A DNA stretch of 64,000 nucleotides from NCBI GenBank assembly GCA_018806915.1, contig JAGKQI010000073.1, positions 186,001 to 250,000 of the forward strand, in the 5' to 3' direction. The stretch comes from Phytophthora colocasiae (Eukaryota; Oomycota; Peronosporomycetes; Peronosporales; Peronosporaceae). The notes beneath the pieces were generated by a model. It had not been told where the DNA came from, ran no database searches, and saw only the letters and a list, made by a program, of their open reading frames with translations. Positions 1-64,000 of this stretch are shown piece after piece. Every line of letters starts with the position of its first letter. Within the stretch, counting starts at the first letter, position 1. Position numbers and translations under genes: made by a program.

Positions 1-258
1 ACATTTGATTAGGATTTAGTATGTTAGATACTAAATCCGTTACATTCAGGATTAGGGCAATTAAGTCAATAAAAATCAGTTTGCATTTTACATAATTAGT
101 GTTAGTTCCTTTATTATAGGGACACTGATTGTGGTTGTCCCGTATTTAGTGGACTACTTGGTTCTTATATAGGACCGAAGGCTAGTGCCTTGCAAGCAGG
201 ACTCTACGAGTCAACTAAACTTCCTCTGTGCCGTGCACACCTACGCAGCCCCGCTGCA
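1..258 (+). repeat. G1-A 5' LTR (3' part)
   Basis: Matches positions 153-410 of the LTR at 7333-7742 with few differences and ends in CCGCTGCA. It contains an AATAAA-like run near 68 and a TATA-like TTATTATAGGG near 110. The LTR boundary is set by the point where the three G1 copies stop matching. Confidence 0.93.
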
Positions 259-260
259 TC

Positions 261-278
261 TGGTAGCACTAGTAGTCA
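261..278 (+). promoter_or_regulatory. G1 tRNA primer-binding site
   Basis: Two bases after the LTR end begins TGGTAGCACTAGTAGTCA. The leading TGG pairs with a tRNA CCA end. G1-C has the same site and G2 shares the first ten bases, so the two families probably use the same or related tRNAs. I could not identify the tRNA. Confidence 0.75.
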
Positions 279-315
279 ATCCAACTCCTGAGTTGAAGAC
301 TGTTTATCAGTGAGA

Positions 316-2925
316 ATGGAGCAAGAAGCATACGCGCACTTGACTCCGAGTCAGCAGGACACGCTTAACAAGCTTACGTCCTTACTGGGCCCTGAAGGTA
401 TGGCGCACCTTGCGTCTCAAGGGCCGGAGGCCGTCAACGCGCGCCTCGAGGCATTTGCCTCGTACGAGAACGCTCTCGTCGAGCACATTCAGCGGAATGT
501 AAAAGGGGCTACCCCTGCTCCGAGAGCTAAGCCCGTCACGCTCAGCGTGAAGACCTTCCTCGGGAATGAGAGAGAGAACCTCCTTTTGTGGACCCGAGAG
601 GTCGAAATGGCCATGGGGGCCGCTATGCTCCAGTTGGAAGGCCAACGCGTGGCGTTCGCCATCTCTAAGCTCGAAGGTCGAGCACGAGAATGGTCCTTGA
701 CGTCTGGGACGTCGGTAGAAATGGCCTTTCCCACTTGGGGTGAGCTTAAGGCCAAACTTACACAAGTATTTGCTCCACCTAACCAGGCGTATCGCGTGCG
801 GTCACGCTTCCTCGCTTGCCGACAGGGCAAGAAGGACCTGGTGGACTATGTCCAAGAGCTGCGCACGCTCATTGCCGGCATGGCTGCCGATCCTCTACCT
901 GAGGTGGTCACTGTGACTATCTTCATGGAAGGTCTGAGAGCTGGCGTGGCCAGGACGGAGGCATTCCGTCAGAACCCCCGCAGCTTCGAGGACGCTGTCA
1001 GCGTGGCATTGAATGCCGAACACAACTTTAAGTTGTCGAGGGTCGGTGCTAATAGCACAGGGTCCGGGGGACCCGAACCCATGGACCTCAGCTATGCTGA
1101 AGATGAAGTAGCCGAGCTACGAGCTGCGGTGCAGCGTATGAGCACTCGTCGGTGCTACACGTGTGGTAGTCCCACACCTGAGGCCCAACTGCCCTCTGCG
1201 CAAAGAGCGCGCCGGCCAGAATGGCCGCAACCCTGTCGCGGGTCCCGCTTTGGGCTCTGCCCAGGGAAACGACGGCTCCCAGTAGACGCGGGGCGGTCTA
1301 CTGGGGAAGAACTGAGTTCTGCAGTGAGTGAGAGGCACTGGGGCTCAGCCCCGAAGAGCTCCGTGCTCTTGAACACGGAACGTGTGAGCAAGCAGGGCTT
1401 GCTGGTCGTCCATGTGGACGTGAAGGGCTTTGAGAAGCCGTGGATCGTGTTGATCGATTCAGGAGCGTCTGGCAACTACGTCAGACGCTCCACCGTTGAG
1501 GGTAGTCAGCAATATGCTGAGGCGCTTCGAGCGCGAAGAGGTGACACCGTCACTGTCCGTCTAGCGATGGGCGTCCGTGTCACGGCAGCCAAGGTCCCGA
1601 TGGACCTACGGCTGAAGTTCCTGGACTTCGACAGCGTGGAACGCTGCTTGGTCTTGGACCTGGATTCGAGGTACGACCTCATCCTTGGTATGGCGTGGCT
1701 GGAGCGCCACGAGCCATGGATCGACTGGAGGTCGAAGACCTTAGGTGCTACGCACTTCTCTCCTAGTGGAGCTTTGGCGAGTCATGAACCCACCTCTGCT
1801 AGGAAGCAGAAGCGCTATTGGCGCGAGCATCGAGCCGAGTCGGCAATGATGCTGGAAGTCGGTGTGTCCGAGTTAGTGGACAGCACCGAGTGCGAGGATC
1901 GCAGCCCTGTTGAGCGCATAGCGCTGGTTGGCAGTGAGTCAACGTGTGGGCAAAGCTCACGTAACCCCTGTGGGGCGGCACGTACTCCGCCGAGTGACGC
2001 CGGTCATGGACCGTCACTGGATGCCGATGGCATCGGGCCTTACCAGGCCGTGAACTGTGGGGCGGCACGTACTCCGTCGAGTGATACTGGTCGTGGACCA
2101 AGTCGATCGCTGAGTGTCTCTGACACTGGACCTGTTACGGTCATTGATTGTGCGGCGGCACGTACTCCGCTGAGCGGCATCGGTCGTCGACCGAGTGGAT
2201 CGCTGAGTGTCCCTGACACTGGGCCGAGAGAGGCCGAAACTTGTGCGACGGCACGTACTCCGTCGAGTAGACGATCTTCGGCTAGGCGAAGACGTCGTAA
2301 GGCCCTTCGGGCGAGACGCTCTGCGTCTGAGTCATCCGTGACGTCAAGTGCCGACGCACCGGAGGGCTGTGGGCAGCTATACACTCTGGTTGATGGAGTG
2401 GGCGGTAGTGCCGAAGGCAGTGTCCTGCTGGACGACTTGCCAAGTGTTGACAAGCTCCTTGAGCTAGAAGAGATGTCCTTCGCCGACTTTGGCGATGCCT
2501 TGAAGGCTGGCGAATTCGCCGAGGTGGTCATCGTTCGACCTGAGGAGGAGTTAAACTCGTCGTCCCTCGTTGACGAGTCCGTCTTGGCCGAAGTCAAGAA
2601 GGCGTTGAACGCCAGGAGTGGATCGGAGATCCTCAAGAATCCCTCGGATCCCTTCCACTCCTTGCTGAAGGAATATGGAGACGTTGTCTCGAAGGAACCA
2701 CTGAGTGGCCTGCCTCCCGACCGAGGCGTTCGTCATGAGATCGACTTAGTTCCCGGAACTAAGTACTGCGTGACCCGACAGTGGCCTCTTCCTAAAGAGC
2801 AATGCGACGTCATTGACGCCTTCTTCCGTGCGAAACACGCGGCGGGTCTCGTGCGCGAGAGCAAGTCTCCGCATTCCGCGCCAACGTTCTGTGTCAGAAA
2901 GCCGAATGGCAAGTCACGCTTTTAA
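316..2925 (+). CDS. G1-A Gag-protease and start of reverse transcriptase
   Basis: One open frame of about 870 codons. I chose the ATG at 316 because it begins the Gag sequence shared with G1-C; an in-frame GTG sits two codons upstream. Order: capsid-like Gag (about residues 75-250, Retrotrans_gag type), a zinc knuckle near residue 282 beginning CYTCGSPT, aspartic protease with LIDSGAS near 380 and a conserved ILGMAW, a long repeat-rich linker (about 500-700), then the reverse transcriptase start. In the knuckle, two bases are missing relative to G1-C and the frame is restored downstream, so the last His and Cys of the CCHC motif are lost. Gag and Pol share one frame with no stop between them. 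The frame ends after an 11-nt deletion near 2912 relative to G1-B. Confidence 0.85.
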   Translation: MEQEAYAHLTPSQQDTLNKLTSLLGPEGMAHLASQGPEAVNARLEAFASYENALVEHIQRNVKGATPAPRAKPVTLSVKTFLGNERENLLLWTREVEMAMGAAMLQLEGQRVAFAISKLEGRAREWSLTSGTSVEMAFPTWGELKAKLTQVFAPPNQAYRVRSRFLACRQGKKDLVDYVQELRTLIAGMAADPLPEVVTVTIFMEGLRAGVARTEAFRQNPRSFEDAVSVALNAEHNFKLSRVGANSTGSGGPEPMDLSYAEDEVAELRAAVQRMSTRRCYTCGSPTPEAQLPSAQRARRPEWPQPCRGSRFGLCPGKRRLPVDAGRSTGEELSSAVSERHWGSAPKSSVLLNTERVSKQGLLVVHVDVKGFEKPWIVLIDSGASGNYVRRSTVEGSQQYAEALRARRGDTVTVRLAMGVRVTAAKVPMDLRLKFLDFDSVERCLVLDLDSRYDLILGMAWLERHEPWIDWRSKTLGATHFSPSGALASHEPTSARKQKRYWREHRAESAMMLEVGVSELVDSTECEDRSPVERIALVGSESTCGQSSRNPCGAARTPPSDAGHGPSLDADGIGPYQAVNCGAARTPSSDTGRGPSRSLSVSDTGPVTVIDCAAARTPLSGIGRRPSGSLSVPDTGPREAETCATARTPSSRRSSARRRRRKALRARRSASESSVTSSADAPEGCGQLYTLVDGVGGSAEGSVLLDDLPSVDKLLELEEMSFADFGDALKAGEFAEVVIVRPEEELNSSSLVDESVLAEVKKALNARSGSEILKNPSDPFHSLLKEYGDVVSKEPLSGLPPDRGVRHEIDLVPGTKYCVTRQWPLPKEQCDVIDAFFRAKHAAGLVRESKSPHSAPTFCVRKPNGKSRF
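1966..2275 (+). repeat. In-frame repeats in the protease-RT linker, G1-A
   Basis: About four units of roughly 29-31 codons, each opening with Cys-x-x-Ala-Arg-Thr-Pro and carrying a Ser-Asp-Thr-Gly-Pro close. The homologous stretch has about five units in G1-B (7975-8370) and about three in G1-C, so it is a coding tandem repeat of varying number. Function unknown; it may be a flexible spacer. Confidence 0.8.
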
Positions 2926-3622
2926 CAAGCTCAACACTGCCACGATTCCGGCGCAGACGCCGATTCCTAGGAAGGATGTTCTTCAGAACAACATGGTGGG
3001 TTGCACCATGTACAGTGCACTCGACTTAGTCGATGGGTACTATCAGCTGCTCATGCGAGCCAGTGATATTCCGCTTACAGCGGTGAGCACCCCGAGCGGT
3101 ATGCTCTGGGAGTGGCTCGTCATGCCCCAAGGGCTCTCGAACGCGCCCGCAACGTTCAATCGTCTAGTGACGCAGCTGTTCAGGCCCCTACGGGCATTCG
3201 CACAAACGTACTTTGACGACGTGTTCGTCCACAGTCAGGCCGAACACGGCAAGACTGACGTTGAGGTGCACGTGGAACACGTGAGAGCTGTGCTCGAGTG
3301 CATGCGCACGAACAAGCTGTACGCCAACGCAGACAAGTGCGTCTTTGGCGCGGAAGAAATCCCCTTCCTAGGGTGCTTCATTGGGAAGCATGGCCTTCGT
3401 GCTGATCCAGCAAAGGTCAAGGCCATTGTGGACTGGCCGGTTCCCCTGAACCAGAAGGACTTGCGTAAGTGGCTTGGCTTGACCAACTACTTGCACAAGT
3501 ACAGCAAGAACCACGCTGAGTTGGCTCGGGCACTGTCGGATCTCCTTAAGAAGGATGCCGAATGGGTATGGCGTGCTGAGCTCGAGAGTGCGTTTACTCA
3601 TATTAAGGATAGCCTGCTTTAG
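2906..3622 (+). pseudogene. G1-A reverse transcriptase
   Basis: Continues the RT domain in a new frame after the 11-nt deletion near 2912, which removes residues of the conserved WRIVHAFNKLN block. It includes the palm motif YFDDVFVHS near 3210 (the YxDD active site of Gypsy RT) and the FLGCFIG block. The frame stops at TAG 3620-3622, where G1-B has CAG (Gln), so this is a point nonsense mutation. The following RNase H frame is the same frame. Confidence 0.85.
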
Positions 3623-5036
3623 ACATCGATACTGGCGTTGCCAGACCCCACTCGTCCGTTTATTGTCGTCTGTGACGCCTCTGACTTTGCCATCGGCAGT
3701 GCTTTGCTACAAGCGGACGCCGAAGGGCGCGAACGCGTCATTGCGTTTGAGTCGCGACAGCTCAAGGCTGCTGAGAAGAACTATCCAGTTCATGACAAGG
3801 AGCTACTTGCGATGAAGTACGCTCTCGTCAAATTCAGGGTTCACCTGCTCGGCTCCAAGCCGTTTGTGATCTACACGGATCATGCGTCACTACGCACAGC
3901 GACGCAGTCGCCTCACCTCTCGCAGAGGATGGCCCGATGGCTCTCCTTCTTTGCGGAGTATAACTTCGAGGTGAAGTACAAGCCTGGCAGGCAGAACGTC
4001 CTCGCTGACGCGTTATCACGTCGCCCGGACTATGAGTTATCTCATGTCACCTCGGTGACGTCGTCTGTGACGGACATGGTTCGAGCAGCGTACGCTCAGG
4101 ACGACTCTTGTGTCGCGCTGCTTCAAGCTCTAGGGAGCGATGAGTTTAAGGACTTAAAGGTGACTCTGTCACGACGCCTAAAGGCGAGACTCCAGCGCTA
4201 TAGCCTGGAAGGCGGTCTGCTGTACTACAGCACGGGTCAGGATGACCAACCACGTGTGGTGGTTCCTCACGATGAGGACCTGAAGTATCGTATCCTCTAT
4301 GAGGCCCACGACACGCCCACAAGCGGCCACCTCGGTCGCGAGAAGACCTACGGCTCGGTGAGCTCCATGTACTGGTGGCCGAAGATGTACAAGTGGGTCA
4401 GCACATATGTGCGCACGTGCGAGACGTGTCAGCGGGTTAAACCCTCGCCGCTTGGGGCTGCGCCTTTGGCGAGCTTACCTGTACCCTCTGGGTGTTGGCA
4501 GTCCATAAGTATGGACTTTGTGTTTGGCCTGCCGAAGGACTCGGCAGGCAACACGGGCGTGGTGGTCTTTGTTGACCGTCTGAGCAAGATGGCTCATCTA
4601 GCGGCTGTGCCGGACACCGTCGATGGTGCTGGTACAGCGACGATCTTCATCGATCGGGTCTTCCGCCAGCATGGGCTGCCTGAGACCATTGTCTCGGATC
4701 GAGATCCCCGTTTCACGGGTCACTTCTGGACGTCCGTCTTCAAGGTGCCGGGCACTCGACTGGACATGTCCACGGCGGACCATCCGCAGACCGACGGTCA
4801 GACCGAACGCGTGAACCGCGTTCTGGAGGACATCCTCCGCAGCGTATGCGCTGAAACGCCGAAGCGTTGGAGCGCTATGCTCCCTCTCGTTGAGTTCTCC
4901 ATGAACAATGCGGTGCATGCCTCGACAGGCTTCACCCCGTTCTACGTGAACGGCCTTGCGCACCCGCGCGTTCCGCTCACTCCGCCACGCGGTAGCCTTG
5001 GGCTTGGTGGGGGAGAGGCTGTGCCGTCGCTCGACT
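3623..5036 (+). CDS. G1-A RNase H and integrase
   Basis: In frame with the RT but separated by the premature TAG. RNase H shows VCDASDFAIG (first catalytic Asp), a KELLAMKYAL helix and YTDHASL. Integrase follows: a zinc-binding HHCC region around 4300-4440 ending CETCQRVKP, then the catalytic core with DFVFGLP (Asp 1), VSDRDPRF (Asp 2) and HPQTDGQTERVNR (Glu). The frame is lost near 5036, where one base is missing relative to G1-B, although it stays open to 5098. Confidence 0.88.
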
Positions 5037-5064
5037 CGAGCTTGCTGATATCAGCCCTTCTGCT

Positions 5065-5808
5065 GTGCGTAAACAAGTCGATGACTTCCTCTCGGTGAGA
5101 TTGAGCGTATTACGCCGTGTGTACGTGACGCGATGGCTGAAAGCCAAGACGTTCAGAAGGAAACAAGCGGATACAAAAGGTAGAAGCAATGTATGGGAAT
5201 TTAAGGTCGGTGACCAGGTTTTATTAAACGCTAAGAACCTACCTACACATGCAGTGTCAAATGTCTTTAAGACGAAATTGCGTCCGCGTTTCATCGGACC
5301 ATTTACGGTCGTGGCCAAGAAGGGCCTGGCATACACGCTTGACTTGCCAAAGCGGATGCGAACACACCCGGTGTTCTACGTCGGCTTGCTTAAGCCATAT
5401 CAGGACCCCGCGGGGGTGAGCGCGGAGGCGCTGGCACCGACGACACGTGCCCAGGCTGCGTCATCTGCAGCAGCAACGTCACCTGACCTCGCAACTCAGC
5501 GAGCTGAAGCTCCTGCTGGTGCAGGCGAGCAGTCAGGGACTGAGGACCTTCGAGCCAAGCCATCCGGCTTTCAATCTCCTCCATGTCATGAGCGAGACGG
5601 GCATGCGAATGCCAAACACTCTCGACGTTCCCTTGAAGGGACTGAGTCTGACTCCGAGAGCACCGATCGAGTGATCGAGTTGGTACCAGGCGCGATGCGA
5701 CAAATAGCGCTCGTCACACTCATCGAGTACGGCGTTCCGCAGCGAATCGGCCTCCTCCGCCGTTGCTCGATGAGCAGGGGACTCCCCACTACCACGTGGA
5801 GCGCCTGA
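5065..5808 (+). pseudogene. G1-A integrase C-terminal domain
   Basis: Frame shifted relative to the core. Shows the integrase C-terminal segment with KVGDQVLLNAKNLP, RPRFIGPF and THPVFYVGLLKPY, typical of chromoviruses. Small insertions relative to G1-B lie at about 5120 and 5160. Beyond about 5480 the sequence no longer resembles G1-B but still matches G1-C. The tail of this frame, after LLKPYQDPAG, is low-complexity linker of uncertain meaning. Confidence 0.8.
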
Positions 5809-5950
5809 TGGCGCGGCGTCGCCACCGTAGTCAAAACCAGTATCTGGTGAAGTGGCGTGGATATCCTCATTCCCAAAAACTCGTTGGAGTTTGAAGGTTC
5901 CCTGAGGCAGGACTGCCCTGACGTAGTGGACGCTTTTGATCTCGAAGTTC
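5784..5950 (+). pseudogene. G1-A chromodomain (frameshifted)
   Basis: Reads YHVERLMARR, then QNQYLVKWRGYPHSQ, the core of a chromodomain with its aromatic residues. An extra base near 5880 shifts the frame before the NSWEFE block found in G1-B. In chromoviruses this domain at the integrase C-terminus binds methylated histone H3 and directs insertion; here it is broken. The opposite strand carries part of the antisense ORF. Confidence 0.8.
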
Positions 5951-7314
5951 TGGTGCGCCCGAAGGGCTCGAGGTTGACAAATCGGTCGACACCCGCTTCT
6001 CACCACTAGTGTGAGAAGCTGACGGACTAGCAGCCGAGCTCAGGCTCTGGTCCGTGGCTGGCACAGCCAGCGAGTCTCCCTCGGAGACTGGAAGGAGCAT
6101 CCTGCGAAGCAGGGATAGTGGCCTGAGAGGCGGGAGCCACTGCCGTCGTGTGACGAGGAAAGCGGCCGGAGCCGCACGCGTATCTTCGCGTACTGGAAGA
6201 GTAGACCTCAGGCGAGGCGGACGTCCACCTCGGCGCAGCTCTCCATGAAGCCGGTCAAACGACGCGAGCTTCCGTGAAGCCTCGGCCCAGGTGGCCACAT
6301 GGACCATGTAGTCCCGGGTGGTCTCTCCGGTTTGGAGCAGGAGTGGATAAGTCCTCATCTGAGGCACAGACTCCCGTCGCCGTTGCTTATCTAAGCGTTG
6401 CCGATACTCGGCGAGTGTGCACACCTGCGGGGTCAGGAAACGCTCATGGAGCCCCTGTCGCTGCTGAGTCTCAGCCACCGTACGTGGAGGATTGCCTATG
6501 GCGTAACCATGCAGATTTGGCTGCGCCATCAACTGCTTCACCTGCTCGGCAGGGTCGCGAGGCTCGAAGCCGTAGTCGCGCCGCGACAGAAGTCCCCACG
6601 ATGTCCCGTTGGACCGGTCGACGTGACTCTGGAGCACCCGCTCAGGGAAGCCTCCTGTGCCTCATCCAGAGGGTTGGTGATCGCGTCTTCGACTCCCTTG
6701 AGTGACTCTGGCTCATCGCGAGCAGGAAGCGGTGGTGCGTTGCGCAACGCGTTGAGCACGAGGCTCGAAGGTCCCTCCGGAAACGGATTGGGCTGCCGCA
6801 GCTGCCGAGGAATTGAGTACCGACGCGGATCGCGTGGAGAGCGCAGCTCAGATCGGGTCGTCCGAGGGCTCGCAGGAGCAGGAGACGCATGGGCATCGCC
6901 CTGTTCGGACTCCTCGTAGTCCACTTCGACCTCGCCTTCCTCTGTAGGAGAGCGACGTGGGTCGCGCGTCGGCGACGCTGTCGTGTACTCGAAGGGTGAG
7001 CCACCGCTACCACTTGACGTCGGGCTGGCCTTGAACATCGCTCCGTAGCGAAGGCGAAACGCCGCGAAATACTCCGAATCGGAGAGCGTGAGAGGAGCCG
7101 AGGGCTCCAGACCGGAAAGCGCTGAGGCGCTGGGGCGTGACGCCTGGTCACTGGACACCTCAGGAGCGGTTGGCTCGCTGGGGAGAATTGAAGAATGTGC
7201 TCGTTGAGCCAGCGCACCCCGCGCACCTCGTTGAGAGATTTCTTTTATCGGAAAGTTGCCGGTGACAGGCGCCGACAAGGCAGTTATGTCTACAGTTGTA
7301 GATACTCCGTATCC

Positions 7315-7332
7315 ACGGTTTGGTGGGGAGGG
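7315..7332 (+). promoter_or_regulatory. G1-A polypurine tract
   Basis: GGTTTGGTGGGGAGGG lies directly before the LTR start TGTAACGG, the expected place for the plus-strand primer. G1-B and G1-C have equivalent G-rich runs at the same position. Confidence 0.8.
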
Positions 7333-7742
7333 TGTAACGGGGTTACGGCGCTGCGCGCCTTGGCTACAATAGGTGTGGTATACACCATCCAGGTCACAAG
7401 TCACAGATCCGTGTACAACACATAGTGTTTCTCACACGTCACACATGTAGCCAGTTGCTGGCTGTTAGCTCAGAGCCACACATTACATTTGATTAGGATT
7501 TAGTATGTTAGATACTAAATCCGTTACATTCAGGATTAGGGCAATAAAATAAATAAAAATCAGTTTGCATTTTACATAATTAGTGTTAGTTCCTTTATTA
7601 TAGGGACACTGATTGTGAGAGTCCCGTATTTAGTGGACTACTTGGTTCTTGTATAGAACCGAAGGCTAGTGCCTTGCAAGCAGGACTCTACGAGTCAACC
7701 CAACTTCCTCTGTGCCGTGCACACCTACGCAGCCCCGCTGCA
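7333..7742 (+). repeat. Complete 410-bp LTR shared by G1-A (3') and G1-B (5')
   Basis: Begins TGTAACGGGG after a polypurine tract and ends CCGCTGCA. It is followed directly by G1-B sequence with no primer site. The first 150 bases resemble G1-C but not the G1-B 3' LTR, so this LTR belongs to the A-type. Confidence 0.93.
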
Positions 7743-10700
7743 GAAGACCTTAGGTGCTACGCACTTCTCTCCTAGTGGAGCTTTGGCGAGTCATGAACCC
7801 ACCTCTGCTAGGAAGCAGAAGCGCTATTGGCGCAAGCATCGAGCCGAGTCGGCTATGATGCTGGAAGTCGGTGTGTCCGAGTTAGTGGACAGCACCGAGT
7901 GCGAGGACCGCAGTCCTGTTGAGCGCGTAGCGCTGGTTGACAGTGAGTCAACGTGTGGGCAAAGCTCACGTAACCCCTGTGGGGCGGCACGTACTCCGCC
8001 GAGTGACGCCGGTCATGGACCGTCACTGGATGCCGATGGCATCGGGCCTTACCAGGCCGTGAACTGTGGGGCGGCACGTACTCCGTCGAGTGATACTGGT
8101 CGTGGACCAAGTCGATCGCTGAGTGTCTCTGACACTGGACCTGTTACGGTCATTGATTGTGCAGCGGCACGTACTCCGCTGAGCGGCATCGGTCGTCGAC
8201 CGAGTGGATCGCAGAGTGTCACTGACACTGGGCCTGAAGGGGCCGAAACCTGTGCGGCGGCACGTACTCCGTCTAGTGACGTCGGCGGTAGACTGAGTCA
8301 GTTACTGAGTGCCACTGACACTGGGCCGGGCAAGGTCATAACCTGTGCGGCGGTACGTACTCCGTCGAGTGGACGTTCGTCGGCTAGGCGACGACGTCGT
8401 AAGGCCCTATGGGCGAGACGCTCTGCGTCTGAGTCGTCCGTGACGTTGAGTGCCGACGCACGGGAGGGCTGTGGGCAGCTATACACTCTGGTTGATGGAG
8501 TGGACGGCAGTGCCGAGGGCAGCGTCCTGCTGGGCGATCTGCCGAGTGTTGACAAGCTCCTTGAGCTAGAGGAGATGTCGTTCACCGACTTTGGCGATGC
8601 CTTGAAGGCTGGCGAACTCGCCGAGGTGGTCATCGTTCGACCTGAAGAGGAGTTAAACTCATCGTCCCTCGTTGACGAGTCCGTCTTGGCCGAGGTCAAG
8701 AAGGCGCTGAGCGCCAGGAGTGGATCGGAGATCCTCAAGAATCCCTCGGATCCCTTCTACTCCTTGCTGAAGGAATATGGAGACGTTGTCTCAAAGGAAC
8801 CACCGAGTGGCCTGCCTCCTGACCGAGGCGTTCGTTACGAGATCGACTTAGTTCCCGGGACTAAATACTGCGTGACCCGGCAGTGGCCTCTTCCTAAAGA
8901 GCAATGCGACGTCATTGACGCCTTCTTCCGTGCGAAACACGCGGCGGGTCTCGTGCGCGAGAGCAAGTCTCCGCACTCCGCGCCAACGTTCTGTGTCAGA
9001 AAGCCGACTGGCAAGTGGCGTATCGTTCACGCTTTTAACAAGCTCAACGCTGCCACGATTCCGGCGCAGACGCCGATTCCTAGGAAGGATGTTCTTCAGA
9101 ACAACATGGTTGGTTGCACCATGTACAGTGCGCTCGACTTAGTCGATGGCTACTATCAGTTGCTCATGCGAGCCAGTGATATTCCACTTACATCGGTGAG
9201 CACCCCGAGCGATATGCTCTGGGAGTGGCTAGTCATACCCCAAGGGCTGTCGAATGCGCCTGCAACGTTCAATCGGCTTGTGACGCAGCTGTTCAGGCCC
9301 CTGCGGGCATTCGCACAGACGTACTTCGACGACGTGTTCGTCCACAGTCAGGCCGAACACGGCAAGACTGACGTCGAGGTGCACGTGGAACACGTGAGAG
9401 CGGTGCTCGAGTGCATGCGCACCAACAAGTTGTACGCCAACGCAGACAAGTGCGTCTTTGGCGCGGAAGAAATCCCCTTCCTAGGGTGCTTCATTGGGAA
9501 GCATGGCCTTCGTGCTGATCCAGCAAAGGTCAAGGCCATTGTGGACTGGCCGGTTTACTTGAACCAGAAGGACTTGCGTAAGTGGCTGGGTTTGGCCAAC
9601 TACTTGCACAAGTACAGCGAGAACTACGCTGAGTTGGCTCGGCCACTGTCGGATCTCCTTAAGAAGGATGCCGAATGGGTATGGCGTGCTGAGCACGAGG
9701 GTGCGTTCACTCGTATCAAGGATAGCCTGCTTCAGGCACCGATACTGGCGTTGCCAGACCCCGATCGTCCGTTCATCGTCGTCTGTGACGCCTCGGACTT
9801 TGCCATCGGCAGTGCTTTGCTACAAGCGGACGCCGACGGGCGCGAACGCGTCATTGCGTTTGAGTCTCGGCAGCTCAAGGCTGCTGAGAAGAACTATCCA
9901 GTTCATGACAAGGAGCTACTTGCGATGAAGTACGCTCTCGTCAAATTCAGGGTTCACCTGCTCGGCTCCAAGCCGTTTGTGATCTACACGGATCATGCGT
10001 CACTACGCACAGCGACGCAGTCGCCTCACCTCTCGCAGAGGATGGCCCGATGGCTCTCCTTCTTTGCGGAGTATAACTTCGAGGTGAAGTACAAGCCTGG
10101 CAGGCAGAACGTCCTCGCTGACGCGTTATCACGTCGCCCGGACTATGAGTTATCTCATGTCACCTCGGTGACGTCGTCTGTGACGGACATGGTTCGAGCA
10201 GCGTACGCTCAGGACGACTCTTGTGTCGCGCTGCTTCAAGCTCTAGGGAGCGATGAGTTTAAGGACTTAAAGGTGACTCTGTCACGACGCCTAAAGGCGA
10301 GACTCCAGCGCTATAGCCTGGAAGGCGGTCTGCTGTACTACAGCACGGGTCAGGATGACCAACCACGTGTGGTGGTTCCTCACGATGAGGACCTGAAGTA
10401 TCGTATCCTCTATGAGGCCCACGACACGCCCACAAGCGGCCACCTCGGTCGCGAGAAGACCTACGGCTCGGTGAGCTCCATGTACTGGTGGCCGAAGATG
10501 TACAAGTGGGTCAGCACATATGTGCGCACGTGCGAGACGTGTCAGCGGGTTAAACCCTCGCCGCATGCGGCTGCGCCTTTGGCGAGCTTACCTGTACCCT
10601 CTGGGTGTTGGCAGTCCATAAGTATGGACTTTGTGTTTGGCCTGCCGAAGGACTCGGCAGGCAACACGGGCGTGGTGGTCTTTGTTGACCGTCTGAGCAA

Positions 10701-10965
10701 GATGGCTCATCTGGCTGTGCCGGACACCGTCGATGGTGCTGGTACAGCGACGATCTTCATCGATCGGGTCTTCCGCCAGCATGGGCTGCCTGAGACCATT
10801 GTCTCGGATCCGAGATCCCCGTTTCACGGGTCACTTCTGGACGTCCGTCTTCAAGGTGCTGGGCACTCGACTGGACATGTCCACGGCGGACCATCCGCAG
10901 ACCGACGGTCAGACCGAACGCGTGAACCGCGTTCTGGAGGACATCCTCCGCAGCGTATGCGCTGA
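7669..10965 (+). CDS. G1-B linker, reverse transcriptase, RNase H and integrase core
   Basis: The longest open frame in the window, about 1,098 codons. Homology to the polyprotein begins at 7743; the first 25 codons are LTR sequence fused in frame. Order: linker with about five Cys-x-x-Ala-Arg-Thr-Pro repeats, RT with an intact WRIVHAFNKLN block and YFDDVFVHS, RNase H with VCDASDF and YTDHASL, integrase zinc finger (CETCQRVKPS) and DFVFGLP. An extra C near 10811 shifts the frame before the second catalytic Asp, so the last 50 residues are out of frame. One Ala codon is missing near 10711 relative to G1-A. Without Gag and protease it could only move in trans. Confidence 0.88.
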   Translation: MPCKQDSTSQPNFLCAVHTYAAPLQKTLGATHFSPSGALASHEPTSARKQKRYWRKHRAESAMMLEVGVSELVDSTECEDRSPVERVALVDSESTCGQSSRNPCGAARTPPSDAGHGPSLDADGIGPYQAVNCGAARTPSSDTGRGPSRSLSVSDTGPVTVIDCAAARTPLSGIGRRPSGSQSVTDTGPEGAETCAAARTPSSDVGGRLSQLLSATDTGPGKVITCAAVRTPSSGRSSARRRRRKALWARRSASESSVTLSADAREGCGQLYTLVDGVDGSAEGSVLLGDLPSVDKLLELEEMSFTDFGDALKAGELAEVVIVRPEEELNSSSLVDESVLAEVKKALSARSGSEILKNPSDPFYSLLKEYGDVVSKEPPSGLPPDRGVRYEIDLVPGTKYCVTRQWPLPKEQCDVIDAFFRAKHAAGLVRESKSPHSAPTFCVRKPTGKWRIVHAFNKLNAATIPAQTPIPRKDVLQNNMVGCTMYSALDLVDGYYQLLMRASDIPLTSVSTPSDMLWEWLVIPQGLSNAPATFNRLVTQLFRPLRAFAQTYFDDVFVHSQAEHGKTDVEVHVEHVRAVLECMRTNKLYANADKCVFGAEEIPFLGCFIGKHGLRADPAKVKAIVDWPVYLNQKDLRKWLGLANYLHKYSENYAELARPLSDLLKKDAEWVWRAEHEGAFTRIKDSLLQAPILALPDPDRPFIVVCDASDFAIGSALLQADADGRERVIAFESRQLKAAEKNYPVHDKELLAMKYALVKFRVHLLGSKPFVIYTDHASLRTATQSPHLSQRMARWLSFFAEYNFEVKYKPGRQNVLADALSRRPDYELSHVTSVTSSVTDMVRAAYAQDDSCVALLQALGSDEFKDLKVTLSRRLKARLQRYSLEGGLLYYSTGQDDQPRVVVPHDEDLKYRILYEAHDTPTSGHLGREKTYGSVSSMYWWPKMYKWVSTYVRTCETCQRVKPSPHAAAPLASLPVPSGCWQSISMDFVFGLPKDSAGNTGVVVFVDRLSKMAHLAVPDTVDGAGTATIFIDRVFRQHGLPETIVSDPRSPFHGSLLDVRLQGAGHSTGHVHGGPSADRRSDRTREPRSGGHPPQRMR

Positions 10966-11054
10966 AACGCCGAAGCGTTGGAGCGCTATGCTCCTCTCGT
11001 TGAGTTCTCCATGAACAATGCGGTGCATGCCTCGACAGGCTTCACCCGTTCTAC
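10812..11054 (+). pseudogene. G1-B integrase core, shifted part
   Basis: Same core as G1-A but in a second frame: RDPRFTGHFW, then HPQTDGQTERVNR with the catalytic Glu. Single C residues are missing from short C runs near 10992 and 11046 relative to G1-A, which moves the frame again before the C-terminal domain. Confidence 0.82.
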
Positions 11055-12098
11055 GTGAACGGCCTTGCGCACCCGCGCGTTCCGCTCACTCCGCCACGCG
11101 GTAGCCTTGGGCTTGGTGGGGGAGAGGCTGTGCCGTCGCTCGACTCCGAGCTTGCTGATATCAGCCCTTCTGCTGTGCGTAAACAAGTCGATGACTTCCT
11201 CTCGGTGAGATTGAGCGTATTACGCCGTGTACGTGACGCGATGGCTGAAAGCCAAGACGTTCAGAAGGAACAAGCGGATACAAAAGGTAGAAGCAATGTA
11301 TGGGAATTTAAGGTCGGTGACCAGGTTTTATTAAACGCTAAGAACCTACCTACACATGCAGTGTCAAATGTCTTTAAGACGAAATTGCGTCCGCGTTTCA
11401 TCGGACCATTTACGGTCGTGGCCAAGAAGGGCCTGGCATACACGCTTGACTTGCCAAAGCGTATGCGAACACATCCTGTGTTCTACGTAGGCTTGCTTAA
11501 GCCATATCGGGACCCTGCTCTTGTGAGCTCCGAGGCGCTGGCGCCGAGTCGGACGAAGGCTGCATGGCAGCAGGTGGCAAAGCCACAGGTGGTTGCATCC
11601 GAACCAACAGGTCTTGTCAATCCGGAGCAACATGATGCTCGAGGTAATAGACCCGCTGATGCAGCACCAGAGGCGACTCAGACCGGTCCCCGCGACTCTA
11701 GGTCTCCTCGAGACCAGTCGCTAAGCGATGGGTCGGATGACCGACGTGGTGGTCGTGCTCCTTCACCGAGCCGACGCGGGTCTGCAAGCAATGCAGCGCG
11801 TCTACACTCGCAGCGCGAGAACCCATCGACCACTCGTCCTCCTCCTGCTCTGCTCGATGAGCAAGGTGAGCTTCACTATCACGTGGATCGCCTGATGGCG
11901 CGGCGTCGTCGCCAAGGTCACAACCAGTATCTGGTGAAGTGGCGAGGTTACCCTCACTCACAGAACTCGTGGGAGTTTGAGGTGCCACTACGGCAGGATT
12001 GCCCCGACGTCGTTGACGCGTATGATCGGGCACACCCGGTGTCAGACCGCCCGGTGGGCGTGCGACGGAGTCGCCGGGTGTCAAACACCTCCCACTAA
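11055..12098 (+). CDS. G1-B integrase C-terminal domain and chromodomain
   Basis: A 347-codon frame covering the end of the core (NGLAHPRVPLTPP), the C-terminal domain (KVGDQVLLNAKNLP, RPRFIGPF, THPVFYVGLLKPY), a Ser/Arg/Pro-rich linker and an intact chromodomain (LHYHVDRLM, NQYLVKWRGYPH, NSWEFE, CPDVVDAYD), ending RRVSNTSH before TAA. This is the best-preserved G1 chromodomain in the window. The linker differs completely from G1-A from about 11500 on. Confidence 0.87.
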   Translation: MNGLAHPRVPLTPPRGSLGLGGGEAVPSLDSELADISPSAVRKQVDDFLSVRLSVLRRVRDAMAESQDVQKEQADTKGRSNVWEFKVGDQVLLNAKNLPTHAVSNVFKTKLRPRFIGPFTVVAKKGLAYTLDLPKRMRTHPVFYVGLLKPYRDPALVSSEALAPSRTKAAWQQVAKPQVVASEPTGLVNPEQHDARGNRPADAAPEATQTGPRDSRSPRDQSLSDGSDDRRGGRAPSPSRRGSASNAARLHSQRENPSTTRPPPALLDEQGELHYHVDRLMARRRRQGHNQYLVKWRGYPHSQNSWEFEVPLRQDCPDVVDAYDRAHPVSDRPVGVRRSRRVSNTSH

Positions 12099-12994
12099 GG
12101 TGGGAGTCCACAGGGTCGTTGCTGAGCTCAGGCTCTGACCCGTAGCTGCAATACTTGCAGCGAGCACGTCGGTGCCGTCGACGTGGTATTGAATGCTCAA
12201 ACTGCAAGTGCAGTAGAGCTACATGCGCCTCGCGCGCGTGTTTCAAGGGTCTATGACCCTTTAACAACACTGGCCTATGGCCCGGAGCTTCGCGATCATG
12301 AAGCGAAGATGGTTCGTGATGAACAACCGTCTTAATGACGTTCTGTCTGAGCGACAAGTGGTGATGGAAACGGATTCTATCCGATCACCTGACGCTAGAA
12401 GCGTTCAATGGGTATGACTATGTCATGAGGCACTGTGGATGTCAGGGATGCCAATGCATTGGACCCCGCATGCTGCATAGCAGTAGGAGGTAGGTAAGCT
12501 CCTCCTGAGCGACAGCTTAGCTGTCTGGTGCTCGTTGTCGTGTCTACGACTGTGCTGAGCACGTGTATTCACAAGACACAGTGTCTGTGACACATAGTGG
12601 CGCTTGCGTCTGCTTCAAGGACGACTTGGGCATCAAGCCCTGCACACAGTGCTCATCCAAGGGTCACATTAACAGTGAAGCGAGTTGGCCCCACTGCTGT
12701 GTGGTTCGTGGAACCGTTGGTAGCCTAGAAGGCTTGCCCTGTGGATCACTGACCCAGTAGTATCAAAGATACGCCACCTGTGGCCTTCTTTCCATGCCCG
12801 TAGAGCCCCTTGACTCGAGCGAGTAGGCTCATATGCTTGGTAAGCATTGGGCCCAAGTGTGTGCCAAGTGGCATCGCGTACGGAGGCGTGTAACACGCAC
12901 GAGAGACAGCGCCGTCCGCGCAAGGCAAGGTGCCGTGGCCATCGGCCGATAATCGCGTCGTGTGTTTACACTTTCTGGATACGGTATCCGGAAT
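12099..12994 (+). other. G1-B 3' untranslated region
   Basis: About 900 bases between the polyprotein stop and the polypurine tract. No convincing protein on either strand and no similarity to the antisense-ORF region of G1-A or G1-C. Open stretches here are short and lack recognisable motifs. Confidence 0.7.
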
Positions 12995-13009
12995 CTTGGT
13001 GGGGGAGAG
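12995..13009 (+). promoter_or_regulatory. G1-B polypurine tract
   Basis: CTTGGTGGGGGAGAG directly precedes the LTR start TGTAACGGGG. Confidence 0.78.
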
Positions 13010-13391
13010 TGTAACGGGGATGTTACACGAATGTTTCTCGTTGGTGTGTAACACACGTGGATACATTTATGTGGGTACATAATGGTGTGGCACACACGAG
13101 TAGATACGTGGATGGCCTCAGAGCCTCACGTTGCATTTTGATTAGGATTTAGTATGTTAGATACTAAATCCGTTACATTTAGGATTAAGGCAATAAAGTC
13201 AATAAAAATCAGTTTGCATTTTACATAATTAGTGTTAGTTCCTTTATTATAGGGACACTGATTGTGGTTGTCCCGTATTTAGTGGACTACTTGGTTCTTA
13301 TATAGAACCGAAGGCTAGTGCCTTGCAAGCAGGACTCTACGAGTCAACTAAACTTCCTCTGTGCCGTGCACACCTACGCAGCCCCGCTGCA
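13010..13391 (+). repeat. G1-B 3' LTR with divergent U3
   Basis: 382 bases. From GATTAGGATTTAG onward it matches the other G1 LTRs closely and ends CCGCTGCA, but its first 130 bases are different sequence. U3 holds the promoter in LTR elements, so this is probably a promoter-swapped variant. Confidence 0.9.
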
Positions 13392-13583
13392 CTTCCGACC
13401 TACAAGACACCTTCAGAAGTCACCTGGAAGAGCGTAACCCGCCTGCCGACGGGTACACAAGGTGGATACTACACACAGCTAGATCACGGATCATCGGGGG
13501 ACCCCCTCCGTTAGTCGGTGTCTGGGCGCAAGTGGTGATCGGGACCTGCCTCAACGAGATTTTGGCAGATCCGCTCCACCACA
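13392..13583 (+). repeat. Fragment of a G3-type LTR
   Basis: Matches, on the opposite strand, the first ~190 bases of the G3 LTRs at 37832 and 50671 and ends CTCCACCACA, the LTR terminus. The G1-A/B array apparently inserted into this LTR; the remainder should lie left of the window. The LTR itself interrupts Copia C1. Confidence 0.82.
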
Positions 13584-14497
13584 TCCACGAAAGTCAACTT
13601 CAGCCTCCGAACCCAGCAGAATGTTAGTTCCACATAACTCAGGCTGAATTCGTGCCGCAACAGGAAAAGAATCCTCAGTCTCACTCAACGGTCCTCCACA
13701 AGATCCACTTGCACCAACCGGAGGAGATACTTTAGTGTCATAGCAGCTACGCGAGTCACCGTCGCAACGGCGGCGTTTTCGATTCTCATCCAGGGTTTCT
13801 GTCACAGACGCCAACACAGGCAATCTGACATACGGCACAATTCTGGGTAAAGTGTTGTGACCTCTACCATACCGATTGCTAAGTAATCGTTCCACATAAG
13901 CTCGATCCACCGTCCATCCTTCCTGAAACTCGACAGATCTCACTTCCTGTACATTCCCAGTAAGCAAGTTCAGCACTCGATAGCTTTCTGAATGTTTAGC
14001 ATATCCCAGAAACAATCCAGGTTTGCCAGTGTCCTCCAACTTCGAAGTCCTAAGTACCTTCGGCGTGAACACGAATACTAAACATCCCCACGTCTTCAAA
14101 TTCGATACGTCAGGCCGCTCTCCAAAGCGTCTAAAGTATGGCGTGTCACCCTTCAGAGCTGATGTTGCGCTCACATTTCCCACTTCAACTGCGAATTCAA
14201 AGGCCTCACCCCACAAGCTAATGGGCATGTCAGCCGGCTTCAATAGACAGCGCGCACGAGCCATTACAATCCCATTCATTTTCTCCACAAGGCCATTCTC
14301 TTCTGGACTGTATCCGTTAGTCCACGTGTACTCAATTCCACTAGCTCGGAGAAAAGAACGCATCTCTTTTTATTCAGCAGTCCCGTCCTTGATCGGAGTT
14401 AAAAACTTCGACCTTGAAGCCTTGCGCTAGAAGCCATTTAATGTGATCCATCACTACATCCGTGGCTTCGTGCTGAAAACCCCACAGATAGCGACTA
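13584..14497 (-). pseudogene. Copia C1, integrase core and linker
   Basis: Ty1/Copia integrase on the - strand. It shows NSDQG near the second catalytic Asp, then YSPEENGLVEKMNG with the catalytic Glu, LWGEAFEFAV and the WGCLVFVF block used in Copia cores, followed by FLGYAKHSESYRVL. A frame break near 14375 splits it. At 14497 it is interrupted by G2, and at 13583 by the G3-type LTR, so the RT half lies outside the window or is lost. The last residues of its open frame are LTR sequence. Confidence 0.85.
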
Positions 14498-14956
14498 TGT
14501 AATGGGTCTACCTAGACCTATTAGGTAGCGTACACGTGCGCTTACGTGTATGAGGAAGCGTGCAATTAGAATAGACTTAATTTAAGTATACTTATTTAAA
14601 TAAGTATAATTAAATCAAATATAACTAAATTAAACTGCAAAATACCGTAAAATGAGAACTGTTATTGAATTTGGCATAAGCCAATTATGGACCTCCAAAA
14701 ACTGTTTGTTATCTATTTAAAAGGGTCTGCCAACGTGTGGTTGGCAGAAACTCTGCTCAGTGATTAGTAGAAATCCGTTACTTTCTACCAATAATATGCA
14801 CAAATGCACACGAACCATCCAATAATGTGGTTCGCCCATGTATCCATTGGTGTGTACAGCACACCAAGGTCTGAGGCCCATTTCCAACCTCTAACAGTTA
14901 TCCTAACTGTTAGAGTTACAAGTGGTACAACCACTTGTACGTGTAACCCCGTTACA
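14498..14956 (-). repeat. G2 3' LTR
   Basis: On the - strand begins TGTAACGGGGTTACAC, like the G1 LTR, and ends CCCATTACA. Matched by the copy at 22036-22512. A G-rich tract (14957-14966 on the + strand as CCATCCCCCG) precedes it as polypurine primer. Confidence 0.92.
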
Positions 14957-15056
14957 CCATCCCCCGTTAAGATTCGACGTATCGGTCTCGATACGTCAAT
15001 CAACAGAACTTGACAAGACCGTCAAGTTCCCGAGAGAAGTCCGAGTTCATTTCGCA

Positions 15057-16061
15057 ATGGACTCGCCAACGCCCACGTCTCCGTCCGCTTCTGCGGACGC
15101 GCAAGCCTCTCCTGCTGCTTCTGCAGCAGGAACAACAACCTCAGCAGTGCCTACTAGCACTGCTGCTCCAGCGGTTCGACAGAGAAGTTATCTGTCACCG
15201 TCTACCATGCTCTCCACAAGGAGAAGCAAGCGAAGAAGACTTCTTCTTCGCTAGCAGGGATCAAACACCCTGCTGGCGTATCGCGAGCGCGTTGCTGCAG
15301 CTCGCGATCGCTACTACACTTACACTACACGTGGTAAGTGTGAACGCCTCCATGATCAGTCCATGGAAGCGGGGATCCCATGTGCCGTTCCCTTCGGCAC
15401 ACCCTGCCCGTGTTGCCAACCCTTGGCAACACGTCTCTCAGAAAGTGATCTTCTGGGGTACACGGTTGTCCGTGTACCCGATCACATCAAGGAGCTTCGT
15501 GGTCGTCTCGAGCCACGCGGAGCTCCGAGTGCTGTGGCTGACCGCAGCACTCCTCGTGCAGGGTTTACCCCTGCAAGTTATGGTGGGCTTCGTACGCCCT
15601 CACCATTTCCGGAACGTCCTCCATCAGGACGTTCCGCGGCTCCCATGTATCTCGATGGGGAGGAAATCCTCTCCAACGAATACGAAAACGAACCCCTTGA
15701 GAGTTCGTTCTCTTATGAGCCACAATCCGCTCCACAATCCAGCGGATCGCTCCACGCGCGTCGCGCAACGGCGGCGGAGGGGGTGGGAACACTCCTCCGC
15801 ATGGTCAACGCTATGATTACCATGACGATCGTGCCCTGCACGATCGAGTTGCTGCGCTGGAGCAGACACAGAAGCGCTGAGATAGCGGCTCTGAAGCAGG
15901 AGGTTCATGTCCTCCGTGCTGAGGTCTGCGAGGCAGCTCAGACTGCCTCGAACCTCTCGTCCGGTCTTGGGACGAGAGTTAACCGGTTGATCGACCGTGT
16001 CGACGGTCTCGAGAAGGCCTTCCAGGCCTCTCGCACTCCTCAGTCGGACTACCAACCCTAG
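15057..16061 (+). pseudogene. G2 antisense ORF, Ser/Ala/Pro-rich with coiled-coil C-terminus
   Basis: Runs opposite to pol and starts about 100 bases inside the 3' LTR with an ATG at 15057 (MDSPTPTSPSAS). The first frame stops at 15254; a second frame, open upstream of its ATG at 15363, runs 232 codons to 16061. The N-terminus is low-complexity Ser/Ala/Pro/Thr. The C-terminal 80 residues show a helical heptad region (AEIAALKQEVHVLRAEV, then LIDRVDGLEKAF). It overlaps the chromodomain gene antisense and ends just before the integrase C-terminal domain, the same place as the G1 antisense ORF. No known family recognised. Confidence 0.5.
15565..15792 (-). pseudogene. G2 chromodomain
   Basis: 76 codons with WIVERIVAHKR, FRIRWRGFPPHRDTW and a C-terminal helix MVRAYEAHHN. 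This matches a chromodomain with its aromatic positions retained. It lies in a different frame from the integrase C-terminal segment, so the protein is broken. Confidence 0.8.
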
Positions 16062-16715
16062 GTAGTCCGTGCTGCACGTGCAGTTTCAACTGCCCGACGT
16101 AGAAGGTCGGGTGGAGCCTCATGCTGGACGGTATGTCCAGCCGGCATACGCAGTTACCATGCCGTTCAAGTACTTTGAACGGCCCATCGAATCTTGGAGC
16201 AAGCTTGCTTGCTCCAAAATCAGACACTGCATGTCTAGGTAGGTTTTGTGTAGCTAACAAAACTAATGAACCCTTTCGAATTCATTTGTGTTGCCTCTAC
16301 CAACAGTATCAGCGTTCAGCTTCTGTCGATCGACAGAAGCTGCGATAACATCCTGGACAAACCGTATGACGGCTTGTCTTCGCTGGACAAAGTCTAGCGC
16401 ACCCGAGCTGAATCCTTTCAGCTTGTCGCCCTTGTCAGCAGCAGGCCCTGCCTGCTCGCTATCATCTCTCATGTCTGTGCCCGGCACAGACATCGCGCGC
16501 TCGTTCCTGCTCGAACGAGACGTCGCACGCGTCACCGCAGCTGATAGTGTGCTGCTATCAGTTGCATTCTGCGGTTGTTCGGACGCAACCGTAGATCCTC
16601 CCCCACTTAAGGAGGAAGCTACCCCGCCGAGCATGCTCGGCAATCGTGAATGCCTCATGGCGTTCACGTAGAACGGTATGCCCTGTCGAGGCATGCACCG
16701 AGTTGTTGATGGCAA
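15979..16715 (-). pseudogene. G2 integrase C-terminal region
   Basis: Two frames. 16715-16263 holds the core end (GIPFYVNAMRHSRLP) and a linker ending in RQAVIRFVQDVI. 16260-15979 holds ATQNLPRHAV, FDGPFKVLERHGN and LHPTFYVGQLK, the SH3-like C-terminal domain. A frame break lies at about 16262. Confidence 0.8.
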
Positions 16716-17554
16716 ACTCTGCCATCGGCAAGCACTCGCTCCAATGCGGGAACGAGTGAGCGTAGCTCTTCAACGTGTCACCCAGTACACGGTTGACACG
16801 TTCGGTCTGTCCGTCCGTCTGCGGATGATCCGCAGTCGACATTGATAGCTGTGAACCAAGAAGTGTAAACACTTCTTGCCAGAACCGCGCTGTGAAGCGT
16901 GGATCACGGTCCCGACACAATGTCGAGCGGCATGCCATGGTGTTTGAACACCATGTCAACAAACAGTCGCGCAGTCTGCGCGGCTGTAACAGTAGCCGGG
17001 ACGGCAGCAAGATGAACCATCTTGCTGAATCGGTCCACAAAGACAACGATGCCCGTCCTCCGCTTGCTGTCAGGCGGAAGACCAAAGACAAAGTCCATGG
17101 ACATGGACTGCCAACACTCCGACGGAGTCGGTAGTGATTGAAGAGGAGCCTGCGAGAACTGCGCAGGCTTCACGCGTTGACAAATCTCGCAAGCACGTAC
17201 GTACTTGCGCACCCACTGTACCTGGTGGTGCCAGTAGAAGTCACGCGTGAGAAGAGTGTATGTCTTCTCACGACCCGGATGCCCTGCCGTGGGGGCATCG
17301 TGATACTCGAACATGATCCTCAACCGGAGGTCATGATCATTCGGAACGACAATGCGATCCGCATTGTCGTCTACTGCACTGTACAACAGTAGGCCTTCGT
17401 GTACACGATAGCGGTGTACACGAGCTCGAAGATGAGGGGTTAGCTTCCGACGTGCCACGTCGGAAGGTGCTGCGAGGAACTCCAGCAGCCCCTTCGCGTC
17501 TGCATCCCTTGCATACGCGTTCTTCACGTCGTCAATCAACGTTGACGACGGCAC
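16558..17554 (-). pseudogene. G2 integrase zinc finger and core
   Basis: The 17554-16904 frame has the HHCC zinc region (HDAPTAGHPGREKT, CEICQRVKP), DFVFGLPPDS (Asp 1) and the second segment FVDMVFKHHGMP. It ends in a shifted DIVSGP. The 17091-16558 frame continues with DRDPRFTARFWQ (Asp 2) and HPQTDGQTERVNR (Glu). All three catalytic residues survive but sit in two frames. Confidence 0.85.
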
Positions 17555-17658
17555 ACTTGTCCCTCACGACGCCAACAGCGTTGGCGTCGACCGTCTCCGC
17601 ATAGTCAGGTCGACGCGATAACGCGTCGGCCACTACATTGAGTCTTCCGGGTTTGTAC

Positions 17659-17955
17659 TCACCCGGAAGTTGTACTCGCGAAGAAGGACAACCATCTCGC
17701 CATACGTTGCGAGATGTGCGGCGACGTAATCGCCGTACGAAATGATGCGTGGTCTGTATAGACCACGAACGGTCTACTCCCAAGTAGATACACTCGGAAC
17801 TTTGCGAGTGCATACTTTATGGCAAGGAGCTCCTTGTCATGTACGGGATAATTACGCTCAGCTGGCTTCAGCTGACGCGATTGATAGTAGACTACACGAT
17901 CACGCCCTTCGTGATCGTGTTGCATCAATGCATCCGATTGCAAAGTCGGATGCAT
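17659..17955 (-). pseudogene. G2 RNase H
   Basis: Gypsy RNase H continuing from the RT: GRDRVVYYQSRQLKPAE, KELLAIKYALAKF and YTDHASF. The opening VCDASDFAIG lies in the upstream RT frame, so a frameshift near 17930 splits the domain. Confidence 0.82.
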
Positions 17956-19003
17956 CGCACACTACGTGGAATGGACGATCTTGGTCCGCCACGGCCAAGA
18001 TCGGCGCTTCAGTCAAGCCCTGCTTGACTGCACCGAATGCCTCCTCGCACTCGGTCGTCCAAATCCACTCAGCTTCTTTCTTAAGAAGCTGTGACAACGG
18101 GCGAATCTTGCCCGCATAGTTGTCCACGTACTTGCACAAGTACGTGGCAAGCCCACGGAACTGCCTCAGTTCCTTCACATTGGATGGCGTGGGCCATTCA
18201 TTGATCACTCTGACCTTCTCTGGGTCAGGGCGCACGCCGTCTTTCCCCACGAGACACCCCAGCACGGGTATCTCGCTCGCCCCGAAGATACACTTCTTCA
18301 GGTTCGCATAGAGCTTATGTTTCCTCATACGCTCTAGCAGCTTCCGGAGATGCACCTTGTGCATCTCAATGTCCGTCTTCCCGTTCACAGCCCGGCTGTG
18401 GACGAACACGTCGTCGAAGTAGCTCGGTGCGAAGTCGCGCACCGAGCGCAATAGATGTGTCACGCATCTATTGAACATCGCAGGGGCGTTCTTAAGCCCC
18501 TGTGGCATGACGAGCCACTCCCAAAGCATACCGCTTGGAGTGCTTACCGCTGTGAGAGGGATGTCCCTCTCACGCATGAGGATCTGATAGAATCCATCAC
18601 GCAGATCTAGAGCACTGAAGATAGTGCTCAAGGCCATCGAATCGATGATAACATCTTTTCGCGGTATCGGCGTCTGCGCCGGTATCATCGCATCGTTCAA
18701 CTTGTTGTACGCATGAACGATGCGCCAGCCGCCCTGTGGTTTTTTAACACAGAACGTTGGGGCACTGTGCGCGGACTTTGACTCCCGCACTTGACCTGCA
18801 AGACGACGACTTTCAAAGAAGTCGTCGATCGCTTGAACTTGTTCACGCGGCAGTGGCCACTGCCGTGTAACACAGTACTTCGTGCCCGGCACGAGATCAA
18901 TCTCGTGCTGTACGCCCTTGTCCTTCGGAAGCTCCGAAGGAATCTCGTCCGGGAGTACATCCTTGTACTCCCGCAGAATCTCGTAATAGGGACTCGACTT
19001 CAA
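17900..19003 (-). CDS. G2 reverse transcriptase
   Basis: An intact RT domain of about 340 residues: VPGTKYCVTRQWPLP, GGWRIVHAYNKLND, FSALDLRDGFYQIL, MPQGLKNAPAMFNR and the active site YFDDVFVHS. It ends in the first RNase H motif VCDASDFAIG. It is closely related to G1 over the same blocks but clearly a different family. The first codon of the open frame is TTG; in the element it would be internal to a polyprotein. Confidence 0.88.
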   Translation of the reverse strand: MKSSPYYEILREYKDVLPDEIPSELPKDKGVQHEIDLVPGTKYCVTRQWPLPREQVQAIDDFFESRRLAGQVRESKSAHSAPTFCVKKPQGGWRIVHAYNKLNDAMIPAQTPIPRKDVIIDSMALSTIFSALDLRDGFYQILMRERDIPLTAVSTPSGMLWEWLVMPQGLKNAPAMFNRCVTHLLRSVRDFAPSYFDDVFVHSRAVNGKTDIEMHKVHLRKLLERMRKHKLYANLKKCIFGASEIPVLGCLVGKDGVRPDPEKVRVINEWPTPSNVKELRQFRGLATYLCKYVDNYAGKIRPLSQLLKKEAEWIWTTECEEAFGAVKQGLTEAPILAVADQDRPFHVVCDASDFAIGCIDATRSRRA

Positions 19004-20820
19004 CGAGTCCCAACTCTGCTCCTCGAAGCGTTGCTTCTTGGTCTTCGCACTGAGGGGTCAACGCCCTCAGTGATGCCATCGACGACGAGCTGCTTCAGCT
19101 CCTCGGCTTCGCGATCCACTCTCTCGATATCCGAGAGAATGCAAATTTGTTCGATGCGTCCATCGTACAAGTCCCGCGCGAAGCGCTTCCAACTCATCGT
19201 TGGAAGTGCGGTCAACGCCGACGCACACGTCGGCGGATTCTCCAACCGCATCCTCTGGTACTGTAACCCAGTACCAGTACGTGTCAAGACGTTCAACGTC
19301 TCGACACTCGGTGTCTGCCCTGCAGATACACCCTTCTCAGTCACGGACTGAGACTCACACAGCTCACTGAGCTGGTGCCGCGCGCTCTGATAGTGTACCG
19401 CAGTATCAGTTCTTGTCAAGACGTCCAACGCCTTGACACTCGTTGTCTGCACCGCAGACACACCCTCCACAGTCATGGACTGGGACTCGCAAAGCTCCCT
19501 GAGCTTGCGCCGCGAAGGTCTGCCATGGAGCTCAGCTCCAGGCGCTCCACGTCCAAGGCATCCCACCTTGGACAGGACTTTATCGCCATCGTCAGCGGAT
19601 TCCTTCCGCTGACTCGCACATTCAAGCACTGCTTGTGTGCCGCTCATCGCGTGCAGCACCGCTGCACGTGAGCACGCAGGTTTTTCTGGTGCTGGGCGTT
19701 TGCAACCGCCAGCACCTCCTGCCGCACAGTCGGTTCCCTGAACCGCTGCGCCTCCATCCGCTCCTACGGATGGAGCAACTTCACCCGCTACTACGGATGA
19801 AGCAACCGCATCGTCGACTCCCGGAGTCGACGTGCTCTCGCTAGCTTCCTGCGCTAGCGAGTGTTCGCTTGTACACGTATCGTCAGCTCCCAGAGCTGAC
19901 GCACGATCGCTAGTTCCCGGAACTAGCAGCGAATGTTTGCCTGTACACGCATCATCAGCTCCCGGAGCTGATGTACGATCGCTAGTTCCCAGAACTAGCA
20001 GCGACGCGCCAGTGGCGTCAGCTCCCAGCGCTGACGCACGCCTTTCGGTTCCCCGAATTTTATTTATTTCGTCAACTCCCGGAGTTGACGCGACGTCGTC
20101 GGCGCGACCCTTGGAGGCTTGAAGTACCTCCAAGGATACCGTTAATACCGGTATTTTACCTTCTCTCAGGTGAATGCGATTCACCTGACCATCACTCATG
20201 TGACAAACATCATTCAGATGTTTATGCGTCAGGTGATTCACATTCACCTGACCATCACTCATGTGACCGCGACCCTTCGGCTCAGATTTCTGAGTCGACA
20301 CACATTTTCTCCCAACGACTCCCTGAGTCGCTGGCGGTCGCCGGCGGCGATCGGAGGCAGCGGCGGCCGCTGCTGCCTCAACTGGGGATCCACATGCACC
20401 GGCCGGTGCATGTGCAGCACTGACAGGGCCATCGCTCTCTGTCGCGCATGTGTTGTTGAAGCGTACGAGCGTACGCTTCTCCCAGTTGATCACCGGGTCA
20501 TGCCGTGCAAGCCACGGCATGCCTAATACCAAGTCGAACTTATCGTCTAGATCCAAGACGATAAGGTCTTCTACAAACGTCCTTCGTTTGTAAGAGAAGC
20601 GCACACGGACCAGGCGCTTCCCACTCCTTACGGTGGCACCTGTTGCCAACCGCACCTCCAACACGCCGCGAGGCGTGTCGGTCTCTTCGAAGTCAAGCCT
20701 TCGAAGACTTCCCTGTCGAACAAAGTTGTTCGACGCGCTCGAGTCCACTAGGGCACGAAGAGAGTTCACTCTCTTCGACATCACGTTCAGGATGACAGGA
20801 AACACGGCCTGGCTTGTCAT
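19000..20820 (-). CDS. G2 protease and long repeat-rich linker
   Basis: A 606-codon frame from ATG 20820. The aspartic protease is about residues 1-125, with ALVDSSASNNF in place of the usual D-S/T-G and the closing LVLGMPWLARHD. A linker of about 450 residues follows. It contains two His-Met-Ser-Asp-Gly-Gln-Val motifs, about five Ser-Ala/Thr-x-Gly-Ala/Val-Asp repeats (SALGADDTCTSEHSL type) and two copies of a block starting L-x-E-L-C-E-S-Q-S. Such an expanded linker parallels the repeats of G1. The Gly to Ser change at the active site should weaken or abolish proteolysis. Confidence 0.78.
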   Translation of the reverse strand: MTSQAVFPVILNVMSKRVNSLRALVDSSASNNFVRQGSLRRLDFEETDTPRGVLEVRLATGATVRSGKRLVRVRFSYKRRTFVEDLIVLDLDDKFDLVLGMPWLARHDPVINWEKRTLVRFNNTCATESDGPVSAAHAPAGACGSPVEAAAAAAASDRRRRPPATQGVVGRKCVSTQKSEPKGRGHMSDGQVNVNHLTHKHLNDVCHMSDGQVNRIHLREGKIPVLTVSLEVLQASKGRADDVASTPGVDEINKIRGTERRASALGADATGASLLVLGTSDRTSAPGADDACTGKHSLLVPGTSDRASALGADDTCTSEHSLAQEASESTSTPGVDDAVASSVVAGEVAPSVGADGGAAVQGTDCAAGGAGGCKRPAPEKPACSRAAVLHAMSGTQAVLECASQRKESADDGDKVLSKVGCLGRGAPGAELHGRPSRRKLRELCESQSMTVEGVSAVQTTSVKALDVLTRTDTAVHYQSARHQLSELCESQSVTEKGVSAGQTPSVETLNVLTRTGTGLQYQRMRLENPPTCASALTALPTMSWKRFARDLYDGRIEQICILSDIERVDREAEELKQLVVDGITEGVDPSVRRPRSNASRSRVGTR

Positions 20821-20959
20821 CTTGCGATCTCGCAGCGAGAAACCTTCTCGCTGGGGGCAGCAACCTTCAACGTCAGCGTGTCCGAGTTCGACACGCGAGA
20901 CTGCATTACCAGTAGGACGACCCGCGCCTGCACTGGTCGCCAGCGTTTTTTGAATCGCC

Positions 20960-21982
20960 CGCCCGCTAGTGCACTCGCTGCGTGCATAGTGACCGATAAC
21001 TACACTTGTGACATCAGAACCTTGACGTTCTTACGCTGCTGTTGACCAGCAGTCGTAGCGCTCGAGAGGTCCATAGGTTCCGGACCTCCCGTCTTCGCAA
21101 CAGGACGCGCCGCCGCTTCGGCGCCAGTTTCGCATGGAGTTTAGCTTGACGCCGGCTAAACTCCTCTTTGCATTACAAGGCCTAATCGCCTCTTCGAGTA
21201 TTCGGATACTCTCGGAAAGTGAGATACGTCTTGACAGGACCCATCCCTCTTAGACCCTTCATGAACGCTGACGACCTTTGGTCGCCCTCGTCGTGATCCA
21301 GGTTAGCCACTATGTTTCGATACCAAGTATCGAGCACGCTGAGCAAAGGTGTGAACGGATTCATCCTTGCCCCATGGGTGTTGACAGATCGAGAAACTCC
21401 GCTCTCGAGTTCCTGAACTCGTTCTTCCGGAGGCTCAAACGCAACGGCTTGACATCGCTCCTTGAACTTCCTCGTACGTGCTGAAGCATCGTAGGATCCG
21501 GAGAGTCGGTGCCCATAGGCCCAACTCCTCGCACGTCCGCCAAGACATGACATGGCGAACGCGACCTTCGACATCGGATCGACGATACGTCGAGCCCGCA
21601 AACGGCTGTGTCAGGATTCGACAAGCCAACGAAGGAGTGGTCTGCGTCACTCCGCTTCCCCGTGTAGGTACTCACGTGGAGTTTCAACGACTCCACGCGT
21701 GGCTTCGGAGAAGTTACACTGAGGCAGCAACATCCCGTTGCTCCTTAACAATGTACCCCAGAGCAACACCATGTTGCTCTGTCGGCGATAGCGTACGAAG
21801 TATCGTCCGCTACCGCCGCCGCCTCTCCAATGACTTGCGAGAAGTCTTTGGAGAGCTTCCCTAACTCTGGGGTCCGACAGGTGGGCACAGTCCGTGCGCG
21901 TCACAAACATGTAGCCCAGGGGTCCCAGTGGATCCCACTGATCCATTGGGGAGTTCTCGACCCCGCGTTCGTATGACTCCAT
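20960..21982 (-). pseudogene. G2 Gag
   Basis: Begins MESYERGVENSPMDQWDP at 21982. Capsid-like stretches follow in at least three frames (PMSKVAFAMSCLGGRARSWAYG, VLDTWYRNIVAN, PVKTYL). The zinc knuckle region near 20990 is disrupted compared with the array copies at 33140, which read CYKCSNIGHYARECIAG. Scattered 1-2 nt insertions account for most breaks. Confidence 0.78.
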
Positions 21983-22017
21983 ACGAACGAAGGCTGCGAG
22001 TCGGTCGTGGGACTGGA

Positions 22018-22033
22018 CTACGAAGTGCTACCA
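22018..22033 (-). promoter_or_regulatory. G2 tRNA primer-binding site
   Basis: On the - strand, two bases after the LTR end, reads TGGTAGCACTTCGTAG. It shares TGGTAGCACT with the G1 site. Confidence 0.75.
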
Positions 22034-22035
22034 GG

Positions 22036-22512
22036 TGTAATGGGTCACTACCTAACCTATTAGGTGGCGTACACGTGCGCTTACGTGTATGAGGAAGCGT
22101 GCAATTAGAATAGACTTGAATTTAAGTATACTCTATTTAAATAAGTATGTAATTAAATCAAATATAACTAAATTCAAACTGCAAAATACCGTAAAATGAG
22201 AACTGTTATTGAGATTTGGCACTTAAGCCAATTATGGACCTCCAAAAACTGTTTCGTTATCTATTTAAAAGGGTCTGCCAACGTGTGGTTGGCTTGGAAA
22301 GCTCCTGCTCAGTGATTAGTAGAGAATCCGTTACTTTCTACCAATAATATGCACTAAATGCACACGAACCATCCAATAATGTGGTTTCTGCCCATGTATC
22401 CTTTGGTGTGTACAGCACACCAAGGTCTGAGGCCCATTTCCAACCTCTAACAGTTATCCTAACTGTTAGAGTTACAAGTGGTACAACCACTTGTATGTGT
22501 AACCCCGTTACA
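22036..22512 (-). repeat. G2 5' LTR
   Basis: Pairs with 14498-14956. Relative to that copy it carries about a dozen 1-3 nt insertions spread along its length, part of a wider patch of such differences (see findings). Confidence 0.92.
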
Positions 22513-22588
22513 GACTAGCTTCATCCTGCACAAGTTGGAAATGCTTGTAACCATCGTATGTAGTAATATCCACATAGCACATATCCGA
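22513..22588 (-). pseudogene. Copia C1 integrase sliver between G2 and G1-C
   Basis: 76 bases, including both duplications, that encode the start of the Copia catalytic core in the same frame as the flanking C1 pieces: MCYVDITTYDG then FQLVQDEAS. It proves that G2 and G1-C inserted into one Copia element. Confidence 0.88.
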
Positions 22589-23022
22589 TGCAGCGGGACT
22601 GCGTAGGTGTGCACGGCACAGAGGAAGTTTGGTTGACTCGTAGAGTCCTGCTTGCAAGGCTGGCTAGCCCAGTTTCGGTTTCTATACAAGAACCAAGTTG
22701 TCCCACTAAATACAGGACTCACACACAATCAAGTGTCCCTATAACAAAGGAACTAACACTAATTATAGTAAAATGCAAGCACTGATTTTTATTTATTTTA
22801 TTGCCCCTAATCCTGAATGTAACGGATTTAGTATCTAACATACTAAATCCTAATCAAGACCTGCAATGTAGTGGCTCTGAGCTAACTGCCAGCAACTGGC
22901 TACATATGTGACGTGTGAGAAACACTCATGTGTCGTACATGGATCTGTGACTTGTGACCTGGATGGTGTATACCACACTGCTATTGTAGCCAAGGCGCGC
23001 AGCATCGTGTAACCCCGTTACA
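22589..23022 (-). repeat. G1-C 3' LTR
   Basis: 434 bases, ends TGTAAC... on the - strand, preceded there by the purine tract GCGTGGGGGAGGG (23023-23035). It has about 24 extra bases relative to the 5' LTR, in 1-3 nt steps. Confidence 0.9.
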
Positions 23023-23040
23023 CCCTCCCCCACGCAAACC

Positions 23041-24801
23041 GTGGATACAGGAGTATCTACAACTGTAGAGATAACTGCCTTGTCCCAAGGCCTGTCACCG
23101 GCAACTTTCCGAGTAAAAGAAATCTCTCAACGAGTGCGCGTGCGCGCTGGCTCAAATGAGCAGGCATTCTCCAGTTCTCCCCAGCAGGCCAACCGCTCCT
23201 GGAGGTGTCCCGTGACCAAGGCTTCTACGCCTCAGCGCCTCAGCGCTTTCCGGTCTGAGCCCTCGGCTCTCTCCTCACGCTCTCCGTTTCCGGAGTATTT
23301 CGGCGGCGTCTCGGCCTTCGCTACGGGAGCGATGTTTTCAAGGCCAGCCCGACGTCAAGTATGGTAGCGGCTGGCTCACCCTTCGAGTACACGACAGCGT
23401 CGCCGACGCGCTGACTCCACGTCGCTCTCCCCTGCGGAGGAAGGCGAGGAGTCAGTGGACTACGAGGAGGTCCCGAACAGGGCGATGCCCATGCGTCTCA
23501 CTGCTCCTGCGAGCCCTCCGGACTGACTCGATCCTGAGCTGCGATCTCCACGTGATCCGCGTCGGTACTCAATTCCCTCGGCAGCTGCGGCAGCCCAATC
23601 CCGTTCCCGGAGGGACCTTCCCGAGCCTCGTGCTCAACGCGCGTTTGCCCACCAACGCACCACCACTTCCTGCTCGCGATGAGCCAGAGTCACTCCAAGG
23701 GCGTCCCAAAGACGCGATCCAACAACTCCCCTCTGGATGAGGCACAGGAGGCTTCCATGAGCGGTGCTCCCAGGAGTCAGCGTCGACCGGTCCAATCGGG
23801 ACATCGTGGGGACTTCGTCGCGGCGGCGAAACTACGGCTTCCCTGAGCCTCGTGACCGTTTTGCCGAGCAGAGTGAACGCAGTGCCGGATGGCGCAGCCA
23901 AACCCGGGCATGGTTACGCCATAGGCGATCCTCCCCTCGCTCGAGGTACCGCTACTCTTCCCAGTACGCGAAGATACGCGTGCGGCCCGGCCGCTTTCCT
24001 CAAGTCACACGACGGCAGTAAAGCTCCCCGCCTCTCAGGCCACTTCATCCCTGCTTCCGCAGGATGCTCCTTCAGTCTCCGAGGGAGACGCGCTGGCTGT
24101 GCTTCAGCCACGGACCAGAGCCTGAGCTCGGCTGCTAGTCTCGTCAGCTTCTCACACTAGTGGTGAGAAGCGGGTGTCGACCGAGTGGTCGACTCCTCGA
24201 GCCCTTCGGGGCGCCCCCGATCTTCGCGCTGCGATCAAAAAGCGTCCCCACGACGTCAGGGCAGTCACTGCCTCAGGGGCCCTTCAAACTCCCACGAGTT
24301 TTGGGAATGAGGATATTCACGCCACTTCACCAGATACTGGTTTTGACTACAGTGGCGACTTGCCGGCGCCATCAGGCGCTCCACGTGGTAGTGGGAGTCC
24401 CTGCTCATCGAGCAACGGCGGAGGAGGCCGGGATTCGCTGCGGAACGCAATACTCGACGAGTGTGATGAGCGCTATTTGTCGCAGCGCGCGGTATCAACT
24501 CGATCACTCGATCGGTACTCTCAGAGTCAGACTCAGTCTCTTCAGGAACCTGGAGAGCGTTTGGCATTCGCATGCCCGTCTCGCTCATGACATAGAGAGG
24601 AGATTGAAAGCCGGATGGCTTGGCTCGAAGGTCCTCAGTCTGACTGCTCGCCTGCACCAGCAGGAGCTTCAGCTCGCCGAGTTGCGGGGTCAGGTGACGT
24701 TGCTGCTGCAGATGACGCAGCCTGGGCACGTGTCGTCGGTGCCAGCGCCTCCGCGCTCCCCCCCCGCGGGGTCCCGATATGGCTTAAGCAAGCCGACGTA
24801 G
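23041..24801 (+). pseudogene. G1-C antisense ORF remnants
   Basis: Opposite to pol, the same succession of segments as in G1-A but split over at least six short frames. Recognisable blocks are a TTVEITAL opening, a PNPVPG stretch, VSVDRSNRDIVGTSS, the segment antisense to the chromodomain (HATSPDTGFDYSG), and MAWLEGPQS before the coiled-coil region. It lies in a patch with many small insertions, so part of the damage may be artificial. Confidence 0.5.
24265..24400 (-). pseudogene. G1-C chromodomain
   Basis: SHYHVERLM, QNQYLVKWREYPHSQ and NSWEFEGPLRQ in one frame but separated from the integrase C-terminal frame. Slightly altered (Gly to Glu in KWRGY). Confidence 0.78.
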
Positions 24802-25334
24802 AACACCGGGTGTGTTCGCATCCGCTTTGGCAAGTCAAGCGTGTATGCCAGGCCCTTCTTGGCCACGACCGTAAATGGTCCGATGAAACGCGGACGCAAT
24901 TTCGTCTTAAAGACACTTGACACTGCATGTGTAGGTAGGTTCTTAGCGTTTAATAAAACCTGGTCACCGACCTTAAATTCCCATACATTGCTTCTACCTT
25001 TTGCATCAGCTTGTTCCTTCTGAACGTCTTGGCTTTCAGCCATCGCGTCACGCACACGGCGCAATACGCTCAATCTCACCGAGAGGAAGTCATCGACTTG
25101 TTTACGCACGGCAGAAGGGCTGATATCAGCAAGCTCGGAGTCGAGCGACGGCACAGCCTCTCCCCCACTAAGCCCGAGGCCATCGCGTGGCGGCGTGAGC
25201 GGGACGCGCGGATGCGCAAGGCTATTCACGTAGAACTTGTTCATTGAGAACTCAACGAGAGGGAGCATAGCGCTCCAACGCTTCGGCGTTTCAGCGCATA
25301 CGCTGCGGAGGATGTCCTCCAGGACGCGGTTCAC
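24690..25334 (-). CDS. G1-C integrase end and C-terminal domain
   Basis: 214 codons from MNRVLEDILR (just after the catalytic Glu) through KVGDQVLLNAKNLP and THPVFYVGLLKPY. Relative to G1-A a short segment between SMN and FYVN is missing, deleting the AVHASTGFTP block of the core's last helix. It is in the same region as pol but separated by the stop at 25344. Confidence 0.82.
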   Translation of the reverse strand: MNRVLEDILRSVCAETPKRWSAMLPLVEFSMNKFYVNSLAHPRVPLTPPRDGLGLSGGEAVPSLDSELADISPSAVRKQVDDFLSVRLSVLRRVRDAMAESQDVQKEQADAKGRSNVWEFKVGDQVLLNAKNLPTHAVSSVFKTKLRPRFIGPFTVVAKKGLAYTLDLPKRMRTHPVFYVGLLKPYRDPAGGERGGAGTDDTCPGCVICSSNVT

Positions 25335-25343
25335 GCGTTCGGT

Positions 25344-27710
25344 CTAACCGTCGGTCTGCGGATGGTCCGCTGTGCACATGTCCAGTCGAGTGCCCAGCAC
25401 CTTGAAGACGGACGTCCAGAAGTGACCCGTGAAACGGGGATCTCGATCCGAGACAATGGTCTCAGGCAGCCCATGCTGGCGGAACACCCGATCGATGAAG
25501 ATCGTCGCTGTACCAGCGCCATCGACGGTGTCCGGCACAGCCGCTAGGTGAGCCATCTTGCTCAGACGGTCAACAAAGACCACCACGCCCGTGTTGCCTG
25601 CCGAGTCCTTCGGCAGGCCAAACACAAAGTCCATACTTATGGACTGCCAACACCCAGAGGGTACAGGTAAGCTCGCCAAAGGCGCAGCCGCATGCGGCGA
25701 GGGTTTAACCCGCTGACACGTCTCGCACGTGCGCACATATGTGCTGACCCACTTGTACATCTTCGGCCACCAGTACATGGAGCTCACCGAGCCGTACGTC
25801 TTCTCGCGACCGAGGTGGCCGCCTGTGGGTGTGTCATGGGCCTCATAGAGGATACGGTACTTCAGGTCCTCATTGTGAGGAACCACCACACGTGGTGGGT
25901 CATCCTGACCCGTGCTGTAGTACAGCAGACCGCCTTCCAGGCTGTAGCGTTGGAGTCTCGCCTTTAGGCGTCGTGACAGAGTCACCTTTAAGTCCTTAAA
26001 CTCATCGCTCCCTAGAGCTTGCAGCAGCGCGACACAAGAGTCATCCTGAGCGTACGCTGCTCGAACCATGTCCGTCACGGACGATGTCACCGAGGTGACA
26101 TGAGATAACTCATAGTCCGGGCGACGTGATAACGCGTCAGCGAGGACGTTCTGCCTGCCAGGCTTGTACTTCACCTCGAAGTTATACTCCGCAAAGAAGG
26201 AGAGCCATCGGGTCATCCTCTGCGAGAGGTGAGGCGACTGCGTCGCTGTGCGTAGTGACGCATGATCCGTGTAGATCACAAACGGCTTGGAGCCGAGCAG
26301 GTGAACCCTGAATTTGACGAGAGCGTACTTCATCGCAAGTAGCTCCGTGTCATGAACTGGATAGTTCTTCTCAGCAGCCTTGAGCTGTCGAGACTCAAAC
26401 GCAATGACGCGTTCGCGCCCGTCGGCGTCCGCTTGTAGCAAAGCACTGCCGATGGCAAAGTCCGAGGCGTCACAGACGACGATGAACGGACGATCGGGGT
26501 CTGGCAACGCCAGTATCGGTGCCTGAAGCAGGCTATCCTTGATACAAGTGAACGCATTCTCGTGCTCGGCACGCCATACCCACTCGGCATCCTTCTTAAG
26601 GAGATCCGTCAGTGGCCGAGCCAACTCAGCGTAGTTCTCGCTGTACTTGTGCAAGTAGTTGGCCAAGCCCAGCCACTTACGCAAGTCCTTCTGGTTCAAG
26701 GGAACCGGCCAGTCCACAATGGCCTTGACCTTTGCTGGATCAGCACGAAGGCCATGCTTCCCAATGAAGCACCCTAGGAAGGGGATTTCTTCCGCGCCAA
26801 AGACGTTGTTGGTGCGCATGCACTCGAGCACTGCTCTCACGTGTTCCACCTGTACTTCAACGTCAGTCTTGCCGTGTTCGGCCTGGCTGTGGACGAACAC
26901 GTCGTCAAAGTACGTCTGTGCAAATGCCCGTAGGGGCCTGAATAATTGCGTCACTAGACAATTGAACGTTGCAGGCGCATTCGACAGCCCTTGGGGCATG
27001 GCGAGCCACTCCCAGAGCATACCGCTCGGGGTGCTCACCACTGTAAGCGGAATATCACTGGCTCGCATGAGCAACTGATAGTAGGCATCGACTAAGTCGA
27101 GCGCACTGTACATGGTGCAGCCCACCATGTTGTTATGGGGAACACCCTTCCTAGGAATCGGCGTCTGCGCCGGAATCGTGGTAGCGTTGAGCTTGTTAAA
27201 AGCGTGAACGATACGCCACTTGCCAGTCGGCTTTCTGACACAGAACGTTGGCGCGGAGTGCGGAGACTTGCTCTCGCGCACGAGACCCGCCGCGTGCTTC
27301 GCACGGAAGAAGGCGTCAATGACGTCGCATTGCTCTTTAGGAAGAGGCCACTGCCGGGTCACGCAGTATTTAGTTCCGGGAACTAAGTCGATCTCATGAC
27401 GAACGCCTCGGTCAGGAGGCAGGCCGTCTCCATATTCCTTCAACAAGGAGTAGAAGGGATCCGAGGGATTCTTGAGGATCTCCGATCCACTCCTGGCGTT
27501 CAACACCTTCTTGACTTCGGCCAAGACGGACTCGTCAACGAGGGACGACGAGTTTAACTCCTCCTCAGGTCGAACGATGACCACCTCGGCGAGTTCGCCA
27601 GCCTTCAAGGCATCGCCAAAGTCGGCGAAGGACATCTCCTCTAGCTCAAGGAGCTTGTCAACACTCGGCAAGTCGTCCAGCAGGACACTGCCTTCGGCAC
27701 TGCCGCCCAC
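25344..27710 (-). CDS. G1-C linker end, reverse transcriptase, RNase H and integrase core
   Basis: One 788-codon frame. The RT has VPGTKYCVTRQWPLP, KWRIVHAFNKLN and YFDDVFVHS. Two in-frame deletions remove about 8 residues before GLPPDRG and 9 residues after MRTNN. RNase H has VCDASDF and YTDHASL; integrase has CETCQRVKPS, DFVFGLP and VSDRDPRF. It ends at HPQTDG, where a TAG replaces the CAG (Gln) before the catalytic Glu, a single C-to-T change. This is the closest to an intact pol among the G1 copies. Confidence 0.9.
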   Translation of the reverse strand: MGGSAEGSVLLDDLPSVDKLLELEEMSFADFGDALKAGELAEVVIVRPEEELNSSSLVDESVLAEVKKVLNARSGSEILKNPSDPFYSLLKEYGDGLPPDRGVRHEIDLVPGTKYCVTRQWPLPKEQCDVIDAFFRAKHAAGLVRESKSPHSAPTFCVRKPTGKWRIVHAFNKLNATTIPAQTPIPRKGVPHNNMVGCTMYSALDLVDAYYQLLMRASDIPLTVVSTPSGMLWEWLAMPQGLSNAPATFNCLVTQLFRPLRAFAQTYFDDVFVHSQAEHGKTDVEVQVEHVRAVLECMRTNNVFGAEEIPFLGCFIGKHGLRADPAKVKAIVDWPVPLNQKDLRKWLGLANYLHKYSENYAELARPLTDLLKKDAEWVWRAEHENAFTCIKDSLLQAPILALPDPDRPFIVVCDASDFAIGSALLQADADGRERVIAFESRQLKAAEKNYPVHDTELLAMKYALVKFRVHLLGSKPFVIYTDHASLRTATQSPHLSQRMTRWLSFFAEYNFEVKYKPGRQNVLADALSRRPDYELSHVTSVTSSVTDMVRAAYAQDDSCVALLQALGSDEFKDLKVTLSRRLKARLQRYSLEGGLLYYSTGQDDPPRVVVPHNEDLKYRILYEAHDTPTGGHLGREKTYGSVSSMYWWPKMYKWVSTYVRTCETCQRVKPSPHAAAPLASLPVPSGCWQSISMDFVFGLPKDSAGNTGVVVFVDRLSKMAHLAAVPDTVDGAGTATIFIDRVFRQHGLPETIVSDRDPRFTGHFWTSVFKVLGTRLDMCTADHPQTDG

Positions 27711-28636
27711 TCCATCAACCAGAGTGTCTCCGGTGCGTCGGCACTTGACGTCACGGATGACTCAGACGCAGAGCGTCTCGCCCGAAGGGCCTTACGACGT
27801 CTTCGCCTAGCCGAAGAGCGTCTACTCGACGGAGTACGTGCCGTCGCACAAGTTTCGGCCACACCAGGCCCAGTGTCGGAGACACTCAGCGGAGTACGTG
27901 CCGCTGCACCATCAATGACCGTAGCTGGTCTAATGTCCGAGACATTCAGCGATCGACTTGGTCCATGACCAGCATCGCTCGGCGGAGTACGTGCCGCTCC
28001 ACAGGGATTACGTGGGTTCTGCCCACACGTTGACTTACTGTCAACCAGCGCTACGCGCTCAACAGGACTGTGGTACTCGCTATCGGTGCTGTCCACTAAC
28101 TCGGACACACCGACTTCCAGCATCATAGCCGACTCGGCTCGATGCTCGCGCCAGTAGCGCTTCTGCTTCCTAGCAGAGGTGGGTTCATGGCTCGCCAAAG
28201 CTCCACTAGGAGAGAAGTGCGTAGCACCTAAGGTCTTCGACCTCCAATCAATCCATGGCTCGTGGCGCTCCAGCCACGCCATACCAAGGATGAGGTCGTA
28301 CCTCGAATCAGGTCAAGACCAAGCGGCGTTCTACGCTGTCGAAGTCCAAGAACTTCAGCCGTAGGTCCATCGGGACCTTGGCTGCCGTGACACGGACGCC
28401 CGTCGCTAGACGGACAGTGACGGTGTCACCTCTTCGCGCTCGAAGCGCCTCAGCATATTGCTGACTACCCTCAACGGTGGAGCGTCTGACGTAGTTGCCA
28501 GACTCCCGAATCGATCAACACGATCCACGGCTTCTCGAAGCCCTTCACGTCCACATGGACGACCAACAAGCCCTGCTTGCTCACACGTTCCGTGTTCAAG
28601 AGCACGGAGCTCTTCGGGGCTGAGCCCCAGTGCCTC
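27641..28636 (-). pseudogene. G1-C protease and linker
   Basis: The 28282-27641 frame starts in the protease C-terminal motif (GMAWLERHEPWIDW) and runs through a shortened linker with about three Cys/Gly-x-Ala-Arg-Thr-Pro repeats. The protease N-terminal half (28283-28636) is present as DNA matching G1-A but is interrupted by small indels, so no single frame covers the active site. Confidence 0.75.
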
Positions 28637-29657
28637 TCACGCACTGCAGAACTCAGTTCTTCCCCAGTAGACCGCCCCGCGTCTACTGGGAGCCGTCGTT
28701 TCCCTGGGCAGAGCCCAAAGCGGGACCACGCGGCAGGGTTGCGGCCATTCTGGCCCGGCGCGCTCTTTGCGCAGAGGGCAGTTGGGCCTCAGATGTGTGG
28801 GACTACCACACGTGTAGCACCGGCGGGTGCTCATACGCTGCACCGCAGCTCGTAGCTCGGCTACCTCATCTTCAGCATAGCTGAGGTCCATGGGCTCAGG
28901 TCCCCGGACCCTGTGCTGTTAGCACCGACCCTCGACAACTTAAAGTTGTATTTCGGCATTCAGTGCCACGCTGACAGCGTCCTCGAAGGTGCGAGGATTC
29001 TGACGGAATGTCTCCGTCCTGGCCACGCCAGCTCGCAAACCTTCCATGAAGATGGTCACGGTGACCACCTCAGGTAGAGGGTCGGCAGCCATACCGGCAA
29101 TGAGTGTGCGCAGCTCTTGGACATAGTCCACCAGGTCCTTCTTGCCCTGTCGGCAAGCAAGGAAGCGTGAACGCACGCGATACGCCTGGTTAGGCGGAGC
29201 AAACACTTGCGTAAGCTTGACCTTAAGCTCACCCCAAGTGGGGAAGGCCATTTCTACCGACGTCCCAGACGTCAAGGCCCATTCTCGTGCTCGACCTTCG
29301 AGCTTAGAGATGGCGAACGCCACGCGTTGGCCTTCCAACTGGAGCATAGCAGCCCCCATGGCCATTTCGACCTCTCGGGTCCACAACAGGAGGTTCTCCC
29401 CTTCGTGCCCGTGAAAGGTCTTCACGCTGAAGCGCTGACGGGCTTAGCTCTCGGAGCGGGGTTAACCCCTTTTACATTCCGTTGGATGTGCTCAACGAGA
29501 GCGTTTTCGTACGAGGCAAATGCCTCCAGGCGCGCGTTGACGGCTTCCGGCCCTTGAGACGCAAGGTGCGCCATACCTTCAGGGCCCAGTAAGGACGTAA
29601 GCGTGTTAAGCGTGTCCTGCTGACTCGGAGTCAAGTGAGCGTATGCTTCTGGCTCCA
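28637..29657 (-). pseudogene. G1-C Gag
   Basis: Starts MEPEAYAHLTPSQQDTLN at 29657. Capsid continues in the 29425-28940 frame ([45 protein letters not shown]) and the zinc knuckle in the 28891-28637 frame, which keeps the full CYTCGSPTHLRPNC (CCHC). Two frame breaks, near 29425 and 28935. Confidence 0.83.
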
Positions 29658-29695
29658 TTCTCACAGAGAAACAGTCTTCAACCCAGGAGTTGGAT

Positions 29696-29713
29696 TGACT
29701 ACTAGTGCTACCA
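29696..29713 (-). promoter_or_regulatory. G1-C tRNA primer-binding site
   Basis: Reads TGGTAGCACTAGTAGTCA on the - strand, two bases after the LTR, identical to G1-A. Confidence 0.75.
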
Positions 29714-29715
29714 GA

Positions 29716-30125
29716 TGCAGCGGGACTGCGTAGGTGTGCACGGCACAGAGGAAGTTTAGTTGACTCGTAGAGTCCTGCTTGCAAGGCACTAGCCTTCGGT
29801 TCTATACAAGAACCAAGTTGTCCACTAAATACGGGACTCACACAATCAGTGTCCCTATAACAAAGGAACTAACACTAATTATGTAAAATGCAAACTGATT
29901 TTTATTTATTTTATTGCCCTAATCCTGAATGTAACGGATTTAGTATCTAACATACTAAATCCTAATCAAATGCAATGTGTGGCTCTGAGCTAACTGCCAG
30001 CAACTGGCTACATATGTGACGTGTGAGAAACACTATGTGTCGTACACGGATCTGTGACTTGTGACCTGGATGGTGTATACCACACCTATTGTAGCCAAGG
30101 CGCGCAGCGCCGTGTAACCGTTACA
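29716..30125 (-). repeat. G1-C 5' LTR
   Basis: 410 bases, the same length as the LTR at 7333. Ends adjacent to the TCCGA duplication. Confidence 0.93.
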
Positions 30126-31572
30126 TCCGACATCAACTTTTGGTACGGCTTCGTTGCTCGGCGAGTGTTCGTCCTCTTGTAAGACATACGAGTCAACTTC
30201 GCCAACTTGCAACTCCAGCACGGCATGTCAACATCATCACGTAACTTCTCAGTCATTCCCGTCACTACTTGCTCCTTAGCCATGTCCTTTATGGTCGGGG
30301 TGTTCAAATGTGCAAACCGTAAATGCCAACGCACGAGAGAATCACCTTCATCTCGAGTTTTGTGTTGATGCACTGCTGGAATTCGATAAACTGGAATAAC
30401 CTTCGCCTTCAAGCGATATCGGCCACGACACTTCGTCAACAAGATCTGCGAATGATCCTTAGTCAACCATGCGACTCGTTGCGAATCACGCCTGCCGAAT
30501 TTCACAGTCCATCCATCCTTTTCCAGTAAATCCAAACTCAGCAAATTATCTGGTGCATTCGGTTTAAGCAGAACATTTTTAAACTGCAGTGACAGCTCCT
30601 GATGTGGCTGCTTACAATTCACCACACGGAGATGAACGCTACCAGTTTGCTCATCGTCACTGACTTTACCATCATAAGCCTGAAAGACATGCTCCTCATC
30701 TTTCTTGAGACTGGACAAGAGATCTTGCTGGTTGCAGACGTGAACATCACTACACGAATCCAAAGCCCACTCAATCATATCACCAGCATTGTTCTTCACG
30801 GATTCAATTACCAGAGTATCACGTGAAAGACAACCGACAGCATCGATCTTCCTTCTTTTCGAGTCATCATTTTGCCAGATTTGCACTCCACCGCTTCCGT
30901 TCCGATGAAGAAAAGTGAACTCTCGGTCCAACACCGGCGGCTCGATCATCAAAAGAGTCATCATCATCTTCATCCTTGTCCTCCTTTCGTTTCTTGTTCG
31001 GGCAATTGGGACGGATATGTCCAACTTCTCCACATTCGAAACAAGTACGAGTCTCTTTTCTTTCGCTTTTACTATTGCCATCTTTTTGGTCCTTTGATTT
31101 ATTCTTACCACGGCCACCTCTCTTGCGCTTGCATTGCTTCTGGCCCTTGCCACACGCAGCGACACCAGCAGCTTTCTTCTCTTCAGCACCCATCTTTCAT
31201 CAAGGGCTGACTCAGCACGCAAAGCATTCATCACGCCAGGCTGCAGTAGGTACAGGCCTGTTGTCAGTACATCCACGAACCACGTAGTGTTTAGAAAATT
31301 GCCGAACAACATCACGATGTGTGCGTGAAACGTGACCAAGCAGTGTTTCTGCATAGTCTTCATCATCAATCTGCTTCCCATAGTGCAACATATTCCGACG
31401 CATCTTCTCCATTTCACGCAACCAAGTCTCCATAGGTTTATCCGGCGTGTAAGTGTTCGAGTAGAACTCAGCGCGTACAAAAATGTAATTCGCGTACTCG
31501 CGCTTCGTTTGTCGATCCACAAATCGGTTTCACATCGCTTCGGCAGTCGTCACCTGACAAATCATCTCTGCA
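30126..31572 (-). pseudogene. Copia C1: Gag, protease and integrase zinc region
   Basis: Read leftward: a UBN2-type Gag stretch (PMETWLREMEKMRRNML) in the 31520-31212 frame, preceded by a likely Trp-to-stop TGA; a zinc knuckle CFECGEVGHIRPNC in the 31193-30867 frame; then a frame with the protease EWALDSCSDVHVCN, the GAG-pre-integrase zinc motif (WHLRFAHLNTPT, CWSCKLAK) and KLMSDV, where G1-C inserted. The protease has Asp-Ser-Cys instead of Asp-Ser-Gly. The 5' end of the element is cut at about 31572 by the tandem array; no C1 LTR is in the window. Confidence 0.83.
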
Positions 31573-32225
31573 TGCGGCGAGGGTTTAACCCGTTGACACG
31601 TCTCGCACGTGCGCACACATGTGCTGACCCACTTGTACAGCTTCGGCCACCAGTACATGGAGCTCACCGAGCCGTAGGTCTTCTCGCGACCGAGGTGGCC
31701 GCTTGTGGGCGCGTGTCGTGGGCCTCATAGAGGATACGATACTTCAGGTCCTCATCGTGAGGAACCACCACGCGTGGTGGGTCATCCTGACCCGTGCTGT
31801 AGTACGGCAGACCGCCTTCCAGGCTATAGCGCTGGAGTTTCGCCTTTAGGCGTCGTGACAGAGTCACCTTTAAGTCCTTAAACTCATCGCTCCCTAGAGC
31901 TTGAAGCAGCGCGACACAAGAGTCGTCCTGAGCATGCTGCTCAACCCATGTGAGGCGTGTCGGCCTCTTCGAAGTCAAGTCTTCGAAGACTTCCCTGTCG
32001 AACAAAGTTGCTCGATGCAAGTTGCTCGATGCGCCCGAGTCCACTAGGGCACGAAGAGAGTTAACTCTCTTCGACATCACGTTCAGGATGACAAGGTTTG
32101 GCTTGTCATCTTGCAGCTTACAGCGAGAAACCTTCTCGCTGGGGCAGCAGTCCTCATCGTCGCGTGTCCAAGCTCGACACGCGGAGACTGCATCAGCAGT
32201 AGGACGCCCCGCGCCTACTGGTCCT
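31573..32225 (-). pseudogene. Array unit 1: protease fused to integrase zinc region
   Basis: The 32080-31664 frame begins MMSKRVNSLRALVDSGAS (G2-like protease N-terminus with an intact DSG) and passes without a break into QDDSCVALLQALGSDEF, the G1 pre-integrase segment, and the zinc region. RT and RNase H have been deleted exactly between them. This unit has the longest version of the junction; units 3 and 4 lack 11 further bases and unit 2 lacks more. Confidence 0.82.
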
Positions 32226-33128
32226 TGTGGTGAAGTGGATTCAAATCAAGCCGGATATGACGCAGAACGACTACGATGATGGGTGACGTACGACATGGTG
32301 CTACGATAAGGACAGATCCTAAAACTGGGTACCTACTCTAGGGCGGATCCTAAGTTATCCAGATACCGGATCCTCAAGGTCCAAGGCCCTCGGATCCAGA
32401 CTCGGATCCTCATAATCCAAGACATCAATGAAGTAAAGTAGTTGCAGGAGAGCCAGCATGATCCAAGATAGAGATTGGCGATAAGAAAGATAAGTACAGG
32501 ATGAGAAACTGGATAACCATCAATCAGAGAGTCGAATTTACCTTCTAGTCCGCAAGCGGTTTTCTTCAGGGCCCAAGACAAGGGAAGTGGAGAGTGCGCA
32601 AGTGGTTTTCTTCAGGGCCCAAGACAAGGGAAGAGGATAGTGTATTGGCCTCCACAGCTAAGACCGGATCCCCGATTTGGCCGGCTTACCTTACGCTAGT
32701 GAAGACCTCGGATCCAACGGTGTTGATTGCTTAACCGTAGGATTCCTAGACCTCTCAACTACCCCAAGACCAACCGCTACAGGAGGCGGCAAGCAAGACA
32801 GTAAAGGAAAAGGAGCCCCACACCCACCAAGGCAACCCCGGATCCAAGGATCCACACGATCTTCGAGTCCTAGACCAAGATCCCCAACAAGGACCTGTGT
32901 GCAGGAATACCACGCAAGTCCAACCTCCCAAGTCCCCCGCCAGGACGTTCAAGCCCTCACGCCTGTGTACACTCTCCCGTTCCTGAGAGGCAGATCCCCC
33001 ACAGACGGGTACACAAGGTGAGCCTCAGCAACCCCACGATTATCAGGTACCCCCTTCGTTAGTCAGTGTCTGGGCACCGTGTGTGAGCGTTGGATCCCTG
33101 CTCATTCCAGCGGATCCACTACACCACA
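32226..33128 (+). repeat. Solo G4 LTR in unit 1
   Basis: Starts TGTGGTGAAGTGG and ends CTACACCACA, with TCCT on both sides (32222-32225, 33129-33132), a 4-bp duplication. Related to the G3 LTR in reverse orientation. It interrupts the boundary between gag and protease. Contains a 45-bp direct duplication around CAAGTGGTTTTCTTCAGGG near 32560. Confidence 0.9.
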
Positions 33129-33132
33129 TCCT

Positions 33133-33890
33133 TGGCGTTTTTAACGCCCGCCCGCTATGCACTCGCGTGCATAGTGACCGATGTTACTACACTTGTAACA
33201 TTGAACCTTACCGTTCCTACGCTGCTGTTGACCAGCGGTCGTAGCACTCGAGAGGTCCATAGGCTCCGGACCTCCCGTCTTTAACAGGACGCGCCGGCTT
33301 CGGCGCGTTCGCATGGAGTTTAGCTTGACGTCGGCTAAACTCCTCTTGCATCGCAAGGCTGATCGCCTCTTCGAGAGTATTCGGATAATCTCGAAAGAGA
33401 TACGTCTTGACGGGACCATCTCTTAGTCCCTTCATGAACGTGACGACCTTGGTCGCCTCGTCGATTGGGTTCGCCACTATGTTCGATACCAAGTATCGAG
33501 CACGCTGGGCAAAGGTGTGAACGCCCTGCTGCAGATCGAGAGCGGAGTTTCTCGATCTGAACTCGTTCTTCGGGGGCTCAAACGCAAGATTGAGTTCCTC
33601 TCAACACATCGTACGTGCTGAAGCACGTAGCATCCGAGAGTCGGTGCCCATAGGCCTAACTCCTCGCACGTCCGCCAAGACATGACATGGCGAACGCGAC
33701 CTTCGACATCGGGTCGACGATACGTCGAGCCGCAACGGCTGTGTCGAGTTCGACAAGCCAACGAAGGAGGGTCTCGTCCTCCTTCCCCGTGTAGGTACTC
33801 ACGTGGAGTTTTCAACGACTCCACGCGTGGCTTAGGGGGAAGCCATCGAGGCAGCAACATCTCATTGCTCGCCAATGTACCCCAGCGTGT
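33133..33890 (-). pseudogene. Array unit 1: G2-type Gag
   Basis: Capsid and zinc knuckle over several frames: PRVESLKTPREYLHGE, SVLDTWYR, MKGLRDGPVKTYLFRDYP, PEPMDLSSAT and the knuckle CYKCSNIGHYAREC. At about 33888 gag sequence meets G1 integrase-region sequence directly, the unit-to-unit junction. Confidence 0.8.
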
Positions 33891-34743
33891 GGCATTCGCA
33901 TGCCAGTCTCGCTCACGACTTGGATCAGATCGAAAGCTGGTGGCTTGGCTCGAGGGGCCTCAGTCCTGACTGCTCGCCTGCAGCTTCAGCTCACTGAGCT
34001 GCGGGGTCAGGTGACGATGCTGCTGCGGATGACGCAGCCCGCACGCGCGTCGTCGGCGTCAGCGCCTCCGCGCTCGCCCCGCGAAGGGTCCCAATATGGC
34101 TTGAGTAAGCCGGCGTAGAACACGGGATGTGTTTGCATCCGCTTCGGCAAGTCCAGCGTGTATGCCAGGCCCTTCTTGGCCACGACCGTGAACGGTCTGA
34201 TAAAGCGCGGGCGCAACTTCGTCTTAAAGACGGCCGACACTGCATGTGTAGGTAGGTTCTTAGCGTTTAATAAAACTTGGTCACCGACCTTAAATTCCCA
34301 CACATTGCCTCTGCCTTTTGCATCAGCCTGTTCCTTTTGAACATCTTGTCGCGTCACGCACTCGTCGTAAGACGCTCAATCTCATCGAGAGGAAGTCATC
34401 GACTTGCTTACGAACAGCAAGAGGGCTGACATCCAGCAAGCTCGGAGTCAAGCGACGGCACAGCCTCTCTCCCCCACCAAGCCCGAGGCTACCGCGTGGC
34501 GGGTGGGCGGGACGCGCGGATGCGCAAGGCCGTTCACGTAGAACGGGGTGAAGCCTGTCGAGGCATGCACCGCGTTGTTCATTGAGAACTCAACGAGAGG
34601 GAGCATAGCGCTCAAACGCTTCGGCGTTTCAGCGCATACGCTGCGGAGGATGTCCTCCAGGACGCGGTTCACGCGTTCAGTCTGACCGTCGGTCTGCGGA
34701 TGATCCACCGTGGACATGTCCAGTCGAGTGCCAAGCACTTTAA

Positions 34744-35535
34744 CCCCCCCCCCCGCTCTCAAGCCTATTTTGACCCCCCGGCAAGTCTTTAACATGTTGT
34801 ATAATACTACATGTTAAGGACAGTCTAATCTTGATTTTTGTATTACCTGTGATAAGTACAGTGTAAAGTCTGCACTGCAGGAAGGCAACCTGATTGCTTG
34901 CACATCGTGCGCAGCGCTACTGTACCAGCAAGTTGTCATATACACCTTCTCCAGTCTCGCAGGTGGGCGTATGTTGTATATACTGCGACTGGTTTGGGCC
35001 TTTTTATTTGAAGTTGACACAGAGCAAACATTTTTGCCTAGCTATGCCATGCTTCATTTCCAGAGGGATTGAACATCATGTTGCAAGCAATCTTTTCTTT
35101 GCGATTGTAATCATCAGTGTTCCTTCTTGTCTTGTTCGCTACCATCGTCCTAACGCTTCTTACGACTCCTCCTCGCCCACCTCCTCCTCTTCCGCTTCCT
35201 CCTGCTCGTCTTTTTTTCGCTTCTTCTTCTCCCTCCTGCTCGTCCTCTTTCTCTTCTTCTGCATCCCTCCTGCGCTCCTCCTTCTCTTCTTCCTGCCCCT
35301 GTCCTCCAGCATCTTGGTGGCCACGCGGCCACCAAGATCCAAATCTTTGTCACAAATCAGTGAATCTATCTGTGTCTTGGCTTTAGCACTTTTCTGGCTT
35401 TTCTTGTTACAATATTCACCTACCCGCGTGCATTTCACGGTTTTTAACATGTTGTATTATACAACATGTTAAGAATAAGCCAATTCTGGTGTGGACCACT
35501 AATGTAGTCATATACAACGGTTGAGAGCGGGGGGG
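34744..35535. mobile_element. piggyBac-like MITE with TTAA duplication
   Basis: 792 bases inserted in the integrase of unit 2. TTAA lies at both edges (34740-34743, 35536-35539), and removing the insert plus one TTAA restores the G1 sequence. Terminal inverted repeats are a C run (11 left, 7 right) followed by GCTCTCAA. Near each end sits a palindrome around TTAACATGTTGTAT (34789-34817, 35444-35472). No transposase is recognisable; open frames inside are low-complexity Ser/Leu or Arg/Lys/Glu. The superfamily call rests on TTAA and C-rich termini. Confidence 0.78.
35312..35338. repeat. Perfect hairpin inside the MITE
   Basis: CTTGGTGGCC and GGCCACCAAG flank a 4-base ACGC loop, a strong short stem. 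Confidence 0.7.
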
Positions 35536-36165
35536 TTAAAGACGGACGTCCAGAAGTGACCCGTGAAACGGGGGTCTCGATCCGAGACAATGGTCTCTGG
35601 CAGCCCATGCTGACGGAAGACCCGATCGATAAAGATCGTCGCTGTCCCAGTGCCATCGACGGTGTCCGGCACAACCGCGAGATGAGCCATCTTGCTCAAC
35701 GGTCAACAAAGACCACCACGCCCGTGTTGCCCGCCGAGTCCTTCGGCAGGCCAAACACAAAGTCCATGCTCATGGACTGCCAACACCCAGAGGGTACAGG
35801 CAAGCTCGCCAATGGCGCCGTCGCATACGGCGAGGGTTTAACCCGTTGACACGTCTCGCACGTGCGCACATACGTGCTGACCCACTTGTACAGCTTCAGC
35901 CACCAGTACATGGAGCTCACTGAGCCGTAGTTCTACTCGCGACCGAGGTGGCCGCTCGTGGGCGCGTGTCGTGGGCCTCATAGAGGATACGATACTTCAG
36001 GTCCTCATCGTGAGGAACCACCACGCGTGGTGGGTCATCCTGACCCGTGCTGTAGTACGGCAGACCGCCTTCCAGGCTATAGCGCTGGAGTTTCGCCTTT
36101 AGGCGTCGTGACAGAGTCACCTTTAAGTCCTTAAACTCATCGCTCCCTAGAGCTTGAAGCAGCGC

Positions 36166-36315
36166 GACACGTTCAGGATGACAAGGTTTGGCTTGTCATC
36201 TTGCAGCTTACAGCGAGAAACCTTCTCGCTGGGGGCAGCAGTCCTCATCGTCGCGTGTCCAAGCTCGACACGCGAGACTGCATCAGCAGTAGGACGCCCC
36301 GCGCCTACTGGTCCT
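36166..36315 (-). pseudogene. Array unit 2: protease remnant
   Basis: About 145 bases of the protease upstream part (GTTCAGGATGACAAGG onward). The protease active-site region seen in unit 1 is deleted together with the junction to the integrase segment. Confidence 0.75.
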
Positions 36316-37227
36316 TGTGGTGAAGTGGATTCAAATCAAGCCGGATATGACGCAGAACGACTACGATGATGGGTGACGTGCGACATGGTGCTACGATAAG
36401 GACAGATCCCTAAAACTGGGTACCTACTCTAGGGCGGATCCTAAGTTATCCAGATACCGGATCCTCAAGGTCCAAGGCCCTCGGATCCAGACTCGGATCC
36501 TCATAATCCAAGACATCAATGAAGTAAAGTAGTTGCAGGAGAGCCAGCATGATCCAAGATAGAGATTGGCGATAAGAAAGATAGGGTACAGGATGAGAAA
36601 CTGGATAACCATCAATCAGAGAGTCGAATTTACCTTCTAGTCCGCAAGTGGTTTTCTTCAGGGCCCAAGACAAGGGAAGTGGAGAGTGCGCAAGTGGTTT
36701 TCTTCAGGGCCCAAGACAAGGGAAGAGGATAGTGTATTGGCCTCCACAGCTAAGACCGGATCCCCGATTTGGCCGGCTTACCTTACGCTAGTGAAGACCC
36801 CGGATCCAACGGTGTTGATTGCTTAACCGTAGGATTCCTAGACCTCTCAACTACCCCAAGACCAACCGCTACAGGAGGCGGCAAGCAAGACAGTAAAGGA
36901 AAAGGAGCCCCACACCCACCAAGGCAACCCCGGATCCAAGGATCCACACGATCTTCGAGTCTAAGACCAAGATCCCCCAACAAGGACCTGTGTGCAGGAA
37001 TACCCACGCAAGTCCAACCTCCCAAGTCCCCGCCAAGGACGTTCAAGCCCTCACGCCTGTGTACACTCTCCCGTTCCTGAGAGAGCAGATCCCGCCCACA
37101 GACGGGTACACAAGGTGAGCCTCAGCAACCCCCACGATTATCGGAGTACCCCCTTCGTTAGTCAGTGTCTGGGCACCGTGTGTGAGCGTTGGATCCCTGC
37201 TCATTCCAGCGGATCCACTACACCACA
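36316..37227 (+). repeat. Solo G4 LTR in unit 2
   Basis: 912 bases, TGTGGTG to CACCACA, flanked by TCCT (36312-36315, 37228-37231). Same site as in units 1, 3 and 4, so it predates the amplification. Confidence 0.9.
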
Positions 37228-37231
37228 TCCT

Positions 37232-37831
37232 TGGCGTTTTTTTAACGCCCGCCCGCTATGCACTCGCGTGCATAGTGACCGATGTTACTACACTTGTAAC
37301 ATTGAACCTTACCGTTCCTACGCTGCTGTTGACCAGCAGTCGTAGCACTCGAGAGGTCCATAGGCTCCGGACCTCCCGTCTTCACAACAGGACGCGCCAG
37401 CTTCGGCGCGTTCGCATGGAGTTTAGCTTGACGCCGGCTAAACTCCTCTTGCATTACAAGGCTGATCGCCTCTTCGAGGGTATTCGGATAATCTCGAAAG
37501 AGATACGTCTTGACGGGACCATCTCTTAGTCCCTTCATGAACGTGACGACCTTGGTCGCCTCGTCGATTGGGTTCGCCACTATGTTCGATACCAAGTATC
37601 GAGCACGCTGGGCAAAGGTGTGAACGCCCTGCTGCAGATCGAGAGCGGAGTTTCTCGATCTGAACTCGTTCTTCGGGGGCTCAAACGCAAGATTGAGTTC
37701 CTCCTTGAACACATCGTACGTGCTGAAGCACGTAGCATCCGAGAGTCGGCGCCCATAGGCCTAACTCCTCGCACGTCCGCCAAGACATGACATGGCGAAC
37801 GCGACCTTCGACATCGGGTCGACGATACGTC
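37232..37831 (-). pseudogene. Array unit 2: Gag, 3' two-thirds
   Basis: The 37712-37242 frame of 156 codons keeps the capsid end (MFKEELNLAFEPPKNEF, SALDLQQGVHTFAQRARYL), VKTYLFRDYPNTLEEAIS and an intact CYKCSNIGHYAREC knuckle. It is cut at 37831 by G3 and resumes at 52189. Confidence 0.85.
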
Positions 37832-39453
37832 TGTGGTGGAGCGGATCTGGCCAAAATCTGGTTGAGGCCGATCGCGATCGCCACTTGCGCCCAGACACCG
37901 ACTAACGGATGGGGTCCCCCGATGATCCGTGATCTTGTTGCGTGTAGTGTTCACCTTGTGTACCCGTCGGTAGGCGGGTTACGCTCTTCCAGGTAACTTC
38001 TGAAGATGTCTTGGGACGAGAAGAAGGTCTTGGGTGACGCAGGGGTTTGAGGCGGCGTGGAAGTTCTTCACTCCACCTCGGGGTACTTGATCCCGGTCGT
38101 AGGCGAGTTCTCGAGCCTTGATCCGGGTGCCTGGTTCTTGATCCAGGTCTTCCAATAGTCCAATGTTCGGGATTCAGTCCCTTCCTTTCGGTGTTTTCCG
38201 CTTCCGATAGCGTGGGTCTTGAGGGCGAGATTCGACGGGATCCTTAGGCTAAACAACCAATTCCTTCCGATCCGATGCCTATGCACTTAAAGGATAGTTT
38301 CACTAGGATGAGGGCAAAGCTGGCCAATATATTATCCAGACTTAACCGCTATACTAGGTCACGTATCCTTACCTTCCTGACGCTTGTAGGGCCAATGTAG
38401 TTCCCGGTTCCAGGCGTAGCGAAGACACTTGAGTGGTTCAGGGCAAATTCGAGTCTCTTGGGGTTGTTGAGATATCGAGAGATCCTCACACTAGCGTAAG
38501 GTAAGCCGGCCAAATCGGGGATCCGGTCTTAGCTGTAGCTAGGTGGGCGAAGTGACTTGCTGGAACACTAAGGGGAGGCCAATATGCTATCCTCTTCCCT
38601 TGTCCTGGGTCCTGAAGAAATCCACTTGCGCACTAGAAGGTAAATTCGAGTCTGTTTATGGTTATTCCTATGCCTACTAATCCCATCCTGATTTACTATC
38701 CTACGATCACATGACTCTGGCTACATAGCTGATCCCTAGCTTGGTTCCCCTAACCCTGATCTTGAGCCGATTCCGTACTTAACCGAAGCTTGATCTCGTA
38801 CTTAACCGAAGCTTGATCTCGTACTTAACCGAAGCTTGATCTCGCACTTAACCGGAGCTTGATCTCGCACTTAACCGAAGCTTGATCTCGCACTTAACCG
38901 GAGCTTGATCTCGTACTTAATCGGGACTTGATCACTGCCTGATCCGCTTGGTGATCCTTCATAGAATCCGGATCAGGCCACAAGAAGAGTCTGCGCCGCG
39001 CCTGGGGTTGACCTTGATCCGGAGCTGATCTCGTACTTATACGGGAGAGGATCATTGCGCGATCTTGCGTGATCTCGCTTCGTCGCCGCCCGGGGAAGTT
39101 GGATCGTGCTGTTAGAGGCTTCCGGGGCGCCAGGGTAAGCTGATCATGTGCTCGCTTGGGGACCCGTCATCGTTGATCAGCGCGAGAACATCCTTGATTT
39201 CCCCATTCTTCCTCCGGCAGGATTCGGATCACCCACGGACACCACGGCAGGATTCGGATCACCCACGAACACCGCTCCACCTGCTTCTTCGCCGGTGTCT
39301 CTGTTGCCTGTTCCCCGGCGGGACCCATCGTACCTTCGTCTGATTCGACCCAGATCTGGCGATCACAGGTCCCCCCTGTCGCTCGTTCCGACTCTATTCG
39401 GGTTCGTGGCTGACATCGCCTCTCCGGGAAAAATTTTCGTCCGCTTCACCACA
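37832..39453 (-). repeat. G3 3' LTR
   Basis: Matches 50671-52184 along its length. It is 108 bp longer, mainly because of extra 23-bp tandem units. Confidence 0.93.
38770..38935. repeat. 23-bp tandem repeats in the G3 3' LTR
   Basis: About seven units of GTACTTAACCGAAGCTTGATCTC, shown as GTACTTAACCGAAGCTTGAT plus CTC, with small variants; each contains TGATCT. The other LTR (51608-51675) has about three. Confidence 0.88.
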
Positions 39454-39466
39454 TCCGCCCCCAGCA
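39454..39466 (-). promoter_or_regulatory. G3 polypurine tract
   Basis: On the - strand CTGGGGGCGGA abuts the LTR start TGTGGTGG. Confidence 0.7.
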
Positions 39467-39556
39467 CGTAAGTTGAGCTGCCGCAGCTCACTTCGGGTTT
39501 ATTTCCACATTCACCACCTGGAACACAAGTCGTTCAAGCGCCACCACTCTCTCGAA

Positions 39557-42368
39557 ATGTCCGATCCGCCTTCCTCGCCCCCCTTGACGCCGAGAACGCC
39601 CTCGAGCGAGCACTCGATCCGATCCGCCCGATCCACGGCCTCCCGCTTCTCAACCCCCGGGGTAAACCCTGAGCTGGTCACCTTGCAAGCGAGGCTGGCC
39701 CATAGCCAACGGATACGCGAGACCTTGAGTCGCGATCGGGACCACCTGGACGACACCGTTCGCCGGTTGCGATCCGACATGGAGGATATGGAGCGCTTCC
39801 GGGACGACCAAGCGGAGGAGATTTTTGCGGCTGAACGCCGAAATCGCTCATCTGCGATCGAGAACCGGAGATGCTATCGGTGGGGACGCGATCGCTGCCT
39901 TGCAGGATCAGCGGGCCCAGCACGACCGCCGAACGACGGGAGTCTGAGCAGCGACTGGCCCGGATCCAGGCGCGGCTGGACTCTGCGCTCGAGGATCTCG
40001 ACTTCCGGCGCTGGCCGAACTTCGCATAGCCGGGGAGACGGAGATTGAACTCCGGGATGAGCTTCAGGATCGCGAACGGGAGCTCGCCGCCGTGCGTCAT
40101 GACCTGACCATCACTCCAGCGTAGCGCTTGATCGCTGGCAGAGGAACGATTCCTCCCAAGGTCCACAAGCGGCTATGGCCATGCCTGCTGATCAGACTCG
40201 CCCGACGGCAGAGGAAGCTCGGTTGAGGTTGGAGTTGACGCGGACCCAAGCGGAGTTGCTCGCCGCTCGAGCCGAAGTCGCGTATCTGGAACGCGAGGCA
40301 GAGGATCACCAGGTTGAACTGGCTCGGGCACACCTCGCCTTGGAGGACGTATCCGCCCCGGATTCTCGCGCTCCGCCTCTGGGTGCAACCGCCGATGCCG
40401 CCGCCGTATCCAGCCTAGAGCAAGATCTGGCAGACGCCTTGGGAAATCTGGAAATAATCCAGCACGACCGGGACCAGCTCTCCGTCCAGCATCGTGCCGC
40501 CATTGCCGAGCGGGATCAGGCCGTCGCAGACCTGGATCAGGCCCGCCTCGACCGGGATCAGGCAATGCAAGATCTCCAATCGAGTAACGCGCAGACCGTG
40601 ATCGAATCCGGGTCGACCTGGACGATGCCACCCAAGATCGTTTGTCTGCCCTCGCAGACCTTGACGTGGCTCGTTCCGCCCGGGATGCGGCGACACAAGA
40701 GCTCGACCAACTCCAGCGACAAGGAACGCGGAGCTTCGACAGGCTCACCAAGAGCTGGACGCTGATTATGCCGAAGCCGAGCAACAGCTGCTCCACGCCG
40801 AGGATTCCACTCTGCTCGGTTGTCCTCGTGGATCGCGGATCGACGGGCGGCTCGTGCCACCAAAAGATCTCGAAGCGCCTCCGCTTCCCCGGCCGTTCCT
40901 CCTTCCTCACGCAAGCGTCCGGCTCCGGAGCACCTCCAGCTCCCCGTGATCTAAAACCTGCAGCTACCGAAGCTCCCGGGTCAACCCAGCCTGTCACACC
41001 CACGGTAGTCCCGACCCCGGCAGGATCAACGGCGAGTCCGCTGGATCTGTTGGCGGATCAAGCTTCTGGAGCAAGCCGGAGGAGGAAACCGACACTCCAG
41101 CCCCTGATCCGACCCAGCGCCTACGGATCGAGTCCGGATCACTTCCCGCCGAGGGTGGTTCGCCGGATGAGGACGAGGAAGACTCCGACTACGATCCCCA
41201 GCACCCATTCTCGTCGCCGTCCGAAGAGGACGGAAGTCCAGAACCCAGCAATGGAACTAGTTCTGAAGCCGAATCGGAACGCTCCAACGAGGCGAAGGAC
41301 TCCGAGGATGATGATATTTTACACATGAGCCGCCAACGATCTATCTCGACGCACCGGCGCGAGTCTGGTCAGGTTCCGAGATCCGGACCTTCTGGCACCC
41401 GTGGATCGGGGTCTCCGGACGGCTCAAGCCCATCTCCAGATGGATCAGGCCCGCCGTCTCCAGGATCACCTCCGGGTTTCCCGTCGCCGCCGCCACCTCC
41501 TTCCGGCGGTTCCTCGCCCCCCCGGGCTCCGACCACCCCTGTTCCCGGTCGCCTCTTTCATTCCAGGGTACGATCGGCAGCGTACCTTCGCGGCTGCTGA
41601 CATCGTGCCGTGGGATCCGCAGGTGATCGGGCAGTATTCGATCGTGGGTCTGATCGCCAGTTCTCTGGGCAAACGGTTGTTGATCCCTTCGGGTTGGCTG
41701 TTCCCTTCCCAGATACAGGCTGGGCCTGCACCGACCCCCCGCACCGAATACCTCCACGAGTTGATCACGGGCGTGAACGTGCTTGATCTGCTGGCTCTGG
41801 AGCCGTGGAACGACTTCGCGAACCCGGGTCCCCTTACGTTCGACCTCGATCTGCATGCAGAGGAGGAACACCCTCGCGGCCGTGGCCGCCACCTATCGCG
41901 TTCTGGAGGAACGGCACCGTCAAAGCATTTTGGGAGGCCACCCACAACCTCGAGATCACCTCTGCCATGCAGGATGCGGATCTTGAACTGCAGCGGTATT
42001 ACGTTGCTCGCAAGGCCCAGCGGAGTCGGGCTGGGTCTGCTTGGCGCCGATTCCTCGCCTCCGGCCCCGCCATAATGCGCGATCAGTGGTTCGATCTCGA
42101 CATCCTGCTGGATCCGGTCTTCCTTCACCTCCCCAGTCCGTCGGTGGATGTGGTTCGTTGGTATCCCGGCGTGGTCTCTCGGCGTGCCAACCTGGCCGGA
42201 TCCCAACGCGAACGTCCCAGAGCCGGCGAACCTGGATCGAGGCTCTGGAGGAGTGTGACGAAGGCGGATCCGTGGCGTAACCAGTATCAGCAAGACCCGG
42301 TCAACCATCCCGCTACCAGGATTCCCCGACTTATCGGCAAGTTCAATCCTCCTCCCGCTTCTCCGTAA
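39557..42368 (+). pseudogene. G3 antisense ORF: coiled-coil protein between pol and 3' LTR
   Basis: Opposite to pol, starting about 100 bases inside the LTR with ATG 39557 (MSDPPSSPPLTPRTPSS). Segments in changing frames, in order: Ser/Pro-rich N-terminus; a long coiled coil (RRLRSDMEDMERF; then in the 40175-40765 frame LRLELTRTQAELLAARAEV, LEQDLADALGNLEI, RDQAVADLDQARLDRDQAM); an acidic Ser/Pro linker ending in a poly-Pro stretch (41325-41600); and a compact C-terminal part (VPWDPQVIGQYSIVGLIASS; FWEATHNLEITSAM; WYPGVVSRRANLAG) to the stop at 42368. If joined it would be around 900 residues with about five frame breaks. No family recognised and no membrane segment seen. It could be an unknown structural or regulatory element protein. 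Confidence 0.55.
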
Positions 42369-42761
42369 ATCATTGCCACTTCGATCACCTGCTCAGAGGC
42401 TTCCCCCGAGCCCGGATTCGGAACCCCATCCAGGGCCGTTCTGCATTCTTCCATCTCCATTCCATGTAACTCCCATAATCTCCACTCGTAATTCTCGTAT
42501 TCTCCATTCCCACAGTCATTCCATCGTACTCCATCATTTTTGAGAATGTGATCCCTTTCATCTCCATCTCGACATCCCCGGATCACCATCTTCCAGCGTC
42601 AAATTCCCTACGTACATGCACATACACAAATGTAAAACTCTCGCTCTGATCTGGATTCTCCTCCACATCAGCTTCCTCGATCACGGCGAAGCAACCCTGT
42701 CACCTCGCCTGACTCTCCTTACACCTCTTCATGTGACTGCATCACGCCGAATCGGTTCCGA
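42369..42761. other. Convergent spacer between G3 antisense ORF and pol
   Basis: No gene. The + strand is pyrimidine-rich with many CTCCATTC-like repeats around 42440-42570. It separates the stop of the antisense ORF (+) from the stop of pol (-), as expected for a convergent transcription-end region. Confidence 0.6.
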
Positions 42762-43190
42762 TTAAGCGTGGTCACGTAGGAACGCGCTCAGTATGGCCCC
42801 ACAGTTAAGATCAGCTTCGTCGACCCACGTTGGCTCATCATAACCGACCCAGTGCACCAGAAATTCACGATAGATCCGGCCGTAGCGAGTTCGTTTCCCA
42901 CTTCGCATGTCCGAGATCCGTTCAACTTCGTACTCATCGATATCCAGATCCGGGACCCAACTGTCTTCCGGAAGGAGGATCTCATCGAAATCGAGCCGAT
43001 CTGCTTCATCCACCGTCAACTCGATCCGCGGTCGATCCGGGAAATTCCGTACCAGCTTTAGCTTAGAAACATGGACCACCGGGAAGATATGGTAATCAGA
43101 TCCCGCGATCTCCAGCTTGATCGTGAATTCATTGAGCTTCTCTGCAACACGGAACGGGCCGTGCCAGAAGGTGAGCGAGTTTACGTGCAT
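42762..43190 (-). CDS. G3 integrase C-terminal domain and chromodomain
   Basis: 142 codons: LTFWHGPFRVAEKLNEF and FPVVHVSKLKLVRNF (the SH3-like C-terminal domain), then YEVERISDMRS, REFLVHWVGYDEPTWVDEA and a terminal helix, which is a chromodomain ending the polyprotein at 42762. Confidence 0.85.
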   Translation of the reverse strand: MHVNSLTFWHGPFRVAEKLNEFTIKLEIAGSDYHIFPVVHVSKLKLVRNFPDRPRIELTVDEADRLDFDEILLPEDSWVPDLDIDEYEVERISDMRSGKRTRYGRIYREFLVHWVGYDEPTWVDEADLNCGAILSAFLRDHA

Positions 43191-43881
43191 ACCCTTCCTT
43201 CACACGATCTAGGTATAGCCAAACACGTGATCCAGCTTCGATCTGATGCGGATCAACATCCTCATTGTGCCGATCGGCTCGGTCTGCAATCGCCTCTCGT
43301 AGCCTAGCGTTGACCTGTTCTCGCGACTGCTGGTAGTATCTCTGAACGCGATATCTCCATCGTCTTGGATCGCGGTCATGGCGCCTGGTCGACCCGATCG
43401 GGATCGTCGCTTCCAACGTCGATCTCGGGTCCCATCCGTGTACCAAATAGTGAGGGGTATCTCCCCGGACCCGATCGTGAGCCGTGTTAATGGCGAAAGT
43501 CAATCTCTCCGCATATTCATCCCAGTCCTTTTGATCGAGATCTTGAACATACATCTTGATTGCCCTAGTGGCCGTTTGCATCATCCGTTCCGCAGTCCCA
43601 TTGGCCTGTGGTCGGTAGGCCATCGTCGCCCGTTGTCGTTGCCCCAGGATCCTATTAAACGATCTGAAGAAGTCGGACATGAAGCCCGGCTCTCGATCGT
43701 GCCTGATCATCTCGCTAGCGCCAAATCTGCGGAACACGCATTCTTCATAAGATTCCGCGACGGTCTGGGCCGATCGGGAGGAACTAGCCTTTGCGATCAC
43801 ATATCCCGTGAACAGATCCACCCAGATCAGCAGTTCAGTATTGCCTTTGTTGGATCTGGGCAGAGAGGGTATGTGATCCAT
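43129..43881 (-). CDS. G3 integrase catalytic core
   Basis: 250 codons with the D,D,E triad: LLIWVDLFTGYVI (Asp), MIRHDREPGFMS (Asp) and ANGTAERMMQTATRAIKMYV (Glu). A downstream region SRVWLYLDRVKEGYARKL leads into the C-terminal domain in another frame. The core is clearly different from G1/G2 and of the Chronos-like lineage. Confidence 0.86.
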   Translation of the reverse strand: MDHIPSLPRSNKGNTELLIWVDLFTGYVIAKASSSRSAQTVAESYEECVFRRFGASEMIRHDREPGFMSDFFRSFNRILGQRQRATMAYRPQANGTAERMMQTATRAIKMYVQDLDQKDWDEYAERLTFAINTAHDRVRGDTPHYLVHGWDPRSTLEATIPIGSTRRHDRDPRRWRYRVQRYYQQSREQVNARLREAIADRADRHNEDVDPHQIEAGSRVWLYLDRVKEGYARKLAHLLARPVPCCREAQ

Positions 43882-43883
43882 CG

Positions 43884-44549
43884 CTACCTGATCTGGAATG
43901 GGTATGTAGCTTGCAGATTCCCAGGTGACTCGCCTCGGATCGTGGGTCTCCCCTTTCCGGTCTCACAGTCTACACACTCGCCTACGTATCGCTGCACACT
44001 CCGATATAATCCCCTCCAGTGGAAATGATCTCGGATCCGCTGATAAGTGCGTCCGATCCCTTGATGTCCCCCCTCCAGAGTCGTATGGTAGTGGTGGAGG
44101 ACATCCTGCTGTAGCGTTTCTGGAACCACGAGTCTCATCAGACGGTCGCGATCACCTCTTGATCTCGGCCCTGGTGGGCAATAAAACAACAGATCCTGTT
44201 CATCTACCTCGTACTCGGAAGCGATCTTGGCGTAGGATCCAGCCTCGGCTCGAGTAAGATCCGCGATCTGTCCAGCCAGGTACTTCTTTAATCCGGCGAT
44301 CCAGACCTCCTCGTCCTGGGCTCGCCTGATCCGATCCACTCGCATCTCCCGGATCAGTTCCTCTCGCAGGACGGCGGCATCGGGTCGTGCTCGGGCTGCA
44401 CCCGTGGCTACGGCCGACACTTGCACCGTTCGATCTTCAACTCGAGGGATCAACACCTCATCAAGCCGATTCATGGTGACCAGATCGCACCGATCTGCTT
44501 CATCGTGGACCTCGATCCCGCTTCCTCGCTGCAGCGCGGCGCTCGCCAA
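43884..44549 (-). CDS. G3 second RNase H end and integrase zinc domain
   Basis: 221 codons. The first residues (SAALQRGSGIEV) continue the second RNase H after a one-base shift. A linker of about 100 residues follows, then the HHCC zinc domain (HHYHTTLEGGHQGIGRT ... CVDCETGKGRP). Confidence 0.82.
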   Translation of the reverse strand: MASAALQRGSGIEVHDEADRCDLVTMNRLDEVLIPRVEDRTVQVSAVATGAARARPDAAVLREELIREMRVDRIRRAQDEEVWIAGLKKYLAGQIADLTRAEAGSYAKIASEYEVDEQDLLFYCPPGPRSRGDRDRLMRLVVPETLQQDVLHHYHTTLEGGHQGIGRTYQRIRDHFHWRGLYRSVQRYVGECVDCETGKGRPTIRGESPGNLQATYPFQIR

Positions 44550-44952
44550 GCTGTCTGCGCTCCCATTCCCAGTCTCTCTTCACATGGACTAGCTCATGAC
44601 CTCCCCAATTCCGCAAGTGATCTAGCACCTTCTGTTTCAGTAACGTCAATCCTGGCGCCTTGCAGTCGATCTCGCCCCGGACTTGTCGGATCACTAGGTT
44701 CGAATCGCCACAAATGACCAAACGGCGGCGTTCTAACTGTGCGATCATGCCAAGACCTAGCAAGAGCCCACGGTATTCCGCTTCATTGACAGTAAGACTC
44801 TCCGCATAGTCTGATCTAGCTTTGATCACTTTCCACCCCGGCAAACTCCACACGATCGCGCTGAAAGCGCCTCCTCCTCGTTTCACGCGTGCCGAGCCGT
44901 CGAAACTTACTACCCATAGCTCCTCGCCTGGATCTACGGTGGGAATCGGCAT
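44500..44952 (-). CDS. G3 second, archaeal-type RNase H
   Basis: 150 codons with the layout of the archaeal/plant-type RNase H (RVT_3-like): VVSFDGSARVKRGGGAF (first Asp), LTVNEAEYRGLLLGL (Glu), VICGDSNLVIRQV (Asp) and LVHVKRDW before the last Asp, where the frame slips to the next one. All key acidic positions up to the slip are present. It sits between the Gypsy RNase H and integrase, so the element carries two RNase H domains. Confidence 0.85.
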   Translation of the reverse strand: MPIPTVDPGEELWVVSFDGSARVKRGGGAFSAIVWSLPGWKVIKARSDYAESLTVNEAEYRGLLLGLGMIAQLERRRLVICGDSNLVIRQVRGEIDCKAPGLTLLKQKVLDHLRNWGGHELVHVKRDWEWERRQLGERRAAARKRDRGPR

Positions 44953-45051
44953 CTGGATCTTACGCCTTGGTTCCTTCTGTGGCGCGATCGCGATCAGGGC
45001 TTCGTCGATCTCCGATCTAGGCGTTATATTAGCTGCGATCGCCCCAGTATC

Positions 45052-45445
45052 TCATCCTCTCCCTTCGTACACTTCGTGATCTCGAGTGTCCATGGGGACA
45101 GGAGAGCAGACCATTGTCCCAGACGCCCTTGAAGGCCGGCAGACTTGAAACAGCCAGGCAAGCGTGGAGTGTCTGGTTAGGACCTTGATCCGACGTCCCA
45201 CCAACAGGGTGTAGTGTAGATCCAGGTTCCGGAGTAGTGCCAACACCTCCGTTTCGGCAACATTATAGTTTAACTCGTTCGTCTTCAAGCGTTCGACTGG
45301 CAAATGCGACCGGGTGGTAGATCTGGTCGTGTTCCTGCATTAATGCGGCGGAGATCGCCCAGTCACTGGCATACACGATCACCACGGGTAACTTTGTCAT
45401 GTCGAAGTGACGGAGGATCGGGGTCGACGCGATCTTGGTTTTCAA
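45052..45445 (-). pseudogene. G3 native Gypsy RNase H, probably degenerate
   Basis: Two frames, 45445-45263 (TPILRHFDMTKLPVVIVYAS, DWAISAALMQEHD) and 45303-45052 (NYNVAETEVLALLRNLDLHY, LLVGRRIKVLTRHSTLAWLF). The first Asp and the Glu are kept, but the usual Thr-Asp-His motif reads Thr-Arg-His, which removes a catalytic Asp. This fits loss of activity after gain of the second RNase H. Confidence 0.8.
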
Positions 45446-45469
45446 GGCTGTAAACGCCCTGTGTGCTCT

Positions 45470-46938
45470 CTACTCCCACCTTTCGTCGCCAGCTCTTGGG
45501 GCCAGATTGGCTCCGACCTTGCTTGAACAGGGGGGAGGCGTCGCCCCCAAGTTAAGATCCGGCGTACTATTCCCCTTTTGAGTCAAGGTGTCGGGTGATC
45601 CATCCTGATTCGACTTAAGCGCAACGGGATCTCGATCGATCGGGTCCGTACTATCCATGATCTTTCGAAGATCTGGTCGCTTCTTCAGTTCTGCGAACTC
45701 CACTTCACGTAGTTCATATAGGACCGATGCATAGATCGCGTAATCCTCGATGAACCGACTATAGTAATTCAAACTTCCCAGGAACGATTGCATGGATCGG
45801 AGCGACCCAGGGAATGGCAGATCCGTCAGAGACTTCAGGTCTTTCGGGTTTGCCTCCAATCCGTCGATCGACACTTTGTGTCCGAGATATTCCACCTTAT
45901 CCATGCCCCAGAAGCTCTTCGCCACACTGATCGAGAGATTCCATTTATCACAGGCCTCAATAGGTCTTCCACCCGATCGCACATTTGATCCCATGATCCA
46001 GCCGTGATCAAGATATCGTCGATGTATGATCTCCGTCCTAGAACCGACGGGCGACCAGGATCTTCCGGGATCCCTGATTCAAACACATCTGCGGAGTCTT
46101 CCGTATTCCCTGACTGGGAGATCTTCAAAAATCCATATAGGGCGTTGTCCACAAGACGTTGATAGATCTGAGGGGCGTTCTTCAGCCCGAACGGCATGCG
46201 ATTCCACTCGAAGAGGCCGAACGGGGTGATGAAAGCTGAGATCGCGCGAGCTCGATCGGTCATTGATACGACCCAGAATCCACTCGCCATGTCTAATGAG
46301 CAGTACCACAGAACCTTGTCAAGATCTTCTAACAGGTCATTGATCAGAGGCATTGGGTAGATCATCAGCCTCGTGAGACCATTCACCAGCCGATAATCGA
46401 TACATAGTCGGATGTCTACACCGTTCTTCTTGATGATCACCACGATCGGAGATGCCCATGGCGATGTCGATGGCCGAATGATCTTGGCAGCTAGGAGTCC
46501 TTTGATAAGATCCGATACTTTCTCGCGAAACTGTGGCGCCACCTTTCGGACTCGTTGTGCGATCGGCTTTGCATCACCCACGTCGATATCGCATATAACA
46601 CCCTTGGCCGCTGGAGGAAGTGCGTTTCCCTTTCCGATCAGGAGATGTCGCTTCTTCCAAATAATCTGTCGAAGTTTCTCGATCTCCTCCGGGGTAGCCG
46701 ATCCCGGATTTCCTACTTGCAGATCTTCGATCTTGACTTCTTCAGTGGTGGAGATCTGGATTTCTGGTACTACTGCGAGATTATCGGCTAGATCTTCGGC
46801 CGAAAAATCGCCACTTTCGTGTAAGTGGGTCTGATCGGCGTTCTCGATTCCTTCCGGAGATGTCGGATCCGGTTCATCCGTTGATTGATCACGCAGCCTA
46901 TCGTCCTTGGCTGTCAAGATCGGGGTGTCTTTAACCAT
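45470..46938 (-). CDS. G3 reverse transcriptase and connection
   Basis: The 46938-45835 frame (367 codons) has RLCIDYRLVNGLT, WYCSLDMASGFWVVSM, FEWNRMPFGLKNAPQIYQ and the active site YIDDILITAGSWDQMC. Between ALYGFLKIS and YIDD lies an insertion of about 35 residues ending PSVLGRRS, not present in G1/G2. It continues in the 45994-45470 frame with VEYLGHKVSIDGLEANP and LGSLNYYSRFIEDYAIYAS. Confidence 0.87.
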
Positions 46939-47016
46939 GGGGACGGCGTCGGCGTCGGATACATGTTGGATCTCGATTTGAAAATCTGGTTTTTCTGTTT
47001 TACCTCGATTTCCTCT

Positions 47017-47600
47017 TCATGTCCGATCTGTCCGACCTGGGGCCTGATCTGGCAAGCTCTCATTCGTCTCAGTCTCACCATTCGTCTCCAGTCTCACCGC
47101 CCCAGCTTCGCCACTCCAGGGCCTTGTCGGAACTGATCGTGATCGGTGGGGTATCCATGGGATCCGGTTGGGGATCGATGAATGCGACCTTGACTTCGGC
47201 CGTATCGGTCGGTGATCGCGGTTCCAATGTCGATATTGGTGCAGGATCAGGATCGGTCTTGATTGCCCCACCTCGACGGAGTATAGATCGCGCGGCGTAA
47301 CGTAGGTCGGCCGTTCGAAACCGACGGTAAGGGGATCTCTACGGTTTCCTGAGGTTCCGGTCTTGCGTCCACTGTCGCTTCTAGAGCTAGATTCTGCCAC
47401 TCCATGTAACGCCGGGACCCGACCGACACAAACCCAGGGTAGCGAGGAACTTTTTCTTGATCAAGTACCATCCCGACATGTAATCTGTGATCCAGTCGTA
47501 AAATCTTCTCGCTCAAATTCGTGATCACTAAATTACCGAGTTCGGCCGGGTCCATTTTACCACGGTGGGTACCCATCGGTCGCCTCTGGTCACCCATAAT
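47017..47600 (-). pseudogene. G3 protease-RT linker
   Basis: Two overlapping frames, 47597-47247 and 47400-47017, with no catalytic motif. The first keeps VPRYPGFVSVGSRRYMEWQN; the second is Arg/Ser/Pro-rich and probably partly a shadow. Confidence 0.5.
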
Positions 47601-47687
47601 TTCTCCGTCGCCGATAATTTCACTCTCGATGCGGTCTCTTCAGATCCCCAACTGGGATATGTAGATCTTCCTCCAATTTCACTGATC

Positions 47688-48437
47688 TCACCTTCTCCCG
47701 TATAATCTTTTTGCGACCACTAAGTGGTATCCCACTTCATTAGGTAAGCACATCGATCCCTCTGCCAGATCCATCCGGACCCCAGCCGGGATCATGAAAT
47801 CCATACCCAGGATCGCATCTTGTCCGGATAGATCTCCGATCCAAATATCGAAAAAGTAGACCAAATATCCCGCAAGTGTGATCTTGATTCTCGTTCTTCC
47901 CTCGGTGGTGTACACATTATCGCCGATCCCAACACACTCCTGTCTCTGACTAGCGTCAAAGTGGCACCCAACCTTACGAGCAAAGGTGGTATCCAAGATG
48001 GATACCTCGGCGCCAGTGTCCAGGAGCAAGATCGCTCTTTCCTGATTGATCTTGCCTGAGATCTTGGCTTGGCGGAACCATTTTCCTGGTACGTGGTATT
48101 TCCAATACCCCCTGGATTCTCCTTCCTTGAGATCCAAAGCTACTTCCGCACCAGATCGCGAGAACTCATCGATCCGGGGAAGACTCGCGATCTTAGCAGT
48201 ATACGAATGCAACTTACATGTATTACCGCGCAGATCCGAATTCTCCCTATCTTGATCTCTTGATTCCTTGTTCACATATGCATAGATGCAGTACTCAGAA
48301 CGCTCGGCTCGTACCGGTTTCCAAACCGGCGAGCGTCCTAGTTTAACATCTTTTCCACCTTCTCGGGGAACAATCCGGCATGTCGGGTCGGGTCGTACCA
48401 CTTGCGGATCTGGTTGTAGAATTCTTCCATGGGGCAT
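47688..48437 (-). CDS. G3 protease
   Basis: 250 codons. After a zinc-knuckle-proximal N-terminal part comes the retropepsin core: RAILLLDTGAEVSIL with the active site DTGA, then IWIGDLSGQDAILGMDFM. It reaches a stop at 47688 before RT. All expected catalytic residues are present. Confidence 0.86.
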   Translation of the reverse strand: MPHGRILQPDPQVVRPDPTCRIVPREGGKDVKLGRSPVWKPVRAERSEYCIYAYVNKESRDQDRENSDLRGNTCKLHSYTAKIASLPRIDEFSRSGAEVALDLKEGESRGYWKYHVPGKWFRQAKISGKINQERAILLLDTGAEVSILDTTFARKVGCHFDASQRQECVGIGDNVYTTEGRTRIKITLAGYLVYFFDIWIGDLSGQDAILGMDFMIPAGVRMDLAEGSMCLPNEVGYHLVVAKRLYGRR

Positions 48438-49260
48438 TCTCCAGCTTCATGGATCTCCCCACAACCACGGCAGGTATACAGACAGCGATCTGTTGGGTGA
48501 CCTCTCTTCCCGCACTTTTCGCAGGTTAGACGTCTCCAGCAGTCAGATCCCGATGCGTCCCCGATCCACAGTGTGAACAGCGACCTCGATCGTGGTCCGA
48601 CGTACCCCTGCGATCCGCGATCCGGCCTCGATCTTGCGTGTTCACCTGCGATTGCGACTGATCCTGTTGGTGGGGGACGCCCCCAGTGCCGATCTGCTTG
48701 TCTTCCGACGCAGCAAGATATATTCTCCGGAGATCGCCTTCAGAATCGGACCCGTCCGATCCGGATATTTCCTCCGATTCCGAGCTCGGATCCTGGGTTT
48801 GGATCGCCCGTACCACCGCCCGGGTGGGTGCCGCCGGGGCACTGGCCGGTGCCTTTTGTCTGTACTTCGATCCGAACGCAGATTTACGCTGTCTGCTTTT
48901 CGCCCGTTCCCGGGCACGAAGTACTTCCTCAAGTTCATCGACGTCATTCAGCCGGAGTAGGGTCAGCCGATCAGCTAACTCCGGATCTCCCAATGTCTCG
49001 ATATAGTGATCTACATGTTCCCGGCGGGCCTTAGGGCTCCCATCCTTGATCTTCAGTCTAGCACGTAAAGCCGCCACGTTGAGCCGGTAGAGATAATCGA
49101 GAGGAGTCTCTTCCGATCGTTTGCGAGCGTGATAGTATTGCCACGCGACCGACATACCCAACCCACAATACTGGGTCTGGAAACTGTCCAACAGATCTGC
49201 CCACTTGGTTTTCGTCGTTCGACTGAGCTGCCTGTACCAGTTCTTTGCCGGTCCCACCAT
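48360..49260 (-). CDS. G3 Gag capsid and zinc knuckles
   Basis: The 49260-48526 frame starts with MVGPAKNWYRQL and shows a capsid-like helix-rich domain (WADLLDSFQTQYCGLG, TPLDYLYRLNVAALRARLK, ELADRLTLLRLNDVDELEEV), then an Arg/Ser/Asp linker and RCSHCGSGTHRD. Further Cys/His pairs follow in other frames (48360-48530, CEKCGKRGHPT and CRGCGEIHEAGEC), so there are probably two or three knuckles. Confidence 0.8.
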
Positions 49261-49357
49261 CAGATCTGCAAATGTGAGGCATTTCTCTTCTTCCGTAGCC
49301 TGATCGCGCTGAAATGCTGACTTGACTTTACTGATCCAGGCCCGAGCGCGATCTTCG

Positions 49358-50056
49358 TCAGATCTTTACCCGCAAAATCTTTCCAGATCCGAGATCGCTG
49401 AGATCCGGACCCGCTGGATCATCGACGATCCTCCTTGACCGATTGCCGCGGATGCGATCACTTGCTCGGCTCGACATCTGTCCACCAGAACTTGGTATGC
49501 CCATATCGTCCGGATCGTATTCCCATGCATCCGGATCCGAGGCCGTGACGGACTCCATTTCAACATCCAACTCCCCTTTGATCGGCGATCGGGGTGTCGC
49601 GAGATTCCGCTCTTTCAAGAAACGATCCATCGCCATTTGAAAGTAATCGTCCAACTTGTTGCTCGATCCAGTGGAATTAGTCGTCGGCGCGGTCTGGTCC
49701 GTCCGGATCCGGCGATTTTCTTGCTGATCGGGCATCTTGACCTCCAGCTTTGCGGCCACCGATCGCGTATCCTGTTTCTTCACACGCGATTTCAGGAACT
49801 TGGCGCCGGAGGGCCCTAACGACATGCGTTGCAACCCTCTCGGGCTATCTGAGTCTGGTTCCGAGGTCGCTGACGCGTAGCATGACGACCCAGTCTGATA
49901 GCCTGGGTCGGGCGTCAATGAGCGCTCGCCGACCAAGATCTTGAGGGAGTCGAATAGATCATGGGTCGCAGATTGAATCGCTTGCAGTTCCAAGTCAAAT
50001 AGAGAGTTTGGGTCGAACTCTCCAGCCACCAAACCAGCTTCTTGGAGCAGATCCAA
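49358..50056 (-). CDS. G3 Gag N-terminal region
   Basis: 232 codons, MDLLQEAGLVAGEFDPNSLF onward, rich in Ser, Asp and charged residues, with LDDYFQMAMDRFLKERNL and EYDPDDMGIPSSGGQM. It stops just before the capsid segment; about 100 bases between (49261-49357) continue the protein in another frame (AWISKVKSAFQRDQATEEEK). Confidence 0.7.
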   Translation of the reverse strand: MDLLQEAGLVAGEFDPNSLFDLELQAIQSATHDLFDSLKILVGERSLTPDPGYQTGSSCYASATSEPDSDSPRGLQRMSLGPSGAKFLKSRVKKQDTRSVAAKLEVKMPDQQENRRIRTDQTAPTTNSTGSSNKLDDYFQMAMDRFLKERNLATPRSPIKGELDVEMESVTASDPDAWEYDPDDMGIPSSGGQMSSRASDRIRGNRSRRIVDDPAGPDLSDLGSGKILRVKI

Positions 50057-50162
50057 GTAGGATCTTCACCGCGTTCAGGCGGTCAGAGCTAATCCGGGGC
50101 TTCGACACTGGGCCGGTGAGGTTACCGATCTGGCGGACTTGTATGATCGTAGAACAGGATCA

Positions 50163-50640
50163 TTAAGCAAGGTCTCGCTTAGCCTCTTCCTGTAGTAGGC
50201 CTGTTCGATCGCGTCCTTGGTGATCGTTGATCCTGGAGTTGATCACATCCTCTGGCTCTGAGTCTGGAGCCTTCAATTTCGTCCAGGTGCTCTTGATCTT
50301 CTTTTCTTGGTCGATCTTGAGGCACCAGTGGTCTTGAGTGAGCAGATTAGGTTTCAGCTTTGCTGATTCCTTATCGCTCGTGTGCGGATCTCGATTCTCA
50401 TCGAGATCCGCAATAACCCTCGACGGGGCCTTGGGAGGGAATTCGAGGTTTTCTTCGAGATCTGGATTGCGATCCAGGTCTGCCTCGTGCCTGTCAGTAG
50501 AGATCCTCCCAGAACTCTGCTGATCTGTGGATCTTTCCGTTTTAAGCAGTGCCTCCGTCGATCCAACCTTCGTAGGCACTTCTTCCCCTTGTTCTTCTTT
50601 AATCTTGACATCTTCTTGGGACTCACGGTGATATCCGGAA
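50163..50640 (-). CDS. G3 leader ORF upstream of Gag
   Basis: About 160 codons between primer site and Gag, charged and acidic (SQEDVKIKEEQGEEV, ADLDENRDPHTSDKESAKL). The open frame extends into the LTR, so its start is uncertain. It may be the true N-terminus of Gag shifted out of frame, or a separate leader protein. No domain recognised. Confidence 0.45.
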
Positions 50641-50650
50641 GTCACCCAGA

Positions 50651-50669
50651 AGATCGGGCACGCGCACCA
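50651..50669 (-). promoter_or_regulatory. G3 tRNA primer-binding site
   Basis: One base after the LTR end, the - strand reads TGGTGCGCGTGCCCGATCT, with TGG matching a CCA end. A different tRNA from G1/G2; identity not determined. Confidence 0.7.
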
Positions 50670-50670
50670 T

Positions 50671-52184
50671 TGTGGTGGAGCGGATCTGGCCAAAATCTGG
50701 TTGAGGCCGATCGCGATCGCCACTTGCGCCCAGAACACCGACTAACGGAGGGTCCCCCGATGATCCGTGATCTTGTTGCGTGTAGTGTTCACCTTGTGTA
50801 CCCGTCGGTAGGCGGGTTACGCTCTTCCAGGTAACTTCTGAAGATGTCTTGGGACGAGAAGAAGGTCTTGGGTGACGCAGGGGTTTGAGGCGGCGTGGAA
50901 GTTCTTCACTCCACCTCGGGGTACTTGATCCCGGTCGTAGGCGAGTTCTCGAGCCTTGATCCGGGTGCCTGGTTCTTGATCCAGGTCTTCCAATAGTCAA
51001 TGTTCGGGATTCAGTCCCTTCCTTTCGTTGTTTTCCGCTTCCGATGGCGGGGGTCTTGAGGGGCGAGATTCGACGGGATCCTTAGGCTAAACAACCAATT
51101 CCTTCCCGATCCGATGTATGCACTTAAAAGGATAGTTCACTAGATAGGAGCAAAGCTGGCCAATATATTATCCAGACTTAACCGCTATACTAGGTCACGT
51201 ATCCTTACCTTCCTGACGCTTGTAGGGCCAATGTAGTTCCCGGTTCCAGGCGTAGCGAAGACACTTGAGTGGTTCAGGGCAAATTCGAGTCTCTTGGGGT
51301 TGTTGAGATATCGAGAGATCCTCACACTAGCGTAAGGTAAGCCGGCCAAATCGGGGATCCGGTCTTAGCTGTAGCTAGGTGGGCGAAGTGACTTGCTGGA
51401 ACACTAAGGGGAGGCCAATATGCTATCCTCTTCCCTTGTCCTGGGTCCTGAAGAAATCCACTTGCGCACTAGAAGGTAAATTCGAGTCTGTTTATGGTTA
51501 TTCCTATGCCTACTAATCCCATCCTGATTTACTATCCTACGATCACATGACACTGGCTACATAGCTGATCCCTAGCTTGGTTCCCCTAACCCTGATCTTG
51601 AGCCGATTCCGTACTTAACCGAAGCTTGATCTCGTACTTAACCGAAGCTTGATCTCGTACTTAATCGGGACTTGATCACTGCCTGATCCCGCTTGGTGAT
51701 CCTTCATAGAATCCGGATCAGGCCACAAGAAGAGTCTGCGCCGCGCCTGGGGTTGACCTTGATCCGGAGCTGATCTCGTACTTATACGGGAGAGGATCAT
51801 TGCGCGATCTTGCGTGATCTCGCTTCGTCGCCGCCCGGGGAAGTTGGATCGTGCTGTTAGAGGCTTCGGGGCGCCAGGGTAAGCTGATCATGCTCGCTTG
51901 GGGACCCGTCATCGTTGATCGCGCGAGAACATCCTTGATTTCCCCATTCTTCCTCCGGCAGGATTCGGATCACCCACGGCAGGATTCGGATCACCCACGA
52001 ACACCGCTCCACCTGCTTCTTCGCCGGTGTCTCCATTGCCTGTTCCCGGCGGGACCCATCGTACCTTCGTGTAATTCGACCCAGATCTGGCGATCACCGG
52101 TCCCCCCTGTCGCTCGTTCCGACTCTATTCGGGTTCGTGGCTGACATCGCCTCTCCGGGAAAAATTTTCGTCCGCTTCACCACA
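50671..52184 (-). repeat. G3 5' LTR
   Basis: Pairs with 37832-39453. Ends at the CGTC duplication. Contains two adjacent copies of GGCAGGATTCGGATCACCCAC, shown in 20 bases as GGCAGGATTCGGATCACCCA. Confidence 0.93.
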
Positions 52185-52188
52185 CGTC

Positions 52189-53508
52189 GAGCCGCAACGG
52201 CTGTGTCGAGTTCGACAAGCCAACGAAGGAGGGTCTCGTCCTCCTTCCCCGTGTAGGTACTCACGTGGAGTTTTCAACGACTCCACGCGTGGCTTAGGGG
52301 AAGCCATCGAGGCAGCAACATCTCATTGCTCCTTAACAATGTACCCCAGCGTGTGGCATTCGCATGCCAGTCTCGCTCACGACTTGGATCAGATCGAAAG
52401 CTGAGTGAAAAGCGGCTCCGAGGGGCCTCAGTCCCTGACTGCTCGCCTGCAGCTTCAGCTCACTGAGCTGCGGGGTCAGGTGACGATGCTGCTGCAGATG
52501 ACGCAGCCCGCACGCGCGTCGTCGGCGTCAGCGCCTCCGCGCTCGCCCCGCGAAGATCCCAATATGGCTTGAGTAAGCCGGCGTAGAACACGGGATGTGT
52601 TTGCATCCGCTTCGGCAAGTCCAGCGTGTATGCCAGGCCCTTCTTGGCCACGACCGTGAACGGTCTGATAAAGCGCGGGCGCAACTTCGTCTTAAAGACG
52701 GCCGACACTGCATGTGTAGGTAGGTTCTTAGCGTTTAATAAAACTTGGTCACCGACCTTGAATTCCCACACATTGCCTCTGCCTTTTGCATCAGCCTGTT
52801 CCTTTTGAACATCTTGTCGCGTCACGCACTCGTCGTAAGACGCTCAATCTCATCGAGAGGAAGTCATCGACTTACTTACGAACAGCAAGAGGGCTGACAT
52901 CAGCAAGCTCGGAGTCGAGCGACGGCACAGCCTCTCCCCCACCAAGCCCGAGGCTACCGCGTGGCGGAGCCGTAGGTCTTCTCGCGACCGAGGTGGCCGC
53001 TCGTGGGCGCGTGTCGTGGGCCTCATAGAGGATACGATACTTCAGGTCCTCATCGTGAGGAACCACCACGCGTGGTCGGTTATCCTGACCCGTGCTGTAG
53101 TACGGCAGACCGCCTTCCAGGCTATAGCACTGGAGTTTCGCCTTTAGCCGTCGTGACAGAGTCACCTTTAAGTCCTTAAACTCATCTCTCCCTAGAGCTT
53201 GAAGCAGCGCGACACTGAGCATGCTGCTCAACCCATGTGAGGCGTGTCGGCCTCTTCGAAGTCAAGTCTTCGAAGACTTCCCTGTCGAACAAAGTTGCTC
53301 GATGCAAGTTGCTCGATGCGCCCGAGTCCACTAGGGCACGAAGAGAGTTAACTCTCTTCGACATCACGTCCAGGATGACAAGGTTTGGCTTGTCATCTTG
53401 CAGCTTACAGCGAGAAACCTTCTCGCTGGGGGCAGCAGTCCTCGTCGTCGCGTGTCCAAGCTCGACACGCGAGACTGCATCAGCAGTAGGACGCCCCGCG
53501 CCTACTGG
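52189..53508 (-). pseudogene. Array unit 3: Gag start, integrase pieces and protease
   Basis: 52189-52370 completes the gag interrupted by G3. 52825-52460 is the G1 integrase C-terminal domain (KVGDQVLLNAKNLP). 53231-52872 joins pre-integrase (LQALGRDEFKDLKV) directly to a segment before the C-terminal domain (RPTAPPRGSLGLGGGEAV), so the core is deleted. 53367-53182 is protease start with LVDSGAS. Unit 4 shares the same deletion. Confidence 0.82.
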
Positions 53509-53512
53509 TCCT

Positions 53513-54289
53513 TGTGGTGAAGTGGATTCAAATCAAGCCGGATATGACGCAGAACGACTACGATGATGGGTGACGTGCGACATGGTGCTACGATAAGGAC
53601 AGATCCCTAAAACTGGGTACCTACTCTAGGGCGGATCCTAAGTTATCCAGATACCGGATCCTCAAGGTCCAAGGCCCTCGGATCCAGACTCGGATCCTCA
53701 TAATCCAAGACATCAATGAAGTAAAGTAGTTGCAGGAGAGCCAGCATGATCCAAGATAGAGATTGGCGATAAGAAAGATAGGGTACAGGATGAGAAACTG
53801 GATAACCATCAATCAGAGAGTCGAATTTACCTTCTAGTCCGCAAGTGGTTTTCTTCAGGGCCCAAGACAAGGGAAGTGGAGAGTGCGCAAGTGGTTTCTT
53901 CAGGGCCCAAGACAAGGGAAGAGGATAGTGTATTGGCCTCCACAGCTAAGACCGGATCCCCGATTTGGCCGGCTTACCTTACGCTAGTGAAGACCCCGGA
54001 TCCAACGGTGTTGATTGCTTAACCGTAGGATTCCTCGACCTCTCAACTACCCCAAGACCAACCGCTACAGGAGGCGGCAAGCAAGACAGTAAAGGAAAAG
54101 GAGCCCCACACCCACCAAGGCAACCCCGGATCCAAGGATCCACACGATCTTCGAGTCTAAGACCAAGATCCCCCAACAAGGACCTGTGTGCAGGAATACC
54201 CACGCAAGTCCAACCTCCCAAGTCCCCGCCAAGGACGTTCAAGCCCTCACGCCTGTGTACACTCTCCCGTTCCTGAGAGAGCCACAGAC
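53513..54289 (+). repeat. Solo G4 LTR in unit 3, left part
   Basis: Interrupted by Copia C2 at 54289 and continued at 58870-58993 after the CAGAC duplication. Together 901 bases, preceded and followed by TCCT. Confidence 0.88.
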
Positions 54290-54571
54290 TGTTGCAGGTG
54301 ATCCAATACGATCCCGCAATGATTACGGTAAGATGTTTACGCCACCGATGATTAGACGAGTAGGATGATTGGACGAGTGCAGAATGTTGGTGATTGGATG
54401 CACCAAATGATTGGATGCAGACCAGGTAGAGAAAACAGTGTAAGCTCATATCAATCAATCACTTCTGAATTTCCATTCTACCCCTCAAGTGACTTCCCTC
54501 GCCTCGGCCTCCTCGCCCCAAGCTTCGGCAGTCCTCCCCTCGCAAGACAACCTCTACCACGACCTTCTTCA
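54290..54571 (+). repeat. C2 5' LTR
   Basis: Begins TGTTGCAGGTGATCC and ends CGACCTTCTTCA. Same length and, by eye, same sequence as 58583-58864 and as the C3 LTR at 61683. Confidence 0.93.
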
Positions 54572-54583
54572 GGTTATGAGCCC
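54572..54583 (+). promoter_or_regulatory. C2 primer site of half-tRNA type
   Basis: GGTTATGAGCCC starts right at the LTR end. It is complementary to the anticodon stem-loop of initiator methionine tRNA (which contains CAT flanked by GGGCT and AACC in many eukaryotes), not to a tRNA 3' end. Ty5 and Drosophila copia prime from such a cleaved tRNA half. Confidence 0.75.
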
Positions 54584-55230
54584 AAGTACCATGTCATCTG
54601 TCCAAGATACCAAGATCTCCATCGACAAGTTCAACGGCGAGAACTACGCCACGTGGAACCGTTACATGCGTGGCGTGTTCCTGACCAAGTCGGTGTGGAA
54701 TGTGGTAAACCGCGAGACGACGCCTACGTTCACGGACTCCAGGGCCAGGACGAAGTATGTCCAAGTCGAGCAACGTCGCCTTCGGTCTGATGCTCCTCCA
54801 CATAGAGCGCGGACTACCATCATGTGGTCGACGACTACGAGGAAGCCTGGCTCTTTACGGTGGATCACGCAGAAGGCTGGACGCATCTATCTCAAGCGTC
54901 AGCTCTTCCAGCATGGAAATGGCAGAAGGCGGAAACATCCTTCACCATTGCAACGAAGTCCTCAACATCAGCGCGAAGCTTAGCAGTATCGGCGCCAAGA
55001 TGGAGGACGAGGATGTGGCGATCTGCTTGCTGCGCAGTCTGCCCAAGAGCTACGAGAACGTCGTACTCAACATGGAGATGAGCAATGCCAGAGCTGCGGA
55101 CGCAAGATGTAGTGAAGGTGCTCACGAATGAGCATATCAAGCGACAAGGCGAGAAGACTGCGGCGGTGAAAATCGAGGAAGCAGCGAAGGCCTTCAACGC
55201 CGAGCGTCAAACTCGCCGGTGTGACTACTG
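54578..55230 (+). pseudogene. C2 Gag
   Basis: N-terminal [19 protein letters not shown] and [13 protein letters not shown] (DUF4219/UBN2-like Gag), then breaks into other frames from about 54750 with [11 protein letters not shown], later [19 protein letters not shown]. The zinc knuckle CDYCGKLGH of C3 is garbled here (RRCDYCRKIGARY). The first ATG overlaps the primer site. Confidence 0.8.
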
Positions 55231-55555
55231 CCGGAAAATTGGGGCACGCTATCGACAAGTGCTGGACCAAGCAGAAAGAAGAAAATCGAGGAGCACGACG
55301 CGGCCGAGGTGGTCGCGGTGCCAGCAACGTTGAGTGGTGCGACGACGATGACGACTACATCGCGTTTGCAGTCTCCATGTCGACAGCGTGTGGACTGTCG
55401 GCGGGCAAGAAGTTTCAAGGCTCATGGGCGATCGACCGTGGTGCAACCCACCACATTTGCAACGACAAGTCCAAGTTCATCGACATCAACTTGCGCGACG
55501 AAGGCGAACTCACGGTTGCCAACGGTCAAACTGGCCAAGATTTTGGGAGTTGGTA
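55221..55555 (+). pseudogene. C2 protease
   Basis: Has [20 protein letters not shown] where C3 has [13 protein letters not shown], so the catalytic Asp-Ser-Gly has become Asp-Arg-Gly. One extra base near 55532 relative to C3 then shifts the frame. Inactive on both counts. Confidence 0.82.
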
Positions 55556-57008
55556 CCGTTGTGCAACAAGTGATTCTGCCCAACCGGAGTGTGCGCGACG
55601 TCCGAATCGAAGATGCTCTCTACGTGCCGAGTATGAACAAGAACCTGCTATCTGTGCCTCAGATCAACCGAAGTGGAGACTTCAAGGTGGTGTTTGACGG
55701 CTCCGAGATGCACATTGCGCGCAAGTCGTCGAAGAAGATCGTTGCTTCCGCAGACCTGATCGACGGACTCTACTACTGGCTACGAGTACCAAAGGGTTCT
55801 GCCAATTCGACGACTACGGTCTCGATCAACAGTGTCGATCTTCATGCGCGGATGGGTCATGCTCCGAACGACGTGCTACGGAAGATGGTTTCGAGCGGCA
55901 TGGTGACGGGCGCAAAAATGCCGACCTCGTCAAAGAACTCAAGCGGATGCCGCGGGTGTCAGCAAGGGAAGATGGTCCAAAAACCCTTTCCGAGTAACCC
56001 GGACAAGCCCAAGTACAAGCCATTCGAGTTCCTGCACTTCGACCTTTGTGGCCCCATGGAGAAGAGTCGCTTGGTGGCAGCAAGTATCTACTGCTGATCA
56101 CTGACGAAGCCAGCGGCTGCATGACGGGATTCTGTTTGCGCGCCAAGTCGGAGAGTGAAGACTGTCTGCGCAAGTTCATCGCTAAAGTGGAGCGCCAATT
56201 CGATGCCAGGGTCAAGTTCGTGCGTCATGACGGTGCCAAGGAGTTCGCGACCAACTCGCTCAAGGCCTTTTACGACAATCATGGCATTGAAGTCCAGCCG
56301 ACGGTTCGATATGCGCATCAGACGAATGCTACTGCGGAACGCGCCAACCGGACGATTGTGACTATCGGGCGCAGCATGCTTCACTTCGCACGTTTGGACA
56401 AGACGTTCTGGGCGGAAGCGGCGATGACGGCAATTTACATCAAGAATCGACTGCCGTCACCCAAGGTCCCAGGGAAGACGCCGTTTGAGATTGTGTACAA
56501 GAGGAAGCCCAACGTGAAGCACATGCGCGTTTTTGGGTGCAAGGCCTACGTCCTGACGCCGAAGGAGAAGCGACTCAAGTGGGACCCCAAGGCTCGTGAA
56601 GGAATTTTCATGGGCTATGAAGAGCGTTCGAAGGCGTATCGCGTTTATGACATCGAGGCGGGCCAGGTAGTGATTTCTCGCGATGTCACTTTCGACGAAT
56701 CGACCTTCGACGACGCCAATGTTGTTGTGGATGATGATGAAGATGTCGAAGATGCTGCGGATATCCTTGAAGACCTCGAGATTTCGAACGACCATGGAAC
56801 GCGTGAATTCAAGCGGGCGAAACGCAAGGCTCGTTCTAATGCTGAGGATCGTGAACATGTTCGTCGACCGCGTCGCGGCGCTGGATTAGAAGAAGCAAGC
56901 GCTCGGACTCCTGACCATCAAGAAGCCAAATCTGAAGACAATGATGATGATGACTCGACTCAGCCGATGTACTGGCGTGCGAGGTGCCAATGCAGTGGAG
57001 ACGAGTGA
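55550..57008 (+). CDS. C2 integrase
   Basis: Two frames. To 56097: the GAG-pre-integrase zinc motif (HARMGHAPNDVL, CRGCQQGK) and FLHFDLCGPM with the first Asp. From 56046 to 57008: KFVRHDGAKEF (Asp), NATAERANRTIV (Glu) and the Copia-specific GCKAYVLTPKEKRLKWDPKA. An Asp-rich tail follows. One base near 56064 is missing relative to C3. Confidence 0.87.
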
Positions 57009-57723
57009 CAGCGCCGAGCCGAAGACGTTCCAAGATGCTGTGAGCGGCGAAGACCAAGTCCACTGGCGGAAGGCGATCCGAGCAGAACTCAAGTCGATGC
57101 GACTTCGTGGAGTGTTTCGTGGCGCCAAATTACCGAACAACCAACGCGCGGTCGGAACCAAGTGGGTGTTCAAGATCAAGCGTAAAGCCGACGGGTCCAT
57201 CGAGAAGTACAAGGCTCGACTCGTCGCGAAAGGATTTGTGCAGAAGTATGGCATCGACTACACCGAGACGTTTTCGCCGGTGGTCAGAGTACGTCACGCT
57301 GCGAATGATCATCGCTGTGGCCAAGTTCTTCAATTGGCCCCCTCGACCAACTTGATGTTGTCACGGCGTTCCTGTACGGCTTGATGAAGGAGAAGGTGTT
57401 CTGCAGTGTTCCAGAAGGCGTGGAACTTGATGACGGCTACGACTGCGTGGAACTGCTCAAGGCGATCTACGGTCTCAAGCAAGCTTCTCGAGTGTGGAAT
57501 GAGACTTTTTGACGAGTATGTGCGCTCCATCGGATTTCGCGTTTCGAGCTACGATCCGTGCCTCTACATCAAGATTGTCGATGGTGACTGCGTTCTGATG
57601 CTGGTGTACGTCGACGATGTTTTGGTGACCGGAAGCTCTTCGACGATCATTGCTGAAGTCAAGAAACAGCTCAAGGCACGATTCAGAGATGACCGACAGC
57701 GGCAAATGTTCCCTTCATTCTGA
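57009..57723 (+). pseudogene. C2 reverse transcriptase
   Basis: Copia RT in at least three frames: WRKAIRAELKSM, KWVFKIKRKADGSIEKYK and DYTETFSPVV to 57290; a shifted middle; then YVDDVLVTGSS near 57605 holding the catalytic Asp pair. TGA at about 57721 ends the frame before PGIEVVDNADGS. Confidence 0.83.
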
Positions 57724-57735
57724 CCAGGGATTGAG

Positions 57736-58575
57736 GTGGTCGACAATGCGGATGGCAGTGTCACATTGAGTCAAGCTCGCTACATCAACGACATCCTGGA
57801 GCGCTTTGGCATGCCAGAACTGCAAACCTGCTGCCAGTCAGTCGACCTCAGCATGAAGCTCGTTGCCAGTGACGTCTCGACCAAGTTGGATGCGCCGTTC
57901 CGCGAAGCTGTCGGTGCTCTCATGCACTTGATGACGTCGACTCGCCCGGACATTGCTTTTGCAGTTGGTTACGTTTCGCGCTTCATGGAGAATCCTCAAG
58001 TCGAGCACTGGATTGCAGTCAAGCGCATCTTCCGTTACCTTCAGGGCACCAAGTCGCATGGACTCCGTTTTCGCCGACCAAGGGAATCGACTTTCGTGGC
58101 TATTCGGATGCAGACTGGGCTGGTGACCACAGTGACCGCAAGTCGACTTCAGGCTACCTGTTTCAAGTTCTTGGCGGACCTGTGTCGTGGGGATCCAAGA
58201 AGCAATCGAGTGTGTCTCTTTCCACGAGTGAAGCCGAGTACATTGCGCTCAGTCTGGCAATCCAAGAAGGCGAAGTGGGTGCACAAGCTTCTGTGTGAGA
58301 TCCTTGACGCTGCAGGCGAAGACATCCCGGATCTGAAGATTTTCGAAGACAATCAGTCGTGCATCAAGATGACGAAGAACCCTGTGAACCATGGCCGCGC
58401 GAAGCACATCGACATCAAGTACCACCACATCCGTGATGAAGTCAAGCGCGGTGAAGTGATCGTCGAGTACTGCGAGACCACGACCATGCTGGCCGACATC
58501 TTGACCAAGGGACTCGGCGGACCTCGTCACAAGGACTTAACGACGGCTCTTGGCGTTCAAGCGTGTTCGCATTGA
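57736..58575 (+). CDS. C2 RT thumb and RNase H
   Basis: 279 codons: SVTLSQARYINDILERFGM, STRPDIAFAVGYVSRFMENP, then Copia RNase H in a locally shifted frame (58080-58260), ending with FEDNQSCIKMTKNPVNHGRA and KHIDIKYHHIRDEVKRGEVI, and stopping at TGA 58573-58575, just before the polypurine tract GAGAGGGGC (58574-58582). Confidence 0.84.
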   Translation: MVDNADGSVTLSQARYINDILERFGMPELQTCCQSVDLSMKLVASDVSTKLDAPFREAVGALMHLMTSTRPDIAFAVGYVSRFMENPQVEHWIAVKRIFRYLQGTKSHGLRFRRPRESTFVAIRMQTGLVTTVTASRLQATCFKFLADLCRGDPRSNRVCLFPRVKPSTLRSVWQSKKAKWVHKLLCEILDAAGEDIPDLKIFEDNQSCIKMTKNPVNHGRAKHIDIKYHHIRDEVKRGEVIVEYCETTTMLADILTKGLGGPRHKDLTTALGVQACSH

Positions 58576-58582
58576 GAGGGGC

Positions 58583-58864
58583 TGTTGCAGGTGATCCAAT
58601 ACGATCCCGCAATGATTACGGTAAGATGTTTACGCCACCGATGATTAGACGAGTAGGATGATTGGACGAGTGCAGAATGTTGGTGATTGGATGCACCAAA
58701 TGATTGGATGCAGACCAGGTAGAGAAAACAGTGTAAGCTCATATCAATCAATCACTTCTGAATTTCCATTCTACCCCTCAAGTGACTTCCCTCGCCTCGG
58801 CCTCCTCGCCCCAAGCTTCGGCAGTCCTCCCCTCGCAAGACAACCTCTACCACGACCTTCTTCA
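58583..58864 (+). repeat. C2 3' LTR
   Basis: 282 bases, no difference from the 5' LTR seen by eye. Confidence 0.93.
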
Positions 58865-58869
58865 CAGAC

Positions 58870-58993
58870 GGGTACACAAGGTGAGCCTCAGCAACCCCCA
58901 CGGTTATTGGAGTACCCCCTTCGTTAGTCAGTGTCTGGGCACCGTGTGTGAGCGTTGGATCCCTGCTCATTCCAGCGGATCCACTACACCACA
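58870..58993 (+). repeat. Solo G4 LTR in unit 3, right part
   Basis: Continues the LTR after C2 and ends CTACACCACA, followed by TCCT (58994-58997). Confidence 0.85.
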
Positions 58994-58997
58994 TCCT

Positions 58998-60906
58998 TGG
59001 CGTTTTTTTAACGCCCGCCTGCTATGCACTCGCGTGCATAGTGACCGATGTTACTACACTTGTAACATTGAACCTTACCGTTCCTACGCTGCTGTTGACC
59101 AGCAGTCGTAGCACTCGAGAGGTCCATAGGTTCCGGACCTCCCGTCTTCGCAACAGGACGCGCCAGCTTCGGCGCGTTCGCATGGAGAATAGCTTGACGC
59201 CGGCTAAACTCTTTTTGCATTACAAGGCTGATCGCCTCTTCGAGGGTATTTCGGATAATCTCGAAAGAGATACGTCTTGACGGGACCATCTCTTGGTCCC
59301 TTCATGAACGACTGACGACCTTGGTCGCCTCGTCGATTGGGTTCGCCACTATGTTCGATGCAAGTATCGAGGCACGCTGGAGCAAAGTGTGAACGCCCTG
59401 CTGCAGGATCGAGGCGGAGGTTTCTCGATCTGAACTCGTTCTTCAGGGGCTTAAACGCAAGATTGAGTTCCTCCTTGAACACATCGTACGTGCTGAAGCA
59501 CGTAGCATCGAGAAGTCGGCGCCCATAGGCTAACTCCTCGCACGTCCGCCAAGACATGACATGGCGAACGCGACCTTCGACATCGGGTCGACGATACGTC
59601 GAGCCGCAACGGCTGTGTCGAGTTCGACAAGCCACCGAAGAGGTCTCGTCCTCCTTCCCCGTAGTACTCACGTGGAGTTTTCAACGACTCCACGCGTGGC
59701 TTAGGGAAGCCATCGAGGCAGCAACATCTCATTGCTCCTTAACAATGTACCCCAGCGTGTGGCATTCGCATGCCAGTCTCGCTCACGACTTGGATCAGAT
59801 CGAAAGCTGAGTGGCTTCGCTCGAGGGCCTCAGTCCCTGACTGCTCGCCTGCAGCTTCAGCTCACTGAGCTGCGGGGTCAGGTGACGATGCTGCTGCAGA
59901 TGACGCAGCCCGCACGCGCGTCGTCGGCGTCAGCGCCTCCGCGCTGCCGCCGCCCAATAGTCCCAATATGGCTTGAGTAAGCCGGCGTAGAACACGGGAT
60001 GTGTTTGCATCCGCTTCGGCAAGTCCAGCGTGTATGCCAGGCCCTTCTTGGCCACGACCGTGAACAGTCTGATAAAGCGCAGGCGCAACTTCGTCTTAAG
60101 ACGGCCGACACTGCATGTGTAGGTAGGTTCTTAGCGTTTAATAAAACTTGGTCACCGACCTTGAATTCCCACACATTGCCTCTGCCTTTTGCATCAGCCT
60201 GTTCCTTTTGAACATCTTGTCGCGTCACGCACTCGTCGTAAGACGCTCAATCTCATCGAGAGGAAGTCATCGACTTGTTTACGCACAGCAAGAGGGCTGA
60301 CATCAGCAAGCTCGGAGTCAAGCGACGGCACAGCCTCTCCCCCACCAAGCCCGAGGCTACCGCGTGGCGGAGCCGTAGGTCTTCTCGCGACCGAGGTGGC
60401 CGCTCGTGGGCGCGTGTCGTGGGCCTCATAGAGGATACGATACTTCAGGTCCTCATCGTGAGGAACCACCACGCGTGGTCGGTTATCCTGACCCGTGCTG
60501 TAGTACGGCAGACCGCCTTCCAGGCTATAGCACTGGAGTTTCGCCTTTAGCCGTCGTGACAGAGTCACCTTTAAGTCCTTAAACTCATCGCTCCCTAGAG
60601 CTTGAAGCAGCGCGACACTGAGCATGCTGCTCAACCCATGTGAGGCGTGTCGGCCTCTTCGAAGTCAAGTCTTCGAAGACTTCCCTGTCGAACAAAGTTG
60701 CTCGATGCAAGTTGCTCGATGCGCCCGAGTCCACTAGGGCACGAAGAGTTAACTCTCTTCGACATCACGTCCAGGATGACAAGGTTTGGCTTGTCATCTT
60801 GCAGCTACAGCGAAACCTTCTCGCTGGGGGCAGCAGTCCTCGTCGTCGCGTGTCCAAGCTCGACACGCGAGACTGCATCAGCAGTAGGACGCCCCGCGCC
60901 TACTGG
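58998..60906 (-). pseudogene. Array unit 4: Gag, integrase pieces and protease
   Basis: Gag 59289-59008 keeps the knuckle CYKCSNIGHYAREC; 59671-59204 carries capsid in shifted frames. Integrase C-terminal domain 60228-59878 is disrupted after LPTHAVSAV. 60634-60194 shows the same core deletion as unit 3. Protease start near 60640-60770 is shifted. Many isolated indels relative to units 2 and 3. Confidence 0.8.
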
Positions 60907-60910
60907 TCCT

Positions 60911-61682
60911 TGTGGTGAAGTGGATTCAAATCAAGCCGGATATGACGCAGAACGACTACGATGATGGGTGACGTGCGACATGGTGCTACGATAAGGACAG
61001 ATCCCTAAAACTGGGTACCTAGGGCGGATCCTAAGTTATCCAGATACCGGATCCTCAAGGTCCAAGGCCCTCGGATCAGACTCAGATCCTCATAATCCAA
61101 GACATCAATGAAGTAAAGTAAGTTGCAGGAGAGCCAGCATGCATCCAAGATAGAGATTGGCGATAAGAAAGATGGGGTACAGGATGAGAAACTGGATAAC
61201 CATCAATCAGAGAGTCAAATTTACCTTCTAGTCCGCAAGTGGTTTTCTTCAGGGCCCAAGACAAGGAAGTGGAGAGTGCGCCAAGTGGTTTTCTTCAGGG
61301 CCCAAGACAAGGGAAGAGGATAGTGTATTGGCCTCCCACAGCTAAGACCGGATCCCCGATTTGGCCGGCTTACCTTACGCTAGTGAGACCCGGATCCAAC
61401 GGTGTTGATTGCTTAACCGTAGGATTCCTAGACCTCTCAACTACCCCAAGACCAACCGCTACAGGAGGCGGCAAGCAAGACAGTAAAAGGAGCCCCACAC
61501 CCACAACCCCGGATCCAAGGATCCACACGATCTTCGAGTCTAAGACCAAGATCCCCCAACAAGGACCTGTGTGCAGGAATACCCACGCAAGTCCAACCTC
61601 CCAAGTCCCCGCCAAGGACGTTCAAGCCCTCACGCCTGTGTACACTCTCCCGTTCCTGAGAGAGCAGATCCCGCCCACAGAC
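60911..61682 (+). repeat. Solo G4 LTR in unit 4, left part
   Basis: Preceded by TCCT (60907-60910) and interrupted by C3 at exactly the base where C2 interrupts unit 3. It has several small deletions relative to units 1-3. Confidence 0.87.
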
Positions 61683-61964
61683 TGTTGCAGGTGATCCAAT
61701 ACGATCCCGCAATGATTACGGTAAGATGTTTACGCCACCGATGATTAGACGAGTAGGATGATTGGACGAGTGCAGAATGTTGGTGATTGGATGCACCAAA
61801 TGATTGGATGCAGACCAGGTAGAGAAAACAGTGTAAGCTCATATCAATCAATCACTTCTGAATTTCCATTCTACCCCTCAAGTGACTTCCCTCGCCTCGG
61901 CCTCCTCGCCCCAAGCTTCGGCAGTCCTCCCCTCGCAAGACAACCTCTACCACGACCTTCTTCA
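61683..61964 (+). repeat. C3 5' LTR
   Basis: Matches the C2 LTRs in length and sequence. Confidence 0.92.
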
Positions 61965-61968
61965 GGTT

Positions 61969-63056
61969 ATGAGCCCAAGTACCATGTCATCTGTCCAAGA
62001 TACCAAGATCTCCATCGACAAGTTCAACGGCGAGAACTACGCCACGTGGAACCGTTACATGCGTGGCCTGTTCCTGACCAAGTCGGTGTGGAATGTGGTA
62101 AACCGCGAGACGACGCCTACGTTCACGGACTCCAGGGCCAAGGACGAGTATGTCAAGTCGAGCAACGTCGCCTTCGGTCTGATGCTCCTCCACATAGACG
62201 CGGACTACCATCATGTGGTCGACGACTACGAGGAAGCCTGGCTCTTTACGGTGGATCGCAGAAGGCTGGACGCATCTATCTCAAGCGTCAGCTCTTCAGC
62301 ATGGAGATGGCAGAAGGCGGAAACATCCTTCACCATTGCAACGAAGTCCTCAACATCAGCGCGAAGCTTAGCAGTATCGGCGCCAAGATGGAGGACGAGG
62401 ATGTGGCGATCTGCTTGCTGCGCAGTCTGCCCAAGAGCTACGAGAACGTCGTACTCAACATGGAGATGAGCAATGCAGAGCTGCGGACGCAAGATGTAGT
62501 GAAGGTGCTCACGAATGAGCATATCAAGCGACAAGGCGAGAAGACTGCGGCGGTGAAAATCGAGGAAGCAGCGAAGGCCTTCAACGCCGAGCGTCAAACT
62601 CGCCGGTGTGACTACTGCGGAAAATTGGGGCACGTTATCGACAAGTGCTGGACCAAGCAGAAAGAAGAAAATCGAGGAGCACGACGCGGCCGAGGTGGTC
62701 GCGGTGCCAGCAACGTTGAGTGGTGCGACGACGATGACGACTACATCGCGTTTGCAGTCTCCATGTCGACAGCGTGTGGAATGTCGTCGGGCAAGAAGTT
62801 TCAAGGCTCATGGGCGATCGACAGTGGTGCAACCCACCACATTTGCAACGACAAGTCCAAGTTCATCGACATCAACTTGCGCGACGAAGGCGAACTCACA
62901 GTTGCCAACGGTCAAACGGCCAAGATTTTGGGAGTTGGTACCGTTGTGCAACAAGTGATTCTGCCCAACCGGAGTGTGCGCGACGTCCGAATCGAAGATG
63001 CTCTCTACGTGCCGAGTATGAACAAGAACCTGCTATCTGTGCCTCAGATCAACTGA
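61969..63056 (+). CDS. C3 Gag and protease
   Basis: Gag begins [19 protein letters not shown] in one frame to about 62250, then slips to a second frame that stays open to 63056. The second frame has [19 protein letters not shown], a complete zinc knuckle [14 protein letters not shown], an Arg/Gly run, and protease [15 protein letters not shown] with intact DSG. It ends at TGA 63054-63056, where C2 has CGA (Arg), a single C-to-T change. Confidence 0.86.
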
Positions 63057-64000
63057 GGTGGAGATTTCAAGGTGGTGTTTGACGGCTCCGAGATGCACAT
63101 TGCGCGCAAGTCGTCGAGGAAGATCGTTGCTTCCGCGGACCTGATCGACGGACTCTACTGGCTACGAGTACCAAAGGGTTCTGCCAATTCGACGACTACG
63201 GTCTCGATCAACAGTGTCGATCTTCATGCGCGGATGGGTCATGCTCCGAACGACGTGCTACGGAAGATGGTTTCGAGCGGCATGGTGACGGGCGCAAAAA
63301 TGCCGACCTCGTCAAAGAACTCAAGCGGATGCCGCGGGTGTCAGCAAGGGAAGATGGTCCAAAAACCCTTTCCGAGTAACCCGGACAAGCTTAAGTACAA
63401 GCCATTCGAGTTCCTGCACTTCGACCTTTGTGGCCCCATGGAGAAAGAGTCGCTTGGTGGCAGCAAGTATCTACTGCTGATCACTGACGAAGCCAGCGGC
63501 TGCATGACGGGATTCTGTTTGCGCGCCAAGTCGGAGAGTGAAGACTGTCTGCGCAAGTTCATCGCTAAAGTGGAGCGCCAATTCGATGCCAGGGTCAAGT
63601 TCGTGCGTCATGACGGTGCCAAGGAGTTCGCGACCAACTCGCTCAAGGCCTTTTACGACAATCATGGCATTGAAGTCCAGCCGACGGTTCGATATGCGCA
63701 TCAGACGAATGCTACTGCGGAACGCGCCAACCGGACGATTGTGACTATCGGGCGCAGCATGCTTCACTTCGCACGTTTGGACAAGACGTTCTGGGCGGAA
63801 GCGGCGATGACGGCAATTTACATCAGAATCGACTGCCGTCACCCAAGGTCCCAGGGAAGACGCCGTTTGAGATTGTGTACAGAGAGGAAGCCCAACGTGA
63901 AGCACATGCGCGTTTTCGGGTGCAAGGCCTACGTCCTGACGCCGAAGGAGAAGCGACTCAGAGTGGGACCCCAAAGGCTCGTGAAGAGGAATTTTCATGG
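63057..64000 (+). CDS. C3 integrase, open to the window end
   Basis: In frame with the protease after the stop at 63054. I read no stop from 63057 to 64000. HARMGHAPNDVL and CRGCQQGK (zinc motif), FLHFDLCGPMEKESLGGSKY (first Asp), KFVRHDGAKEF (second Asp) and NATAERANRT (Glu) are all in one frame, better preserved than in C2. Compensating one-base changes near 63825 and 63883 replace a short stretch with out-of-frame residues. Confidence 0.84.

Follow-up and report, generated by a model that had tools for sequence, protein, structure and literature searches.

An antisense open reading frame under purifying selection beside the 3' LTR of a Chronos-like retrotransposon of Phytophthora colocasiae

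Does an oomycete LTR retrotransposon carry, against the direction of its own transcript, a further protein gene, and if so, what might that protein do? The question arises from a 64,000-nucleotide stretch of Phytophthora colocasiae DNA (assembly GCA_018806915.1, contig JAGKQI010000073.1, positions 186,001 to 250,000; hereafter the window). An earlier note, made from the letters alone, had described a large antisense open reading frame (aORF) between pol and the 3' LTR of one element, G3.

The element G3 and its broken antisense frame

G3 occupies 37832-52184 on the minus strand and is bounded by the target-site duplication CGTC, its LTR pair being 97.9% and 96.1% identical over two stretches. 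Its parts are as follows.

37828..37831, no strand: target-site duplication CGTC, 4 bp, with its partner at 52185-52188
37832..39453, minus strand: 3' LTR, on the plus strand starting TGTGGTG and ending CACCACA
39454..39474, minus strand: putative polypurine-tract segment adjoining the 3' LTR, 95-100% identical between diverged copies
39475..39510, plus strand: conserved block with the oomycete initiator TCACTTC (39488-39494), candidate aORF promoter (alignment)
39557..42368, plus strand: aORF, type A, broken here into successive open frames and open in other copies
42762..43190, minus strand: pol end with chromodomain (PF00385)
43129..44549, minus strand: integrase zinc-binding domain and core, split over two frames (domain matches)
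44500..44952, minus strand: second RNase H, RVT_3-type (PF13456)
45266..45469, minus strand: native RNase H, partial, degenerate by eye (PF17919, PF17917)
45835..46938, minus strand: reverse transcriptase (PF00078)
47688..48437, minus strand: aspartic protease (domain match)
48526..49260, minus strand: gag-like ORF (PF03732, E 0.0056, below that family's cut-off)
50671..52184, minus strand: 5' LTR, starting TGTGGTG and ending CACCACA like the 3' LTR

The coordinates given earlier hold: plus-strand open frames run from the ATG at 39557 to the stop at 42368, 393 bases from the pol stop (pol end 42762, minus strand), and the limits of the LTR and of pol agree with a place between the two. The ATG belongs to the internal region, 103 bp past the inner LTR edge. 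The aORF is antisense to the element transcript; it does not overlap the pol gene and is not antisense to it. To follow the frame through the window we used P0001, a 934-aa protein from locus L019, as the reference for aORF residues. Using tblastn, the intact P0001 matched the window in ten consecutive segments separated by nine frame changes (a nested eleventh match not counted), so the window aORF is dead, the decayed form of what is in other copies a real accessory gene. The pol frames of G3 are themselves broken in this copy.

The earlier note had called G3 a chromovirus. This label is probably wrong, because the pol of G3 has a second RNase H besides the chromodomain, whereas a chromovirus, as the term is used in PMC5348765, has a chromodomain and no second (aRNH) RNase H; the authors of that paper set Chronos apart from chromoviruses. 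A degenerate native RNase H plus a second, RVT_3-type one is the published Chronos architecture. In G3 both lie between reverse transcriptase and integrase, the archaeal type of the second being judged by Pfam family only, and the chromodomain is found at the pol end beside the integrase, as in Chronos. G3 is therefore best explained as a Chronos-like chromodomain Ty3/Gypsy element, an assignment made by domain architecture alone; oomycetes hold other unclassified chromodomain elements too. It resembles Chronos in its native and second RNase H, integrase, terminal chromodomain and oomycete host, and differs in that the published description comprises ORF1 and ORF2, the aORF being an added part (PMC5348765). 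The main text of that paper has 0 instances of the words 'antisense', 'opposite', 'coiled' or 'additional ORF'; a table in it shows Chronos to be abundant, with 1,555 elements counted in P. infestans T30-4.

Several observations concern the surroundings of the element. The LTRs contain a tandem repeat of 23 bp (38746-38968; 51582-51712), of which the 3' LTR has the larger number of units. Repeats at 36000-37086 and 53045-54282, 97-99.6% alike and 17.2 kb apart, flank G3 on both sides and show short inverted similarity to its LTR; G3 may therefore have inserted into a second element running the other way. To the left of G3, a minus-strand ORF of 156 aa (37242-37712) ends in what looks by eye like a CCHC knuckle and may represent the outer element's gag. 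Other Gypsy- and Copia-type gag/pol ORFs lie in the window at 310-5098, 7669-10965, 17900-20820, 25344-27710, 30086-31522 and 61758-63056.

Intact copies, selection and position across the genome

We then asked whether the frame is intact elsewhere. Searching the same genome with the DNA of 39454-42761 gave at least 38 full-length matches at 95-100% identity, window included (best 40 of 348 candidates scored). Thirty of the DNA matches, the window's own locus among them, were made into loci L009-L038, and 8 of these 30 hold an unbroken frame of at least 980 codons; in many copies of this genome the aORF itself runs uninterrupted over about 934 codons. When the C-terminal piece of the window frame served as a protein query, at least 28 matches fell in open frames of at least 930 codons with no internal stop, among the best 150 of 558 candidates. 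Three diverged copies, L059, L060 and L061, are open as well; they were picked from matches already listed as open and have 79-93% nucleotide identity to the rest. The intact homologues on which the earlier proposal depended are thus present in related copies.

The region has a G+C content of 61%, and the opposite strand likewise contains long ORFs that look spurious, as might be expected if the aORF were a shadow frame of GC-rich DNA without function. However, the homologous 3.3-kb piece of L019 holds an open frame of 968 codons, against a mean of 223 and a maximum of 531 in 1000 dinucleotide shuffles of the 3.3-kb sequence. The other five frames contain 21-44 stops over the 929 codons compared. 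One mirror frame also gave a low dN/dS of 0.19-0.22, as expected because its third positions coincide with those of the aORF, yet it contains 28-35 stops. We estimated dN/dS by the Nei-Gojobori method on ten open copies (L024 left out) and obtained 0.16-0.20 in the 24 pairs that include L059, L060 or L061, and 0.16-0.37 in 21 pairs of close copies. Ratios near 1, which the earlier note had named as counting against a gene, were not seen. Differences accumulate at third codon positions, 2.5-4 times as many as at first or second ones. A functionless shadow frame is refuted by dN/dS, shuffles and six-frame test together, and we assign it practically no probability.

Constraint varies along the frame. 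In six pairs of diverged copies, dN/dS is 0.13-0.19 in the coiled coil and 0.12-0.17 in the C-terminal domain, and 0.26-0.31 in the basic patch and linker. Compared with pol, the aORF appears less constrained, at 0.28 (7 close copies) versus 0.04 for the pol end (10 of the 30 loci, 480+ open codons), the two copy sets being different. We regard it as nearly certain that the aORF is a real gene under selection.

The position of the aORF is fixed. In 30/30 loci the aORF faces the pol chromodomain, with LTR sequence on its start side. A search with the pol end gave 150 matches at 95-100% identity (best 150 of 1039 candidates), and an aORF faces 130 of these 150 scored pol ends, while 0 of the 150 have one facing the wrong way. 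Of the 130, 81 are of the type found in the window (type A, counted as a C-terminus facing the pol end within 1.5 kb). Two of the remaining 69 pol ends were read, and both have a diverged aORF in the same place, which we call type B:

L062:1-1005, plus strand: type B aORF, diverged from type A, same place
L063:622-1158, minus strand: type B aORF, diverged from type A, same place

Type B accounts for the other 49 facing frames, and 20 of the 150 pol ends have no facing aORF among the type A and B matches listed. At least two of these 20 (C9:1847121 and C32:911867) adjoin type A DNA, in which the C-terminal frame must be interrupted. Seen from the other side, at least 81 type A C-terminal matches among the best 150 listed are linked to a listed pol end, the remaining 69 being uninformative either way, given that the pol ends are the best 150. 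The claim that the frame encodes a separate element protein is supported by the copies that remain intact, by purifying selection, by a place and direction that do not vary, and by homologous proteins in other species.

The two types are old. Their C-terminal domains are 53% identical over 282 codons, with dN 0.44, dS 2.5 (near saturation) and 103, 87 and 174 differences at the three codon positions. The pol ends beside type B, by contrast, are 96-99% identical to the window's pol end. Between L019 and L062, identity is 73% over the last ~100 non-coding alignment columns ahead of the pol stop, and 39-69% per 50 columns in stretches nearer the aORF. We infer that the aORF module has been exchanged between elements, or that rates have been very uneven. 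The type B query listed 138 matches, 99 of them type B. Since 16 of the 138 have in common an open frame of exactly 561 codons, the N-terminal part of type B may lie in another frame or exon. In the gap that separates the two stop codons, at ~42630-42680, both types also have an AT-rich motif (ACATGC-TATAC...AAATATAAAA), perhaps the transcript end of the aORF.

The protein, its relatives and a candidate promoter

The predicted product can be divided as follows, with window coordinates.

39557..39661, plus strand: Ser/Pro-rich N-terminus, residues 1-35 of P0001 (sequence)
39662..40855, plus strand: coiled-coil region, ~residues 36-430, approximate bounds (heptad score, profile matches)
40856..40990, plus strand: basic NLS-like patch, KRSR...SRKRP in P0001, approximate bounds (sequence)
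41130..41375, plus strand: acidic linker and Arg/Ser motif (sequence)
41524..42368, plus strand: conserved helical C-terminal domain, residues 652-934 of P0001 (alignment, AlphaFold2)

Of the features described earlier, the N-terminus rich in Ser and Pro, the acidic linker and the compact part at the C-terminus are all present. The long coiled coil also finds support: a simple home-made heptad score gave heptad-like helices, with gaps, across residues 39-431, and family profiles match tropomyosin, myosin and SMC rods, which supports a coiled coil as far as such matches can. Heptad-like helices occur in 14/14 members scored, with the basic patch beside them in most and the most basic stretch elsewhere in some; the patch would act as an NLS. 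The C-terminal domain carries the motifs W-LFP, PW, WExTH, RKxRRSRAGxxW, DLDILLDPFFLHxP, WYPG and DPWRNQYR and was modelled as helical by AlphaFold2 (pLDDT 79.7, pTM 0.78), and structure comparison found no similar solved or viral fold for it. P0001 has no Pfam domain above cut-off. Scattered Pfam matches in other members fall mostly on coiled coils or supposed fused gene models.

Three protein searches returned 41, 23 and 17 proteins, queries and repeats included, the first scoring only the 7989 candidates sharing most words. Every named relative belongs to Phytophthora (sojae, infestans, megakarya, fragariaefolia, fragariae, rubi, nicotianae, palmivora), Peronospora or Nothophytophthora, and six are without a name. 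All three genera are Peronosporaceae. Antisense placement is established in the P. colocasiae genome, the other species being known from proteins alone. In two gene models taken from separate records, P0010 (judged by eye) and P0058, a Chronos-like pol and the C-terminal domain of the aORF are joined and read the same way, and the reverse transcriptase of P0058 is 63% identical to that of the window over 137 residues. These joins tie the aORF family to Chronos-like elements but speak against antisense placement there. The P. nicotianae member P0049 is listed with a Pfam RXLR domain (one member at 5.2e-9), probably as a fused gene model.

The earlier suggestion that the LTR drives the antisense transcript gained no support. 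A conserved candidate initiator, TCACTTC or TCACTTT, lies at -69 from the ATG in 6/6 sequences from four lineages, and because it starts 35 bp past the LTR edge, within the internal region, the aORF may have a promoter of its own just inside the element. Between the four lineages, the 57 bp from the LTR edge (39454-39510) are 85-100% identical (three sub-blocks measured), compared with 61-83% for the next 46 bp and 75-93% for the LTR end. Oomycete core promoters include the INR motif YCAYTYY and the FPR motif MWTTTNC two bases downstream, mostly 50-100 nt from the start codon, with INR+FPR in an estimated 13% and INR alone in 18% of P. infestans promoters (PMC3599244). The promoter is a candidate only, since INR matches turn up across the window at a density of about 1.0 per kb and strand, no FPR match was found at the published 2-nt spacing from the aORF INR, and the first 21 bp of the conserved 57 bp are also the polypurine segment, itself so named from its position and composition.

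Known systems and possible roles of the aORF protein

The plant Tat, Retand and Grande elements also have an antisense gene (aORF-3R) placed between pol and the 3' LTR, some with SMC-like content: the gene of PvRetro13 has an SMC domain and that of Retand a Transposase_28 domain, while the Grande gene has its own upstream promoter and a product reported as nuclear (PMC7264820, PMC11963269). The same sources treat the role of these plant genes as still open. Tat elements share a second RNase H with G3, and its gain by both Tat and Chronos is already in print (including PMC5348765); in open-licence papers we did not find an antisense gene reported for both lineages. The G3 aORF differs from plant aORF-3R in its oomycete host, its chromodomain element and its lack of Transposase_28, the plant proteins being compared by description only. 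Transposase_28 (PF04195) gave no match in P0001 at E<=1 and is absent among the 25 of 27 Pfam families listed for 34 family members; a genome search for PF04195 was without match, as were its 14 controls. Because place, direction, coiled coil and basic patch are shared with the plant systems and no common domain was found, we conclude that the likeness is one of convergence. HBZ of HTLV is a bZIP protein much smaller than the aORF product, and P0001 has no Pfam match to bZIP at E<=1. HBZ and APH-2 are alike in being antisense and reported nuclear, the HTLV antisense promoter lying in the 3' LTR and the candidate initiator of the G3 aORF outside it. Outside plants, the fungal element Boty of Botrytis also has an antisense aORF, likened here by description only (PMC7264820). 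For an oomycete element, the earlier statement that no function has been described still holds as far as our literature search went.

We lean, by a little more than an even chance, towards an aORF product that is a nuclear accessory regulator, convergent with the plant Tat/Grande antisense genes. An initiator-type promoter belonging to the gene itself, a little past the inner edge of the 3' LTR, would drive its transcription, and the protein would oligomerise via the coiled coil and enter the nucleus by the basic patch. There the helical C-terminal domain, with its basic RKxRRSRAGxxW, would bind nucleic acid or chromatin; as the domain matched no fold, it is the basic stretch that points to such binding. 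The protein would then regulate the element's own transcription or integration, as is thought for Grande gene23 and HTLV HBZ. The main rival, which we consider rather unlikely, is that the protein is instead a component of the particle or pre-integration complex, travelling with integrase and chromodomain and bridging the cDNA to nuclear import or target chromatin, without regulating transcription. Heptad-like helices in all 14 members scored, adjoining a basic patch in most, would suit such a role, pol carries a chromodomain of its own, and for plant aORFs a review brings up a part in moving the pre-integration complex into the nucleus; antisense placement, however, gives the gene its own RNA, so that its supply would not be tied to gag-pol.

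Two further explanations appear highly improbable. If the antisense RNA rather than the protein mattered, pairing with genomic RNA and feeding small-RNA silencing, the ORF would be incidental; sense and antisense small RNAs are indeed reported along two abundant P. infestans Gypsy-type elements, but dN/dS of 0.16-0.20, the third-position excess and ~934 open codons favour a translated product. A captured host gene or separate transposon, present in some copies by chance, would accord with the absence of Pfam similarity between the aORF protein and gag or pol families. Such a history fits poorly with a frame that faces pol at 130 of the 150 scored pol ends and never the other way, with the repeat-like numbers elsewhere (two P. 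infestans clusters stand for 66 and 44 sequences), and with three protein searches in which no named relative lies outside oomycetes.

Returning to the nuclear regulator, a wider and decidedly speculative scenario, to which we give a low probability, is that Chronos converged with plant Tat twice, in the second RNase H and in an antisense nuclear regulator, and that the aORF module, perhaps with the LTR, is swapped by recombination, type-specific regulators serving self/non-self distinction and copy number among co-resident families. If true, module exchange would account for types A and B on near-identical pol ends. Antisense genes beside the 3' LTR are already known in plant elements and some retroviruses, and a well-conserved aORF in an oomycete lineage that also gained a second RNase H would mean that the plant history had independently run a second time; the two traits together would suggest that both answer one life-cycle need. 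The aORF defines a protein family with many intact copies, usable for tests of transcription, localisation and binding, and a set of Phytophthora 'hypothetical protein' models would become probable retrotransposon genes.
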